A stretch of DNA of 64,000 nucleotides from Penicillium oxalicum (lineage: Eukaryota; Ascomycota; Eurotiomycetes; Eurotiales; Aspergillaceae), in contig NC_064653.1 of the NCBI RefSeq assembly GCF_001723175.1, positions 2,852,001-2,916,000 of the forward strand, written 5' to 3'. Under the pieces are notes generated by a model. It was not told where the DNA came from, ran no database searches, and saw nothing but the letters and a program-made list of their open reading frames with translations. Of the stretch, positions 1 to 64,000 are shown piece after piece (positions within the stretch are counted from its first letter, which is position 1; every line of letters starts with the position of its first letter). A program made the position numbers and the translations under genes.

Positions 1-708
1 CGTGGTGCCGCCTACAACGATGTCAGCACTGTCCAGCCCCTGACCTCCTCCGGTGGAGTGTCGTGGGCCTACAACTGGGCCATGTCCTCGTGGGGCCAAG
101 CTCTGCCCTCCAACGTCGAGTTCGTCCCCATGCTCTGGGGTGCCAAGGACTTTGGTGGCTGGTTCGCGGCCATCGAGACGGCTCTCTCGTCCGGCTGCGG
201 CTACATCCTGGGCTTCAACGAGCCCGATATTGGCTCCCAGGCCAACATGAGCCCTTCCCAGGCCGCGGGTTACTACCAGAACTACATCACTCCCTTCAGC
301 GGCAAGGCCAAGCTCATCTCCCCCGCCGTGTCTTCGTCCACCAACGCCGGCATGGGTCTCTCCTGGCTCGGTGAGTTCTTGAACGACTGCTCTTCCTGCG
401 GGCTCAGCGGTCTGGCCGTGCACTGGTACGGTGAGACGGCCGAGCAGTTCAAGTCGCACATCACCCAGGCGCTGTCTCTGGCCGCGGACCACGGTATCCC
501 CGAGGTCTGGGTGACCGAGTTCGCCCTCAGCGCTGATGTCGGTGGTGTCACCGACGCGTCCAACACCGCCGCCTTCCTCTCCGAGGTTCTGCCGTGGCTC
601 GACGCCCAGCAGGGTGTCTCTCGTTACTCGTACTTTATGTGCGCTGAGAATTACCTGGTCAGCGGTAACGCCTTGAACCAGGCCGGTCAGGCTTACGTCT
701 CTGCCTAA
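1..708 (+). CDS. GH128 (Asl1-like) endo-beta-1,3-glucanase, 3' part
   Basis: This is the C-terminal 235 residues of a glycoside hydrolase of family GH128 (Asl1-like), an endo-beta-1,3-glucanase fold secreted to the cell wall. The reading frame is open from base 1 and the stop TAA is at 706-708, so the gene begins outside the window and any signal peptide is not visible. Two glutamates in family-typical settings are seen: the Glu of GFNEPD (codon 220-222, expected acid/base) and the Glu of WVTEFAL (codon 517-519, expected nucleophile). The aromatic MLWG and HWYG segments also fit a carbohydrate-binding TIM barrel. The gene is convergent with the WD40 gene that follows. Family assignment is by motif recognition; wall remodelling as its role is inferred. 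Confidence 0.88.
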   Translation, partial: RGAAYNDVSTVQPLTSSGGVSWAYNWAMSSWGQALPSNVEFVPMLWGAKDFGGWFAAIETALSSGCGYILGFNEPDIGSQANMSPSQAAGYYQNYITPFSGKAKLISPAVSSSTNAGMGLSWLGEFLNDCSSCGLSGLAVHWYGETAEQFKSHITQALSLAADHGIPEVWVTEFALSADVGGVTDASNTAAFLSEVLPWLDAQQGVSRYSYFMCAENYLVSGNALNQAGQAYVSA

Positions 709-1613
709 GCGTGGATGCATCTGACACACTCTGACGAGGCAACTCACCTCTTCCCCCTTTTCTCTTTTTCCTTGTCATGTCTGGCAGACGGCAAGACGAA
801 GATGAAAAACACAAAAAGCACCACGTTCCACGAATCCATGAAAAAGAAACAATGACTCTTGATGTTCTAGATGGCCTTCCTTTTTTTTTGGTTGATGGGG
901 AACTCCTTTCTATTCCCCCCGATATGATTGTTTTTTTTTTTTTTTGCAATCTTTGGGTTTGAAGCACTTTTGGGCTTGATGCCTCTTTCAATGTATCTAC
1001 GAGCGCAACACGATGAGCGAGCTCTCGTCTCGGATGATCTTGGAATTTGATCTTGGTTTTTTTCAACATGATGTTAGTATTTTCCGTATCGTACACGGTA
1101 ACCATGTAAATTTCTGGAGGCTTGGCATTCAAGGACTTGATGTCAGAATAGAATCTCTTAAAAAGACAACGGCTCGGTACCTTCCCACCGTTGCGATTGA
1201 GCTTGCTTCTCTGGTTCTTTCCAGTCAAATTCCAATTTTGTGTTCCTGGCTCAAAAACCAACAGCTCTTTTGATGCATATCCCTTTCCCTCCCGTTATAC
1301 AAACTCCCTAAACCCCGGGTATTTCCAAGACTAGGAAAACAAGAACAGGAAAAAAAGACGGACAAAATATAAAAGACAAGGAAAAACCAAAAAAAAAAAC
1401 ATCATCCCCAGAGAGGAGAACTAAACAGACCAGGATGCCCCCTCCCCCACAGATAACCATGATTGAAGCGCCTTTTGAGAATGCGTGTAAATGCAACACT
1501 AGACAACCGAGGGGAAAGAGAAACACAGACGAAATGAAAAGGAAAAGGTAGTCGGATGAAAAACAAGAATTTCGAAACCCGAAATCCGAAAAAAGAAACA
1601 CAAAAGCCGAGGA
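709..1613. other. Tail-to-tail intergenic region
   Basis: This 905-base stretch lies between two convergent genes and should contain both 3' UTRs. It is rich in T and A tracts (for example about 14 T near 931-944). The open frames on either strand are low-complexity (Lys- or Phe-rich) and look like chance. Confidence 0.6.
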
Positions 1614-3368
1614 TCATGTCATTACCACATCTTCGGTGTGGGTCGGTGTATTCTCCGTTGAAACAGTCTCGAGAGGCGCATCGGTCATTTCGTTATCGTC
1701 CTCTTCATGTTCAGCCGCAACGTCGATCTCGTTGCTGACGCCAACAGTGACGGCCGTCGGACCGACATTTGTCCCATTGAGGGTCGAGTCCTGACCATCT
1801 TCCTCCCACACTCGAACCGTCTTATCCAGTCCGCAGCTGACAATGAGGCGTGTACCGTTCAATTTGCCCGTGTGCACGCCCAGAACCACATCCGTGTGAC
1901 CTTGGATGCGCTGCAGGATCGACTTGCTAATAATATCCCAGCAGAGAATCGCACCGTCCTCACTGCCGCTGACGGCAAAAGCCAACGGGGGAGTCTGTTT
2001 GGCTGCGTCGGTATCCGACGAGGCGGACGAGCCGTAGTACCCGAAACACCCTGAAAGGCTATACTTGTGATTGACGTGGCCCTGGAAGGTCTTGATGACG
2101 CGGCTTTCGACGTAATTCCACATGCGGATACATCCGTCCAGCGTCCACGCGAGAATGTATTTCCCGTTGGGCGAGAACTTGACGCACGTCGCGGGCGGGT
2201 TGTCCTCGTGAACGAGGGTCTTGAGGCATTGACCACTGTGTGTGTCCCAGACGCGAACGAGACCGTCCAAGGCACAGGAGACGATGAGGGTGCCGTCGTG
2301 GACGACGTCGATGCCGGCGACGGGGTCGGAGTGGGCGGGGAGTGAGCGCATCACGCGTGCGCGGCGGACGTCCCAGACAAAAACGGCCTCATCGTAGGAA
2401 CCGCTGACGAGGATGTTGCCTTTGGGGGCAAAGGCAATTTGGTAGACGTAATTGTGGTGACCTTGGAAGATTTTGGAGTGTGCACGACCCTAGAGCGTGG
2501 GGGAAAATAATGCGAAGAGTGGGTTAGAACAGGGGCCGAGGACGGATATCATGTGGTCATGCTGGAGAGTCGCCAGAAAAGGAGGGAAGATATAGGTCGG
2601 CACGAGCTTACAGTGTTCACATTCCAAAATCGTATTGTCTTATCGTCGGACCCTGAAGCAATCCATTGTCCATCCGGACTCCACGCAATAGTGGAAATGC
2701 CGGCCAGATGGCCCTCAAAGGTGTAGATCAATCGGCCCGTCAATGTGTCCCAGACTTTCACAGCGGCGTCGGCACCTTGAGAATAGAGGGAATGTCAGCA
2801 TTGTGCTAGTGGCTCCAAGAAAGCAACTTCAATTCCACAACAAACCTCCACTTGCAATCATCGAACAGTCCGGAGAGAACTGCACCGCCGACACGCCGCG
2901 CAGATGCCCGCGCAGCACAAATCTCTCTTTATAGTTCAGTCGTTCGGGCTTGGCAGGTATTTCCACCGAAGGGACCGGCCTCGTTGAATGTTCCGCAGAC
3001 CCTTCTTCTTCCTTCCCCTCCTCCTCATCGCCAATATTCATCACATCGTCGTGGGATTCTCGATCGGATTGGGCGTTGCTACTCATGCCGGCATGACGAT
3101 CAATTGGCGAAGGGCTGCCGCGCTCCCGCGCGTCGCGCCAATCCTCTTCAGAGCTGGCGGCCTGGTCGCCAGAGATTTCCGATTCTTGAAATTCTCTCGC
3201 TTCCCGCTTCAGTCGTTTCGGGGGGGTGCTCTTGTTTCTGGACCAGCTTCGTCGCTGGTGCTCGGCCTCGGCTTGTTCAGTGCTTGGGAATGTCTCGTTG
3301 GGCGAGATCTCCGCGGGAGACGAGCCGCGCGAATCGCGCCGTCGAGTTCGGGGGCGCGCATTATCCAT
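1614..3368 (-). CDS. COMPASS complex WD40 subunit Swd3/WDR5-like
   Basis: A 520-residue WD40 protein of the Swd3/WDR5 type, the beta-propeller scaffold of the Set1/COMPASS histone H3K4 methyltransferase. Three exons close in phase: 3368-2846, 2775-2612 and 2489-1614, separated by GT-AG introns of 70 and 122 nt. The first ~150 residues are charged and Ser/Pro-rich (predicted disordered). The propeller begins near LRGHLRGVSAVQFSPD and continues through GHLAGISTIAWSPDG, a GHHNYVYQIAF blade, SLPAHSDPVAGIDV and HEDNPPATCVKFSPNGKYIL. The SLPAHSDPV and HEDNPP segments are what separate WDR5-type proteins from generic WD40 proteins. An acidic tail follows the last blade. The start is the first ATG giving the Arg-rich N-terminus. 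It is divergent from the Isc1-like gene, with a ~355-bp shared promoter. Confidence 0.85.
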
Positions 3369-3723
3369 AGGCAAAGATCTGAAAAGGGCAAGACAAAAAA
3401 AAGAAACGGGCAATTAAATTGTCGAAGACGGCGACCCAGTCACAAGTGGTCAATCGCGGCTCAAAACTTTTTGTCTGTTGACGTTTGGACGCAATTGGAT
3501 CTTTTGACCTCTTCCCCGCGCGGCGCCGAAAATCAAGCGATAAACTTATCGCCCACATCAAGCGGGCGGTGAGTGTGTGACTTTACATCACCGATCGACA
3601 CTTTCCAGAACGGAAGCTCTTCCTTGGCGGACTGCCAGATATCCACTCGATACGTTGGATCTTTGAGCATCCAGCACAACTTTTGTCGAGGTCAAGTGAA
3701 GCCGAGGACTCTCGGGTGGCACA
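3369..3723. promoter_or_regulatory. Shared divergent promoter region
   Basis: 355 bases lie between the start codons of the divergently transcribed Swd3-like and Isc1-like genes, so both promoters and 5' UTRs must fit here. No specific site is recognised. Confidence 0.5.
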
Positions 3724-5188
3724 ATGGCCAATTCACTTCCTCCCACCGAGGCCCCCACTCACATTCGAATCCTGACTCTCAACTGCTGGGGGGTTTGAAA
3801 TTCATCTCCAAGTTCCGTCATGAACGTCTATCGGAGATTGGACGCCAGCTGGCTCTGGCCGACACACCCCCTGAGATTGTAGGTCTGCAGGAATGCTGGA
3901 CCCAGCAAGACTACCAGAGCATTCGTGACCAGACGCAACACATTCTCCCGTATGGAAAATTCTATTTCGGCGGCATCTTCGGGGCCGGATTGGCCATCTT
4001 GTCGAAATGGCCGATCGAGGAGAGCAGCATGTACGGGTATCCACTGAACGGACGACCCACGGCTTTCTTCCGCGGCGACTGGTACGTTGGCAAGGGAGTC
4101 GCTTGTGCTCGAGTGCGCTTTGGACCAGGATCGGCCGATGTGGCCGAGGTCTTTTGTACGCATCTGCATGCGCCGTACGAGCGAGAACCGAACGACTCCT
4201 ATTTGTGTCACCGGACTGCGCAGGCTTGGGAGATTTCGAAACTGATGCGCGGTGCTGCGGAGCGCGGGCACCTCGTCATTGGCCTGGGAGACTTCAATAT
4301 GATCCCCTCGTCTTTTGCGCACAAGTTGATTACTTCGCAAAGTCCTGTTCGTGACGTGTGGCGAGAACTACACCCTGATTCATCCGTGGGGGCTGCGATA
4401 GACCCTTCGGAACAGGCGCGGAAGAAGCCCGTTCCATCAGCAGAGTACAATCTCACAGAGAACTGCGCTACGTGCGATGGTCCCTTCAACACATGGCGCT
4501 GGCCCAAGGAGAAACAAAAACAGCTGTTCAAGGGTCACGAATCACCCGTCGATAAGGATGGTCCCGATACCCACGGCAAACGACTGGACTACATCTTCGT
4601 CGGGGACGGTGGCTATGCTCCGGATTTCCCTCCGCCCCGATGGTCGGTCGAATCTGCACAGGTCAGCATGACGCAGCGCCATCCCACCCTGCGCTGCTCA
4701 CTGAGTGATCACTTTGGCGTCGAGGCTGTAATCACCCGAACACCTGCTGGACGAGAACACTCCTCTGCCCCGCCTCCTCTCGACGACACGCACCCTTCGC
4801 CCGACTCACCTCCTCTGAAAAAGACCACGTCTACGTCCCTGGCCCCCAACGCCGCTCTGTCCCCCGAAACCTACGATGTCATCCTCGAGATGATTCACAC
4901 GTATGTACTCCGCGAGCGATCCCAACGTCGCTGGCGAATGGCCCACTTCATCACCTCGATATTTGTCTCGATAGGGTGCATGATTGGTGTGTGGTGGGTC
5001 GGTAGCCGTACATATATCGGATTTATCCTGATTCTGGTGAGCACGTTGAACTTTGCCGCTGGAATCCTGGATGGGCTAATTGGGGGCTGTTCATGTCTGG
5101 TGAGCTTCGTGCTCTAAAGGAGTTTGAGTGGGAGGTGCGGAATGCGCGGAGCTTAGTCGTGGCTGCTGAGAAGAAACCTGAGAATTAA
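3724..5188 (+). CDS. Isc1-like inositol phosphosphingolipid phospholipase C (two apparent frameshifts)
   Basis: Homologue of fungal Isc1 / neutral sphingomyelinase, a Mg-dependent enzyme hydrolysing inositol phosphosphingolipids at membranes. The endonuclease/exonuclease/phosphatase fold is visible: LTLNCWG, LQECW, FCTHLHAPY, GLGDFNMIPS, LDYIFVGDG and SDHFGVEA. Two C-terminal membrane segments follow (MAHFITSIFVSIGCMIGVWW and an IGFILILVSTLNFAAGILDG stretch). The homologous sequence is spread over three frames. Frame 1 runs from ATG 3724 to the G6 run at 3788-3793. The next frame runs from 3795 to ~5086. A third frame, from the G5 run near 5082-5086, gives LFMSGELRALKEFEWEVRN and stops at 5186-5188. 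Both breaks sit in G homopolymers and each is repaired by one extra G, so sequencing error is likely, though pseudogenisation is possible. The frame open from 3573 upstream of 3795 is not homologous. Confidence 0.82.
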
Positions 5189-5863
5189 ATTCGTGAAAGC
5201 GGAAAAAAAAGAGACTGGGGTTCTATGTCGTCTCCAAGAGCTTTTGCCTTTGAACTGTGAATAGGATGGGGTGATTGTGGATTATAAATAGGCTGTATGA
5301 TACCTACTACTTTTTTATACTTGTCAGTCGAGATTCCGTCGTATAGATTTATCAAGACGGATCGATTTAATATATGTCATCAACTATTCCACTACTCCAC
5401 CATCACTCGGACGCTATCCATATTCCAGGAGAGAATTTCGAGGACACGACGGCGGTGTTCGAGGATTAGTCAGATACCTAGGTGCTCTTAATGCGCCATC
5501 TGCGTGGAACTAGGGATGGGACCTTCTCAAACGAGTCTCCTACCGGCTTCGGTAAGGTGTCTTTTTGGCTTTTAGAAAGGCTGGCTCTACGCTCGTAGCA
5601 AGCCATGGTTTTACTTCAAATCAAGTGTCCCGAGGAGAGAGGCAAGCTACGTGAGTATTGATCAACTACCCATGATACAATCATCGAATCAATTGAATGT
5701 GGTGTCGCAAATGACAAGATTCAAGCAGCAAAGAGTGTGTTTGTGTTCATTCTCGTATCACGAATTGAAAAGAGCGGCACTAAAAAGGTCTGTTCTCAGA
5801 CTTTGAAGGCTCTCTTGATCCAGATTACCAATCAAAGGACAAGCCCCCGTGGTCGAATTCCAT
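5189..5863. other. Convergent intergenic region
   Basis: 675 bases between the 3' ends of the Isc1-like and Thi4 genes. I see no coding signal, RNA gene or repeat in it. Confidence 0.5.
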
Positions 5864-6944
<1,081 letters not shown>

Positions 6945-7040
6945 GGTGATGGATGAGGGATCAAGTCGGGTAGGTGACTTGACACTCTGGGTTAGTATTT
7001 CATGCTTATAGCAGACAGAAAGGGAGGAAGGGTGGGAAGG
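6945..7040 (-). promoter_or_regulatory. Thi4 5' UTR segment with branch-point-like sequence
   Basis: Between the aptamer and the Thi4 start codon the minus strand carries a perfect yeast-type branch-point sequence TACTAAC (6991-6997). Candidate 3' splice sites follow (TCAAG, CAG). In fungal thiamine genes the TPP aptamer works by changing 5' UTR splicing; this would be the downstream end of such a leader intron. The exact junction cannot be fixed by eye. Confidence 0.45.
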
Positions 7041-7163
7041 CAGTGATCCTTTCGCTGGTATTATCCAGATATCAAGTTATGACCGTATAATCTCAGAACG
7101 AACTCCTCGTCAACGACAATCTCGTGTGCACCAGCGCGCGACGGAATGAACCGTCCATCACTC
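7041..7163 (-). ncRNA. TPP riboswitch (thi-box) in the Thi4 leader
   Basis: Minus-strand aptamer in the Thi4 5' UTR. The conserved CTGAGATTATACGG (7082-7095) and TCTGGATAATACCAGCG (7053-7069) elements that bind the pyrimidine and pyrophosphate ends of TPP are both present, followed by AAAGGATCA. The P1 stem is formed by AGTGAT (7157-7162) and ATCACT (7042-7047). The intervening arm is lengthened as in fungal P3 stems. Just upstream, a GTAACT donor (~7227) and a TTGTTTCAG acceptor (~7169) could splice a ~59-nt leader intron ending immediately before P1. The expected behaviour is reduced Thi4 expression when TPP binds and leader splicing changes, as known for Neurospora NMT1 and Aspergillus thiA. 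Confidence 0.93.
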
Positions 7164-8955
7164 CGCTGAAACAACAAGACAGCCAATTTACAAGGAGAAC
7201 GAACACCGGTCCACGCCCAGAAGTTACCTGAGATACCTTGATCCCTCATAGATAATGTGCCCAGCCAAAGCATGTCCATGGCTTCCCTGCCGAATGGGAG
7301 GGGCTGTATGTACTTGGGTTGAGAGGGTTTTCTAGATGGATGAGTTGAGTCAGTGGGCAAAATCGATTTCAAGGGCACGGACAATAGGGGGAAAGTAGAT
7401 ACTGTTGTAGCTGGAAAGCTGGGAATCCGGGTTGAATACTTTGAAAATTGTAGAAAAGATAGAGTGATAGGAAAGAGGAAAAGTGCGAGAGGAGGGGTAG
7501 AATGTTTAATATACTGTTTGCTGGGTGACTGGGCCGGTAGTACTAACCCCGCTTTGAGGTACAACCATACATCACCACTGGCACTAGACCAGTGTACTTC
7601 GTACTACTTCCTAAGTAGTACTTAGTACGACCTGCTAGCGCTCTTGAGGCACTCCACGTTCTTCCACCAGAGTTCCAACCTTCTCTCCTCCATCCGGTGA
7701 GAGTCACGACAAGTTCCTTGGTCCCATTCCGTCGGGGATCATCCACTTGTCATCACTCGATCTACTCCCGGACAGTCAAGAGGCCCACGGGGGTCCGAAA
7801 CACTCCGACCGGTGAACAGACTCGTCTCGCAAGGTTGTTCTCGACTGCTCGAGAGCGGGAAGTCTCGATCCCATCATGATGAGGTGAAGTACAGTAGCCG
7901 TCACGTGTAATCACTACTTTCTCTTCCAGTTGGAGACAAGACAGTGACTCTATCGAGCCCGGAATATATCATTTCGCCAGGTACTTATCCTGGTTTCAGG
8001 ACAATTGAAGTCGAAGTAGAATAGTCATGCTCGAGGGAAATGGAAAGACGACTAGCGTTTACTACTTTTTTGCCATGGAGAGCCTTATTCCCAGTTTATC
8101 CGAGTACATGAAACTTAGTACCTCCTCACACTCCCGTCCTACAGTATTCTCTCCAGTATGCAGCCACGATGTCAGAAATTCTACATAGTGTTCTTACCAC
8201 CACCTATACCTCCCTCCCAGAAGTTCTTCTTGCCCAACTCGAAGAGACTGTAAACGGCCAGACATCCGGATGACTGTGCTCCATGAAGACTGACCACATC
8301 TCCATCCCTCATTCCACTGTCCTCCATGAGCTCTTCGCCCCGCCAAGCTGACCCACAATCGTACATGATGCGCGTCTCCACCAGGACAAATGAAGTAAAT
8401 GCCTCTCTCCTCGGGTGCGAATTCCCCGCGCAGACTGGATGATAGCCTTCGCCACGTAACGCGCACGCGAGTCTTGTTGAATCGGGGGCAAGTGACAGTC
8501 TGCTGCGATCTGGGAGACGATCCTGACAAAATCCATATTTACAATCCGAACGTGCTTGAGAGGCACATTATTCCATCCGACCCGAGAGACTTTATTTCGC
8601 TGCGGATAATCACAACCGCTTCCAATATGTACGCACTCAATTGCAACTGAGACTTTGCTACCCTTTTCCGCGTGAACCTAATCCAGATTCTCGATTGGGC
8701 CTGACGATGTGGAGACTAAACCTTGGCCATCGCGCGGAATCCAGTCCAATGATCAGGGCAGGTTGGTCAAGGGTCAGAAGAAGCAACAATGGTATTGGAA
8801 CAGAGTGAAAAAATCTCAATGGCGTGGGTGTCACTGAGTTGAGGCATCGGCTTTGGGGAAATGGGTCTATAGATATCCCGCATTGAGTGACATCACTGGA
8901 AAAAAAAAGACCTTAGGAACGTATGTTATCGTACAAAGAGCCGGTCGTCGTGGGT
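7164..8955. other. Thi4 upstream region and 3' flank of the ArAE gene
   Basis: About 1.8 kb without a recognisable gene. It contains the distal Thi4 leader and promoter and a perfect 9-bp inverted repeat at 7601-7621. The minus-strand open frames around 8194-8566 overlap each other in different frames and resemble no family I know. Confidence 0.5.
7601..7621. repeat. Perfect inverted repeat GTACTACTT-cct-AAGTAGTAC
   Basis: Two 9-bp arms with a 3-bp spacer lie about 660 bp upstream of the Thi4 start codon, within a GTAC-rich patch. It could be an operator or simply one of the GTAC-rich low-complexity patches seen elsewhere in the window. Confidence 0.6.
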
Positions 8956-11900
8956 TCACACCCTCACGGCGCCCACAAGAGCATCATCAGATGCCGGGAA
9001 AATATGGCCTAATTCCGCGGTGATCTGCAAAAGCTCATCCGACAGCTGGCCGCTCACGATAACTACAATGAGTCAGCGACAAGTCATGAGAAAGGACGGA
9101 ACATCACCTCCAAAAAAAACAGTCGTCAACAGTGAGACTTACTATAAGCGTAGAGCAAAGCGTAATCCTCGTCATGGGTCAGGTGTGATGCCTGTTTGTC
9201 GTGTCGGAATCGAGAAATCTGAGCGAGTAGCTCGTCTCGAGCGCGGTCTACATTGGCAGGGACGTCACTCAGGCTATGCCCAAGATCAACGGTGGAGGCA
9301 ATAGCTATCAGCAGGGTGGATTTGTAACGTTAGTCACTACATCCAAGACACCCAGGCCTACGGAGTGAATTCACTGAGGAGGTCGCTCCTGCAAACGCAG
9401 TGACTTACTAGTGAAAAGATGACCAATACAGTCGGACAGCCGCCGTCTAGTCGTCACTGTGTGGTGCAAAAGGGAGACTTGTCCCTCTGTGGGTGTGGCC
9501 AGGTGTGAAAGGACCAGGTCCAGAGAATGAAAGTCGTCCACAATATCTCTCGTGCGCTGAATGACCTTGCTATAGGTGGCTTCCGGAAAGTGATCCCGGA
9601 GCTCGAACTCGGATAATGCTGACTTCCGGAGAGGATCAAGTTGAGACAACAACCGTTGTATTTCGGCTCTGTCCTGAGCTTTGATGAAGAGAACAGGACA
9701 TTGAGCATGTTCTTCAGACAGCGCATCCAACGGATTAGATTTCCAAGCAGCAGCAAGGTGAAGCCATAGCGAGTGTAGGGTCTCGTCCAACTTCGTTCGC
9801 GCCCGAATCGGCCAGATACCTCGAGTGACGATGATTCCCCAGGCATTCCCGAGCATCACAGAGACTACTCGACGCAGGACGATGGAGGTGATATCGAGAT
9901 GTTCAACCCCATCCTCCGGGTCAGTCGCATCGGTCTGTATGTGCGAAAATGCGTAGAGCACCGACAGATTATATGTCAGTAAGATGAAGCGACCCATAGG
10001 CCCCTGGCCCTTCACAAGAATCAGGTAAAAAGGACCAACGGCCATGGCAAAGCCGGTGAGCGCCAACTTCACTGCGTCTGCCCCAGAAAAATACCAGGCT
10101 CCGATCGAGCAAAGCCCGCCGATACAAGTTCCCAGAAAACGCGAAAATCCTGTTGTGTTCGATGCACCAATAGTCATCGAGCATACCAGCATATACGAAA
10201 TCAGGCCCCATTCACCACGCCAGGCGAGATATATCGGCCTGGTGACAGATACGAAAGACGGAAGCGCAAAGAGGGCTGCACCGATGCCTACCTTGAGCGC
10301 AAACTTCATCTCATCCTTTCGTAGGAATTCGAAAGGCCGGACAACGTCGCCACGAGGTTCCAGGCGCTGTGTCAAAATACGCGTTACTCTCTGCGAATAA
10401 GACGTCAATGGAAGTGAATGTGACAAATGCCGCAAGTCCTCTCGTGAATGTGTGTCGCCTGTCGCTGAGTCTGCCGATACCTGCTTTAGAATGAACCCCC
10501 AATGTGCTCGGGAGCCGGGTAGACTGACCAGTCTGAGCCACCTGCGTCAAGTTTCTCCGACAAAGTGGCTGACAGGCGCGTTGTAGCCAACTCCATGCGT
10601 TTTTCGTGGACCGTAGATCAAGTTCGGCTTGCAATTCCGACATGCACAAGACAAGTTCTCTGAGCTGCTCACTTAGTTCAAGCAAAGATACCGAGAAATA
10701 TTCACAGTTAGCAAAGATCTCCTCAAGTCTTGCCTTATCGACTTGTGCGGGCGATATCCTTCCCCAATCTCGACGTAGTGATAAAAAGGCAGAACGGCGG
10801 GCATCTCGGTACTGGTCAACTGCCTCCGTGATCCTCGTCATCAATTCGTCGTTCATCATGCGCCTATGCTCGGTCGGGGGCCCGAGATTGACATTGATGA
10901 ATATCTCACGCAACGTGCGGGAAAGTGACAACTGGTATAGATGAGAAATCAACTATTGGAATAGATACGTCTCTGAATCTTTATTTCACTCACAATTGAT
11001 GCCGTAAGTCCCGCTGTTAGTTGCTCAAAGATCTCGGCTGGTGAATGACTTGACAATGGCACATCTTCTCCTTCTGGAACAAAGCTAGAAGGCTCGCTCT
11101 TGCGGTCTGGAGAATTATCACTACGGCGAGCTTCAATCCCTCCACGCTGCGCAGCATTGTTGGAATTTATGGCATCGAGAGGGTAACGAGTCGAAATCGA
11201 GTTTCGGGGCGTGTGTCGATGCTTAGTTTCTGCAAGCAACCTGGATTGTAAAGCCGCTGCGGTGCGCAGACCACCTAGACTATGGGTGATATCTTGAATG
11301 AGGCGCATCAGCTTTTTTTCCATCAAGTGCTCTCGCCTCGTTCCAATCACGTAGTGCTCAAGCTTCGTCTCAGCAAGCAAGATAGTCAATCGACCGAACG
11401 TCTCATCATGAAGCGGCGCTGACGTGACAAATTCCCGGGTCTGAATGTCCTGGTTCCTGCCATGAGTGAAGCTCTTGGTAATACCCGTGAGCATCATTAT
11501 TGTGGTACTTGTCAAAACAGACAACTCTTGGTGGAACTTGGACCGTGCAGAAACGGGAAACACGACAAAAGACACCGCTGTTGAGATGCCAATGCCGAGA
11601 AGTAGCATCCTGAGAATCTGAGAGATCTTTGTGAAGGACAGATCCCCCGACTGGACCGCGCCTTCTTTAGTCAAGACCAAGATCGAGGCCAATGAAGCCA
11701 AGGAGCATGCGATATTGACGAGCGGATCTTGTTGTCGTTGCTTGATCCATCCAATCAGTCCAAATCCACCCGTCACGAAGACAACCAACACAAACGCATG
11801 GCCCAACTCGATCAAGCCATGCCTTCTTTGAAAGAAGATCGTTACCCACATGCTCCCCAACGAAAGAAAAGTCGCGAAAAGAAAGGCCACGGACGCACAA

Positions 11901-12259
11901 ATCAGCGCCTTGTACATGGCACCTTGCGATCGCGCTGGATGGAAATAGACTGTGATCGTTGCCACCAAGTGTTTACCATAATGGTTACCGAGGAGTGCTC
12001 CGACGACGGGGATGAAGACTGCCATGGAGGCAAGTAAATATGCGAGACTGCATTTGAATATGCCGACTACCTGTCCAGAAGCAAGCACCGGCTTTGCTTG
12101 ACGCCAAGTCTGTGAAATCCAGTCAAGAAGGCGCCGAGGCAATCTTCTCTCTGTAGGTCCATCCTCGCTGAGAATAAAAGGTTCGAGTTCATCCATTTCC
12201 TCAAGGGCGTCGTGGCGCATATCCGAGTCATTTTGAACATGCGAATATGGTAGCCGCAT
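8956..12259 (-). CDS. ArAE/FUSC-family membrane protein (Bre4-like, DUF2421)
   Basis: A 999-residue multipass membrane protein of the fungal aromatic acid exporter (ArAE_2_N, DUF2421, FUSC_2) family, which includes yeast-type Bre4 proteins. My model has five exons: 12259-10994, 10931-10529, 10470-9409, 9304-9143 and 9062-8956; phases close throughout. The second-exon acceptor could instead be at 10953. The N-terminal half has hydrophobic segments such as CSLAYLLASMAVFIPVVGAL. The third exon carries the family hallmark VRPFEFLRKDEMKFALKVG, then RGEWGLISYMLVCSMTIGAS. The last exons give a soluble tail with YALLYAYIIV. The frame continues upstream of 12259 only through a TTG, so the first ATG was chosen. 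Substrate is unknown; whether it belongs to the neighbouring NRPS cluster is open, and its promoter lacks the cluster motif. Confidence 0.82.
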
Positions 12260-12698
12260 ATCGACAGCCGCAATGACGTCAGCTGTGAGAGGGCGGGACA
12301 AACTTAGGCTGCCTGGAGTGCAGTCACCTTGTAGGGAGCATAAGCTGTCATTTGAAGGCGCAGGTTGAAGTCATTGTACTTCAATTTGAATCAGAATGGT
12401 CTGGGACCTGAAAAAGAAGCTTTTGGGTTTGGAGATCCGCTCTAATCTCGATTCTCCACATGATTCTGCCCCTCAAGCTGCTACCGCCTTCGTGAAGCCG
12501 CTCCAAGTTTCCAACTACGAGTGAGCCGTTTCTGGAACTTTAGGTGGAACCGGACCACAAATGCCTCCTGGGATCGCCGTAAAGTATCTTCAGCAGTCAA
12601 TCAACCAAGCATCATCCACGAGCACTCTTCATTTTGAAAATGGAGCATCTTGAAGCTGAACTTCTCCTCAAGAAGAATTGTCCATTTGGAAATAACAT
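12260..12698. other. Intergenic region, ArAE promoter
   Basis: 440 bases upstream of the ArAE-like gene and downstream of the MFS permease. Apart from a short upstream ORF starting near 12352 on the minus strand, I see nothing. Confidence 0.45.
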
Positions 12699-14617
12699 CT
12701 AAAGCACATATCGGAAACCAGCGCCATAGTTATCCTCTGCCGCGATTTCTCCGCCCTTGGCTGGACCGGCGTCTAGTTTCGGGCCGAATTTCTTGTCCAG
12801 TTTTCGATTTTCATAAACCAACAGCAGTCGTAAACATAGAGCGAGAACAGTGGTGAAGAACATAAAAGCGGCGCAAATGGACATGCCCTTAATATACCGC
12901 GGAGCCCCGGAGTCCGGGAATATGTTGGTCCCGAGAAACGGACCGCACTGTCCTATGAGATTCAGCAGGATAATACCGCCACCACGGCGAGTATCAGATC
13001 CTTGATTATCTAGGATCAAAGACACATGATTAGCATATTCAACAATGAAAAGAGAAAAGCCGCCGGCCACTTAGAGAGAAAAAAAATTTGGGGCATCGGC
13101 TTACTCAAGACCCAAGGCAGGATATTTGCAATAGAAGGGAAAATTCCACAAGCCGCTAAAAAGACGCCGAAGTACCGAACTCCCACTGATTCGCATGTTG
13201 CGAGCAGAACGTAGCCGATACCCCCGATCGCTGATAAGCCTGCAATCATCAACCCACGCTGTTGGATGCGATCTGCTATCCATGTCGTCACAATCGTGCA
13301 GAGGAAAGATGCGAAGAAGGGCGGAGCCGTCAGACCCTGTGCATTGATGGCGGTGAAGCCCATTTCCTTAAGGATGGTGGGCAGGAATACCGGCAGTGAC
13401 GAAAAGCTCACATTGCAGCTGAAATACATGAGCTAGACAGAAGAGCGCACATGTTAGCCTTGGGACCGAAACTCTTTCTTGCAAGATCAGTAAGAACTTA
13501 CCGCGGTGAACCACGCCTTGACATCCAAAAGGGTTGCGAGTAATTCCTTCCACTGGACCTTGTTATCCCGCTCCACCTCGCCTGATTGTTGCAGAGCTCG
13601 CGCGCGCGCGACGTCTTTTTCTTCATCCGTCAAAAATCTGGCTGACGAAGGTGTATCCGGAACGAAGAACCACGCCAAGATGGCAGCGGCGCAGACGGGA
13701 ACACCTTCGACCAAGAAAAGAAGCCGCCAATTGGCTAGGGCTGCATTTCCAGACGTGATCCCATACGCCAAGGCTCCTGCGAAAGTATTCGCAAGTGGTG
13801 CAGCTGACAGGAACAAGCCACAGCGGAGACCAAGCTCATGGCGACGATAGAAGAAAGAAAGCAGATACGGCACACCCGGCCCAAACCCGGCTTCAAAGAT
13901 ACCCATCAGAAAACGGAGAGCCATCATGCCTTGCCAATTGGTCGTCGCGGCTTGACACGATGCAATCAATCCCCTATGAAAGAGCGTTAGTCTCATTTGT
14001 CTCGATTCCTCTGTTTTGTTTATTCCTCGTTCGGTCGGAGAGATCGAAAGACCGATGAACGAATTGCATACCACGAAAAGATCAGAAAGGTAGCCCACTT
14101 ATGCGGCTTCACGATTTTCCACATCAAAGCCTGAAATTCAAATAGCGTGTATGAGATGTAAAAAATTGTCAAAAGCCAGGAATAGCGATCGCCAGTCAAA
14201 TGGAGGTCCTCCGCCATGCCGGCGATTTTGGCATTCCTATAGCACGTCGTTAGTCCTGGGGTACTGCTACACATTTCCACTGTCAACCTGTCGGATGCAC
14301 GCACCCAATGTTACTTCGGTCTAAGAAGGCCAGCAAGTCTGTTGATAGAAAGCTGTTAGTCTTGGCTAGGCAGAGGGTACCTAGGAGCGATCGATGATCA
14401 TACAAAAAAATGCCATCAATGTCGGCACATGCCAGTCCAGCTTCCTCAGCACCCGTTTCTCCAGCTCTGGATCAAACGCTGCCAAGGGAACGGGGTGGTC
14501 GTGTTTGCCGGGCGGCGCATACTCTTCACAGTCGGGGACTGTCTTTTCGATGTCCGTCCGGATGGGTGCATGTTGAATATCATCATGTGCTTCGGTTTTG
14601 ACGCTTGAAGGATCCAT
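12699..14617 (-). CDS. MFS permease of the allantoate/nicotinate (Dal5/Tna1, ACS) family
   Basis: A 507-residue anion:cation symporter-type MFS transporter, predicted in the plasma membrane with 12 helices. Six exons close in phase: 14617-14404, 14338-14305 (34 nt), 14236-14072, 13973-13502, 13432-13105 and 13009-12699. Correct splicing of exon 1 uses the GTATGA donor at 14403 and restores the family signature FYLLAFLDRSNIGNAKIAG. The later GTACCC donor would leave an in-frame TAG. Other hallmarks are MALRFLMGIFEAGFGPGVPY, RRHELGLRCGLF and FVPDTPSSARFLTDEEK. It lies just 3' of the NRPS on the same strand. Its promoter has no CGGAAAT site, so co-regulation with the NRPS is not shown. Members carry allantoate, nicotinate, pantothenate or similar anions; the substrate here is unknown. 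Confidence 0.88.
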
Positions 14618-15580
14618 TGTATTGCTTCAACACCAACATGGACCGCGAGAATGGGTATCGTAGGAGACAAATGCAGACCTGACGCCTGTCTTATTTATGC
14701 GCACTCGAAGGCGGCAAGGTCAAACCACGCAGCTCACATGGCGAGAGGGGACCTCAAATATGCGGGGATAAAAAAGATCGACGCAGAACCGAACTTGAGA
14801 TCGTCAGTTTCCACTGAATTTTGATTGCCCGGAATTGCCGATTGCCGATTCAGCTGCGACGGTCGCAAGGCTGGTACTCGACAACCCGACACTTTGTGTG
14901 ACCACCAGACTACCAGACATGAGTACTGTAGCAGTGTAGCAGTGTAGCAGTAGTCAGACCCCCTGTCAGGACCGCCCGATAGGGCGAAGATCCGCAAGGA
15001 TTCGCGCCACGACCAGACGGCTCTTGTTCCGCTTGCCGACACACAGAGATCCTCCACTCGCTCTGGAAGGCTTCACTTTTCAAGCTCCTCTCGACATTCA
15101 CAATCCATTCCAATTGACATTGATCAAGCTCTGAGGCTTCGAGGAAGGAGTTGCAACCATGATGGAAGGCTCAAGTGCATGACGACATAGTGAGAGTGAT
15201 CCACTGCGTCCGGCAGGAGACCAGGATTTTTCACCGGGTGAAGTGGATGTTCTCTTTTGCCGGTGGTCCCAGTGTTTGGGCGGAGAAACTCCGAAAAGCT
15301 TACTGCCGTGGGTCCCTCCACCCACTGCGACTCTGGCCACTATGCGAAGTGCTTGCCTTCTCCATCATATTGCAGTCTGTGCCTCCAGGATCACTAAATC
15401 TAATCACCAGTAATTCCCCTCGAGAGAGAACTGCCTGTGAATTTTCTCATGATCAACTGCCGAGGTACTATTGACTGTGAGGGAACAAGATCAAATCATA
15501 AAGTTGCATCAATTTCATATCTCCTTATATACAAAATGGTCATCGAGAACAAAATCAATAACGCCAACAAAGGAAACAAA
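14618..15580. other. Intergenic region between permease and NRPS
   Basis: 963 bases holding the permease promoter and the NRPS 3' UTR. A short tandem repeat, GTAGCAGT repeated about three times, lies near 14925-14953. No coding signal and no CGGAAAT motif were found. Confidence 0.45.
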
Positions 15581-18500
15581 TCAATCACTTTTGGTCTGGA
15601 GAACGTGTAGCGAGTCACTCCCTGAGGAAACTTCAGCCAACTTGTCGGTCAAATCAATAATCTCGGTGGCAATCTGCTGCGCCGCTTCTTGCTCGAATAC
15701 ATCCGAATCATACATGATTGTGAGACGGTGCTCGTTGTTGGGTGCTTTGGAAACCTCCACGACAAGAGCGTACGGCTGGAACATCCGAACCTTGGACTTG
15801 GCCATGACCAACCACCGACTGGCGAGCTCTTCAGCAGAGTTGGCACTTGGCTGGAAGGGCTGGTACAGGAAGAGACAGTTGTTTCGTGCCGTGTCGCGAG
15901 ACAGCTCAGCAGCGTCGTAGATGTCGTTCAAGCCAACATTTCCATTCTCGGTGATGGCCCAGAACATGTCCTGAATACCTTCGAGGTAGGCCTTGAGAGA
16001 TTGGTTGAAGTCGAGGTTGGAGCGGACCGGAAGGAAGTTGGCCAGGGTACCATTGACGGTCTGGGGATCAACGTCCGCCATGTCGACGTTGCGTCCACTG
16101 AGGAGGTAGTCGAAGCTGATGTCTGTTTGGCCGCTGGCCTTGGCGAGCCAGATCTGGTAGGCTGCCTGGAAGATGATAGATACAGTGACACCATGCGCCC
16201 GAGCAGTAGTCTCCAGATTCCGAGTCACCATTTGGCGAACCGAAGCGTTCACTTTAGGATTGGATGCCGCGGGCCATGAATAGGACTTGCCCTGCATGGT
16301 CTCCTTCCAGAACTGGAGGGTGGAGTCACGGTCCGACTGATAGATGTGTGTGGCAAAGTCCTTGAATTGGCCATGCGGCGGGAGAGGAGTGCCCTTGAGG
16401 ATAGCCCCAAAGTGTTCATCGAAGATGCGCAGCAGAGTACCATCGTAGGCGGCATGGTTCATCTTGATCACGGTCTCCCATTGACCGTCAGGGTATTCCA
16501 GGATAGCATATTTGATGAAGGGGTTGCCAAACTGGAATCGTTCCTCCCAGAAGGCTTCCACAATTGCGGAGCGTTCATCCTCGTTGGCACAAGGAACGAC
16601 CATGAGATCCAGATCGCTCGATTTGAGCACCACGCCTGCCCACTCCTTCCGGTTCACACGAATCCATGATGTGCGAAGAATATCATTCGCTTCCGTGAGC
16701 TTTCGCACAGCGACAACCCAGTCATTCATATTCACAGATTCTGGCATGACCCGAGCTGCCATGAGCACCCACATCTGTTCAGGGCGCTCGCCCTCTTCCA
16801 AGAACTGAACCTGTCCCGGTGGGCATGGGTAGACTAGAAATCACCGTCAGCCTCGAATGTTCCACACGCTCATAATTTAATTGCGTAACTTACCGTATTC
16901 CACATCATCATCAAGGTTCAGGTTGCTGGACTTGATTGCGTCGAGAACGCTGGGGGGCGCTTGGTAGGCAGGCTTGCTAGATGCCCGATTCTGACGTTCA
17001 TCCGTGCGCATCAACTCGGCCAAGTCACTCAAGACGGGCGTCTTGAGAACATTCTTGACACCCAAGGCATAGCCGGCCTTTCTCGCCAGACTGGTTGCAC
17101 TGATGGCAGCGACGGAGTCACCACCCAGTGCCAGGAAGTCCGAGTTCTTGCCAATGTTGGCCATCGGGATTCCCAAGACATCCGACCAGATCTCCTGTAG
17201 GGTCTGCTCAGCCTTGGTCTCCACAGGCACAACCTCTTCCATTATGCCACTTCCCTCAAAGGCAAATTGGCTCATTGTCATAGCATCAAGCTGCTCAATC
17301 CAGCGGGTAAGCACCTTTCGGTCGGTCTTCCGGGAAGGCGACTTGGGGAAGTCACCAACAGGGATGATGTACTTCGGAATCATGTAGCTCGCAAGGGTAC
17401 TGAGTGATGCGCGTAGCTCACGAGCAACATCCGCATGGTCTTCCGCCTTGAGAATCTCGCAAGGCCCTGGATTGAAGACGCACACTGCAACCAGGTGCTT
17501 GTTACCCTTGATGGTGATAGCCAGGACGGCAGTACCTTGCACCAACTCAGTCTTCAGAATTGTCTGCTCAATCTCAGCCAGCTCAATGCGGTGACCGTGA
17601 ATCTTGACCTGGTTGTCCTTGCGGCCCAGACATTCAAGCTCGCCGCCGGGAAGCCAACGTGCCAAGTCACCAGTGCGGTACATCTTCGGAGTATCGAGAA
17701 CATTTTCCAAGAATGCAGCCTTCGTCAAGTCATCACGGCCAACGTACCCTGCGGTTACCTGTGGGCCAGCAACGCAAAGCTCGCCAACTGCGCCGTAGGG
17801 CACCAAATCCGTTCCATTGGGGTCAAGGACAAATCCCATTACCGTTGGGAAAGGCGCGCCAATGTTGCTCGGTCGTCCGGCGGGGTCCACATCCTTGGTT
17901 GTAATGACCATTGAAGTTTCGGTAGGTCCGTAAACATTGAGAATGCGGTGTCCAGGGCTCCATTTGGCGATGATATCCGGGGTCAATGGCTCACCCCCGA
18001 CAATAAGAGTGTGGAATGAAGGAATTTCTTCGGGGTCCATCAATCTCGCCACGGTCGGAGTCAGGATTGCCTGATGAGCGTTCATCTCGTTAATGACACC
18101 GGGCAGGTCGGACTGCATCTTGTCCGAAGGGGCCATGCAAAGTGTACCGCCTGTGCTCAGGGTGTTGAAAATGTCTTGCACCGAAGCGTCAAATACGTAG
18201 TTGGCGAACTGAACGGTCCTCCACTCTCCAGCATATCGACCCTCCGCAACGGCCATGCTCGCGACGGCAGCAGTGGCAGCGCGGTGAGGCACCATGACAC
18301 CCTTGGGAAGACCAGTACTACCACTGGTGTAGATGATATACGCAATGTCTTCGGGGCAGACTTGAGTCTGCGGCGAGCTGGGGGACATCTCGCTAATCCC
18401 AGCGTCATTGACGTCAATTGCCTCGAGATCAGGGAGTCCATCAACATCAGCCTTAAATTCGTCGTGCACAATGATGAACCTGGCTTTCACGTCCTTTGCA

Positions 18501-21500
18501 ATAAATGCATTGCGGTCAATTGGGTTGTCTGGACTAAGCGGAACATAAGCTGCGCCGGCCTTCATCACACCCAAAATCGCAACCATGGTGTCGATCGACT
18601 TGTTGAGCATAAGGGGGACCGCATCGCCGACCTGTACCCCCTTCGACACCAAGTAGTTGGCCAAGAGGTTTGCCTGAGTATCCAACTGCTTGTAGGTGAC
18701 CTGAATCTCACTGTCCCAGTCAATCGCAACAACATCAGGAGTTTCCAGCGCGAAGTTCTCGAACCGCTCATGCAGGAGACTTGGCGCAGGGATGTGAAGC
18801 GACTCTCGGTTGGAGATGGTGTTGTAAAGGAAGTCCATCTCCTCGGTCCCAATAGTCTGCAAATCACGGACTCGCTGGCTTGGTTCTTTGACAAACTGCT
18901 GGAGGACCTTGGCGTAAGAGTCCAAGAGGAACTTGACACGTCTTGGTTCCATCTGCGATGATAGGCTGATTTGCAAAGCGTTGTCAATCTCTTCAATCTC
19001 CAGGGTCGTGAATTCAGATTGCCACACCGGTCGCTCTCCGTAGCGATGGAAAACTTGGCTCATTTCCTCAGTATCCTCATCTTTCACGAGGATGTTGACC
19101 ATGGTATCGAAAGAGCTCGAATTCAATTGGGCGGCTGCGAGAGCATTGCGAATTCCGTGATGAGCGTGCTTCAAAGTGCGAAGGAAGTTGTCCCGAATGG
19201 AGTGAGTCAGGCTGATCAAAGTGCTCTCCGGATCGAGGGTGACTCTCTGAGGGACCACAGTCAACGTTGGGCCATCAATGCTCTCAATTCCCGTGACCGG
19301 TGCGTCTCGGCCAGAAAGAGTGGTTACAAAGGCAACATCCAACTGACGAATGTGGTGAGAGAGAACAATGCCCCAAGCTGCGTACAGAACAGATCCAGCA
19401 GAAAGACCGTTCTTGGTGAGCACCTGGCGCCCTTGATCCCACGGAAGCTGGATCTTTGCCACAGAAGTCTGATTTTGTGGGACAGTGTTCAGAATACTTG
19501 GCTCTACCCCTTCCAAGTATTTGTGCCAGTAAGCATCCTGTTCCGCCTTGGAAGACTTCGCGAGATATCGCACGAAATTCTTGAAGGGGGTTCTTGGGCT
19601 CAGTGGCAGGCCGAGGTAAACCCGGGAAACATCCTGGTAAAGGAACCGGTGGGACCAGAAATCAAACAGGGAGTGGTGAGTCGTGACAACAAGTCGGTCG
19701 TCGAGGGTGACGGTGAAGCGGGCAAGCGGACCATCAAGTGTGAACTTGTCATTCTTAGAGTCCTCCATGTAGTCGTCGAGGTTCTTGTCAACCTCAACCC
19801 AAGGGAAGGCGACATCGTTTCGCAATACCTGGAGGAAACTGCGTCGGTCGGGAACGAAAGACGTGCGGAGGATGTCACTCTTGCCAAAGACTTCCAGGAA
19901 AGCCGCTCGAAGCTTCGTCTTGTCGAGGTTGCTGATATCCCAAACCCTGCGGTAATTGTACATAGACTGGTCCTCTTCGATTGTTGCAAGAAGGCCTTCC
20001 TGCAAAGGTGTCGCTGGATAGGCATCTAGCACGCCGTCTTGTTTTTCAAGCTCCTGACGAAGTTTGGAGTTTGAAACAAGAGAGAAGGGTTCTAATTCTT
20101 GCTCTGCGTCTGCATCTACCTCGGCTTGCTTTGCAACACTTTCAAGACTGCTGCCATTCAAGAGATCGCCCAGATCAACGGAGACACCGTTCTTCCGGAG
20201 CTCGTTGATGGCTTTGATAGCTTCAATCGAAGTGCCTCCCAATGCAATGAAGGAGCTTTCGCGGCGGATTGTGGTCGCTTGAAGCGAAAGGATGTCCGCC
20301 CATGTGCTGGCGATTCTCGACTCCACGGGATCAGTAATAGTCTGTGACGCCGATGAGAAAGTGGCGGAGACTAGCGACTCCCAACCGATCTCCAACGCCT
20401 GGGCCCGAATCGCGCGGACGTCTGTCTTGCCGTTTGAATTGGTGGGCAGAACGTCTAGCTGCATCCATAGGGATGGGATCATGAAAGCTGGAAGCTTCTC
20501 ACTTGCAAGTTCCTTCATGGACGCTACCAGTTCCGGCCATGATTGGCCAGAGGAAGGCACGATTGCGGCCACAAGGGTCAGTTTTTCCCGCATATCGACG
20601 GCAACAACAGCACATTTGTTAACACGAGAATGCTGCGAAAGAACCCGATCTACCTCAACGGGGTTGATCTTCTGTCCATTGATCTTGGCCTGGAAATCAA
20701 GACGTCCGAGAATTTCCACACCATCGGCGTGCATTCGAGCGATGTCACGGGTCCGATACATCACGCCGGCGCCGAATGGGTTGGGGATGAAGACGCTTGA
20801 TGTCACATCTGAGTTGCTAGAGCCTGAAGTCAGGTATCCTGATGCAAGCTGAGGACCGGCAAGACACAATTCGCCAGACACGCCCATGGGGGTCAACTCA
20901 GTGGTGCCAGGCTTCAAAATGAAGACCTGTGTTGTATCACTTGGAAGGCCGACCACGCCAGGGTTGCTGCTGGGATAAAGACGTGTGCCAAAGTTCAACT
21001 GCGCACATTCGCTCAAACCGTATGTGTTGCGCAGCTCGACCGCATCGGCCCAGGCAACCACAAGCTCGCGTGTGATCTTCTCCCCGACCAGAATGACTCT
21101 CTTCAGAGACGGAACTTCCTCGGGTTTGATGATGGACAGAGCGGAAGGAGTGATACCCAGAGCCTCAACCTGCATCGAGCGGATGATGTCGGCAAGGTTG
21201 CTGGTCATACGTTCTTTGCTGGCCAGAAGCAATGTGCCTCCGTGAACGAGTGTTGACAGCATGGTTCGTTGGGCAGCGGAGAAAGTGGGGTTATAGAAAA
21301 GGAGCCATCGTTGAAGACCCTTCAGGGAATGATAGTGCATTCCATTTGTCGCGGCTCCATGCGTAAGCACTGCACCCTTGGGTGCGCCCGTTGAACCAGA
21401 GGTGAACACGATGTAGCACCGATCCTGCGCCTTGATGGCGAGGTCAAGGTTGGAGGAAGCGGTCATTTCGTTTGTGGATTCGATCAAATCTTCCAGCGCA

Positions 21501-23296
21501 ACTGTGCCTGGGTACAAAGAAACATTGTCACTGGTCGTCAGAACCATTTTCGCGGAACAGGTGTTGATAATGCTCTGATTTCGCTCCACAGGGCCAGCTG
21601 GATCGAGGACAGTGTAAGCTGCCCCGGCCTTCAACACGGCGAGAATCGCAATGATCAAGGACGTGGATCGTTCAATGCAGACGGGCACCACTTGGCCTCT
21701 GATATCTCGAGAATACAGCGCATGTGAAGCTCTGTTGGCAAGTGCGTTCAATTCTGCGAAGCTCAGGGCTGCATTTTCCTCGAACTGAACAGCTGGAGCA
21801 TTTGGGGTTCGCTCCACCTGCTCCTCGAACAACTTCGTGATAGTGTATGTTCGGCGAGGCTGTGCCAACGAACGGGCAATTTGCACTTGTTGCAGTTGCT
21901 CGTCTCGGGATGCAAGATCCAGTTTCTGCAGAATAGTGTTGGGGAGGTAGAACTTGTCGAGGGCGCTGTGAAGTGCGTAAGAGAAGTGATCAAGGAGCAA
22001 CTGTGCATCACTCGATCTTGTGAGGGTCGAATAGCAAAGCGTCAGGGTGGCAGGGCTGACGCCGTTGATGAAGAACAACAACGGGAAGCCAGTGCACTGG
22101 CCAGCGAAAATGGGACCACTTCCATCTGGCGAATAGCGAACGATTGACTCGACCTGCCCACGAAGATGTTGTGTGACCTTGTCATAGCCAATGAATGCAT
22201 GGGTTGACGCAGACTGATGGACATTGTCGATCTTATCAGCGAGGGTGGCAAAGGTCTCCTCGCTGTCCAACGTCACTCGGATCGGATAGGTATGATCAAG
22301 GTATCCCACACAAGAAGCAGTGCCGGAGAAACTGGCATCACGTTCCACAGCTGCAAAGAGAACATCACCTGCTCCAGAATGGCAGTGGAGAATGTACGCC
22401 CAGAGTGTCTCATAGATCAGCTTCCGGCGCAGACCCGTGGCATGCTCCAATCGAGCCAGCCCGGGGTGAGAGTTTTCGTCGATATGGACTGTGACTGCAT
22501 TGCGTTCTTCGATTTGTCCGATATCGAAAATCTTCGTGCTCCACGGAAGCGCGCGGGGTGGCACAGCTCCTCGCAGCTGTGTCTTCCAGAACTCAGCGCT
22601 GGCTGTAGCATCTTTTGTGTGCTCGAGGAACTTGTGGTACGAGGCCAGCGGTGTGTGCTCAGCTACGGGCAGATCGCAGTACAGCCGAGCCAAGTTCCGC
22701 TTGATGAGCTCCAGGGAAGTGCCATCCACAAGAGCTCTTCGCGCATAGATTGTGAGTCGGAGGCCGCCACTAGGATCGCGGCGAACGACCAATTGAGCAA
22801 CATCCTCGTCGCCAGTTGTTTCAAATTGCGATGAACGTGACGAGTTGTTAGATGTAGCACGGTCCGTGTTCCACTGGATATCTGGAGTCCGGTCGAGCAC
22901 GCGCTGGAATGTTTGTCCGGAAATTGGGTTGGTCCGCACAACGGCTCGCAAGCAGCAATCTGCGAAACGAGGAGTCAGCGTTTGTCCATGTTTGTGAGCA
23001 AGGAAGTCAAGGGGCTATCACGTACGAAGAGAACACAGTTGTTTCCAAGCGGAGCGGATACGTGCAACATCTGGAGATGCATTCCGAGGAAGAATGAGAC
23101 TGATACGGCACCATTGTTTCTCGTCTGACTCCAATATCTGAGCCTGTGCCGGGGTCACCGGCCATTCTTCGAAATCTGTTTCTTCGTCCACATCGTTAAG
23201 ACCACGAAGGGTTTTTTCGTTCAGAACCTCGGCATGATCAAAGGGATCGTGCGACAAGAGGTCGATGGCCTGGTGGTGCTGCTGAACCAGAGTCAT
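15581..23296 (-). CDS. Bimodular non-ribosomal peptide synthetase, C*-A-T-C-A-T-C
   Basis: A 2529-residue NRPS from three exons (23296-23026, 22959-16894, 16833-15581) whose phases close. Domain order with rough residues: degenerate C (20-440; its active-site motif reads RRALVDG near 164 instead of HHxxxDG); A1 (463-950; core A3 YIVFTSGSTGAPKG near 605); T1 (LGGTS, Ser ~1001); C2 (from ~1069; HHSLFDF near 1185); A2 (1485-1990; A3 YIIYTSGSTGLPKG, A5 NVYGPTE); T2 (LGGDS, Ser ~2039); C3 (2115-2529; NHAAYDG near 2238). Aligning to GrsA-PheA, the A1 pocket reads S-A-R-G-I-V-T-Q-L with Ser in place of the Asp that holds the alpha-amino group. The A2 pocket reads D-A-Q-I-I-G-V-M-V. A1 probably loads a carboxylic acid and A2 an amino acid; the terminal C may release the product. 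There is no thioesterase, reductase, epimerase or methyltransferase domain. The product is unknown. Confidence 0.95.
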
Positions 23297-25959
23297 GGTG
23301 CTTTTTGATTTTGCCCAAAGTCTAAGTCTAATCAACTGAGAACAAGAGAAGGTTAGTGATACCAAATCATTTGCTTGAATAACTCAGAAACATTCTCGGT
23401 TGAGAATATCTTCACCTTTACGGGAGTGAGAACTCACGAGAATTGGATTTGTTGAAATACTTCAAGCTTTTGCTTTTTTGACTTCCAACGTATTTGGAAA
23501 TGAAAATGTCACTGATGATAGTTTTTCGGATTGAAAGCTTGAGAGCTTGGTTGAGATGACTCTGTGAACGAGGTCGATGATTGAGAATGACTCGACACGC
23601 CGAATCGTGAGGTCTTTATATCTTCTTTGAACATCTTCGAATCTGAACAACTTTGACGTGGCGGCAACATTGTCGTCCGACACACAATAGCCTTGAACTC
23701 GACTCTCCGGCCGTTGAATTCAATTGAGATTTCCCTAATGAGGATTTCCGGTTTGATCCCTCGGTTGGTTGACCTGGAATTGGAAGTAGAGGCCACAAGC
23801 GGTCAACTCCCGCCATCCTGAGAAAAGTAAGAGAATGCACATAGAAAGTATTTCCGAAGTGCTCGGGACGACTTGCATGAAAAACTTTTGCGTCAACACG
23901 AGAAGTGTACGGTTTCTGTAAGCTGATAGGCTGTCAATCTCTTGTCAGACGTGGAGTCTTTCTTACTATGCATTCAATCATGCTCGTGTATCATCCCGGT
24001 GCCCTTCTACAACTATTCTCTAGATAGGCGCTTGTAGGCTGGTTGTATCCTCTTTGCAAGGATCCAAATTGATTTTAATCCATATAATTCCTTGACGGTA
24101 GAGACTGTCTACCGTAGTTGAGCGCATATGGTTCGACTTCCCACCCAAGGGTACGCCGTTGAGCAGCTACTTGCGTCTGCATCGCAAAGACACACTCATC
24201 GCACGGGCAGTTTCCGAGAGGCAAAGTCATCGTATTGGACGGCAGGCCTCCGTGGGGTCTAGGGACGCCAAGACGTTCGATGGCAACTGCTTCCATCATC
24301 TGAAAAGATGGCCATATCATGTCCGCATTAGTGGCTCTTGATCAGCATCGATCGTCAAGGGAAATTCTCCATCTGCATGCATGGGGCAGGGGTAAGAGGC
24401 GCATATGCATCATAGTCTGCACGACTCTCGGAGACCATTGGTATGTGGGTCTAGAGGAGCAGTCTCCGCATGAAAGGTCTGCGAGTGGCGCACGGAACAC
24501 ATGGAGGTCCTGCACGTCAATCTCTGAAGAAAACTGCATTCCCGAGACGACTATTTCCGGAGACTGCGTGGGGGACAATTTGTGGAGGCGGTATAGATTC
24601 CTGATTGTATATCCGGGGCACTGTTCTGCCCATACGATCACGTGATTTAGGCGGTGGATGTGGATCCATCGTGATGGAACGGGCGCTGTTGTGTGATCTT
24701 TCATCGGAAATATCGAGTTGGCGCTATCCGAAGTCTATGTGCATGGAAAAGTCAGCTCCCGTTGGGCTCCTTCTACATAGCATGATCGGCTTCAATTGGT
24801 TACCTAAGTGCTGAACAAACAAAAACACACTAATTTCGCCAGATCTCATGCATATTCATTACGATCCGTATACTGGAACTGAATTGTATTCCGCAGCCTC
24901 AGTACTTACCTAATCGCTCTCCACGGTGGTAACGTTATATATCCTAGTCAGGCGATTCAAGTATGAAAACCGGCCAATTCTGGCAAAGAGCCCTGGTAAC
25001 GCGAATCAACTTTTCTGGTACAGGTTGATCGCATCCATAATTTGCTCATTGTCATTCTCTCTAGAAATCCCTGGAATAGTCTGACACTAGCAGTCGATCC
25101 AACGTGACATATGTAGTAAGAAGTTTCTCCTCCATGAGTAACTGCCCACATATTCTTCACGAGATGCGGGCCGCGATGACCGGCCCGTCGTGGGGGCTCA
25201 ATTGACGACCCACTGACGTCGGATTCACTCACCCATCACGGTTGCATCTCGGATGGGACCGTTACGACAAGACTGACCACTGACAATCAGGCGAAGAAAA
25301 TTCAGAGATCTTTGAGACGGAGACTTGACAGCACAATCCATCAAGCCTTTGCCAATTCGCTGCTTTCCACAGAGTCATGCATGCGCAGGCGCTCGTGGGG
25401 CCTTGAGTCGCTCGGAAATCTCATTCGAAGGTGCCTAGAATAAACTCGAGCGCCGGAATCCACACCATCGGGCTGGAAGATTCGATCGAGCTAAATGGGC
25501 AGGGGGTCAAAGAATCTCAAGGGAAACAGTGGGTATTGCCGCTCCGAGGCAAGTACAAAAAAAAAAAAAGAAAGAAGCAATTGAAGAATGTTGCGATGGT
25601 GGAAACACTATTACCCTCGGATAAGGTTGTGCACGGAAATACTCCACTCGTGATTCGGAAATCCTCTAGCGCAGTTTACTCGCGGTTAAGGATCAACAGT
25701 GTCAGTGCGCCCAGGAAATTCCGAGCAGTCTCCAACAACGACTTTCGGGTTTCATTTGTTCGGAAAATGTCCAATTGTGTCTTCATGTACGAATCAATCA
25801 TGATCAGAAATGGGAGTCGAAGATTGTCCACGCAGTCAAGCCATGGTCTATAAGTACCGTCTTCTTGCCGCATCAAAATCCTCACACATCAATCAAACTC
25901 GTCTTTCCTGAACAACAGAAACTCCGCAACCAAAGTCGTCAGCTTCATTTTCTTTCAAT
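23297..25959. promoter_or_regulatory. NRPS / CMD-like divergent promoter region with seven CGGAAAT sites
   Basis: 2.66 kb between two divergent start codons without a convincing gene. The 7-mer CGGAAAT (or ATTTCCG) lies at 23744-23750, 23850-23856, 24553-24559, 24705-24711, 25413-25419, 25634-25640 and 25656-25662. A near-match (CGGAAAAT) lies near 25760. A TATA-like TATAAAG on the minus strand at ~23614-23620 probably serves the NRPS, leaving a ~290-nt leader, with two sites 120-240 bp upstream of it. A TATAAG near 25848 probably serves the CMD-like gene. An A12 run lies near 25558. Confidence 0.6.
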
Positions 25960-26658
25960 ATGCCTTCCAACGAGAACTCAAGTGCCCCCACCAACAACTG
26001 CCTCCTCCCGTACGTTGACTCTGCAACGGCGCCCGAGGATGTCAGTGCCGCTCTCAGGACTCTCCCTTTTGAGCGCAACATCTTCAAGGTAGGTGATCAT
26101 GTATTACTCCCCTCTATAAATGACCCAGAGCATCCTGATAACTAATTGTCACAGCTCCTTGCCAATGCGCCAGCTTTCTTCCCAACCTTCATGAAACTCT
26201 TGACCTGCGCATGGTCCCCCAACCGCAGCCTGCGCTCGACAGACTGGCAGTTGATTGTGCTGCGAACTGCAGCTCTTCATGATGCTCCCTATGAGTGGGA
26301 TGTTAACGAGCCGGTCGCTCGGGTCTTCAACTACACCGAGGAGCATTTTGCTGCCATCCGCTCCGGAGACCTTTCTTCGACCGAGCTCTTCACCGATCGC
26401 CAGCGTCTGATCAACTCCATTGTGACGGAACTCTACGCCAGCAACCGTGTGAAGCCCGAGCTAGTTCTGCAAGCAAAGAAGGTCCTTGGTGATGAAGCTT
26501 TGATGGACCTGTTCTTCACTCAGGGCATCTATGCTTTCCTTGCACGGACGATGAACAGCTGTCAGATTGATTTCGACGCTCCTATTCCTGGCTTGGTAGA
26601 GCAGCTACGGAAGTACAATGCGGCTATCATTGAAAAGGAGAGTCAGTACACGGATTAA
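25960..26658 (+). CDS. Carboxymuconolactone decarboxylase-like (AhpD-fold) protein
   Basis: A 210-residue protein from exons 25960-26088 and 26155-26658 (66-nt intron, phase 0). The core ANAPAFFPTFMKLLTCAWSP, WQLIVLRTAALHDAPYEW and NEPVARVFNYTEEHFAAI matches the CMD/AhpD-like fold common beside fungal biosynthetic genes. The CxxC of true AhpD peroxidoreductases is absent: the position reads APYEW and no Cys pair exists. A redox function is therefore unlikely. Related cluster proteins act as small isomerase/decarboxylase-type enzymes or have no known role; none can be assigned here. It is divergent from the NRPS and has three CGGAAAT sites 300-550 bp upstream, so membership of the NRPS cluster is likely. 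Confidence 0.82.
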
Positions 26659-27427
26659 ATGTATATAGTCAGTGGCTTGTGTGTCAATATAAAAGTGCAA
26701 GATTGAGTTCAAATCAAGTTGTGGTATACTTTTCTGCCTCAGGCGTCTATATTTTCCTAGTCAACCTTCGAGAGCCCCCGTAAAACTTACTGCCAATGGG
26801 AACTGCATTTGCGAGGGCATGGATCATACATAAAGTACCAAGTTAAAATCATTCGAGGTGGGTCTGCACGATTAAGTTCATGAATGCCCTAGCAAAATAA
26901 GGTGTGTGGGGGGGGACTGGTCAAGTTGGGCCAACCTGATAAGTATCTGCCTGACTATGGAGGCCTCGCGAAACTGGAGATTCACGCACTGAATCATTGA
27001 TCCCCAACTTTATCACATTTCAAGCTTTACACATGAGTCTGCTCATGATGGCAATCTGTCCATCACTGCAAAAGTGAAAAAAGGACGCAAAATATTTTTG
27101 TGGGGATATTTCAACAGATTAAGCATCAATCACAGAGACACAACCATCTACACCATTGCCTGGCTGCCCAAAGGTTTTCCGGGCGATTCTATCTACCTTT
27201 CTCGAGCTTGAGATTCCAGAACAACCCCCCATTTTATACAGCCCTCATTTCGCTCTCAATGTTTCTCCGATAGGGTTTCCTCGCATCATGTCCATCTAGT
27301 TTCAGTTGCTGAATAAACTACAAAGATAGACGGTCTAGTGGAACAAAAAAACAGAAATTGCGCTTTTCTGAACTATATCTAATTCAGGAAAAACTGGATA
27401 CACGAATATTGGAATTCTCTCTTGGAC
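26659..27427. other. Tail-to-tail intergenic region
   Basis: 769 bases between the convergent CMD-like and enoyl-reductase genes. A G9 run lies near 26907. No gene or RNA was recognised. Confidence 0.45.
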
Positions 27428-28489
27428 TCAAACAGATTCGAATTGCAAGACTGGCTTTGGGTAGCCCACCAATGCGCCCTGCTTCAAAAAGGTTTCTCGA
27501 ATTTTCTCCTCCAAGCCCTCACCGTTGTTCCATTCCACCGTGTGGACCGGTGGTGCCACCAATTGACCTTGCTCAAAGAGCTCCACGAACCAATTCAGCA
27601 GCTGTACTTGAGCCTGCTCCGGGTATGCGCTCAGAGCTTGGGATAGTCGGAAATTGCGGAATGTAATTTGTTTCCAGAAGAGAAGCTCCTGGGTCAGCGC
27701 TATCTGTCCCGAGGCACCACCCAGAGAGCCATAGTTGATAAATGTGCCTCCTGTGGATAGCAGCGCAGCCAAGTGCTGCCCCGATGTGCCAAAAACAGAG
27801 TCCAGAGCCAGCATGACACGTTTGCCCTCGACGCAGGCGGCAGCCACCCCGCCCTTTTCAAATTCAGACTCGGTCAGAACCACGTGGGCCCCCTGACTGA
27901 GAAGCGACTGGCGCACAGATTCGACATCTTCGCGGTCTCGAATGATGCAAATGCTGGGGCATCCCCGAAGTCGTGCAAATTGCACAGCCATGCGGGCGAT
28001 CGAGCCGCTGGCTGCGTTGATCGCGACAAAGTCCCCGGGGTGGAGGTTCTTCGCACTCTCGACCAACAGATATGCAACTGAGCAACTGGTCTTTAAGAGA
28101 CATGCCGTGCTAGGCTCGATCTTGTTCGAGATTTTCAGAAGTGAGGATGCGGGAACAACGGCTTCTGAACGCCAGGTTCCCAGTCCGTGTGCTCGGGGGA
28201 TGACATGGTCTCCGACTTGCAGAGTAGAGACTCCCTCTCCAATGCGTTCGACGCGTGCAACACCATCATAGCCGGGAATGGGCTCTCCCACATGCTTGTA
28301 ATGAGGCTGCACTGGATATCGGCCTGCGATGACCATCAAGTCCTGCGGGTTGATAGGAGCCGCCAGGAATCTCAACAGGACACTGTCCGGAGGAAGAGAG
28401 TTGTTCGCGGCGGAATCATGTCGATATACGCGAACAACCTCGGCGGGATTCAAAGAATGAGCTTGAAATGTGATGGTTTGTGCTGACAT
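27428..28489 (-). CDS. MECR/Etr1-like NADPH-dependent 2-enoyl thioester reductase
   Basis: A single-exon 353-residue medium-chain dehydrogenase/reductase closest in pattern to mitochondrial trans-2-enoyl-thioester reductase. Features seen are APINPQDLMVIAGRYP, whose Tyr matches the catalytic Tyr of Etr1, then GEPIPGYDGVARVERIGEG, IPRAHGLGTWRSEAVV, and the cofactor loop NAASGSIARMAVQFARLRGC. FNRLSQAL-type and C-terminal HTVEWNN segments also fit. No zinc ligands are present, as expected. Starting at ATG 28489 (A at -3), the N-terminus MSAQTITFQAHSLNPAEVVR is not a mitochondrial presequence. The protein is thus probably cytosolic and a biosynthetic paralogue. The 12 bases upstream are in frame only from a TTG. 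It shares a promoter with the MFS pump that has four CGGAAAT sites. Confidence 0.85.
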   Translation of the reverse strand: MSAQTITFQAHSLNPAEVVRVYRHDSAANNSLPPDSVLLRFLAAPINPQDLMVIAGRYPVQPHYKHVGEPIPGYDGVARVERIGEGVSTLQVGDHVIPRAHGLGTWRSEAVVPASSLLKISNKIEPSTACLLKTSCSVAYLLVESAKNLHPGDFVAINAASGSIARMAVQFARLRGCPSICIIRDREDVESVRQSLLSQGAHVVLTESEFEKGGVAAACVEGKRVMLALDSVFGTSGQHLAALLSTGGTFINYGSLGGASGQIALTQELLFWKQITFRNFRLSQALSAYPEQAQVQLLNWFVELFEQGQLVAPPVHTVEWNNGEGLEEKIRETFLKQGALVGYPKPVLQFESV

Positions 28490-29183
28490 CTTCGGGATCA
28501 ATGTTTTGGAAAATGGTCTAGTGTCTTGTTGATTGTCAAATAGTCGAGGTTTTTAACAAAGGGAGCTTTTTGACAAAGTGAATCGAGTTCGTGATAGTCG
28601 CAGAGACCTCTTCGCCCGGGAGACAACATCGTTCATATCATGAGGATGACCTCCGGCCATCCAACGTCATTGATTCGACGCCACTCCTATGCCATACTTC
28701 TCCGGCCTTTCCTTCCCGGGAACATTTGGTGATTCCGTGAGATGTTAAAATGTTAGTCCACGGCAACATCCGCCCGCCGTGTCGATCCACCGATCTTTTG
28801 GCTCTCCCGATGTGTTTCCGTCCCCCACTGCATTTCCGTGCGACCCACTTCATTTCCGGCCCTCATCTTGAATCTGATCAGGAGAGCTAGTTCGCTAGTT
28901 AGACACACGACCCCGAAAGAAAAATCGAATAGGAGATGTCTCGAAAACAAAACTCTTCCTCTTACATTTCCGGTCTCTCACTTCGGAAATCTTTTGAATT
29001 GACTAAATGATCCTCTTCGAGATTGGTAATCGGCGCAATATGTTGCTTCATTACCACGCTCATGATTTCTACAAAAAGGGCCTTCGTCCCCGGCCCAGAT
29101 CCTGCTTCTCAACTCACTGATCACACTCGTCTTTGATATCTCATCAATCAGCAAAGTCCTTGATAGAAGATTTCAAAAAAAAA
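28490..29183. promoter_or_regulatory. Divergent promoter of the enoyl reductase and MFS pump, four CGGAAAT sites
   Basis: 694 bases between two divergent ATGs. CGGAAAT/ATTTCCG occurs at 28832-28838, 28852-28858, 28966-28972 and 28984-28990, with one-mismatch GTTTCCG at 28814-28820. The pair at 28966 and 28984 is in opposite orientation, 18 bp apart. No open frame here is credible. Confidence 0.65.
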
Positions 29184-30959
29184 ATGTCTGCAGATTCCGT
29201 GAATGAGTCCGGCATCTCGACGCCGCCTTCAGAGCCAGTCTCTGAGAAGACCGAGCCACCATCATCACCACGAGATGTGCATGGTATCAAGGTGAGTTTT
29301 CAGTCCTCAAGATTGCAAGTTCAATAGTCCAGGTTACAGCTCAGCTCACAATTAGCTCACAATTATATTTTGCTTCCAGTGGGTGCTTGTCATCTTCGCC
29401 TTGCTGTCATCACTCTTCCTCTACGCTCTTGACAACACCGTTGTGGCCAATGTTCAACCCAAAGTCGTCGAAACCTTCGGCCATGTCGCCCTGGTCCCAT
29501 GGCTTGGAGTCTCCTTTGCGCTGGCTTCGGCTGCCACCACTTTAATCTGGTCCAAAGCTTACGGCACATTCTCCGCCAAAAAGCTCTACATCGGCAGCAC
29601 AACCGTTTTCATGGGTGCTTCCGCACTCTGTGGTGGTGCGCCCGACATCAACAGCTTCATCGTTGGTCGTGCAATTGCTGGCGCAGGTGGATGTGGCATG
29701 TACATGGGCTTGTTGACTCTCCTCTCCGTGACCACCGACAATGCCGAGCGACCTAAATATCTCAGTCTCACTGGCTTGATCTGGGGTATTGGCACGGTTC
29801 TCGGTCCCGTTGTCGGTGGAGCTTTCGGTGACAGCAGCGCAACTTGGCGATGGGCGTTTTATCTCAACCTGCTTGTCGGTGCTGTCGCATCGCCCATCTA
29901 CTTCATCTTGTTGCCCGATTTCAAGCCTCAGAAGGGAACACCACTGATGTCTCGCTTTGCTCAAATCGATTACCTGGGAGCTTTGCTTTCCATCGGCACT
30001 CTTCTCTGTGTGATCATGGCAATGAACTTTGGTGGTGTTTTGTGGCCGTGGAGTGACCGCAACATCATCGGACTGTTTGTGGGCTCCGGAGTCCTTTTTG
30101 TTCTCTTTGTCGTGCAACAAGTATACTGCATTGGGACCACTCTCGACAACCGCATGTTCCCAATGCATTTCTGGAAGAGCCGTACTATGATTACACTGTT
30201 CCTGACTATGAGTAAGTACCGATTCTATTCCTCCTTTCTCGTGTGAAAGAAAAGGTTCTAGGGAAGGGCGAAGACTGACTGCGACTAGTGCTCGCGACCT
30301 TTGGCAGCTTCATTGGCATCTTCTACCTGCCTCTGTACTATCAATTCACCCGTGGCAGTACCGCTATCCAAACCTCTGTCCACCTCTTGCCCTTCATCCT
30401 GTTCCTTGTTGCCTTCAACTTGGGCAATGGTCAGTTCATGGGTAAGACTGGATACTACTACCCGTGGTATATCGTCGGTGCTGCCCTTGAACTGATCGGA
30501 GGTGTCCTGATGTACCACGTCGATGAGTTCACCTCCAACGCCAAGATTTATGGTTACACCATCATCCTCGGTACCGGCGTCGGTTGCTTCTGCCAAGCCG
30601 GATTCGCCGTCGCCCAGATGAAAGTGAAGCCCTCTGAAATTCCTTACTGCGTTGGATTCATGACGGTCGGCCAAATGCTCGGTATTGTGTTTGGTACCGG
30701 TATTTCAGGCGCCCTCTTTGTCAACTTGGCTCAGGATGCACTTCGGACCGTCTTCCCCGGGGCTGATGAGACTCAGATCTCAAACGCCATTTCTGGAGTG
30801 GGTAGCGGTCTGCTCCAATCTGCGGGCTCGGCGGAGAAAGCGATGGCTATCCACGGCATCACGAGAGCCATCCAGATGGCGTATGTGCCCGTCATCGCTG
30901 CAGGCAGCATTTGCCTGATTTGCAGTGTGTTGATGAAGCGTGAGAAGGTCTTTGTTTAG
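29184..30959 (+). CDS. MFS drug/toxin efflux pump (DHA2, 14-TM type)
   Basis: A 536-residue major facilitator from exons 29184-29291, 29380-30211 and 30289-30959, phases closed. After a Ser/Pro/Glu-rich cytosolic head, the first helix ends in LFLYALDNTVVANVQPKVVE, matching the LDxTIV motif of the 14-helix DHA2 family. Further matches are GRAIAGAGGCGMYMGLL, GPVVGGAFGDSSATWRWAFY (motif C) and the FYLPLYYQFTRGSTAIQTSV loop. Family members export fungal secondary metabolites or siderophores. Position opposite the enoyl reductase, and the shared CGGAAAT-rich promoter, suggest it exports the NRPS product. The exported compound is not known. Confidence 0.9.
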
Positions 30960-32708
30960 GCCCGTGGAAGTGGAGAACAAGCCTATATTCATTTGGGGGC
31001 GGAAATTCAAAGAAAGAGATGGAATGTCGGAGGCTGAGTGGCTGCTCTCAGGAGCGCAAATCAAAACAAGGTAGCAGCTCGAAAGCAAGGAATCGTGAGG
31101 GTAATGGCGAGCATTAGCTGGTCGGTCGGGCTCAAACCTTCCGAGACGAGGGTGATATGAGGCGGGTCCGATTCATGTTTTCCTATGATTTTTCCGGGGC
31201 GTTTTTTTTTTACAATTTGCTGTCTCATACAAAATGTTTATACATGCATGTGCTCGGAACGTCGGAACATATTCTGAGCAATACAATGTTATGTCGTTGA
31301 TTTTCAACCTTGTCTGGTCAGTTTGGATCCATTCTCGTATTATGTACTCCAGCTGGAGTCCACGCGAGTAGTACTGACTCCGCCCCTTCATGGAAGGCAA
31401 AGTATTCGGTCATCCACGGGCAGTCAGTCCTGGATCAAAAAGTTGCTTTGAATTTGATTAGTTGTCTTCCCCAGCATCTCTATCTTCGGACCAAGTGAGG
31501 TTGATTGAACAGGATTTATCATGAGTCATGCAGACAGAACGAAAAAACGCACCCGCAAGAGGAAAGACCAGGGACCAGGCCCCACGAAGATGTTGAAAAG
31601 ACAGAAATCGTTATTTTATTTTGTGAAGGTTGCACTAGGCTTGGCACTACTCCGCTCACCTGGATCGAGCCGCTCCAAAACCGCACTAAAATCTGACACG
31701 GTATCCACTGCCTAAACAAACTTCGCCTATGGTGGGGCCCCTTCACATGGAGTGTCGGAGGACACAGCAAAATAGGGTGCCCTTTTGCACGAGGACAGTC
31801 GCCATGTCGAGCCATGTCAAGGGTACAGATCACGATCGGCGGGCGTCTTTTTGGGGAAGACCAAGGGCGATCTACTAATGTAGACAATTCAATGATGTTC
31901 AGTCATGGGAAGCAAATTGGCTTGAAATCGCGTATTTACCTGTTTCGGACAAGTCGAAGCCACATCCCAGCCTTCCTCGGTATAATCAGTAACCGAAGAG
32001 GTTCGATACGTATGGAGGAAACATGAACAGGTCTTGGCTGCAGAGATGAGTGCACGAGTCAGCTTTCTGTATCCTGCCGCACCGCAAGATCTGCGACCTT
32101 TCAGCTAAGCATGGTACTCGCAAGCGAGCATCGGAGATCGGCGCTCAGACGGTACATACGTACTATGGTGTATGTACTCAGTACTGTCACAGTGTGCACT
32201 AATTACATAATGTACCGTTTCGCCTAGTAGGTATTTACTACTAACAGTATACAGTAAAGTGCTTGCTACCTTTTGCAGTCTGAGGGCTTTTCCCGTATAT
32301 ACAATCAAGTCCCGTGGGAGAATATGCTCGCGTCAATGTGTGAATATTAATGGGTTTCTTAATTTCGAGTATTGAGACGGGGAACAAGGTTGGGCCAAGT
32401 TTGTGTTCTACAAGCATTAAACTGTTGTTGCTACGGCTATTCTTTTTTTTTTTTTTTTCGCGGGGCGGCCCGGGGCATCCGCAGTGAAGCAACCTTCTCA
32501 TTGGGAGTAAGATGCCTCGGTGTATCCGAAAAACGTCTTTTTTTCCACCAGGGTGAGAAGTACTTCCGACAAAGCCATGGAAAAAAAAGAGAAAAAAGGA
32601 GAAGATAAATGAGCTAGATGGCGAAAGAGCTTTGACCAGGATTCACCTTATGAAATGATGAATAGCATCGTACCCTACTGTATATACAGTTTATTTCTTC
32701 GAATGTGA
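30960..32708. other. Intergenic region
   Basis: 1.75 kb with the pump's 3' flank. A single CGGAAAT lies at about 31010. A GTAC/TAC-rich patch lies at 32145-32250 and a T16 run near 32443. No gene was recognised. Confidence 0.45.
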
Positions 32709-33236
32709 TCAGCAATGGTGAGGTACTCGGTACCGTTGCGATGGGTTGGCCGGGACCACCTGGCGGCCGAGTGACCGTAGTTGACTGGCGAGTTTGCGGC
32801 CGATATTGACGCTGACCATTCCGCATGTCATGTTGGGAGGTAGCTGTTCGAGAACAGTAGATTCGAACGTGACCTGAGCCACAGTGCGGTTGATAGAGAT
32901 GTTGATAACAACCTTCATATCCCCCTCGGAGTTCGCCAACCACCAGGCAGCATCTGCTCGCAGTTTCTGGCTCGACTCTGACACGCCAACTTCAAGAACA
33001 ACTGACGGCCAAGTCCAAGTTCGACCAGAGAAAAGAGCTTTGGGGACCTACTAGCCGTCTGGTTCTTTGGAGCAAGGGGAACCCTGGATTCTCGACGTTG
33101 TGTGTGAATAGAAGAGATCTTTCATGCCAACCGAGTAAGCGGCATGGATGAAAGATGCAATGGATTCCCCGACGACAGTATTGTGAGATTCTCCAGACAC
33201 TGTCACAATCAACCGCCGCATCTCTGGATCGTAGAT
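32709..33236 (-). pseudogene. Relic of a fungal hypothetical protein family (GDxKxVIxIS type)
   Basis: Read on the minus strand from 33236, the frame gives YDPEMRRLIVTVSGES, SFIHAAYSVGMKDLF, then ends in TAG TAG after KEPDG. The same frame resumes at once as VPKALFSGRTWTWPSVVLEV and SESSQKLRADAAWWLANSEG, followed by DMKVVINISI. The order YDP...LIVTV..., then a W-P-S/T-hV-hE-h-G-h-S-E-S segment, then DAxWWLxxSxGDhKhVIxISI, is recurrent in fungal hypothetical proteins, some annotated as restriction-endonuclease-like. An in-frame TAA lies just upstream of 33236 and no start codon is seen. I therefore read it as decayed; a missed intron at the TAGTAG site is the alternative. Confidence 0.5.
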
Positions 33237-34099
33237 TTAGCGACAGCCCTTCTAGAGCTTCACCTCAGCCGCATCCGGTGGCACATTGGTGAATTTTGCG
33301 TAAACAGTCACCAGATTAGGCGTATCTCTTTGTCAATTGAGGATGGACCGAATAGACCGCTCTGATGATCCGATCGCTTCCACTACACAATCCACGTCGA
33401 AGCTGTTGAACTCAGGTGTGTCCATTGTGGGAACTTTGATGGTGGCACCTGTGATGGGGGATCACCCCAGTCCTGGTCAGGCCTATCAAGCTCCTCTCGG
33501 TAATCGCAGTCACGGGGTCATACCTACCTCACTGACCACAAATGGCTTGTTATTGCTTGAATGATTGGAAATAATTTTGAAACATTGAGAGAGAGAAAAG
33601 AGGGAAAAGGAGGCCATGGAAAGAACGACCAACTGCGAACTGCATCCTTGCGGACAATGAGACGGAAGAAGCTTCCACCGCAATCCCATACTTTCTTCAA
33701 ATTACAGGGGAAGCATTTCATCATGAGCTTGTGAAGCATGAGAACGTCCCTGACAAAAGCGATGTCCAGGCCTGAATTGTCCTCTCTCCCGGCAAATAGT
33801 TATCTCAATGCTACCCGAGCATTATTCAGTCGACCACTCGAGGTCAGTGGGCTTAATGCATTAGCCCCGGCCAGTGAAAGTTACATGATTCATTGACCTA
33901 CGATGCCAAGAAGTTCATTGCTGCGCCTACTCTAATTCCCTGACGCAAACTCCAAATGCCTTTTACATATATCCAAAGAAAATCGTTTCAGTACATGACA
34001 TTATGATGTGGCTTGTGGCTTGGCACTCCTGACGCCTATTTCCCGATGAGGATGTCATACGTATGGGTGAGGGATTTTTCCCTTCTCCGAATCAAGCAG
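33237..34099. other. Intergenic region
   Basis: 863 bases at the 3' side of the Zn2Cys6 gene. No coding, RNA or repeat feature was recognised. Confidence 0.4.
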
Positions 34100-36425
34100 T
34101 CAAAATCGAAAAATGGGCGGTTCATCAATCTGATTAGGAAAAGCCTGCAAAATGCGAGAACAAAAAAATCAGAACTGCGCTGGTAGCAATCCGGCGGTAA
34201 GGGCAACTTACAAAATAGTCTGGTTGTGACCACATCAGTGAGTTTTCAACATTATCAAAGAACCCAGTGGGATCTCCTAAATTTAAGAGATCCTCAACTG
34301 AGTCAGTGTTCAAAATGTCCGGACCAGGGGCAATGCCGATCCCTTTCCATGGCGCCGGAGATGAGCCCGTGGAGGTATTCGACAGCGTGAGGCCAGCATC
34401 ACTGTTCACAGACGGTGCATTCGGTTGATACGGCAATCCGCCCCCATCATTCTCTGGCGACTCGGCCGGATGAGATGGTCGTAGATGAGAAACAATTCGC
34501 CGGTGAACCTCCAGTCGAAGCTCTTCCAAAATTACGCCATATCGTCGATTTCGACTGCTGTGAGATGTAACTCGACCCAAATGTTGCTGACACGTTTCGG
34601 CGAGGCTGAAAAGATATCTAATTCGAGTCGGATCATGCACGCGGTGGGCAGCCACGTACGCCATTGCCGAGGGCTCATGCTGGCGAATCATGTAGATATA
34701 GATGACAGTGACGGCACAGAAACACGCATAGTTGGTGAACCAGTAGCCTTGAATCAGAGTCGCTTTATTCGCGAGTTCATTGACAATAGTCATGATCTCT
34801 TCTGCCGATGCGATGCATTTGTCGATATATGAGATGATGGTGGCGGTGGGCGCCCCCGATACGGACGCATCCTTGGTGTCCATGAAGAGGAGTGTGCGTG
34901 TAGTGTGAATGATAGCGTGTGCATAGGCCATCTGTAGAATCTGTGATCGCCATACATCGTGCGTATCAGGGACACTCTCTTTCCACCTGTCGAGCTCCAA
35001 TATTAACAGTACTGTACGCTCGACCGGGGTCTTTGAGGAGCACGGTTTCGCTGAGTACAACTGCCGTGAAATGTCACCCAGAATTCGGGTGAGTCTGAGT
35101 CGAGCAACAGGTACATTAGTATAACTTGAGAGCCAGAGTTCCATCAACACTCGCAACCTACCTGTAGTGAAGAACCGAAGCAACCATGGTATGATCTGGT
35201 TTGCCACTTCGAAAAGCCGGGTCTTCTATGAGAAGATCCTCATCGTTCACCTCCCCGGGAAGCTCTTGGTCAATGTCTGCATCATGCATAAGTTGAGGCC
35301 GCCCAAATGTGACGCTGATGTATCTGTCTAGCGTATAGACACTCCAGAACGTTCTTTTGCGCAATTCCTGCTCTAAGAAACTGTATGGCTTGTCCTTCTC
35401 ACCCATTGGCCACGACGCTCGATGAAGGCCAAGCACTGTGACCAACTGAACTGTCAGTCCAAAGGAGAACCAGCCTTCGCTTACTCGCGACGAGGCAAGT
35501 AGGTATAAACAATTGTTCAACCGAGCTTGGACTGTCTCGAGACGAGGCGGTCCAGTTTCAATTGCTGCCAGATGCTTTGCCATGGCGAACCATCGTTCGC
35601 TTTTGTCCAATGGTTAGTTCGATTCAATAATTAACCAAGGTAGACTCATGCTCACCTTTGAGCGTCCGACTCTGCTTGGTCGGCTCGTCCTCGTCGATCA
35701 TACAGTGTGCCGATGGCAAAGATACTGAAGCAAATGCACATTCGTGCCACTGACGGTCCCGATGGTACGTTGTTGGGGGTTTGCATATTTGCCTGAAATA
35801 GCTCACCCACCCACTGCTCCACGAGTCCTCGATGGAGGAACCGATACGTGACCACAGCGATGTCAAAATAGATTGCGGTCAGTTCGAGAGCTCGCTCCAG
35901 CGAGGGCAACGGAGCTTCTGGCACATAGTAGGCAGAGTATGGCTTGTCTCCATAACTGAATATGGAAGATGCATCGGGAGTCTCTGGATTGACTACGCCA
36001 GTAAAAGCAGGCGATGTGGATTGAGTCGGTGGCAGCGATTTGTCCTTCTTGAGATCCTCACAGACTCGATTGAGAAAGGCGAGCCCCGATGCGGGCCCCA
36101 CGTTCGAAGTGAGAGGTTGACTTTGAGAGAGTGTGTCATTCAGAGCGATTCGTGCGCTGGGGGATCTGGAAGGTGCCGCTGTTGGAGCTGGCAGTGGCGG
36201 GCAGCCTTCGATGTCGATGGCTTGAGAAGGATCAAGAGGTGGTGGCAGTGGAGCGGCCAGTCCTCGGGAATATGAGGATTGGTACTCGCACGCCAGCGAT
36301 AATCGATAACACCGCATACATGGGAGGGTCCCGCTGCATCTGGTCTTCTTCTCTTTGCAAATGTCACAGGCTCGGATGGCGTTGTGACGCTGCTGGGTTG
36401 TCCGCTTCTTTTTGGGGGCCGTCAT
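34100..36425 (-). CDS. Zn2Cys6 fungal transcription factor, putative cluster regulator
   Basis: A 711-residue binuclear zinc cluster activator from four exons (36425-35656, 35599-35162, 35094-34212, 34144-34100), all phases closed. The DNA-binding domain is C20-x2-C23-x6-C30-x5-C36-x2-C39-x6-C46 with basic KEKKTR inside, preceded by PKKKR-type nuclear localisation residues. A Pro/Ser-rich linker leads to the fungal_trans regulatory domain (about residues 190-560), including GLTVQLVTVLGLHRASW and RKRTFWSVYTLDRYISVTFG, a strongly conserved motif of the family. The C-terminus is acidic and Asn/Ser/Pro-rich, plausible for activation. It is the only pathway-type regulator near the NRPS, about 3 kb beyond the pump. 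Its own promoter lacks CGGAAAT, so autoregulation through that site is not indicated. Confidence 0.92.
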
Positions 36426-39400
36426 TGCCGCACGTGGTCGACACTACAGTGGCTTTGTCCGAGGAGACACAGCAACAAACCCGCCGTTGGTGATGAAACT
36501 TTGCTTTTTTGCTGGTGCGCTGCGGTCTTTATCTGATTTTAGTTCGAGATGCCTGCATGGATCCGACTAGCTTGTTCGAGGGAAGAGTCTTGCGGGGGCT
36601 GCGGGCGTGTCCAGTTTGCATGCCACGCCAGTCCAGGCAGAATGGTCCGGCCCCTTTGCCACGTTTGCCTTTGCCGTGGAGAATTCAGGTGATGGTGGTG
36701 GACCGATGCCAAAGACGGTGGATTTGATGGGATGCTGCGCGAAACACCGATACGAGCTCTGCAAGGTGACTATTGGGTTCAGCCGTGCATTAGCGGGCCG
36801 CTTACAGCGCGGGTGGTGTTGGGCCATCGCGTCATCTTTTGGACGAATCGTGCTTTTGTCTTCAGCCTAGGATCCTCGCCATATCTGGTTTAGCATGGTG
36901 TGAAATTAATTCTGACTCGGTTCTTTACCACATGCCAAACGGCGTTGCGCGCCCTCGCCCTGCATGAAGGATTCGGCGGACTACTCTACACTTCTTGGCA
37001 ATACTGTGGTGATACTGTAATCAACGTATAACTGTATCCAGTATTGTGTTGTATACTATACATTTGTTATACAACTAGATGCTATGATGAAGTGAAGTGC
37101 TGTATACAACCCTCTCTCTAGGATTTTTCTTTTTTTTTTCTCCCATTTCATAAGGATGTACCTTTTTAGACTTTCCAGCCCGCAAGCCCTGTGAGGGATC
37201 TGTAAAACCCTTCAGAGATCTCCAAAGAGCATCAATTCTTCTCTCTCTTAGCTTTTTGTCTGAAAGATGACAGAAGGTAGGAAAAAAAATGTTAGGCCGA
37301 TGCCGGGCGCAACCTGCACCCGGAGATTTAAAAACAGACCACCACACCCGTTGTGCCTCAATCAAGGTAGCACAAATTAACATGCGGCTGAAAGAATCGA
37401 CTGATGGCCTCCCCTGTGTACAGAATGTTGTAAATTTGACTCCGATCTGTACCATGCAAATGAATCGCAACTCCAAAGGCGATACCAGAGGTGTTCAAGT
37501 TACATCATAAATTTTCTAGAGTAATTTTCAGTACAAAATTTGAAACTTTGATCCTCATGGCTCAATATTCGAAGAAATACTCAATTTGCTCAAAATAGTC
37601 CCCTTCAGAAGTGCCTGTGCAATCTGCTTGCCCTTTCTAGAAAGACCGCTTCTAGCCGCTCATAGATCACCTCATGAAAATAAAGTTTCAGGACTGAGGT
37701 AGTCGGCACTTGGAGGTACCCTGAAGCTGAGAGTCCAGTAAGGAGTCAGGACTATAAGCAGTATCAAAAGATACTACTGTAGGTATGCTATAGAAAGGAC
37801 CGGCGCGGTGCAATGCAGTATACCTACAAGGTAAAATTGAAGCACTGAAAATTTATCCGCGCCCAAGAGGATTTCGCATTGAAATAGGTAACTGGTCCGG
37901 ATATGTGCAGCTTGGCAATTTTTCTTCACCCCCAAATGGCCTCTTTTTGCCCCCTCCGGAGACATTTACGGTATATAAATGAGTAGGTCAGGGCTGCAGA
38001 TCCTGTTCAACGCCCACGCACTTGGGCCCAGCGTCGAGTGGCTGATTTGTGCAGAACTAAAAACTCCATCGAATCCACCCCGTCAGCGGACAACCGACCA
38101 CCACATCGAGCGGGGCGTGGGGGACCGAAGATCAAATATATTGAGAAATGCATATCGGAAAGAAAAAAAAATTAAACAGGAAATTCTGTACCCTGCTGGA
38201 GATGTTGGCTTCGGTGCAGAGAGAGTCAAGGCTACCACGCCTGGGTCCAGAACCTGTCGTTAGTCGTAAACTCTATGCAAGGCGTAGGTCAATTTTTTTC
38301 GGAATTGTACGATGCCCTTCCAGAGACCATCTCCGGTTGTGGATACTCTCTATATATCCCATGCTGGCCAATATCCATCTGCTTGAAGACCATGTGCAAT
38401 GCCGCCGAAGGATCTGCAGGATGAACAAGATGTCCACTCCGCCATCGTCAAGAGAGGAACAAAGCAGATTTATCCAAGATCGGTGGTCGTTGACAAAAGA
38501 TTTAAGATTTTAGGAAAGGTCATTTCTCATTTTTCTTTGAGGCAAAACTCGGGGGAAGATTGTGTGCATGGCTTCTATCACCAGTTGAAGTTCTGCGATT
38601 TGAGTGGCTGTCAACGCAATTTACCATTCCAATCACGTATGATTTGATAATGATCTGCAGGTTTATACGAATATGTTTCAGGTCCCCTTTTCCTCCCCCC
38701 CCCCCCCTTTCTTGCTAAGAACACTCGACCGTAAGAAAATCACCTATTATTTGCTTAATATCGCAAGTGTTACTATCTCAGAGGTAGTGTATACAAAATT
38801 CTACAGGGAATGCCCTCCTGTAGATGCCAGGGGAAAACAATGGGATCGTGTCGCTCATGAGGTATCATGTGCTCTACTTTTGCAAATCATGCAGGATCGC
38901 ACGATCGTTACTTCCTTGCGGAGAAGTATCTCTTTCGGAGAATTACGTTTGTTAAGTACTCGCATTATCGATACGTGACTCTCTGCCTCCAATTTTTGGA
39001 GGCCTCTCCACTCTGCGAACACACACCTTCCCAATTAAGGTATCATCTGAGCCGTCGTACGCTCGGATCAGATCCGTTCATGCTTATGGCGGCAGGAGTT
39101 CTGATTTCAAATATCAAGCTTCCTGCAGAGAATGAATATCGGTATCTATCCAATTGAAAATAAGTCATGCAATCTCAGTAACCACCACATCCCCGCCTGA
39201 AATAAACCAAAGGGGGGGGGGGGGGGGGGGGGGTGGATGGAAATACATAGATTCGCTTCTGATTGAGAGTCATCTGCCCTTGGATCAGCGAGTACTACAA
39301 AATTAATTCGCCGCCTCTCAGTAGCAAGTCCGATTGAAGAGACAAGCCCGCAAATGCCTACCCAACACGGGACAAAGTAGCCTCAAGCCGGTAGACGTAA

Positions 39401-40230
39401 CAGGAATCGCTCGAAGTAGAAGATCTTGCACTCCCCCCCCCCTCCCTTGGGGCTCTTTAGAAGATGGTATCTTTGTGATCTTGTGAGCATTGTTTCAAAT
39501 TCAATGCCTTCTTCTATGTCATTAGAATTTCAGTCAGATAACAAGCTCATGTAACGCCAGGTTTGAAACGTGCGGTCACGGCTTGACTTTGCTGTGTCCG
39601 TGGTCCTAAAGAGTCGCGAGAAATGTAGGGCAAATTGTCCTCTTGTAGTTTTTAAGGTATGCTTAAACCCAGAAGCATTGCATTCACCGTGAGAGTGGCT
39701 TGTCAGGTTATCCAATCCGACGAATGTTTGTCATTGTGCCCATAATCGACGGTGTACCAACGAGTAGTCCAACTCAAGGTACCTGGCCAGTTGTGCCTGG
39801 AGCGCAAGGCCAGGTGCACTTGAGTATTCATTATTCTTCAAGGCTCTTATGATTTGTTTCTGTGAGTGGAAACACTTGAAACAAGCTCGTACCAAGAATT
39901 TCAATTGACCGGCTCTATGCCAGGTGAAAATATTTTGCTTGAGCAGAACTTGTTACATTAGTTTGATGGAAAGAGTGGATCTGGAAAGACTCTCTAGATG
40001 AATTCTGTGCCTGAGCGGTCAGGTGTTATGTATTGTTGGCTTGAATCGTCTCCCGCACCGCATCAAAAATCATCCGCGTCGCGTTGCCAGGAGCTCCATC
40101 GGCTTTGCGAGCTCCGCAATCTATCTTGTTTCAGTGACTGTCATCCACTAAGACTTCCACGGCGCTTGGATAAATCCTCCTCGGTTCGACATAATAACCC
40201 AATTTGGTCCTCGAAGCGGATGAAGTGAAG
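36426..40230. other. Gene-poor AT-rich region with long homopolymers
   Basis: 3.8 kb without a credible gene on either strand. It contains a C13 run (38695-38707), a G22 run (39212-39233), a C10 run near 39432 and a TA-rich patch (37015-37080). The last few hundred bases form the Ssr4 promoter. Confidence 0.55.
39212..39233 (+). repeat. Homopolymer of 22 G
   Basis: An uninterrupted run of 22 G stands in AT-rich intergenic DNA. Such a run can form G-quadruplex structures. Its length may also be unreliable in the assembly. Confidence 0.9.
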
Positions 40231-42312
40231 ATGGACGACCCAGCATCCCGGATCCCAGGGCAATTGGTGAGTGCGCTCCGAGAAGCTTCATATGCGCTGT
40301 GACGCGCTTCAAGCACGTTTGTCCTAGGAACGTGGGAATTCCAGTCTTTCTCAAGCTGACATTGCCTCACTATGATCTAGCTGCCCCATATGCACCTGGT
40401 ATCGCGCAATCGCTATCCAAACATGCACATGATGCCGACCGAAACGGCGTTGGAATACCTTTTGAGTGCGCCTCGGACCTGTCAAACGCAACCGATGCAA
40501 TGGACTTTCCTTGATGGGCCCCAGGACGGTACCGTGATGTTGACGTGGCAGCCACTCAATCATCTTGGTAACAACTTCGCAAGCGACGGGTACATTTGGG
40601 CTGACGTCGAGCAAGCCTTCACCTTTGAAGCCCGAGGATATGTACGGGACAGATCCATTCAAATATTGGCCATCCATCACATACACCAAAGCTAATTCGC
40701 GCTATTTCAGACAGTCGAGATGTTCATCCACCGCAGCGGCTACCACCCACCTAATGAAAATCTAGCCACCCACTCTCGCAAACGGTATCGCATTGTTTCC
40801 TCCAAAGTTCCGAATGCGCCCGCGCCAGACCCCTCACTATGGATCGTTCATTATTCCCGGGCACCACAGCAAGACCATATCCCCGCCAATCGTATTCCCA
40901 TTACACCTCAGGTCCAGAATGTCATGGGACAGCGACGCTTTTTACAGAGTCAGGGCCAACTGGCCCATAAGGACTTCCTCCTCCATGACCGCAACAGTTG
41001 GCCCACGGTTCGATTCCCCCCTCAGATGCCGCCTCAAGGTTTTGCGCAACCACAACCTGGCCCACCCTATCCCAGTACGCAGCCAGGCCGACCTGGCTTC
41101 TATCCGGCTCAAGCACACCCAGCTGCAGCACCACCAGCGCCAGCTCAGGGGAAAGCACCACGCGCAGCGCGTGCTCCATCAGCGGCAATGGCAGCGGTAG
41201 CGGCAGATTTCGCACTTGAGGATGAAGATGTGTCCAGTGGTGATGCGATGGATTTCTTGACGCCCCGGGAGATTAGCAAAATGCGATACGTGCAGCACCA
41301 CGAATGGATGGAGGAGATTTTTGGGTCTCATTACGCCATCTCCCAGATCACTCCGGTTTCTCTCGGTCTCGGTCGCAAGGGTGAGCTGGAGTCGCTGACG
41401 ACAGGGTTCTTCGATGCGCCGGCAGGCGGGGAGGGTCAGGAAGGGCAAGCACCCGACGCAACGAAGCTGGAACCCGCCAAGGCAGAGGAATTTGCAGACC
41501 GCGTGGCCAAGAAGGTTGCAGATATGACCGCAGAGATTGAGAAGCTCAAGAAACAGCACGCCCGACGAATGGAGCGTTTCAATCGCAGCTCGCTGTTCAA
41601 GGATGCCGAGATTCGGCTTCGTGCCGCCGCTGCCGATCCTTCGGTGACTGGCTCGGAGGTCTGGCGCTTGGAGGGTCGAATCATCATTCCTAATGAAGAT
41701 GGCGAAACGCCCCAATTGGACTACGTGGAGGAGAAGGCCAAGTTCAAGGTTGATGATGTTGTCCGGGACGTGGAGCAGACTTGGAAGAAGCAGATCGTGC
41801 CCATGCCAAAGGTCTCTTGTGTCGAGAAGGGTGGCCTGCTTGAAAAGATTGAGCCCGAGCAGAAAATGGAGCCCGAGTCGTTCGCCAATGACATGGCTGT
41901 CGATCAAACTGGCTCTCACCCGACGGACCAGTTTGGCCCATCTACTGCGGCAAGCAACACAGTTCCTCCAGTACCACCGGCCCCTCAGGCGTCTAAAGAC
42001 GTTGAAATGGACATGGGGAACCAAGCGGGCGGCGGTGGGACGACTGCAGAAAGTGGTGATTGGGTCATGGTGAATAAGGAGAACAAGGATGCCAATACAA
42101 CCCCGGGCGCTACCGTTGGCGAAAGTGGCATCGAGAGTGCCAACTTTGACGATTTCACCAACATCGACAGTGCGGGAGACGCTCTTGCAGCGTATACCGA
42201 ACAGAATGATGGGCTCGATTTACCAGATATGGATAACTCTGCGTTTGGCGACGCGTTCCATGCCTCCGACAACGAGCATTCGCATCACCCTGACACAGAT
42301 GAGATGTCCTAG
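40231..42312 (+). CDS. SWI/SNF and RSC chromatin-remodelling subunit Ssr4-like
   Basis: A 632-residue protein of the Ssr4 family (Pfam SWI-SNF_Ssr4, formerly DUF1750), a fungal subunit shared by the SWI/SNF and RSC remodellers in fission yeast. Exons are 40231-40266 (12 codons), 40381-40641 and 40711-42312, all phase 0. The family's N-terminal domain is present: LLPHMHLVSRNRYPNM, MQWTFLDGPQDGTVMLTWQP and DGYIWADVEQAF. After a Pro/Gln/Ala-rich linker, a second conserved block, DFLTPREISKMRYVQHHEWM and EEIFGSHYAISQITPVSLGL, precedes a coiled coil (EFADRVAKKVADMTAEIEKL) and an acidic disordered tail. The short first exon rests on splice signals and the in-frame join to LPHMHL. Confidence 0.87.
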
Positions 42313-43339
42313 GAACGAACATGACAGTCCAACCCCAATCTGTTGGCGTTCTGATCGTTCTCTAGGTCATATTTCATCCTGCTTTGTTTTTTGTCATTAG
42401 CTTCTTCTTTGCGACATTCCCTGGCAGGTTGGCCAGGCTATTTCAAATGGATGTATTGTTCTTCCGGGGGCGTTTGCTGGTGTATTGGTGTTGAATTATT
42501 TTGGATTTGCTCCGAAGGGTGCCATTCAACTGACGGAGACAATCTATTATCGGACAGACAGGTGGAATGCACTCAATCCCTGCAAAGTGGAGCGCTCCAC
42601 CAACTGCTATATCATCGTGAACATGAAAATGCCGGTCACCAAACATTTGAAATCAGGATACGCGTAGTGAGCACCCTTGTGGCAGTTTCTTCCATTGTCG
42701 AGTCTGTGGGCACCAAAAAAAGCGAACTGTCCTTGTCCACCCTGGTCACACGGGCAAAATTTTAGATTGGCAGGACTCGCCAGACCTGACACGCGGGCTA
42801 GCTTGCCGTAACCTTGGGGAAGGCCGGCAATTACTTCATTTCATCTAATAAACTAACTGTACGTGCCGACTTCGGTGGAGAATGGCGATCCGGGCTGAGG
42901 ACCCAGTGATCTGTGATCCCTGCACTGGGCCACGAGCTTAACTTCGAGACTCTCTCGCTTCATCGAGATTTGATGGAACCAGTCGGGTTCTTCTCAGGGT
43001 CTCGTCCATGCATTCAACGGGGAGAATGATTCGATCATACAGTCGAGAGACGAACCCAGCATCCGCCCCTCCCCGTCATGACGTCACACAGCCACCGGGA
43101 CTGCACTTCCCGCAAGTGCGCGCGGCCAGCAGCACTTGGGAGTTGAGATCATCGTCATATATGTACGGGAAGGTGCCAGCTCACTTGACTAGCTGCGGAG
43201 ATTGCGAGGGAATTCTCTTCACTCAGTTTATTCTCGTCCAGGGTCTAACTGAATTCATCTATCCTCAACCCTAATATCCAATCCAATCACGGGAAACAAC
43301 AGTGCCCTGGGCCTTGACATTCGACGCCCGTCCGCCAAC
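42313..43339. other. Intergenic region and Pil1 promoter
   Basis: 1.03 kb between two same-strand genes. No gene was recognised; a CCTCCCC-type pyrimidine-rich element lies near 43067. Confidence 0.45.
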
Positions 43340-44387
43340 ATGTGAGTGAGAAGCTGATGGTCCACCGCGTGATTTTGGATCTCTGCAATCATCCTCACTC
43401 AAAGCATGCTGATTTCTGTCTCAAGGAACCGCAACATGTCGATCCGATCTCGTAAGGAGAATAACAGCGGTCGCCATCGCTTCACCATGTCTACTTTTCG
43501 AGGCATGCAACAGCCCGAGCTGAGCAAGAAGCTGAGCCGGCTGATAAAGAGCGAGAACTCGGCGATCAGCGCCCACGAGTCGGCCGGACGAGAGCGTGCG
43601 GCTATCGCCACCGCACTCTCGGATTGGGGCGAGTCAACTGGCGACGAAGCCATCTCGGACATTTCGGACAAGCTGGGCGTGATGCTGGCGGAGATTGGAG
43701 AGCAAGAGGATATCTTCGCGCAGAACCTGGAGGACTCTCGCGGCGTACTGAAGCAGATCCGCAACATGGAGGCATCGGTGCAGCCGTCGCGCGATCAGCG
43801 TCAGAAAATCACTGACGAGATTGCGAAACTGAAGTACAAAGATCCCACCAACACACGCCTCGTCACCCTGGAGCACGAGCTTGTACGCGCCGAGGCGCAG
43901 AACTTGGTCGCCGAAGCACAGCTGTCTAACACTGTATGTGAGCGATAATCGGAAGACCACCGATTGATAGTGCTAACAAGAAGACACTGTCTGCCAGACT
44001 CGCACCAAGCTCAAGGAAGCCTATGATATTCACACTGCCGCCGTCATTGAGCGCGCGGAGAAGCAGATTCTGCTCGCTCGCCATGCTCGCCGCCTGCTCA
44101 CTCTGATTGACGACAGTCCCGTGGTCCCCGGTGACACCCGTCCCGCGTATGACAGCGAAGAGGCTGCCCGCCAGGTTCTCGAGGATGCAGAGAATGATTT
44201 GCGCTCGTGGGAGCCAAGCGTGGAGCCGATCGGTAGTTTCGCTGAGGATGCCGCCCGCACGGGCAACGACAGTTTGTCAAACGAAACCGAGCAAGACGTC
44301 GAGAGTGTTGCCACTGGACGTAGCGGTGTCAAGGTTGGCAATGCTGTCCCCTCGTCGTCAAAGCAGCTCGAGGAACCCGCCGAGTAG
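43340..44387 (+). CDS. Eisosome core BAR-domain protein (Pil1/Lsp1, PilB-like), split start codon
   Basis: A 299-residue Pil1/Lsp1-family protein, the BAR-domain scaffold that shapes eisosome furrows under the plasma membrane. Conserved features are RHRFTMSTFRGMQQPELSKK, LIKSENSAISAHESAGRERA, an IGEQEDIFAQNLEDSRGVLK helix and LEHELVRAEAQNLVAEAQLS. Exons are 43340-43341, 43426-43933 and 43998-44387. The first exon supplies only AT. The 84-nt intron starts GTGAGT and ends CTCAAG, and exon 2 supplies G, giving MNRNMSIRSRK, which matches related fungal N-termini better than starting at the internal ATG 43436. The split start is inferred; use of ATG 43436 would shorten the protein by three residues after the Met. 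Confidence 0.9.
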
Positions 44388-44900
44388 AATGTCGAAGCGC
44401 TTTGGGCTGCACCGCTCGCTTGCCCTTTTTTTGGAATCTGTTTCTGAGGAATTATTTTTATATCTCACGGCCACATCATTTCGAGTATTGTCTAATTATG
44501 TTAATGAGAGAGATGTATGTTGTGCTGGCCGCAAGGTCTCGTTGCTCGGAAGGAAACAGAATGGCCGACCAGTGCAAGACATGAGATTCCCAGCTACCTC
44601 TCTTTTACTAGACAGTATACACGACATAGCCATGGCTGCGCACTTTTGATACCGTAGCGACCAACATAAGGTCTGAAGTGAAATTCGTCGGAGAGCATAA
44701 GAGGCCAAGACCGCGGAAGCCAAAGAACCTACTATCACGTGACATCAGGCGCCAGTAGTGACGCGGAAGTTCCATAGCTCCAACGGAGCTGCCGTCCGTC
44801 GTCAACTTCATCGTCGAAACAGTACAGACATCCCTTCGCCATCCATTCTTTTTGTTCATCTCACAGCTTCGAATCACCTGGTTATCTCACATTTCGCATC
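44388..44900. other. Intergenic region and beta5 promoter
   Basis: 513 bases containing the Pil1 3' flank and the proteasome gene's promoter. No specific element was identified. Confidence 0.45.
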
Positions 44901-46275
44901 ATGGACAAGCTTGTCGCGCAATATTCGCGCCCATCCCACCAGAATGAGTTCTACACGGAGGAAGAGCAACACGATCTCACGGGGAGCCTCCCTCCGCTTT
45001 CCTTGAAGTTCGCTCTTCCTCCTGTCGCTAATGTGAGTCTCTGCGTCCGTTCAGAATGCTGTACTTTCAACGTTCAGATCTTCATGAACTGGAATATATT
45101 CGATGCCTATATGAAGCTCGGGTGCGCTCTAGTAGTCCTGTGGAGCGAGCGGACCCTTTGCCTGATCATAGATGTCTCGTCTGTCGGGCTTTTGAGCTCT
45201 TGCTAATTTGGGTTTCAACATCTTCCAGCCATCTGCCTTCCTCCGTGCCATGACCGATGACCACTCCAACCCCAGCTGTCCGATCAAGCTCGCCCACGGA
45301 ACAACAACCCTGGCATTCCGATTCCAGGGCGGCATCGTACGCCTCCTATCTCCCCTGCTCCCCAAATAACGGGGCTCAATTGCTAATGGGGGGAAAACTT
45401 GTCCGATCAGATTGTGTGCACCGATTCTCGAGCGACGGCTGGTAACTGGATTGCCAGTCAGACAGTCAAGAAAGTGATTCCGGTTTCGCGATTGAGCCGG
45501 GGAGAGGACAAGCCCTCAAAGGATCCCACTCCTGGACTTCTGGGAACGATGGCTGGTGGTGCGGCGGTAAGTATCTTGTCCCAAATTGATTTGCTTCGGC
45601 TCGATTGAGTTCAAGGTATACTGAACACCTGGATTGCTAGGATTGCCAATACTGGTTGCGTTATCTGAGCCAACAGTGTACTCTGCACGGTAAGGAGACG
45701 AATGCTTGATCCCTACTTGGGGAGCGTGGAAGTGGATTCTAAAGACGTATTGTGCAGAAATCCGACACAAGCGCCGAATCACGGTGGCGGCGGCCTCCAA
45801 GATTCTTGCCAATCTGACCTACGCTTACAAGGGCTATGGTCTCAGTATGGGAACGATGCTCGCTGGTGTATGTATTTGACGTCAGAGCCATTTCAAATCC
45901 ATGAGATCTGGATGACTAACCCAGGTGAATCTCTTGCAGGTTACACCCCAAGAAGGACCTGCCCTTTACTATATCGACTCAGACGGTACTCGCCTTGCGG
46001 GCAACCTGTTCTGCGTTGGTTCGGGTCAGACATTCGCCTATGGTGTGTTGGACGCGAACTACCGCTATGACCTCAGCGAGAAGGAGGCTCTGGACCTGGG
46101 TCGCCGTGCCATTCTCGCTGCTATGCACCGTGACGCATACTCTGGTGGCTTCATTAACTGCTACCATGTCACAGAGGCTGGCTGGGTGCACCACGGATTC
46201 GACGATATGAACCCTATCTTCTGGAAGACGAAGCTCGAGAGTGGCGAGTTCTCCAATGTCACGTCGGAGTTGTAA
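44901..46275 (+). CDS. pre2: 20S proteasome subunit beta5 (Pre2), chymotrypsin-like
   Basis: A 296-residue proteasome beta5 precursor in six exons: 44901-45032, 45229-45336, 45411-45566, 45641-45689, 45758-45867 and 45940-46275, phases closed. A 68-residue propeptide ends LAHG and is removed to expose Thr69 as the N-terminal nucleophile (mature T1 of TTTLAF). Mature Asp17 (CTDSRATAG) and Lys33 (TVKKVI) complete the active site. [20 protein letters not shown] and [20 protein letters not shown] are strongly conserved. Between VIP and GLLGTM there is an insertion of about 13 residues rich in Arg, Lys, Asp and Pro relative to yeast Pre2, close to the S1-pocket methionine. Acts in the nuclear/cytosolic proteasome core. 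Confidence 0.95.
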
Positions 46276-46499
46276 GGGACGACTGGTGACTAGGATGTAT
46301 TATTGGTCGTCATGTTAGGAATGAACACTTTGGCTCTTTGATGGCCGTTGCATCTGCTCTTGACTCGTAGGGAATAGACCGAAGCTGCAAACGCCTCATT
46401 TTCCCACTGCGCAAGTTACCTATATTCACGGCTCAATTGGTTTGTCGAGCCGAGGTGCGACGAAATCGAATACTTTCGGTAGTTTGGTTCGATGCCCGG

Positions 46500-46959
46500 C
46501 ACCACCTGTACCAGCACAGGAGAGAATTGTTCTGTCCCGTATCTTCCGTGGTTCCACAACTTCGACTGGATTTGAAGACTAAAATGACTCAACTGCTCCA
46601 ACATGGCGGACGACGGCCAGAGCCTGAATCTGTTCACCTAGTCATACACAACACATCATTTCACTGGTTGGAAGGTCTTGAATAAACGTGCCCGGACGCC
46701 GCAGGGTTGGGGCTGGTCTATTTGCCACCATATTCGCCGGGCCTGAGCCCAATCAAAGAGTTTTCTTTTTTTCTCTTTTTTTTCTGAGCTCAAGGCGTTC
46801 ATTCAGGGCAAGTGGGATTCCTACGAGAAAGAATCCCGGTCGGAGCGAGGATTGGACACTTTTCTTGAATGGTGTGTCAATGTGGTCAGTGTGAAAGAAG
46901 AGAGTGCCAGAGGCCACATTCGACATACGGGTATGAACATAGAGGATTTAGATACTTGA
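46500..46959 (+). pseudogene. Decayed DDE (Tc1/mariner-type) transposase, C-terminal part
   Basis: Fragments of one transposase C-terminus occur in order but in different frames. VLSRIFRGSTTSTGFED begins near 46528. QLLQHGGRRPEPES follows near 46590. GLSPIKEF lies near 46740-46765, interrupted by a T-rich tract. ELKAFIQGKWDSYEKES starts at 46786 and TFLEWCVNVVSVKEESARGH follows, ending at TGA 46957-46959. Fungal Tc1/mariner-like proteins have this order, with the catalytic PxxNPIE-type motif before ELKAFI. The element is inactive: several stops and frameshifts are seen and no terminal inverted repeat could be found. Two bases after its stop the coding remains of another gene begin, so the original downstream end is lost. 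Confidence 0.75.
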
Positions 46960-46960
46960 A

Positions 46961-48040
46961 CCCCCTTCCTGACCCTATTGAGTTGAAAGAGCGGGCCTCT
47001 AAGAAATTCAGTATTGGCCCTACTGTCGAGCGAGATTTCTGGAAAAAAGAGCGTGCTACAATGGATATATCACGAGGCCCTTGTAGGTGGTATCTCTCTC
47101 TGTGAAGATTTTAGTGTCTAATTGCTTGAAGGGTCAAGTGCCAAGGAGTACGTATCGAGTCTTGGTTGGCGCGAGGTGGATTGGATCAAAAATTACGCCG
47201 TTCCAAAGCCAGCCGACGATATCATGTTGAGCTCTCCAGCCCAAAATGACCCCCGTGCACAAATACCTGAGCGTTGCCCCCAACCTCATGGACATTGATC
47301 CCCTCCTTAGTCGCTCCACCCTATGGTATGGCGACCTTCACTCGTCCAACGTTTTCGTTGATGATAACCGTATCACTGCAGTTATTGATTGGCAGGGCTC
47401 GTGGGCCGGTCCACTTCTCCTTCAAGCGCAACCATCCTCATTGTTGAACTATCAAGGCAGCATCCTTCTTAATCATCCGGACAATTTCGACGACCTTGAT
47501 TCCGAGCAACAAATCCAAATCAAGCGACAAATCTTCAAATTGACACTTTTCCAGCTTTACCTGATGGAGACAGAACAACGGAATCCTTTTCTTGCGAAAG
47601 CGTTCCATTTGGACCAAGGAAAAACAAGACGTCTCGCCGTCGAATTGGCTGGGAATACATGGGACGATGAAATTGTCTCCTTCCGGGAGGCTCTCATCAA
47701 CATTGAAAAGTATGACTGCAGGTCTTCTAATACCGACAAAAAAGCTGACCGTATAAATAGGCACTGGCAAGCGATGGGGTTCCAAGGTAAATGCCCCTAT
47801 TACTTTACGGAGAAAGAGTTAAAGAGACACGCTGTAGATGCAGAAGGTTGGAATGAAGTTGAAGACTTTTTCGATCGTATCGAGGACCTTGTGAAGAGGG
47901 ATGGCTGGACCTATCCGGAAACGTTCGGTGCTGCCTTTGATTTCTTCTGCGACCTCCGAAAATTAGGTCTTGAGCGCATGAAAGGCCGAGAAAGAGAGAA
48001 TTTTGACAAACAGACCAGTTGGGCGAGAGGTCATAACTGA
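46961..48040 (+). pseudogene. 5'-truncated AIM9-like phosphotransferase (APH-type kinase fold)
   Basis: The C-terminal two thirds of a fungal AIM9-like protein of the phosphotransferase (APH) superfamily. Coding similarity begins abruptly at LPDPIELKERASKKFSIG, directly after the transposase relic. An intact-looking intron (GTAGGT at ~47085 to TTGAAG at ~47132) joins RGP to WSSAKEYVSSLGWREVDW. Near 47247 the frame shifts between SSPAQNDP and KYLSVAPNLMDIDPLL, then stays open to the stop at 48038-48040. The catalytic loop reads LWYGDLHSSNVFVDD, where the family has H-G-D, so the loop His is replaced by Tyr. The metal-binding loop is VIDWQG. The N-terminal lobe is missing. Lost 5' exons, the frameshift and the changed His mark it as non-functional. 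Confidence 0.78.
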
Positions 48041-49705
48041 GGCTCTAGACCGACCAGGCTGGCTCTTGATCCAGAGAATGCCTTTAAAGCGACATGGCCT
48101 GTATTTAGTGCTACAGTAGCACCTCGCCTTTCTTATTAGAGACAGAAGTGCTCTCTCAGGCCACTATAACATCATATAAAGATATCACCTCTTATATTTA
48201 CCCACCACAACACAAGCTCCTGATGTAGCTTATAAAACGATATAAGAACCTGAAACAAGACTCCGATCATGCCCCAGCTATAAGTTGATGCACCGTATAT
48301 TAGTAATGTAAGACTTGGTCACTTAGTGAACTGATCGCTGATAGTTTCTATGCAGATAATTATCACACGGTCCGCAACTACGCAAGGACCGACCTTGCCT
48401 ATTACAGTCGCTTATTTCTCAGTTCCCAGTAACGAAGCCACCAAGAACGGACTGTGCACCATCTCCCTCCTTTGTTTAAGCTATATGCTTTATTGCGTCC
48501 GAAATCCTAGATCGAAATGTTTGTCTATCCATTACCAGTCGACGCAAACCCTTTTGTTTGCTCCTTTTTCGTGACGAGTGCAGCAGCAACAGAAGCCTCA
48601 GAGAAGGCTACTTATTTCCACGGAGAACGACTGACTTAGACCCACCATCAAGGCAAGAACTCGATGATCGCCTTTCCTGGCAATAGAGATCTACGCGCTT
48701 CCTATCCTTCGGCACTTGGAGGCGGGCTGTACAGCGATGCAAACAACTAGAGAGTCACAAGGAAATGAATCTTGTTGTGATTGCCGTGTGGGCACGGGGT
48801 TTGGCAGGCGTATATAGTGCAGAGGAAGCTGCATTCAGGCTTGGAAGTTCTGATACGGGCCTGGATAAGAACAGAAAGCTACGGCACCATCGCGACGAAT
48901 ACCCCCTTGAAGGCGGTATTGCGGCCGAGGAATATCGTATTCTTGCCGTCTTCGGGGGGTAGAGGGCTCGAGTATAATGTCGTCTTTGAATACCCTTTTT
49001 ATCGGATAATAACAACGATTCCAATTGCACTCTTCCTTGGACGGAGATCAAACAATGCACTGGAGGATATCGAAGATGAAGTATACAGTCATTTGGGAGT
49101 TCGTGAAGACATGAAGCAAGATGAACTTGTGAAGGTATTCACCGGAAGTCAACAGTTTTTTCCGACTTTGCGGCACAAGTACCTACAGATATGTCGAGGC
49201 GAAAAACCTTCCCCATCATCGAATCATGTCTATCACCCATCAAGCATCAAGGACGATGGCATACCTAAAGTCGTACGACTTTTGAACAGATTCAGAATTT
49301 GCTTGAGAATGCATCACTAAATTGAAATGGAATTTCTTCTGTTGCTGACTTGAGGAAATCAGTGTAACTTTGACCGTTTGTAATTAATGAGTTTGATATT
49401 GCTACTTACGATACACAATTCTTTTTCGCTATGAGCAATCCTGATCTCGCACTCTTTTGCAACGGGTTTGGAGTCGTTTCTTGCCTTAATCTACATGCTT
49501 TAAGTTGAGACGACAAACGAGGCGGTGCATGGGTATTCCTGGAACAGTAATATCGCATATTAATTAGCTCTTGTAGACATTGACTACTTCTGGAAGATCA
49601 TGATTGAACATTCTCGTGACTCAATTTATTTCACCTTGATAATATGTAAAATTGGTCCTACTAATATCGGAAGCCAATGAGTGATCTCATCACCAATCGG
49701 CACTA
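48041..49705. other. Intergenic region, no recognised gene
   Basis: 1.66 kb following the kinase relic. One open frame (48781-49320) reaches 179 residues, with GLEYNVVFEYPFYRIITTIP and DEVYSHLGVREDMKQDELVK. I recognise no family and see no splice support. It could be part of a decayed gene. Confidence 0.4.
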
Positions 49706-49776
49706 GCATCATTGGTCTAGTGGTAGAATTCGTCGTTGCCATCGACGAGGCCCGTGTTCGATTCACGGATGATGCA
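49706..49776 (+). tRNA. tRNA-Gly (anticodon GCC)
   Basis: 71 bases fold as a standard cloverleaf without intron. The acceptor stem GCATCAT pairs with ATGATGC, followed by discriminator A. The A box is TGGTCTAGTGG. The anticodon loop is TTGCCAT with anticodon GCC. The T arm contains GTTCGATTC (B box). Fungal tRNA-Gly(GCC) has this sequence pattern. A T-rich stretch suited to RNA polymerase III termination follows downstream (TTTTT near 49781). Confidence 0.96.
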
Positions 49777-50531
49777 TATCTTTTTGTCATGTTTCCGTCT
49801 CCCTCATAAACCAACTCCCTTGTGGGTCTTCCCAAGCGTTGCTTTTTCTTTCTTTCTTTTTTTGAGGAATCGTAAAGAGCGCATCAAAATTGACAGCGGA
49901 ATATTTTCTTTTTGTTTTTCGCCCTCGCTTTGCGGGTACCTACTGCCTGAACTTACATGCTGACTTGAGAAGCTCCAAGACTGGTCCCATGCCCGCTCGG
50001 ATTCAAGGTTAACCCTGCCCGTTACGTTTTCCATGCAGGTGTCCGGGACCTCTATCTACCGATGGAATCGGGCCTACACCCCAGTATGTATATATCTGGT
50101 TTGATGGGCGTACCTTCGCAAGGTACTGGTACCTACCTAGGTACCGTAGACGGTTGCTTATTACATCGCGGTGATGATTTGATAGCTTTCGCTGTACCCA
50201 GAGATACGGAGATCTACTTTTAGAGCAGTGAAGTTTACCGATTTTCAGGCATTATTATGTGGATGGGCAATCTGGAGAGCGTCGGACGGATCGACGGCTT
50301 GTAAATCTCATCATTGATCAACGCAGGCTCATTTACTGACCACTAATCCCCTAATCCAGTATAAAGTACCATGAGCCACACCACTCTGACACATGTGATT
50401 CAACCACGTCTCAGCTTGGCCCTGTTGTTTTTTTTCATGCCCATTCCACTCCATCTTGTTGCATTCTCCCGCTTCATATGTGCATACCTCCCTCCCAAAC
50501 TTGCCTGACCTCCAAGTCACGCGACCACTTA
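49777..50531. other. Intergenic region
   Basis: 755 bases with T-rich tracts and a GTACC/TAGGTACC-rich patch (50108-50150). No gene was recognised. Confidence 0.45.
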
Positions 50532-51536
50532 TCAACTACGGCCACGCTTGACTCCTGCAATTTGCTTTTCGGGCGTTGCTCGAGGCCCCGGGTGATCTAT
50601 ATCCATCTCGTCAGGTTCAATCTTGATGCGAGCCCCAGCACCACCGGCCTGGGGAGTAAGTCGCGCCGACTTCTGGTACATTGGCTGTTGATCAAGAGAG
50701 TGTCGTGACTCGTAGAAATCGTCCTGCTGTGTGCGCGGAAGGCCATCCTGTCTGCGGTCCTGAGAGAATTGATCCTGTGGGGGGAAGAACTGTCCTGTCG
50801 GGGCACCATGTGGCTGTTGACCATGATAGTAGTAGTCATCGGCTCTATGTGTCATGGCTGGATGACCTTGGCCATGGCCCGGATGCTGAGACGGAGTCTG
50901 AGATTGGTGACCATTTTTGCCATGGTAATATGGCTCTGGGGGTGGGTAGTGTGCTAGGGGAGGTTGATGCTGGATTGGTGGCATGGGCTGCCGAGGGACG
51001 GGTGGATGGTGGGGGTATTGTTGTTGTTGTTGCTGCTGTGATAGTGGTAGTGGTGGTGGCGGCGGTTGATGTTGGCTGTGGTGGTGCTGCGGATAGTACT
51101 CTTGGGAGTGGTACTGAGGCGGCGGATGGGAATGAGGATGAGATTGAGGTTGAGGTTGAGAATGATTGTAAAGGGCCGAGTGCTGAGCAGAGGCGCGACG
51201 CTCCTCAGGCCCTCCTTGGTTGTGGTGATGGGTGCGGCCCGAACCCGTTCCACGCTCTCGACTTGGATATGGTTCGCCGGGTCGAGAGTGGGAGGTGGAG
51301 TGAGAATGGTGCGAGGTGCCTGGCTTTTTGGTGTATTTCGGAGGGAAGACAGACTTGTGATCCGGACCGGAGAGCTCAATCGGCTGATTCGGATCAATCG
51401 TCTGGTCTAGCGGCGACTCCTTGGAGGTGTAGCGCGATGACTCCAGCGAGAGTGTGGAAGCTTGAGTGGCGGGCGACTTGGTGCCGACACTGGAATGGGA
51501 TAAGGCGGGACTGTTCTTTGAATTTGAGGAAGCCAT
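50532..51536 (-). CDS. Gln/His/Pro-rich hypothetical protein
   Basis: A single-exon 334-residue protein of low complexity that I do not recognise. The N-terminus is Ser/Thr-rich. The middle (about 120-260) alternates His, Gln, Pro and Tyr, including a Q7 run and many HxH and PPP stretches. The C-terminus (MDIDHPGPRATPEKQIAGVK followed by RGRS) ends in a basic patch that could direct nuclear import. Such composition is typical of disordered fungal transcription or chromatin co-factors, but no domain is visible. The start ATG (51534-51536) is the first in the frame. Coding status rests on the long uninterrupted frame, and the unbroken opposite frame here (50681-51538) means strand assignment is not certain. 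Confidence 0.68.
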   Translation of the reverse strand: MASSNSKNSPALSHSSVGTKSPATQASTLSLESSRYTSKESPLDQTIDPNQPIELSGPDHKSVFPPKYTKKPGTSHHSHSTSHSRPGEPYPSRERGTGSGRTHHHNQGGPEERRASAQHSALYNHSQPQPQSHPHSHPPPQYHSQEYYPQHHHSQHQPPPPPLPLSQQQQQQQYPHHPPVPRQPMPPIQHQPPLAHYPPPEPYYHGKNGHQSQTPSQHPGHGQGHPAMTHRADDYYYHGQQPHGAPTGQFFPPQDQFSQDRRQDGLPRTQQDDFYESRHSLDQQPMYQKSARLTPQAGGAGARIKIEPDEMDIDHPGPRATPEKQIAGVKRGRS

Positions 51537-52500
51537 GATGGACTAAACTGTTGCTGGCCTTTTGCCGATAACTGTCGGCACGGCCCTTGATCTGCTGTCT
51601 GGCTTTTCTTTGTTTTCTTTCTTCTTTTTTTTTCACTTTCGAGGGGGATGCAGTGGAGAGAGGGGAAGCGATGGTCTGGATGAAGTGGGGTATGAGTGGG
51701 AAGGACAGAAGATGAGGATGTTGATGAGAAAAGGAACGGAGACTAGCTGGACGTGGACGTGGAAGTACTTTGATCACCTGCAGGGTGTCCTCAGGTACTT
51801 GGGTCGGGTAATCAAATAGGAAGACGAGTTCTCCGTCTTAATGTCGACCGTCGACTGTCAACTGGTCGAGAGGTGCAGTTGGGTGAGGGATGGTGAGTGG
51901 GGCGAAGACGGCGAGGTCCACGCACGTCAGCGGACATGACGCATGTGGATATATGATGCTCTGCGGCACCGAGCACGAAGGTATTCCATTCTTTTCATGA
52001 AGATCGAAAAGTGATCGCCCACGGGCTGAAGGCGCGTGGATTTCACGATTTATAAACAGGACCCTCCGACGTAGGGAGGCCTCGAGGCGGCTATCTCTCG
52101 GTGGGTGAGATACACCCGCCTGCAGATTGGTGGCATCGTCTTGAGTCTGCCCTGGGTTCATCCTTAATGCAGGGATGTCCAGGCTCGACAGTACGGACTG
52201 GTCACCGAGGCAGGTAAATCACCCGAGGTGCATACGAGTATGGATAGACGAAAAAAAAATATCAAGGCGCAATGGATTAGACATCAACAAACACAAAGGA
52301 TCAGGCAGACGCTCCACCTATGATATAGAAAATAAACACAGGAAACATTGAGAGGGAAAACAAGGCATATTAACATCCAAAGATATTTTTAGACTCCACC
52401 GATGAAACAACGAACAGTAAATCCCAAAGAATACACATATATTGCCAGAACCAAAAAAAGATCGAGGTCCGACGAGAGTCGCTCACGACAGAGGCGAACC
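51537..52500. other. Intergenic region
   Basis: 964 bases between the Q/H/P-rich gene's start and the 3' end of RPA2. It is pyrimidine-rich near 51610-51640 on the plus strand. No gene was recognised. Confidence 0.45.
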
Positions 52501-55500
52501 TTAGTTCTCAATCTTGAACTTCATGCGGATACCCATTGCCGCCAACTCGACATCGAGGAAGCGCAGTACGCCAGGCACAGCAACCACAGTGACATTGTCA
52601 CCACCGACGTAGCGCTGGCCATCTCCATCTTCCCAGGCTTCCGCACGCGAGTCTTCAAAGGTGGCCGAACGGGCACAGCGACGGCAGCGCACAATGCCGT
52701 TCGTACCACCCAGAGCGCCCACGGTTGTAGCTGCGCCACCCAAGTTCTGATTGGGGGCCACCTTGGCCGCTGCTGCCGCCGCACCGGGGTTGACGGCGGC
52801 ACGGCGGGAGGCGCCAGAACCTGAGACCGCGACTTGCGTGGAGAGGAAAGAACCACAGTCACGGCAGATCCAGGCATGCTGGGAGTCCGAGCAGTTCATC
52901 AGACGATCCTGCAAAAGGAAGGCAGCACCGTGGGCAATGAGCGAGTCGCGCTCCATCTCTCCCACACGGATACCACCACCCTTGGCACGACCCTTGACGG
53001 GCTGACCGGTCAGGGCGTTGACGGGACCCGTCGTGCGCACCTGGAACTTGTCGTTGACCATGTGACGCAGACGCTGGTAGTACACAACACCCATGTAGAT
53101 ATCAGCAGCAAACTCGCGACCCGTGATGCCACTGTACAAAGGCTCGTTGCCATAATAGTTGTACCCAGCCTTGAGCAGTTGGTGGCCGAAGTAGTCGGTT
53201 GCAGTGTTCTCTTCGGAGAATTGGAATGGCGTGCAATCCTGGGGGTGGCCGTGAAGTGCACCGGCCTTACCGGCCATAGATTCGATCATCTGAGCGATAG
53301 TCATACCTACAAGAGATTAGTCAGACCACATCAATCTGAGCACAAACAGTGGGGGAGATCCAAGAGGACCTCGGTCGCTCCTCCCCCTCCACTTTGAGAG
53401 TAGATCGTCACTTACGAGAAGGGAAAGCGTGAGGGTTGATAATCAGATCAGGCTGCATGCCGCTTTCCGAGAAGGGCATATCAACAGCGGGCCAGAGTTG
53501 TGAGCAAACACCCTTCTGACCGTGACGGGAGGAGAATTTGTCACCAATGACGGGCTTACGTGGGATGCGGTACTTCACACTGAGCGATTGAGCGGGCTCA
53601 TTGCCGTTTTCCGAACCCATGATCCGGATGCTCTCGATGAATCCGGCTTCGGCGTCCTTGTACTTGATGAAGTGGGTAATTCCGTCCACATTGACAAACG
53701 AGTCGGTGGCTGCGTCGTAGCGGACGTTGTGATAGGCAGCAATTTTGTCCCCTTCCTTCACACGCACACCGACGTGAGGCATACCATCACTATCAATCAG
53801 GGCCTTGACCTCCGCGCGAACCTCGTCACCAGGCGCGAATCCAAAGAGCTTCGTCACCTCGCGTCGCGATTTGCTGCGCCGCGAGTCACGCTCGGCCAGA
53901 CTGTGCACCTTGGTCTTGTAGATGGTTCCGTGTCCGAAGCCACGCTCGTGTGAGGATTTGTTGATGATCATGGCGTCGTCCATGTCGTAGCCAGTGTAGG
54001 AGATGATGGCCACAATCGCGTTCGTACCGTTGGGGAAGTTATCCAACCCATAGGCGTTGTACAGAGGGGGCCGCACGACGGGAGTCTGACCGGTTTGCAA
54101 GCGATACAGCTTGTTGTCTGTGCGGTAGTTGATAGATGTGCCGGGGGTACCCATGGTCTGCTTGCTCATCTGACACTGGTACATGTTACGGGGCGACTGG
54201 TTGTAGTCGGAGAAGGGAGTCATGTTGGCCACAATTGAGAGGATGTTGGTCGGCGTGTATTCAATGTGGGTCGACAATCCCGCAATCAAGTCGGACTCCA
54301 AACAGGCAATCTCCATGAATGGTTGCTCAAAGGGACCCACAAAGTCCATTCCCTCGTTGGCAAGATACTTCACCGGGCGGTACATACGAGCAGCCTGTGA
54401 GAACATGTAGATACCAGGGTACTGACCACCGTTCGAGTTGGGAACATATCCGATCTCAAGCCCACGGGGGATACCATTCAACCCGGAGACCTTCCAGTAT
54501 CGCAGAGTGTCGTGGATCTGCTTGGCCTGCTTCGGTGAGCAGAACCCGATGATGCGACCATCCAATTGAATGACCACGCTGTCATCGATAGCAACGGAGG
54601 ACTCGGCTCTGACACCCAGCTGAACAAGAATTTTGGGGAGGTGTGAGACGTCGAGGTTGTCCGTGGCAATGAGACACTTGTGAGCCAGGTGGTTGAGCAG
54701 ACCACAGGGAGAACCATCGGGAGTGTGAACGGGGCAAAGGAAGCCCCAACTCTCGGGAAGCAGCTTACGCACCGTCGTGGTCTTGAGCTGCGCGAAGAAA
54801 CTACCACGATGGATCATGCGGAAGTGACTGATGAAACGATAGAAGTTGATCTTTTCGGCAATGACGGTGTAACCAGACGTCTGCTGCAAGTCAAGACCGG
54901 TAGGAGACACCAGGTTACCAGTGGAGAGGAAATACTCCAGAGCATTACCAATGTTCTCGTTGGACCGCTTGACGATCTTCGCCAGGAACTCGCGCTCGAA
55001 CGCAGGATCCGAGAACTTGGCACCGCCATTGCGAATCGACCAGTCACGGGCAATGGGACCAAATGAGCGCAGCCACTCTTCAATACGCTCTTTGAGAATC
55101 ATGCCATAGAGGAAGCCACCCAGCAGAATTTCCTGGTTGGAGACTGCATCGGGATTGTCGGGAGCACAGTCACCGGCCACCAAGGCGTACAGTTTCCGGA
55201 TCATGAAGATGATCATCTTGAATTTGTCGTAATCCTGGGTCTCGGTGACATTGTGGTTGCCCAAGTGGGGCAGAACAACCTTGCGAAGGAATTCCGTACC
55301 CACATCCTCGTCCGACATGTCGGCTGGCACGCCAAGGACGGGTCGGAAACACTTGCCCAGATGAGCCCGGCAATCGTATCGACTGTGCTTGTTGTAGGCT
55401 TGATAAGTTCGCAGCAAAAGCTCGACACGATCAGTGACGAATGTGTTCTTCATGCCCTTGGAAGTGGCACTGCCGACAAGAGTTTCGAAGATCTCACGGT

Positions 55501-56356
55501 CATTGGTCTCTACCAACGCCTTGAGAATCATCATGACGGGGACGAGGAATTCGTTTTTACGCCAGGAGAAGCGGAAAGTGACGTTGCCATCGGAGAGGTA
55601 GTGCAGGACGTTCGTTTGCGAGGTCTGATCTGGTCGAACGGATCGTATTTGCACACCGAACTTGGTATAAGTGTGACCACGTTTGACAAATGAGCCACGG
55701 ACGATGGACATGGGGTAGTTGCGCTTGCCGACGATCAACATTCGGATCAGCTTCTCGTTACCGTTGACAATGAAATATCCACCCAGCTCCTCCGACTCTT
55801 CCTTGTATGTGACAAGATCTTGCGGGGATGCGTTCTCGAGATGACAGCGGTTCGTGCGCATCATGATAGGGACCTGACCCAACTCGCGCACGGATTCGAT
55901 CCAGTCGCCATTGTTGATTTGGTACTCGAGACGTGCACGAAGCTTCCCACGATAGGTCGAATGCCGCTCGCGGCACTCCGAAGGGTAAATGTTCCGGTTC
56001 TTGTGGCTAAACTTGTTGGTGGGTGGGAGGGTGGGCTTGTCGAGGAAGATCTCGGTGACCCGCACATTCAGACGGTTGCGCTTAGGCGCTCTACGGCCTT
56101 CGGCAATACGGGCCTTCTTTTGTTCGGGAGTCTCAATTTCTCCATCCAGGAATGATTTTGTGCCGATATCCTTCAATCCTTCCTCCAGAATCTTGCTTCC
56201 ACCGAAAAGTTGGTTGAACGAGTCGATATGCGGCTTGATGGACTCGGCCAATGTCGGATAGGCGGTATGGTCCTTGGGCGGATTTTTGAAAAGGTTCTCA
56301 CGCCGCAAAGTGTCGTATTCAACCGACCAATTGGTGTCCGTAGGCGCGGGTGCCAT
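52501..56356 (-). CDS. rpa2: DNA-directed RNA polymerase I second-largest subunit (RPA2/RPA135)
   Basis: A 1248-residue beta-like subunit of RNA polymerase I, which transcribes the 35S rDNA in the nucleolus. Exons 56356-53416 and 53306-52501 flank a 109-nt intron. Motifs seen are MRTNRCHLENASPQDLVTYK, GGYFIVNGNEKLIRMLIVGK, the RPB2-like SWGFLCPVHTPDGSPCGLLN, SYTGYDMDDAMIINKSS, GDKFSSRHGQKGVCSQLWP and MPFSESGMQPDLIINPHAFP. The exon 2 segment GRAKGGGIRVGEMERDSLIA precedes a C-terminal zinc site (ICRDCGS and VRCRRCA). The long QNVL-type RPB2 signatures are replaced by Pol I variants, and the missing N-terminal acidic head of RPB2 supports Pol I. The start MAPAPTDTNWSVEYDTLRRE was preferred to the in-frame Met 21 residues upstream because related proteins begin there. 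Confidence 0.95.
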
Positions 56357-58533
56357 GGCTGCGAGCTTGGGAAGATTGCCCAGCTTGAGAGGGAAGAAAT
56401 GTGACTGAAAGAGGCTCAATGGGGGAGAAATTCAACTCCCAAATTGAGATTCTGTAATGTTCGGGACAGATATTCGTAAGGAATCTGTCTTCTGCCGCAG
56501 CCTCAGCCTCACAGGATTTGTATCCGACGAAGCGAGGTAATTGAGCCGGCAATAGCACCTTTCATGAAGTCGTGCTTGATTCTGCTTGGGGAAATTTTTC
56601 GAGGTGGAACCTCTTTATCGTCACGTGTAGATAGTAGGTATCGTGTTGAGTGACTCGGTTTCTCGCCTGAGGCCTGTAGATTAGATAATCTGAAACCCGT
56701 CACCCGTCTGGTCACAGGTCCGGCACCCGTGATGATGCCGCTCGCAGTAAACGGGGAGTGCTGGAGCTGGATACCTGCAAAGGACCGCCTGAGGCGCCCT
56801 GCAGTATCCAATTAGCCCACCTGCCCAGGCGGCCTCGGCTCGGGCGACAACACTCTTGACACACCGATGTGCTAGATTGCAAGTGTCAACATACGCTATA
56901 TCTCGGGCAGTCACTCTTGGTTACAACAGGCAGATATCAAACAGCGGCGCTGGTCCTTCTCTTTTAGTCATCCTCTTCTCTTTCTTTTTTTCTTTTTCTT
57001 GGCGATAGATTTCTCCGACATGACGAGAGCCACTCGAGCCAGCTTAGTGCCCGCTTTCTGCGGGTTAGGCGCTGGGCTCAGCTATATGCGCTGTGGCTCT
57101 TTCAACGGCGCCGAGTATGTACTCAAGTACTGTAGTTCGAGCGCTATGCACGACGGCACTTCAAAACAGTGTAATCGCACAATACATACTTCAGGGTTTC
57201 AGCGCGAAAATTCTCACCCAGGAGAGAGAAGAATGACCCTCAACTGCAATGAGTTTTTCCATGTAGACTAACTATCTAGCCTATCACAAAGCCGTGACTG
57301 GAGTATGTAGTAAGTGGGAATGCACACGGAACGGCACACACGGGAAGTGAGGTCATGTGGACATGATACACAATTTGTACGTCCTTCACCAAGTACTACT
57401 AACTGTACTCGGGACTGTACGTTGTGTACCTGTGTCAGAGTCAGACTCTCTACTTCCACCAGAGGACTTCTATCTTGAATATGCACTTTTCCAATGCTTC
57501 GGCTAGCGAGACGACTGTCGTTCTCGGGGAACTCTCTCGGCCTTGTCTCGGGGTGCTACCGCGACTTGGGTTGCAGCCACAACGCTGAGCGGCTCAAGGC
57601 CTTGTCGCGGCGGCTTTTCAAGAATCAGGATGACCATCAAACGGCATGAAACCGGATCACTACTGATGGGCAGGCATGTGTCGTTGAGGACGTGAAAGCG
57701 CTTTAGCGAGCCGCGTCGATACTACCTCGACGACTCGCATTCGGGATATTTGCGAAAACAGTACATGGGTTCGCCTACCGGTTGCTGAGATCTGCCGTCT
57801 CTGCGTCTCCTTCCACTTTTTACTGTTTTCCATGGCTACTTACAACTTGCGCAAGTCATCGTTTGTACCGTAGACATATACTGCAATACCACCCTATAGT
57901 TCCTCCCGATCGCAGCCAACAAGCCGGTCTCAGCAGGAGCTCATCGATCCAACGGGTAAATGGTGTCTACGGCCTACGCTGTTCGAAGGTGACCACACTC
58001 CGGTACTCGATTTGAATCCACAGTTCGCTGCTGGTTCACACGCGCGCGCGCCGCCCTTCTCGACCCCACTTGAAACCCACCCAGCTTTTTGCTCTAAACT
58101 TACTCGTGTTCCTCTCCGTTAGCATCATCATCTGCTCCCAGAGGGTCACCATACCTTTTACCCAGCAGTCCACCTTACATCTTCCGGTCGCTCTGTCTGA
58201 ATTTGCGAGATAGCAAAGAAAAAAGCGATTTTGATAGTCATCCACGACCTACAAAACAAGTATCTGATTTGGGAATACCCTTTCATTGCCGCAGCTGTGG
58301 ATTCAAAGCCGAGTGTTTCACGTCTCGGACCAACATCGTGCCTGCAACCTCCCCTCAAGACACAAGATTCATGACTGGAGTCACTCCAACTACATACCTT
58401 TGATCCCGTCTTTCCTCTTCTTCCCCTCTCCCCCTTTCTTCTCGACATTTTCTCTTCAGATTCCAGGCCTTTTGGTAAATACACGGGTCTCCCTCTCTCT
58501 CTCTTTTAGCAGAGCCTCATTTTGTTGGTCACC
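56357..58533. other. Intergenic region between divergent genes
   Basis: 2.18 kb between the RPA2 and ARL8 start codons. GTACT-rich patches lie at 57116-57137 and 57390-57425, and a CT-rich tract at 58420-58505 belongs to the ARL8 promoter or leader. No gene was recognised. Confidence 0.45.
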
Positions 58534-59670
58534 ATGGCCGGTATATTTCGCACCATCTACGACTGGCTTCTGAGGATGTTTTGGTATGTAAATCAGTTCC
58601 TCGCCGTGCCATGTAATGATTCCAGTCTCTGTTGTCTTCAATATATCGACCTTCGGGGGGAAATCCACAGAGAGATTTTGCATGTCCAGTTATTCCCCCG
58701 CTCACAGCGAAGGCGCTCTGCTGATCACCGATCCTATGTATCCTTGCAGGGCGACAGAGATGGATGTCACCATGATCGGCCTGCAGAATGCCGGCAAGTC
58801 CTCCTTACTTCGAGTGCTCGCGGTAAGTGATTTCTGATGTCTGCCTTGTCTTTTCTTTTCTTTCACAAAATGTGCCATGCTTGAGAAATCCTCCGTTTTG
58901 TGAGATTGGTCGGGACCTACTTTGCCTCTCCTACCTGGTCGCTGAACTTTGGATGCGAGGGATCGACGTGGTGTGCTGACGGAAATTACGTAGGGCGGGG
59001 AATTCACGGTTGAGTCAGTTGCTCCCGAGGCGAGGGACAAACAAGACCGGCGTCGGGCTGTTGCTAATCGTTGAACCCGTCCAGTTCAATCCCCACTATT
59101 GGATTCAACACCAAACGTGTGCAAAAGGGCCATGTGACCCTGAAATGGTATGAGAACTTGCTTTTGGAGAATCTGATCTGGGGCCGCCAATTACCCGCGG
59201 AAATCACAACCCGAGAGCTTGCATATACTGACCGTCGCAGTTGGGATTTGGGTGGACAGCCTCGATTTCGCCCGATGTGGGAGCGATACTGCCGGGGTGT
59301 GAATGCGATCGTGTAAGAATGGCCCAAATTGTGTTCCAGATGGGGTCCCCTGATTTGGTGGTTGTGTCGTCAAGCACGCTAATCGGATTCTTTCAGATAC
59401 ATCGTTGACGCTGCCGACAAGGCGGCTCTGCCCGTAGCGACGGAGGAACTGCACGAATTGATGCAAAAACCGACCCTTGACGGAATTCCGCTCTTGGTGC
59501 TCGGCAACAAATCTGATCTCCCGGAGAAGCTGTCTGTTGATGAACTGATCGATGCCATGGACCTCAAGTCCATCACTCGCCGCGAGGTGAGCTGTTACGG
59601 AATCAGCGCCAAGGAAGAGACCAACCTAGATGCCGTGTTGCATTGGTTGATGGCTCGCGCCAGTCGGTAG
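58534..59670 (+). CDS. ARL8-type small GTPase
   Basis: A 183-residue ADP-ribosylation-factor-like GTPase of the ARL8 group, which recruits effectors to lysosomal/vacuolar or endosomal membranes. Six exons close in phase: 58534-58583, 58750-58822, 58994-59013 (20 nt), 59085-59147, 59241-59312 and 59397-59670. G1 is [10 protein letters not shown]2 is IPTIGFN, G3 is [11 protein letters not shown]4 is NKSD and G5 is ISAK. As in ARL8 proteins, the amphipathic N-terminus ([17 protein letters not shown]) lacks the myristoylated Gly2 of ARFs: residue 2 is Ala. Length equals the family norm of about 186. The 20-nt exon (GGEFTV plus two bases) sits inside switch I and is needed to restore [14 protein letters not shown]. 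Confidence 0.95.
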
Positions 59671-62613
59671 ATGACGTGAGGGGATCGTGTTCGATCAACG
59701 TCGGACACTGTGAGCACCCACCCTTGATTTTGTTTCCCCTCCTCTGTCGTTTCTATTCCTGTGTCTCCGGGTGTCGTGTGGGTTGATTCTGCGTGCTGGG
59801 GTTCCCTCTCCCCCCGGGAAGTCGCTCTGTTCCATTCCTCGTAGATACTAGCGTATTGGCTCGCTGCCTCGGTTGTAACGATTTTATGATTCATTTGGAG
59901 CTGCTCGTATTGTTTTGTCTTGTGGTTCATTGCCCAGTCCAGGCCTGATCTGTCCGTCCCTGCTGTGACTTTTGTTTGTGATTTCTCCCAGCAAGGGAAC
60001 GCTCTCCATCTTTGTGATCTGGCGCAGCATTGGTGTGTCAGGATGTACGACTGAAACGAATTGACGACTGTTCATGGTGTTGTGGTTGAGCGCATTCGGT
60101 AGATCCTCCAGAGTCATCCGCTGAAATGCTGACATGAAGTCAGTGTCGACCCGCCATCGGAGTACCCTGTCTGCCATCGTGAATTCTGATCTACGTTGAG
60201 CCCCAGTTCGCTCCATGATTGGGGTTGCTCCCGAAGTGACTCGCGCTGGCAACTCTTGTCCATGAAGCTTCGTAAAGAGACATCCAAAGACATTCAGTCA
60301 AATCTCAGCCTTAGCACCGAGGAAATAAAAATCACAAGGGCCACCATGGCTGCCAGCTAGACATAAATAAAGGTGCAACGCAACACACACGGGCCAAGTG
60401 ATGCGTTGGCACTGCATGAAGCCAATCCCCGTCACGGACGTCGGGTGTCACTCGGGACGATGACATGCCCGGTCTTCAAACCAACCGCCTCTGGCTTCAA
60501 AGAGCGGGTCAAATGCTTATACAGCTAAGGTTATTAGTCTCCTAGTCAAATTGAAAATGGGTTAGTGCCTCTTTTTTTTTACCACGAGGGCATAGAAATG
60601 CGTTCCCTATTGTGGAATTCCCCTAACGAATGGGTGCTATTGGCTGACTTGAAGTTCCTCGGGTCAAGCAGCAGCTCTTCATGTTGAATCCAATTAATAC
60701 AGATTGCGAGGCCCCCACCTCGTCGATACTTGGCATGTCACAGATGTTCAGTCGTCGCCCCGATCCACTTGAACAGAAGGCGGATCATTGCAGTGGAACA
60801 ATGGAATCAGCAGAGAAGGCTGATTTTGGTGAAGTCAGGACAAACGGCTTCAAAATACAGGTTTTTACCTTTCTGTGGACATGAATTTTTTCTCAAGTCG
60901 AAGAAGTTCATCTCGAGCATGAGCTCGGTTACTGCAGCGGTAGGTAGGACATACGTAGGTTCCTATCTAAGCACTGGTTGACGCTAAGCAATTGCGATGC
61001 ACCTCCCAAACCCCAATCTTAGTGTAGGATTCTAGTCCTACCGTGTACGAATCAAAGCTGTCCCTACTTACAACGAGTCATGTTCAGTATAGGTCCAATG
61101 AAGTACCGCTGAATTGGAAAAATTTGCTACGTCATTGGTGTCGTATGCATAGAGCATCCCTGTGAAATGACGTTCCTGCGGTGACTGAACTCAGTACGGT
61201 CTGTACCCTTCAGCAGCACAAAATGTATATGTGCACCGGATAGCGGCTACACAGCATTTGGCTCAGGACTGTGTCAGTCGCCGAGGCCATGGCGGACAGA
61301 ATGTGGCGGATGTGACTGGTCTTGTGAGCTCTGGCGGAGCGATCGGAATGATCGTTATCGACCGGAGGCTGGCGAGACACCCTCCAAGCTGGCGTAATAC
61401 ATATTAATCGACTGTCGCTCGGACGGTAAAGAGATTCTGACGGTGCAGACGGGCGGGGGGCTCTGCGACCTCATAGGAGCATAAGACGCTTCTTCCGATC
61501 GACGGCTCCACTGTCATGCGGTAATCCTGTAGGTACTTAATTTAGTTGGTACTGACGGGGCATTCGGAACCATCATTTCTATTGCTTCTCGTCTTCTTCT
61601 ATAGCCTGTGTGAAGCGTAGCAAAGAGTATAGAGACATCTCGGTATCGTGGGTGGCGCTACGCAGTTATTGATGCAGAAAGTCAAGCAAGAACCCTCTCT
61701 TCCTCTAGTAGGTTTTACAGAATGTTCAGGTACTTTGAGCAGACTTTCAGAGTGAGTATGTTGTCAGTCCTGCGCCTTCCTCCACATCGCGTGGAGCTTG
61801 ACTTGATTGGCATGTGGACGATGAATCCCCACTTGACTGCGCCGCATGCTTTGCCTCCATCGCATCTGCGATCGTGCGGATGCTGCGAGATGAGGACGCA
61901 GAGGCCGAGGCGGAAATTATTAATCAGCTCTTCTTGGGGGAGTACACAACTGATACTAGGCAAGCAGTCACTACTAAACAGTAGTACATCGGACATCCAG
62001 TCCATACTCGTACTTTTCGTGGTGACCTACTAGTACTCGACCAGGTACTCCTGTACTTTGGCCAGTAGGCACAAGGAACTCCAAGCACTAGGCGTACCGT
62101 GCGGTACCCATCATCACGGCGGCTGAATTCAAGATAGACACAGCATTCTAGAGGGCTTGGAACAGCGTAGAATAGTGAACACAGCCTCATTGCAATCATG
62201 GGGCGAAAACTCCCCTACACGGGCGGTGGGCTCTTTGTATGGAAATTCATACCCCCGTCCGAACCTGCTCGCAGCCCTGGATTTTCATGAAATCATCACA
62301 ACCTTGCAGCCTAAAGTGCCAAGACCCACCCGCCTTCCGTTTCTCTCTCTCTCGCTCTCTCGCTCTCTCTTGGCCCCCCCCAGCCTCATCCACTTGTGAC
62401 TTGAGACTGTCGTCTCCATTCTCTCGGTTTACAATTCACAAAGAATTCGCCCCCCCAGCATCTTCATTAGTCTTCATTCAGTCCTCTCAAAAGATCAACG
62501 GGCTGGTGGATTTCCATCATCGCAAACATTGTCGGATTGAGCCTTGACGGAGCTCTCTTTTCACGGACCTCCTGCGATCTCTCTCTTCCCTCGATTTCTC
62601 CGCCCAAAATACC
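59671..62613. other. Large intergenic region
   Basis: 2.94 kb between two same-strand genes. A minus-strand frame (59884-60252, 122 residues) lies in the ARL8 3' flank but matches nothing I know. There are GTAC-rich patches (61531-61555, 62020-62060), and a CT microsatellite near 62342-62370 lies in the RCR gene's leader region. No gene was recognised. Confidence 0.45.
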
Positions 62614-63260
62614 ATGGCCGTCCTTTCACGACGTTATTGGTAAGTTCTGTGTGATTCTCTCTGTCCTTTGGTTCTGGAAATATACAATGTGCCCCTCATG
62701 AGCAAAACACTAATCTCATCCCCACAGCGGTTTTTATGATGATTGCGGCGGGCATTCCGACTGGGATAGCTGGGGTCGTTGGGTAGCGTTTGCAGTCATC
62801 GTCTTCTGTGCTTTCATCTTGTTCCTCGGATTTTCGTGAGTATGGTCTGGCTTGGCTTTTTCCGATTGCCTTTGGGACTCCTTGCTCTCCTTGCAATGAC
62901 GTCTTGCGATCACGATTTATTGAGCATACGTTCAAACTGACCATCATTGCGTCATGCAGTTGTCTCAACGCCCGTCGACGTCGTCGTCATGGCCTCCGCC
63001 CTATCACGGGAACGGGATGGATGGCGCCTCCTCCTGGACCTCCTCCCCCTCATCAACCGGTCTACTACGGGAACCAGAACGACTACTACGGCTCGCCACC
63101 ACCCCCTCAATACTCGGCAAACCCCCAAAACTACGGCTACTTTGGCGCCCAGAACCCCGGACAACAGCAGAATGGCATCGAGCTACAACAGCCCGCTGCT
63201 GCTCACGCAGCAAGCCGGGCTTACAGTCCGCCTCCAGGCCCCCCTCCCTCAAAGGTCTAA
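62614..63260 (+). CDS. RCR-family (resistance to Congo red) membrane protein
   Basis: A 144-residue single-pass protein of the RCR family, which in yeast affects chitin deposition and trafficking of plasma-membrane proteins. Exons are 62614-62639, 62728-62835 and 62960-63260, phases closed. The order matches the family: a short Cys/aromatic lumenal head (YCGFYDDCGGHSDWDSWGRW), one membrane helix (VAFAVIVFCAFILFLGFS), then a Cys and a basic stop-transfer patch CLNARRRRRHGLRP, followed by a Pro/Tyr/Gln-rich cytosolic tail. The tail contains PPPPQY (PPxY-like), the kind of site used to recruit Rsp5/NEDD4 ubiquitin ligases in yeast Rcr proteins; that role here is inferred. The first intron starts GTAAGT and falls within the Cys9 codon. 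Confidence 0.88.
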
Positions 63261-64000
63261 ATGTGTTTGCGTTGCGCAAAGCCCTGGAGTTGATCATGAA
63301 AATTCCGGTACATTGCGCCTGCTCCGGTCCCCGTTTACGACTTTGGCCCCTCCCTCCCTCTTTCTTTATTTGCGAGAATGATCCTCCGGGCCGAGGGATA
63401 TGAACTTCGATGGGTTGGCGGAGTGTTGCATGCCCGCCAATCATTCAATCTCCCCCTTCGCATCCCCTTGATCAATTGCTTCGACCGAGGAAAATGCTGT
63501 GTCGCCGCGGCTATGCTATTCAATGGGGGCCTCTATGCGATCATGCGAATCATGACAGACCTCTGTTCTGTCTCTTCGCCGGCCTTTTTTTCCGATGATT
63601 GAGACTGTGTGGTTCGCAAGGGGGGATCTTTGACCGATGACTGAACGTGACCGTGGCCGGTGCAAGTTTATTGCTTTGTTTTCCCTTTTTTCCACTTATA
63701 CCACGTCACGCTTTACCTTGATGTTTTCTCTTTTTGTGATGGATTTCAATCTCCACTATTAATGACATACCCAAGAGCTTTTTTAGCCTACCAGTACCAA
63801 TGTTGATTCTTGTCAGATTTATGCAATTTCTTACACGGATGGTACTACTGTAGTTTGGAAGTTGTTGAGAATGAGGACACTCTCCAGCGGTGGAAGAATC
63901 TTGTCGCTCACCGAGAATGGAGATCTGCAAGTTTTCTTACAGTATGTAGTACTACTATCTTGCGGCAGCATACGGGCAGGACTGGTGGCCCGGCTTTCTT
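63261..64000. other. 3' flank of the RCR gene and window end
   Basis: 740 bases with no recognised gene. It holds the RCR 3' UTR and a GTAGTACTACTA patch near 63943-63957. Confidence 0.45.

Follow-up and report, generated by a model that had tools for sequence, protein, structure and literature searches.

CGGAAAT as a candidate binding site of the Zn2Cys6 regulator in two divergent promoters of a Penicillium oxalicum NRPS gene cluster

How might four neighboring genes that share two divergent promoters be switched on together, and by which protein? This question is raised by a stretch of 64 kb of Penicillium oxalicum DNA (the window; C4:2852001-2916000, in a genome of 30.77 Mb and 17 contigs). 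The window contains an NRPS gene, genes for a CMD-like protein, an enoyl reductase, and a transporter, and a gene for a Zn2Cys6 regulator. In the promoters of the first four genes, the word CGGAAAT is repeated many times. We propose that CGGAAAT is probably the docking site of the cluster's control protein. More specifically, the cluster's own Zn2Cys6 activator (36425-34100) would bind the copies as homotypic sites, a candidate assignment to which we give a probability of about 0.65. We will describe the genes and the sites, then the regulator, and then the other explanations for the sites.

The NRPS gene (15581-23296, minus strand, with its start codon at 23296) contains condensation, AMP-binding, and PP-binding domains from Pfam; its intron-exon model is unrefined. 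The open reading frame at 16877-23014 has two of each of these domains, and the open reading frame at 15581-16840 has one further condensation domain. The CMD-like (AhpD-like) protein (25960-26658, plus strand) has 210 amino acids and its gene has one intron. Its match to Pfam's CMD family is below the cut-off (E = 0.19), and its homologs are annotated as AhpD-like or carboxymuconolactone decarboxylase-like. The trans-2-enoyl reductase-like protein (ER; 27428-28489, minus strand, start at 28489) has 353 amino acids, and the MFS transporter lies at 29184-30959 (plus strand, start at 29184). These genes define two divergent intergenic regions: NRPS/CMD-like (23297-25959) and ER/MFS (28490-29183). 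We looked for a lost gene in the gap between the NRPS and CMD-like genes: it has 39 stop-to-stop frames of at least 40 amino acids, and the one frame that we compared to Pfam had no match above the cut-off.

Over both strands of the window, we counted 18 copies of CGGAAAT, and 11 of these exact copies lie within the two divergent promoters, with 7 in NRPS/CMD-like and 4 in ER/MFS. In the NRPS/CMD-like promoter, the copies at 23744-23750 and 23850-23856 (both on the minus strand) are directed at the NRPS gene and are 448 and 554 bp from its ATG; a third minus-strand copy on the NRPS side, at 24553-24559, is 1257 bp away. On the CMD side are four plus-strand copies: 24705-24711, 25413-25419, 25634-25640, and 25656-25662, which are 1255, 547, 326, and 304 bp from the CMD ATG. 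The last two of these are a direct pair. In the ER/MFS promoter, the minus-strand copies at 28832-28838 and 28852-28858 are on the ER side and form another direct pair. A third copy on the ER side (28966-28972, minus strand, 477 bp from the ER ATG) forms an everted pair with the plus-strand copy on the MFS side (28984-28990, 200 bp from the MFS ATG). There are also three near-sites: CGGAAAC, with the CGGAAA core, at 24211-24217 (minus strand, NRPS side) and at 28815-28820 (minus strand, ER side); and CGGAAAA at 25761-25767 (plus strand, CMD side).

An earlier note on this DNA had listed the 11 promoter copies, and every one of them is exact at the position that it gave. Its estimate of about five copies elsewhere (about 16 in all) was too low, as it overlooked the copies at 27648 and 58980; also, two of its positions were off by 1 base (22917 instead of 22918) or by 10 bases (31010 instead of 31000). 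Among the copies outside of the promoters, 22918 is within the NRPS reading frame, 27648 is within the coding sequence of ER, and 31000 is shortly after the stop codon of the MFS gene. Because there is no copy from 3182 to 22917 or from 31007 to 58979, the promoters of the regulator, the permease, and the ArAE gene lack the site, in agreement with the note. The note's "11 in about 3.4 kb" has the right count, but the 3.4 kb combines the two separate intergenic regions. The densest contiguous 3.4 kb contains 8 copies, and the densest contiguous 5.3 kb contains 12, including the copy inside ER.

Across the genome, there are 3,952 copies of CGGAAAT (1,982 + 1,970) in 30,766,980 bp, or 0.128 per kb. 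At this rate, we would expect 0.43 copies in the two promoters (3,358 bp), which matches the note's expectation of about 0.4, as compared to the 11 that we observed (P = 1.6e-12, Poisson). After correcting for the number of overlapping genome windows and for 8,192 words, P is about 6e-4. The total for the window is just mildly high (18 copies versus a mean of 9.65 in shuffled sequences, with 1 of 100 shuffles equaling it). A site that is shared by the promoters of the core genes, at above the genome rate, is a hallmark of a pathway-specific regulator, and CGGAAAT shows this distribution. The note also concluded that the regulon has exactly four genes, which does not follow, given the 3,952 sites in the genome. 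Among about 4,000 sites, any one copy carries little information; what marks these promoters is only the density. We also looked for remote members of the regulon near close pairs of sites: 10 reading frames from 6 of the 20 pair loci that we fetched were compared to Pfam, and nothing related to the pathway was found (two of the 10 had matches, to an alpha/beta hydrolase and an ABC transporter).

The usual binding site of a zinc-cluster protein is paired. In the two promoters, pairs of CGG or CCG with gaps of 0-20 are not enriched (best P = 0.02), so the CGGAAAT element looks monopartite and asymmetric, unlike the usual paired site. Of the 43,680 trinucleotide pairs (dyads) that we scanned, CGG followed directly by AAA was the most enriched (14 versus 2.03). 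A single asymmetric CGG, without a second half-site at a fixed spacing, is characteristic of monomeric Zn2Cys6 binders, of which AlcR is an example. When we aligned the flanks of the 14 CGGAAA sites (the 11 exact sites and the three near-sites), we saw no clear partner and little information outside of CGGAAA(T). We considered two extensions of the motif and rejected both, as the differences from the background loci were not convincing: the avoidance of T at position 8 (0 of 11 sites versus 10 of 71) and the avoidance of G at position -1 (0 of 11 versus 17 of 71). The spacing of neighboring sites, from start to start, is 22 bp (direct), 20 bp (direct), or 18 bp (everted), with no fixed register. 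If we count neighbors with no more than 30 bp between them, the whole genome has 18 direct pairs of CGGAAAT, 6 everted pairs, and 9 converging pairs (a triple on C6 is counted repeatedly); two of the direct pairs and one of the everted pairs are in the cluster's promoters.

The sites are also ordered by strand. From left to right, the exact sites are three minus and then four plus (from NRPS to CMD), and three minus and then one plus (from ER to MFS). If we include the near-sites, all 14 of the CGGAAA sites, when read 5' to 3', point at the gene on their own side. The probability of a single correct switch point in both promoters by chance is 0.0195 for the 11 sites or 0.0037 for the 14 sites; these values are for a pattern that we spotted post hoc. 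CGG words with another continuation are mostly not ordered in this way: the strands are mixed for CGG[CGT] (43 + 18 sites) and for CGGA[CGT] (17 sites, with ER-MFS containing three, each on the minus strand), and for CGGAA[CGT] there are four mixed sites plus one. The minus-strand site at 28966 is closer to the start of the MFS gene than to the start of ER. Such strict polarity hints that divergent fungal promoters may be sensitive to which way a monomeric zinc-cluster site faces.

The regulator (34100-36425, minus strand) is encoded by four exons in our model and has 706 amino acids. Its Zn_clus domain scores above Pfam's cut-off and its six cysteines align with those of its relatives, which identifies it as a Zn2Cys6 protein. 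It also has the Fungal_trans middle domain (PF04082, E = 4e-33), which is common in Zn2Cys6 factors but is not obligatory. The zinc cluster is conserved and includes a KK pair that aligns with that of Gal4; in zinc clusters of the Gal4 type, this pair contacts CGG. The regulator's own promoter (1,275 bp) contains no CGGAAA, which counts against our model, although the model does not need autoregulation.

The closest relatives of the regulator, from A. terreus and A. nanangensis, are 55% identical to it; these are followed by proteins from several Penicillium and Aspergillus at around 50% identity, and then by a large group at around 43% identity. In a tree of 46 sequences, the regulator has a long branch of its own (0.76) and belongs to a clade of 12 (support 100/100) that is separate from the large group. 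Based on locus tags or contig sizes in the lists of matches, the gene is linked to ER or CMD for 4 of the 11 other members of this clade. In A. nanangensis, it adjoins the ER gene (FE257_008166/008167); in P. mononematosum, it adjoins the CMD gene (N7519_004067/004066); in P. coprophilum, it is two tags away from ER (N7500_001982/001980); and in A. bertholletiae, the matches for the regulator, CMD, and ER are on contigs of equal size, which we took as linkage. We also used a CMD ortholog to scan viral contigs for DNA from relatives and found none.

Could another factor read the sites instead, with the local regulator working at other places or via different sites? We consider this to be possible but rather unlikely. 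The most plausible such factor is a paralog at C1:3045793-3047698. Its deposited protein lacks part of the zinc cluster, but the DNA encodes an intact one; its reading frame begins like POX_a00993 from P. oxalicum, which is itself a relative of the regulator. Because the DNA-binding domain is very similar between the regulator's clade and the large clade, the paralog could read the same word. The genome also encodes many weaker relatives with Zn2Cys6 or Fungal_trans domains (39 matching stretches in all). On the other hand, the linkage to ER or CMD is seen for orthologs of the local regulator and not for the paralog's clade: in P. waksmanii, about 1,300 tags separate the member of the large clade from the CMD/ER pair.

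It is much less plausible that the density of sites has no function and reflects chance, composition, or copies of a local repeat. This explanation does gain something from a test in which 3 of 110 background windows contained another 7-mer with an equally small P value (AGTTAGC, CAGCAAC, or AGCCAGA). The background for this test was biased, as it comprised 20 loci that were chosen for carrying CGGAAAT pairs along with the rest of the window; because of this choice, the expected count was inflated to 0.99. At the genome rate, P for the promoters (1.6e-12) is below that of the best background window (9.1e-11), with the caveat that these two values are from different backgrounds. The two separate promoters are each enriched (7 copies in 2,664 bp for NRPS/CMD, P = 8e-8; 4 copies in 693 bp for ER/MFS, P = 2e-6). 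Dinucleotide shuffles of both promoters contained a mean of 0.73 copies, and none of the 2,000 shuffles exceeded 4. Among the 420 rearrangements of the letters of CGGAAAT, CGGAAAT itself ranks first with 11 copies; the next two (with 7 and 5 copies) overlap it, and the best rearrangement that does not overlap it has 3 copies. The order of the sites by strand also speaks against this explanation, as do the flanks of the 14 sites, which have no sequence in common outside of the core. Finally, a known AmyR-type carbon regulator might read the sites. AmyR sites in Aspergillus are described as CGGN8(C/A)GG or CGGAAATTTAA (PMC5468973), and the latter includes the letters of CGGAAAT. Also, the two promoters contain three matches to CGGN8(C/A)GG, on both strands. 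These three matches are unrelated to the CGGAAAT sites, however: at all 11 sites, the second (C/A)GG triplet at the right spacing and the TTTAA extension are missing, and none of the 11 has T at position 8. We view a role for AmyR as extremely unlikely.

Returning to the cluster's own regulator as the reader of the sites, the earlier note had proposed a Zn2Cys6 regulon. The density of the sites, their polarity, and the fact that orthologs of the regulator are linked to ER or CMD support this proposal; the regulator is still a candidate for the protein that binds. We propose that it probably binds as monomers; we infer the binding, the monomeric mode, and the activation alike. One protomer would occupy each asymmetric CGGAAAT, with the zinc cluster on CGG and neighboring residues on the A-rich 3' side. 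We favor one protomer per site because there is no second CGG, because the arrangement of the sites is polar, and because there is no confident coiled coil following the zinc cluster in the predicted structure of the A. terreus ortholog. In that structure (mean pLDDT of 67), residues 67-128 have pLDDT under 50 and no long helix; it is a model of a single chain, which says little about dimers. The multiple sites in each promoter would add up to a signal, and as each site is aimed at the gene on its own side, a divergent promoter would be divided into two sets. The NRPS, CMD-like, ER, and MFS genes would be switched on jointly. A stronger version, which we offer tentatively and think is doubtful, is that the regulator binds the bare, directional CGGAAAT as a monomer and that the orientation of the sites divides the shared promoter between the two divergent genes; activation would then be polar, and the DNA would reveal it for each gene individually. 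If the sites are indeed read by the cluster's regulator, then CGGAAAT would be the DNA word recognized by a regulator with orthologs that accompany an NRPS-associated pair of CMD and enoyl-reductase genes in Aspergillus and Penicillium, and it would give a handle for studying when the cluster is expressed.

In the open-licence literature, the titles and abstracts that we found do not name CGGAAAT as a motif of secondary-metabolite clusters, and we found no paper there on this set of CMD, ER, and NRPS genes. Two characterized regulators seem similar in how they work. Pho7 from Schizosaccharomyces pombe is a Zn2Cys6 protein whose monomers each recognize one asymmetric CGG site in the pho1 and tgp1 promoters; site 2 of pho1 is TCGGAAATTAAAAA, and two pho1 sites are direct repeats separated by a 20-nt spacer (PMC10910108, PMC5559640). 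The single asymmetric CGG site is what our candidate element has in common with those of Pho7. In contrast, Pho7 requires a TTxAA extension, and TCG(G/C)AxxTTxAA does not fit any of the 11 sites; also, Pho7 serves phosphate genes rather than a metabolite cluster. Pho7 is not among the 11 matches listed at E ≤ 1 for the first 74 residues of the regulator. In the terrein cluster of Aspergillus terreus, TerR is a cluster-specific Zn2Cys6 regulator that is mainly monomeric; its consensus is TCGGHHWYHCGGH and its sites are in the promoters of the cluster's genes, one of which is bidirectional (PMC4360782). The P. oxalicum cluster likewise has its own Zn2Cys6 regulator and has candidate sites in the cluster's promoters, including bidirectional ones. 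However, in TerR's consensus, 5 bp separate the first CGG from a second one, which is found at none of our 11 sites; neither the consensus nor a CGG-N5-CGG direct repeat is in either promoter. Overall, the CGGAAAT element seems to resemble the sites of Pho7 and TerR in how it would work but fails every extended consensus, which points to a cluster regulator with a short site of its own.

Groups of CGGAAAT, the putative site of the cluster's Zn2Cys6 regulator, also occur at other loci in the genome, for example on contigs C1 and C6. On contig C1, three copies in direct orientation span about 60 bp (L002 5055-5115, or C1:612054-612114). On contig C6, four copies span about 310 bp (L014 5005-5317, or C6:651104 and following), and this group lies within or adjoins a reading frame for an alpha/beta hydrolase.

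The regulator has a paralog, POX_a00993 (L024, C1:3045793 and following), whose zinc cluster is whole at the DNA level. Part of the zinc cluster is missing from the deposited protein, probably because of an erroneous intron call.

Within the window, minus-strand reading frames at 32700-33500 resemble fragments of a decayed gene; those fragments that were searched against Pfam gave no matches.

According to the homolog lists, homologs of the AhpD-like (CMD-like) gene (25960-26658) and of the trans-2-enoyl reductase-like gene (27428-28489) have adjacent locus tags in distant fungi. Examples include Thermomyces (VTN49DRAFT_1175/1174), Colletotrichum (CSOJ01_03574/03573), Hirsutella (HIM_03005/03004), and Cladonia (JMJ35_002440/002441). 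This adjacency suggests that the two genes form a conserved pair of old origin.
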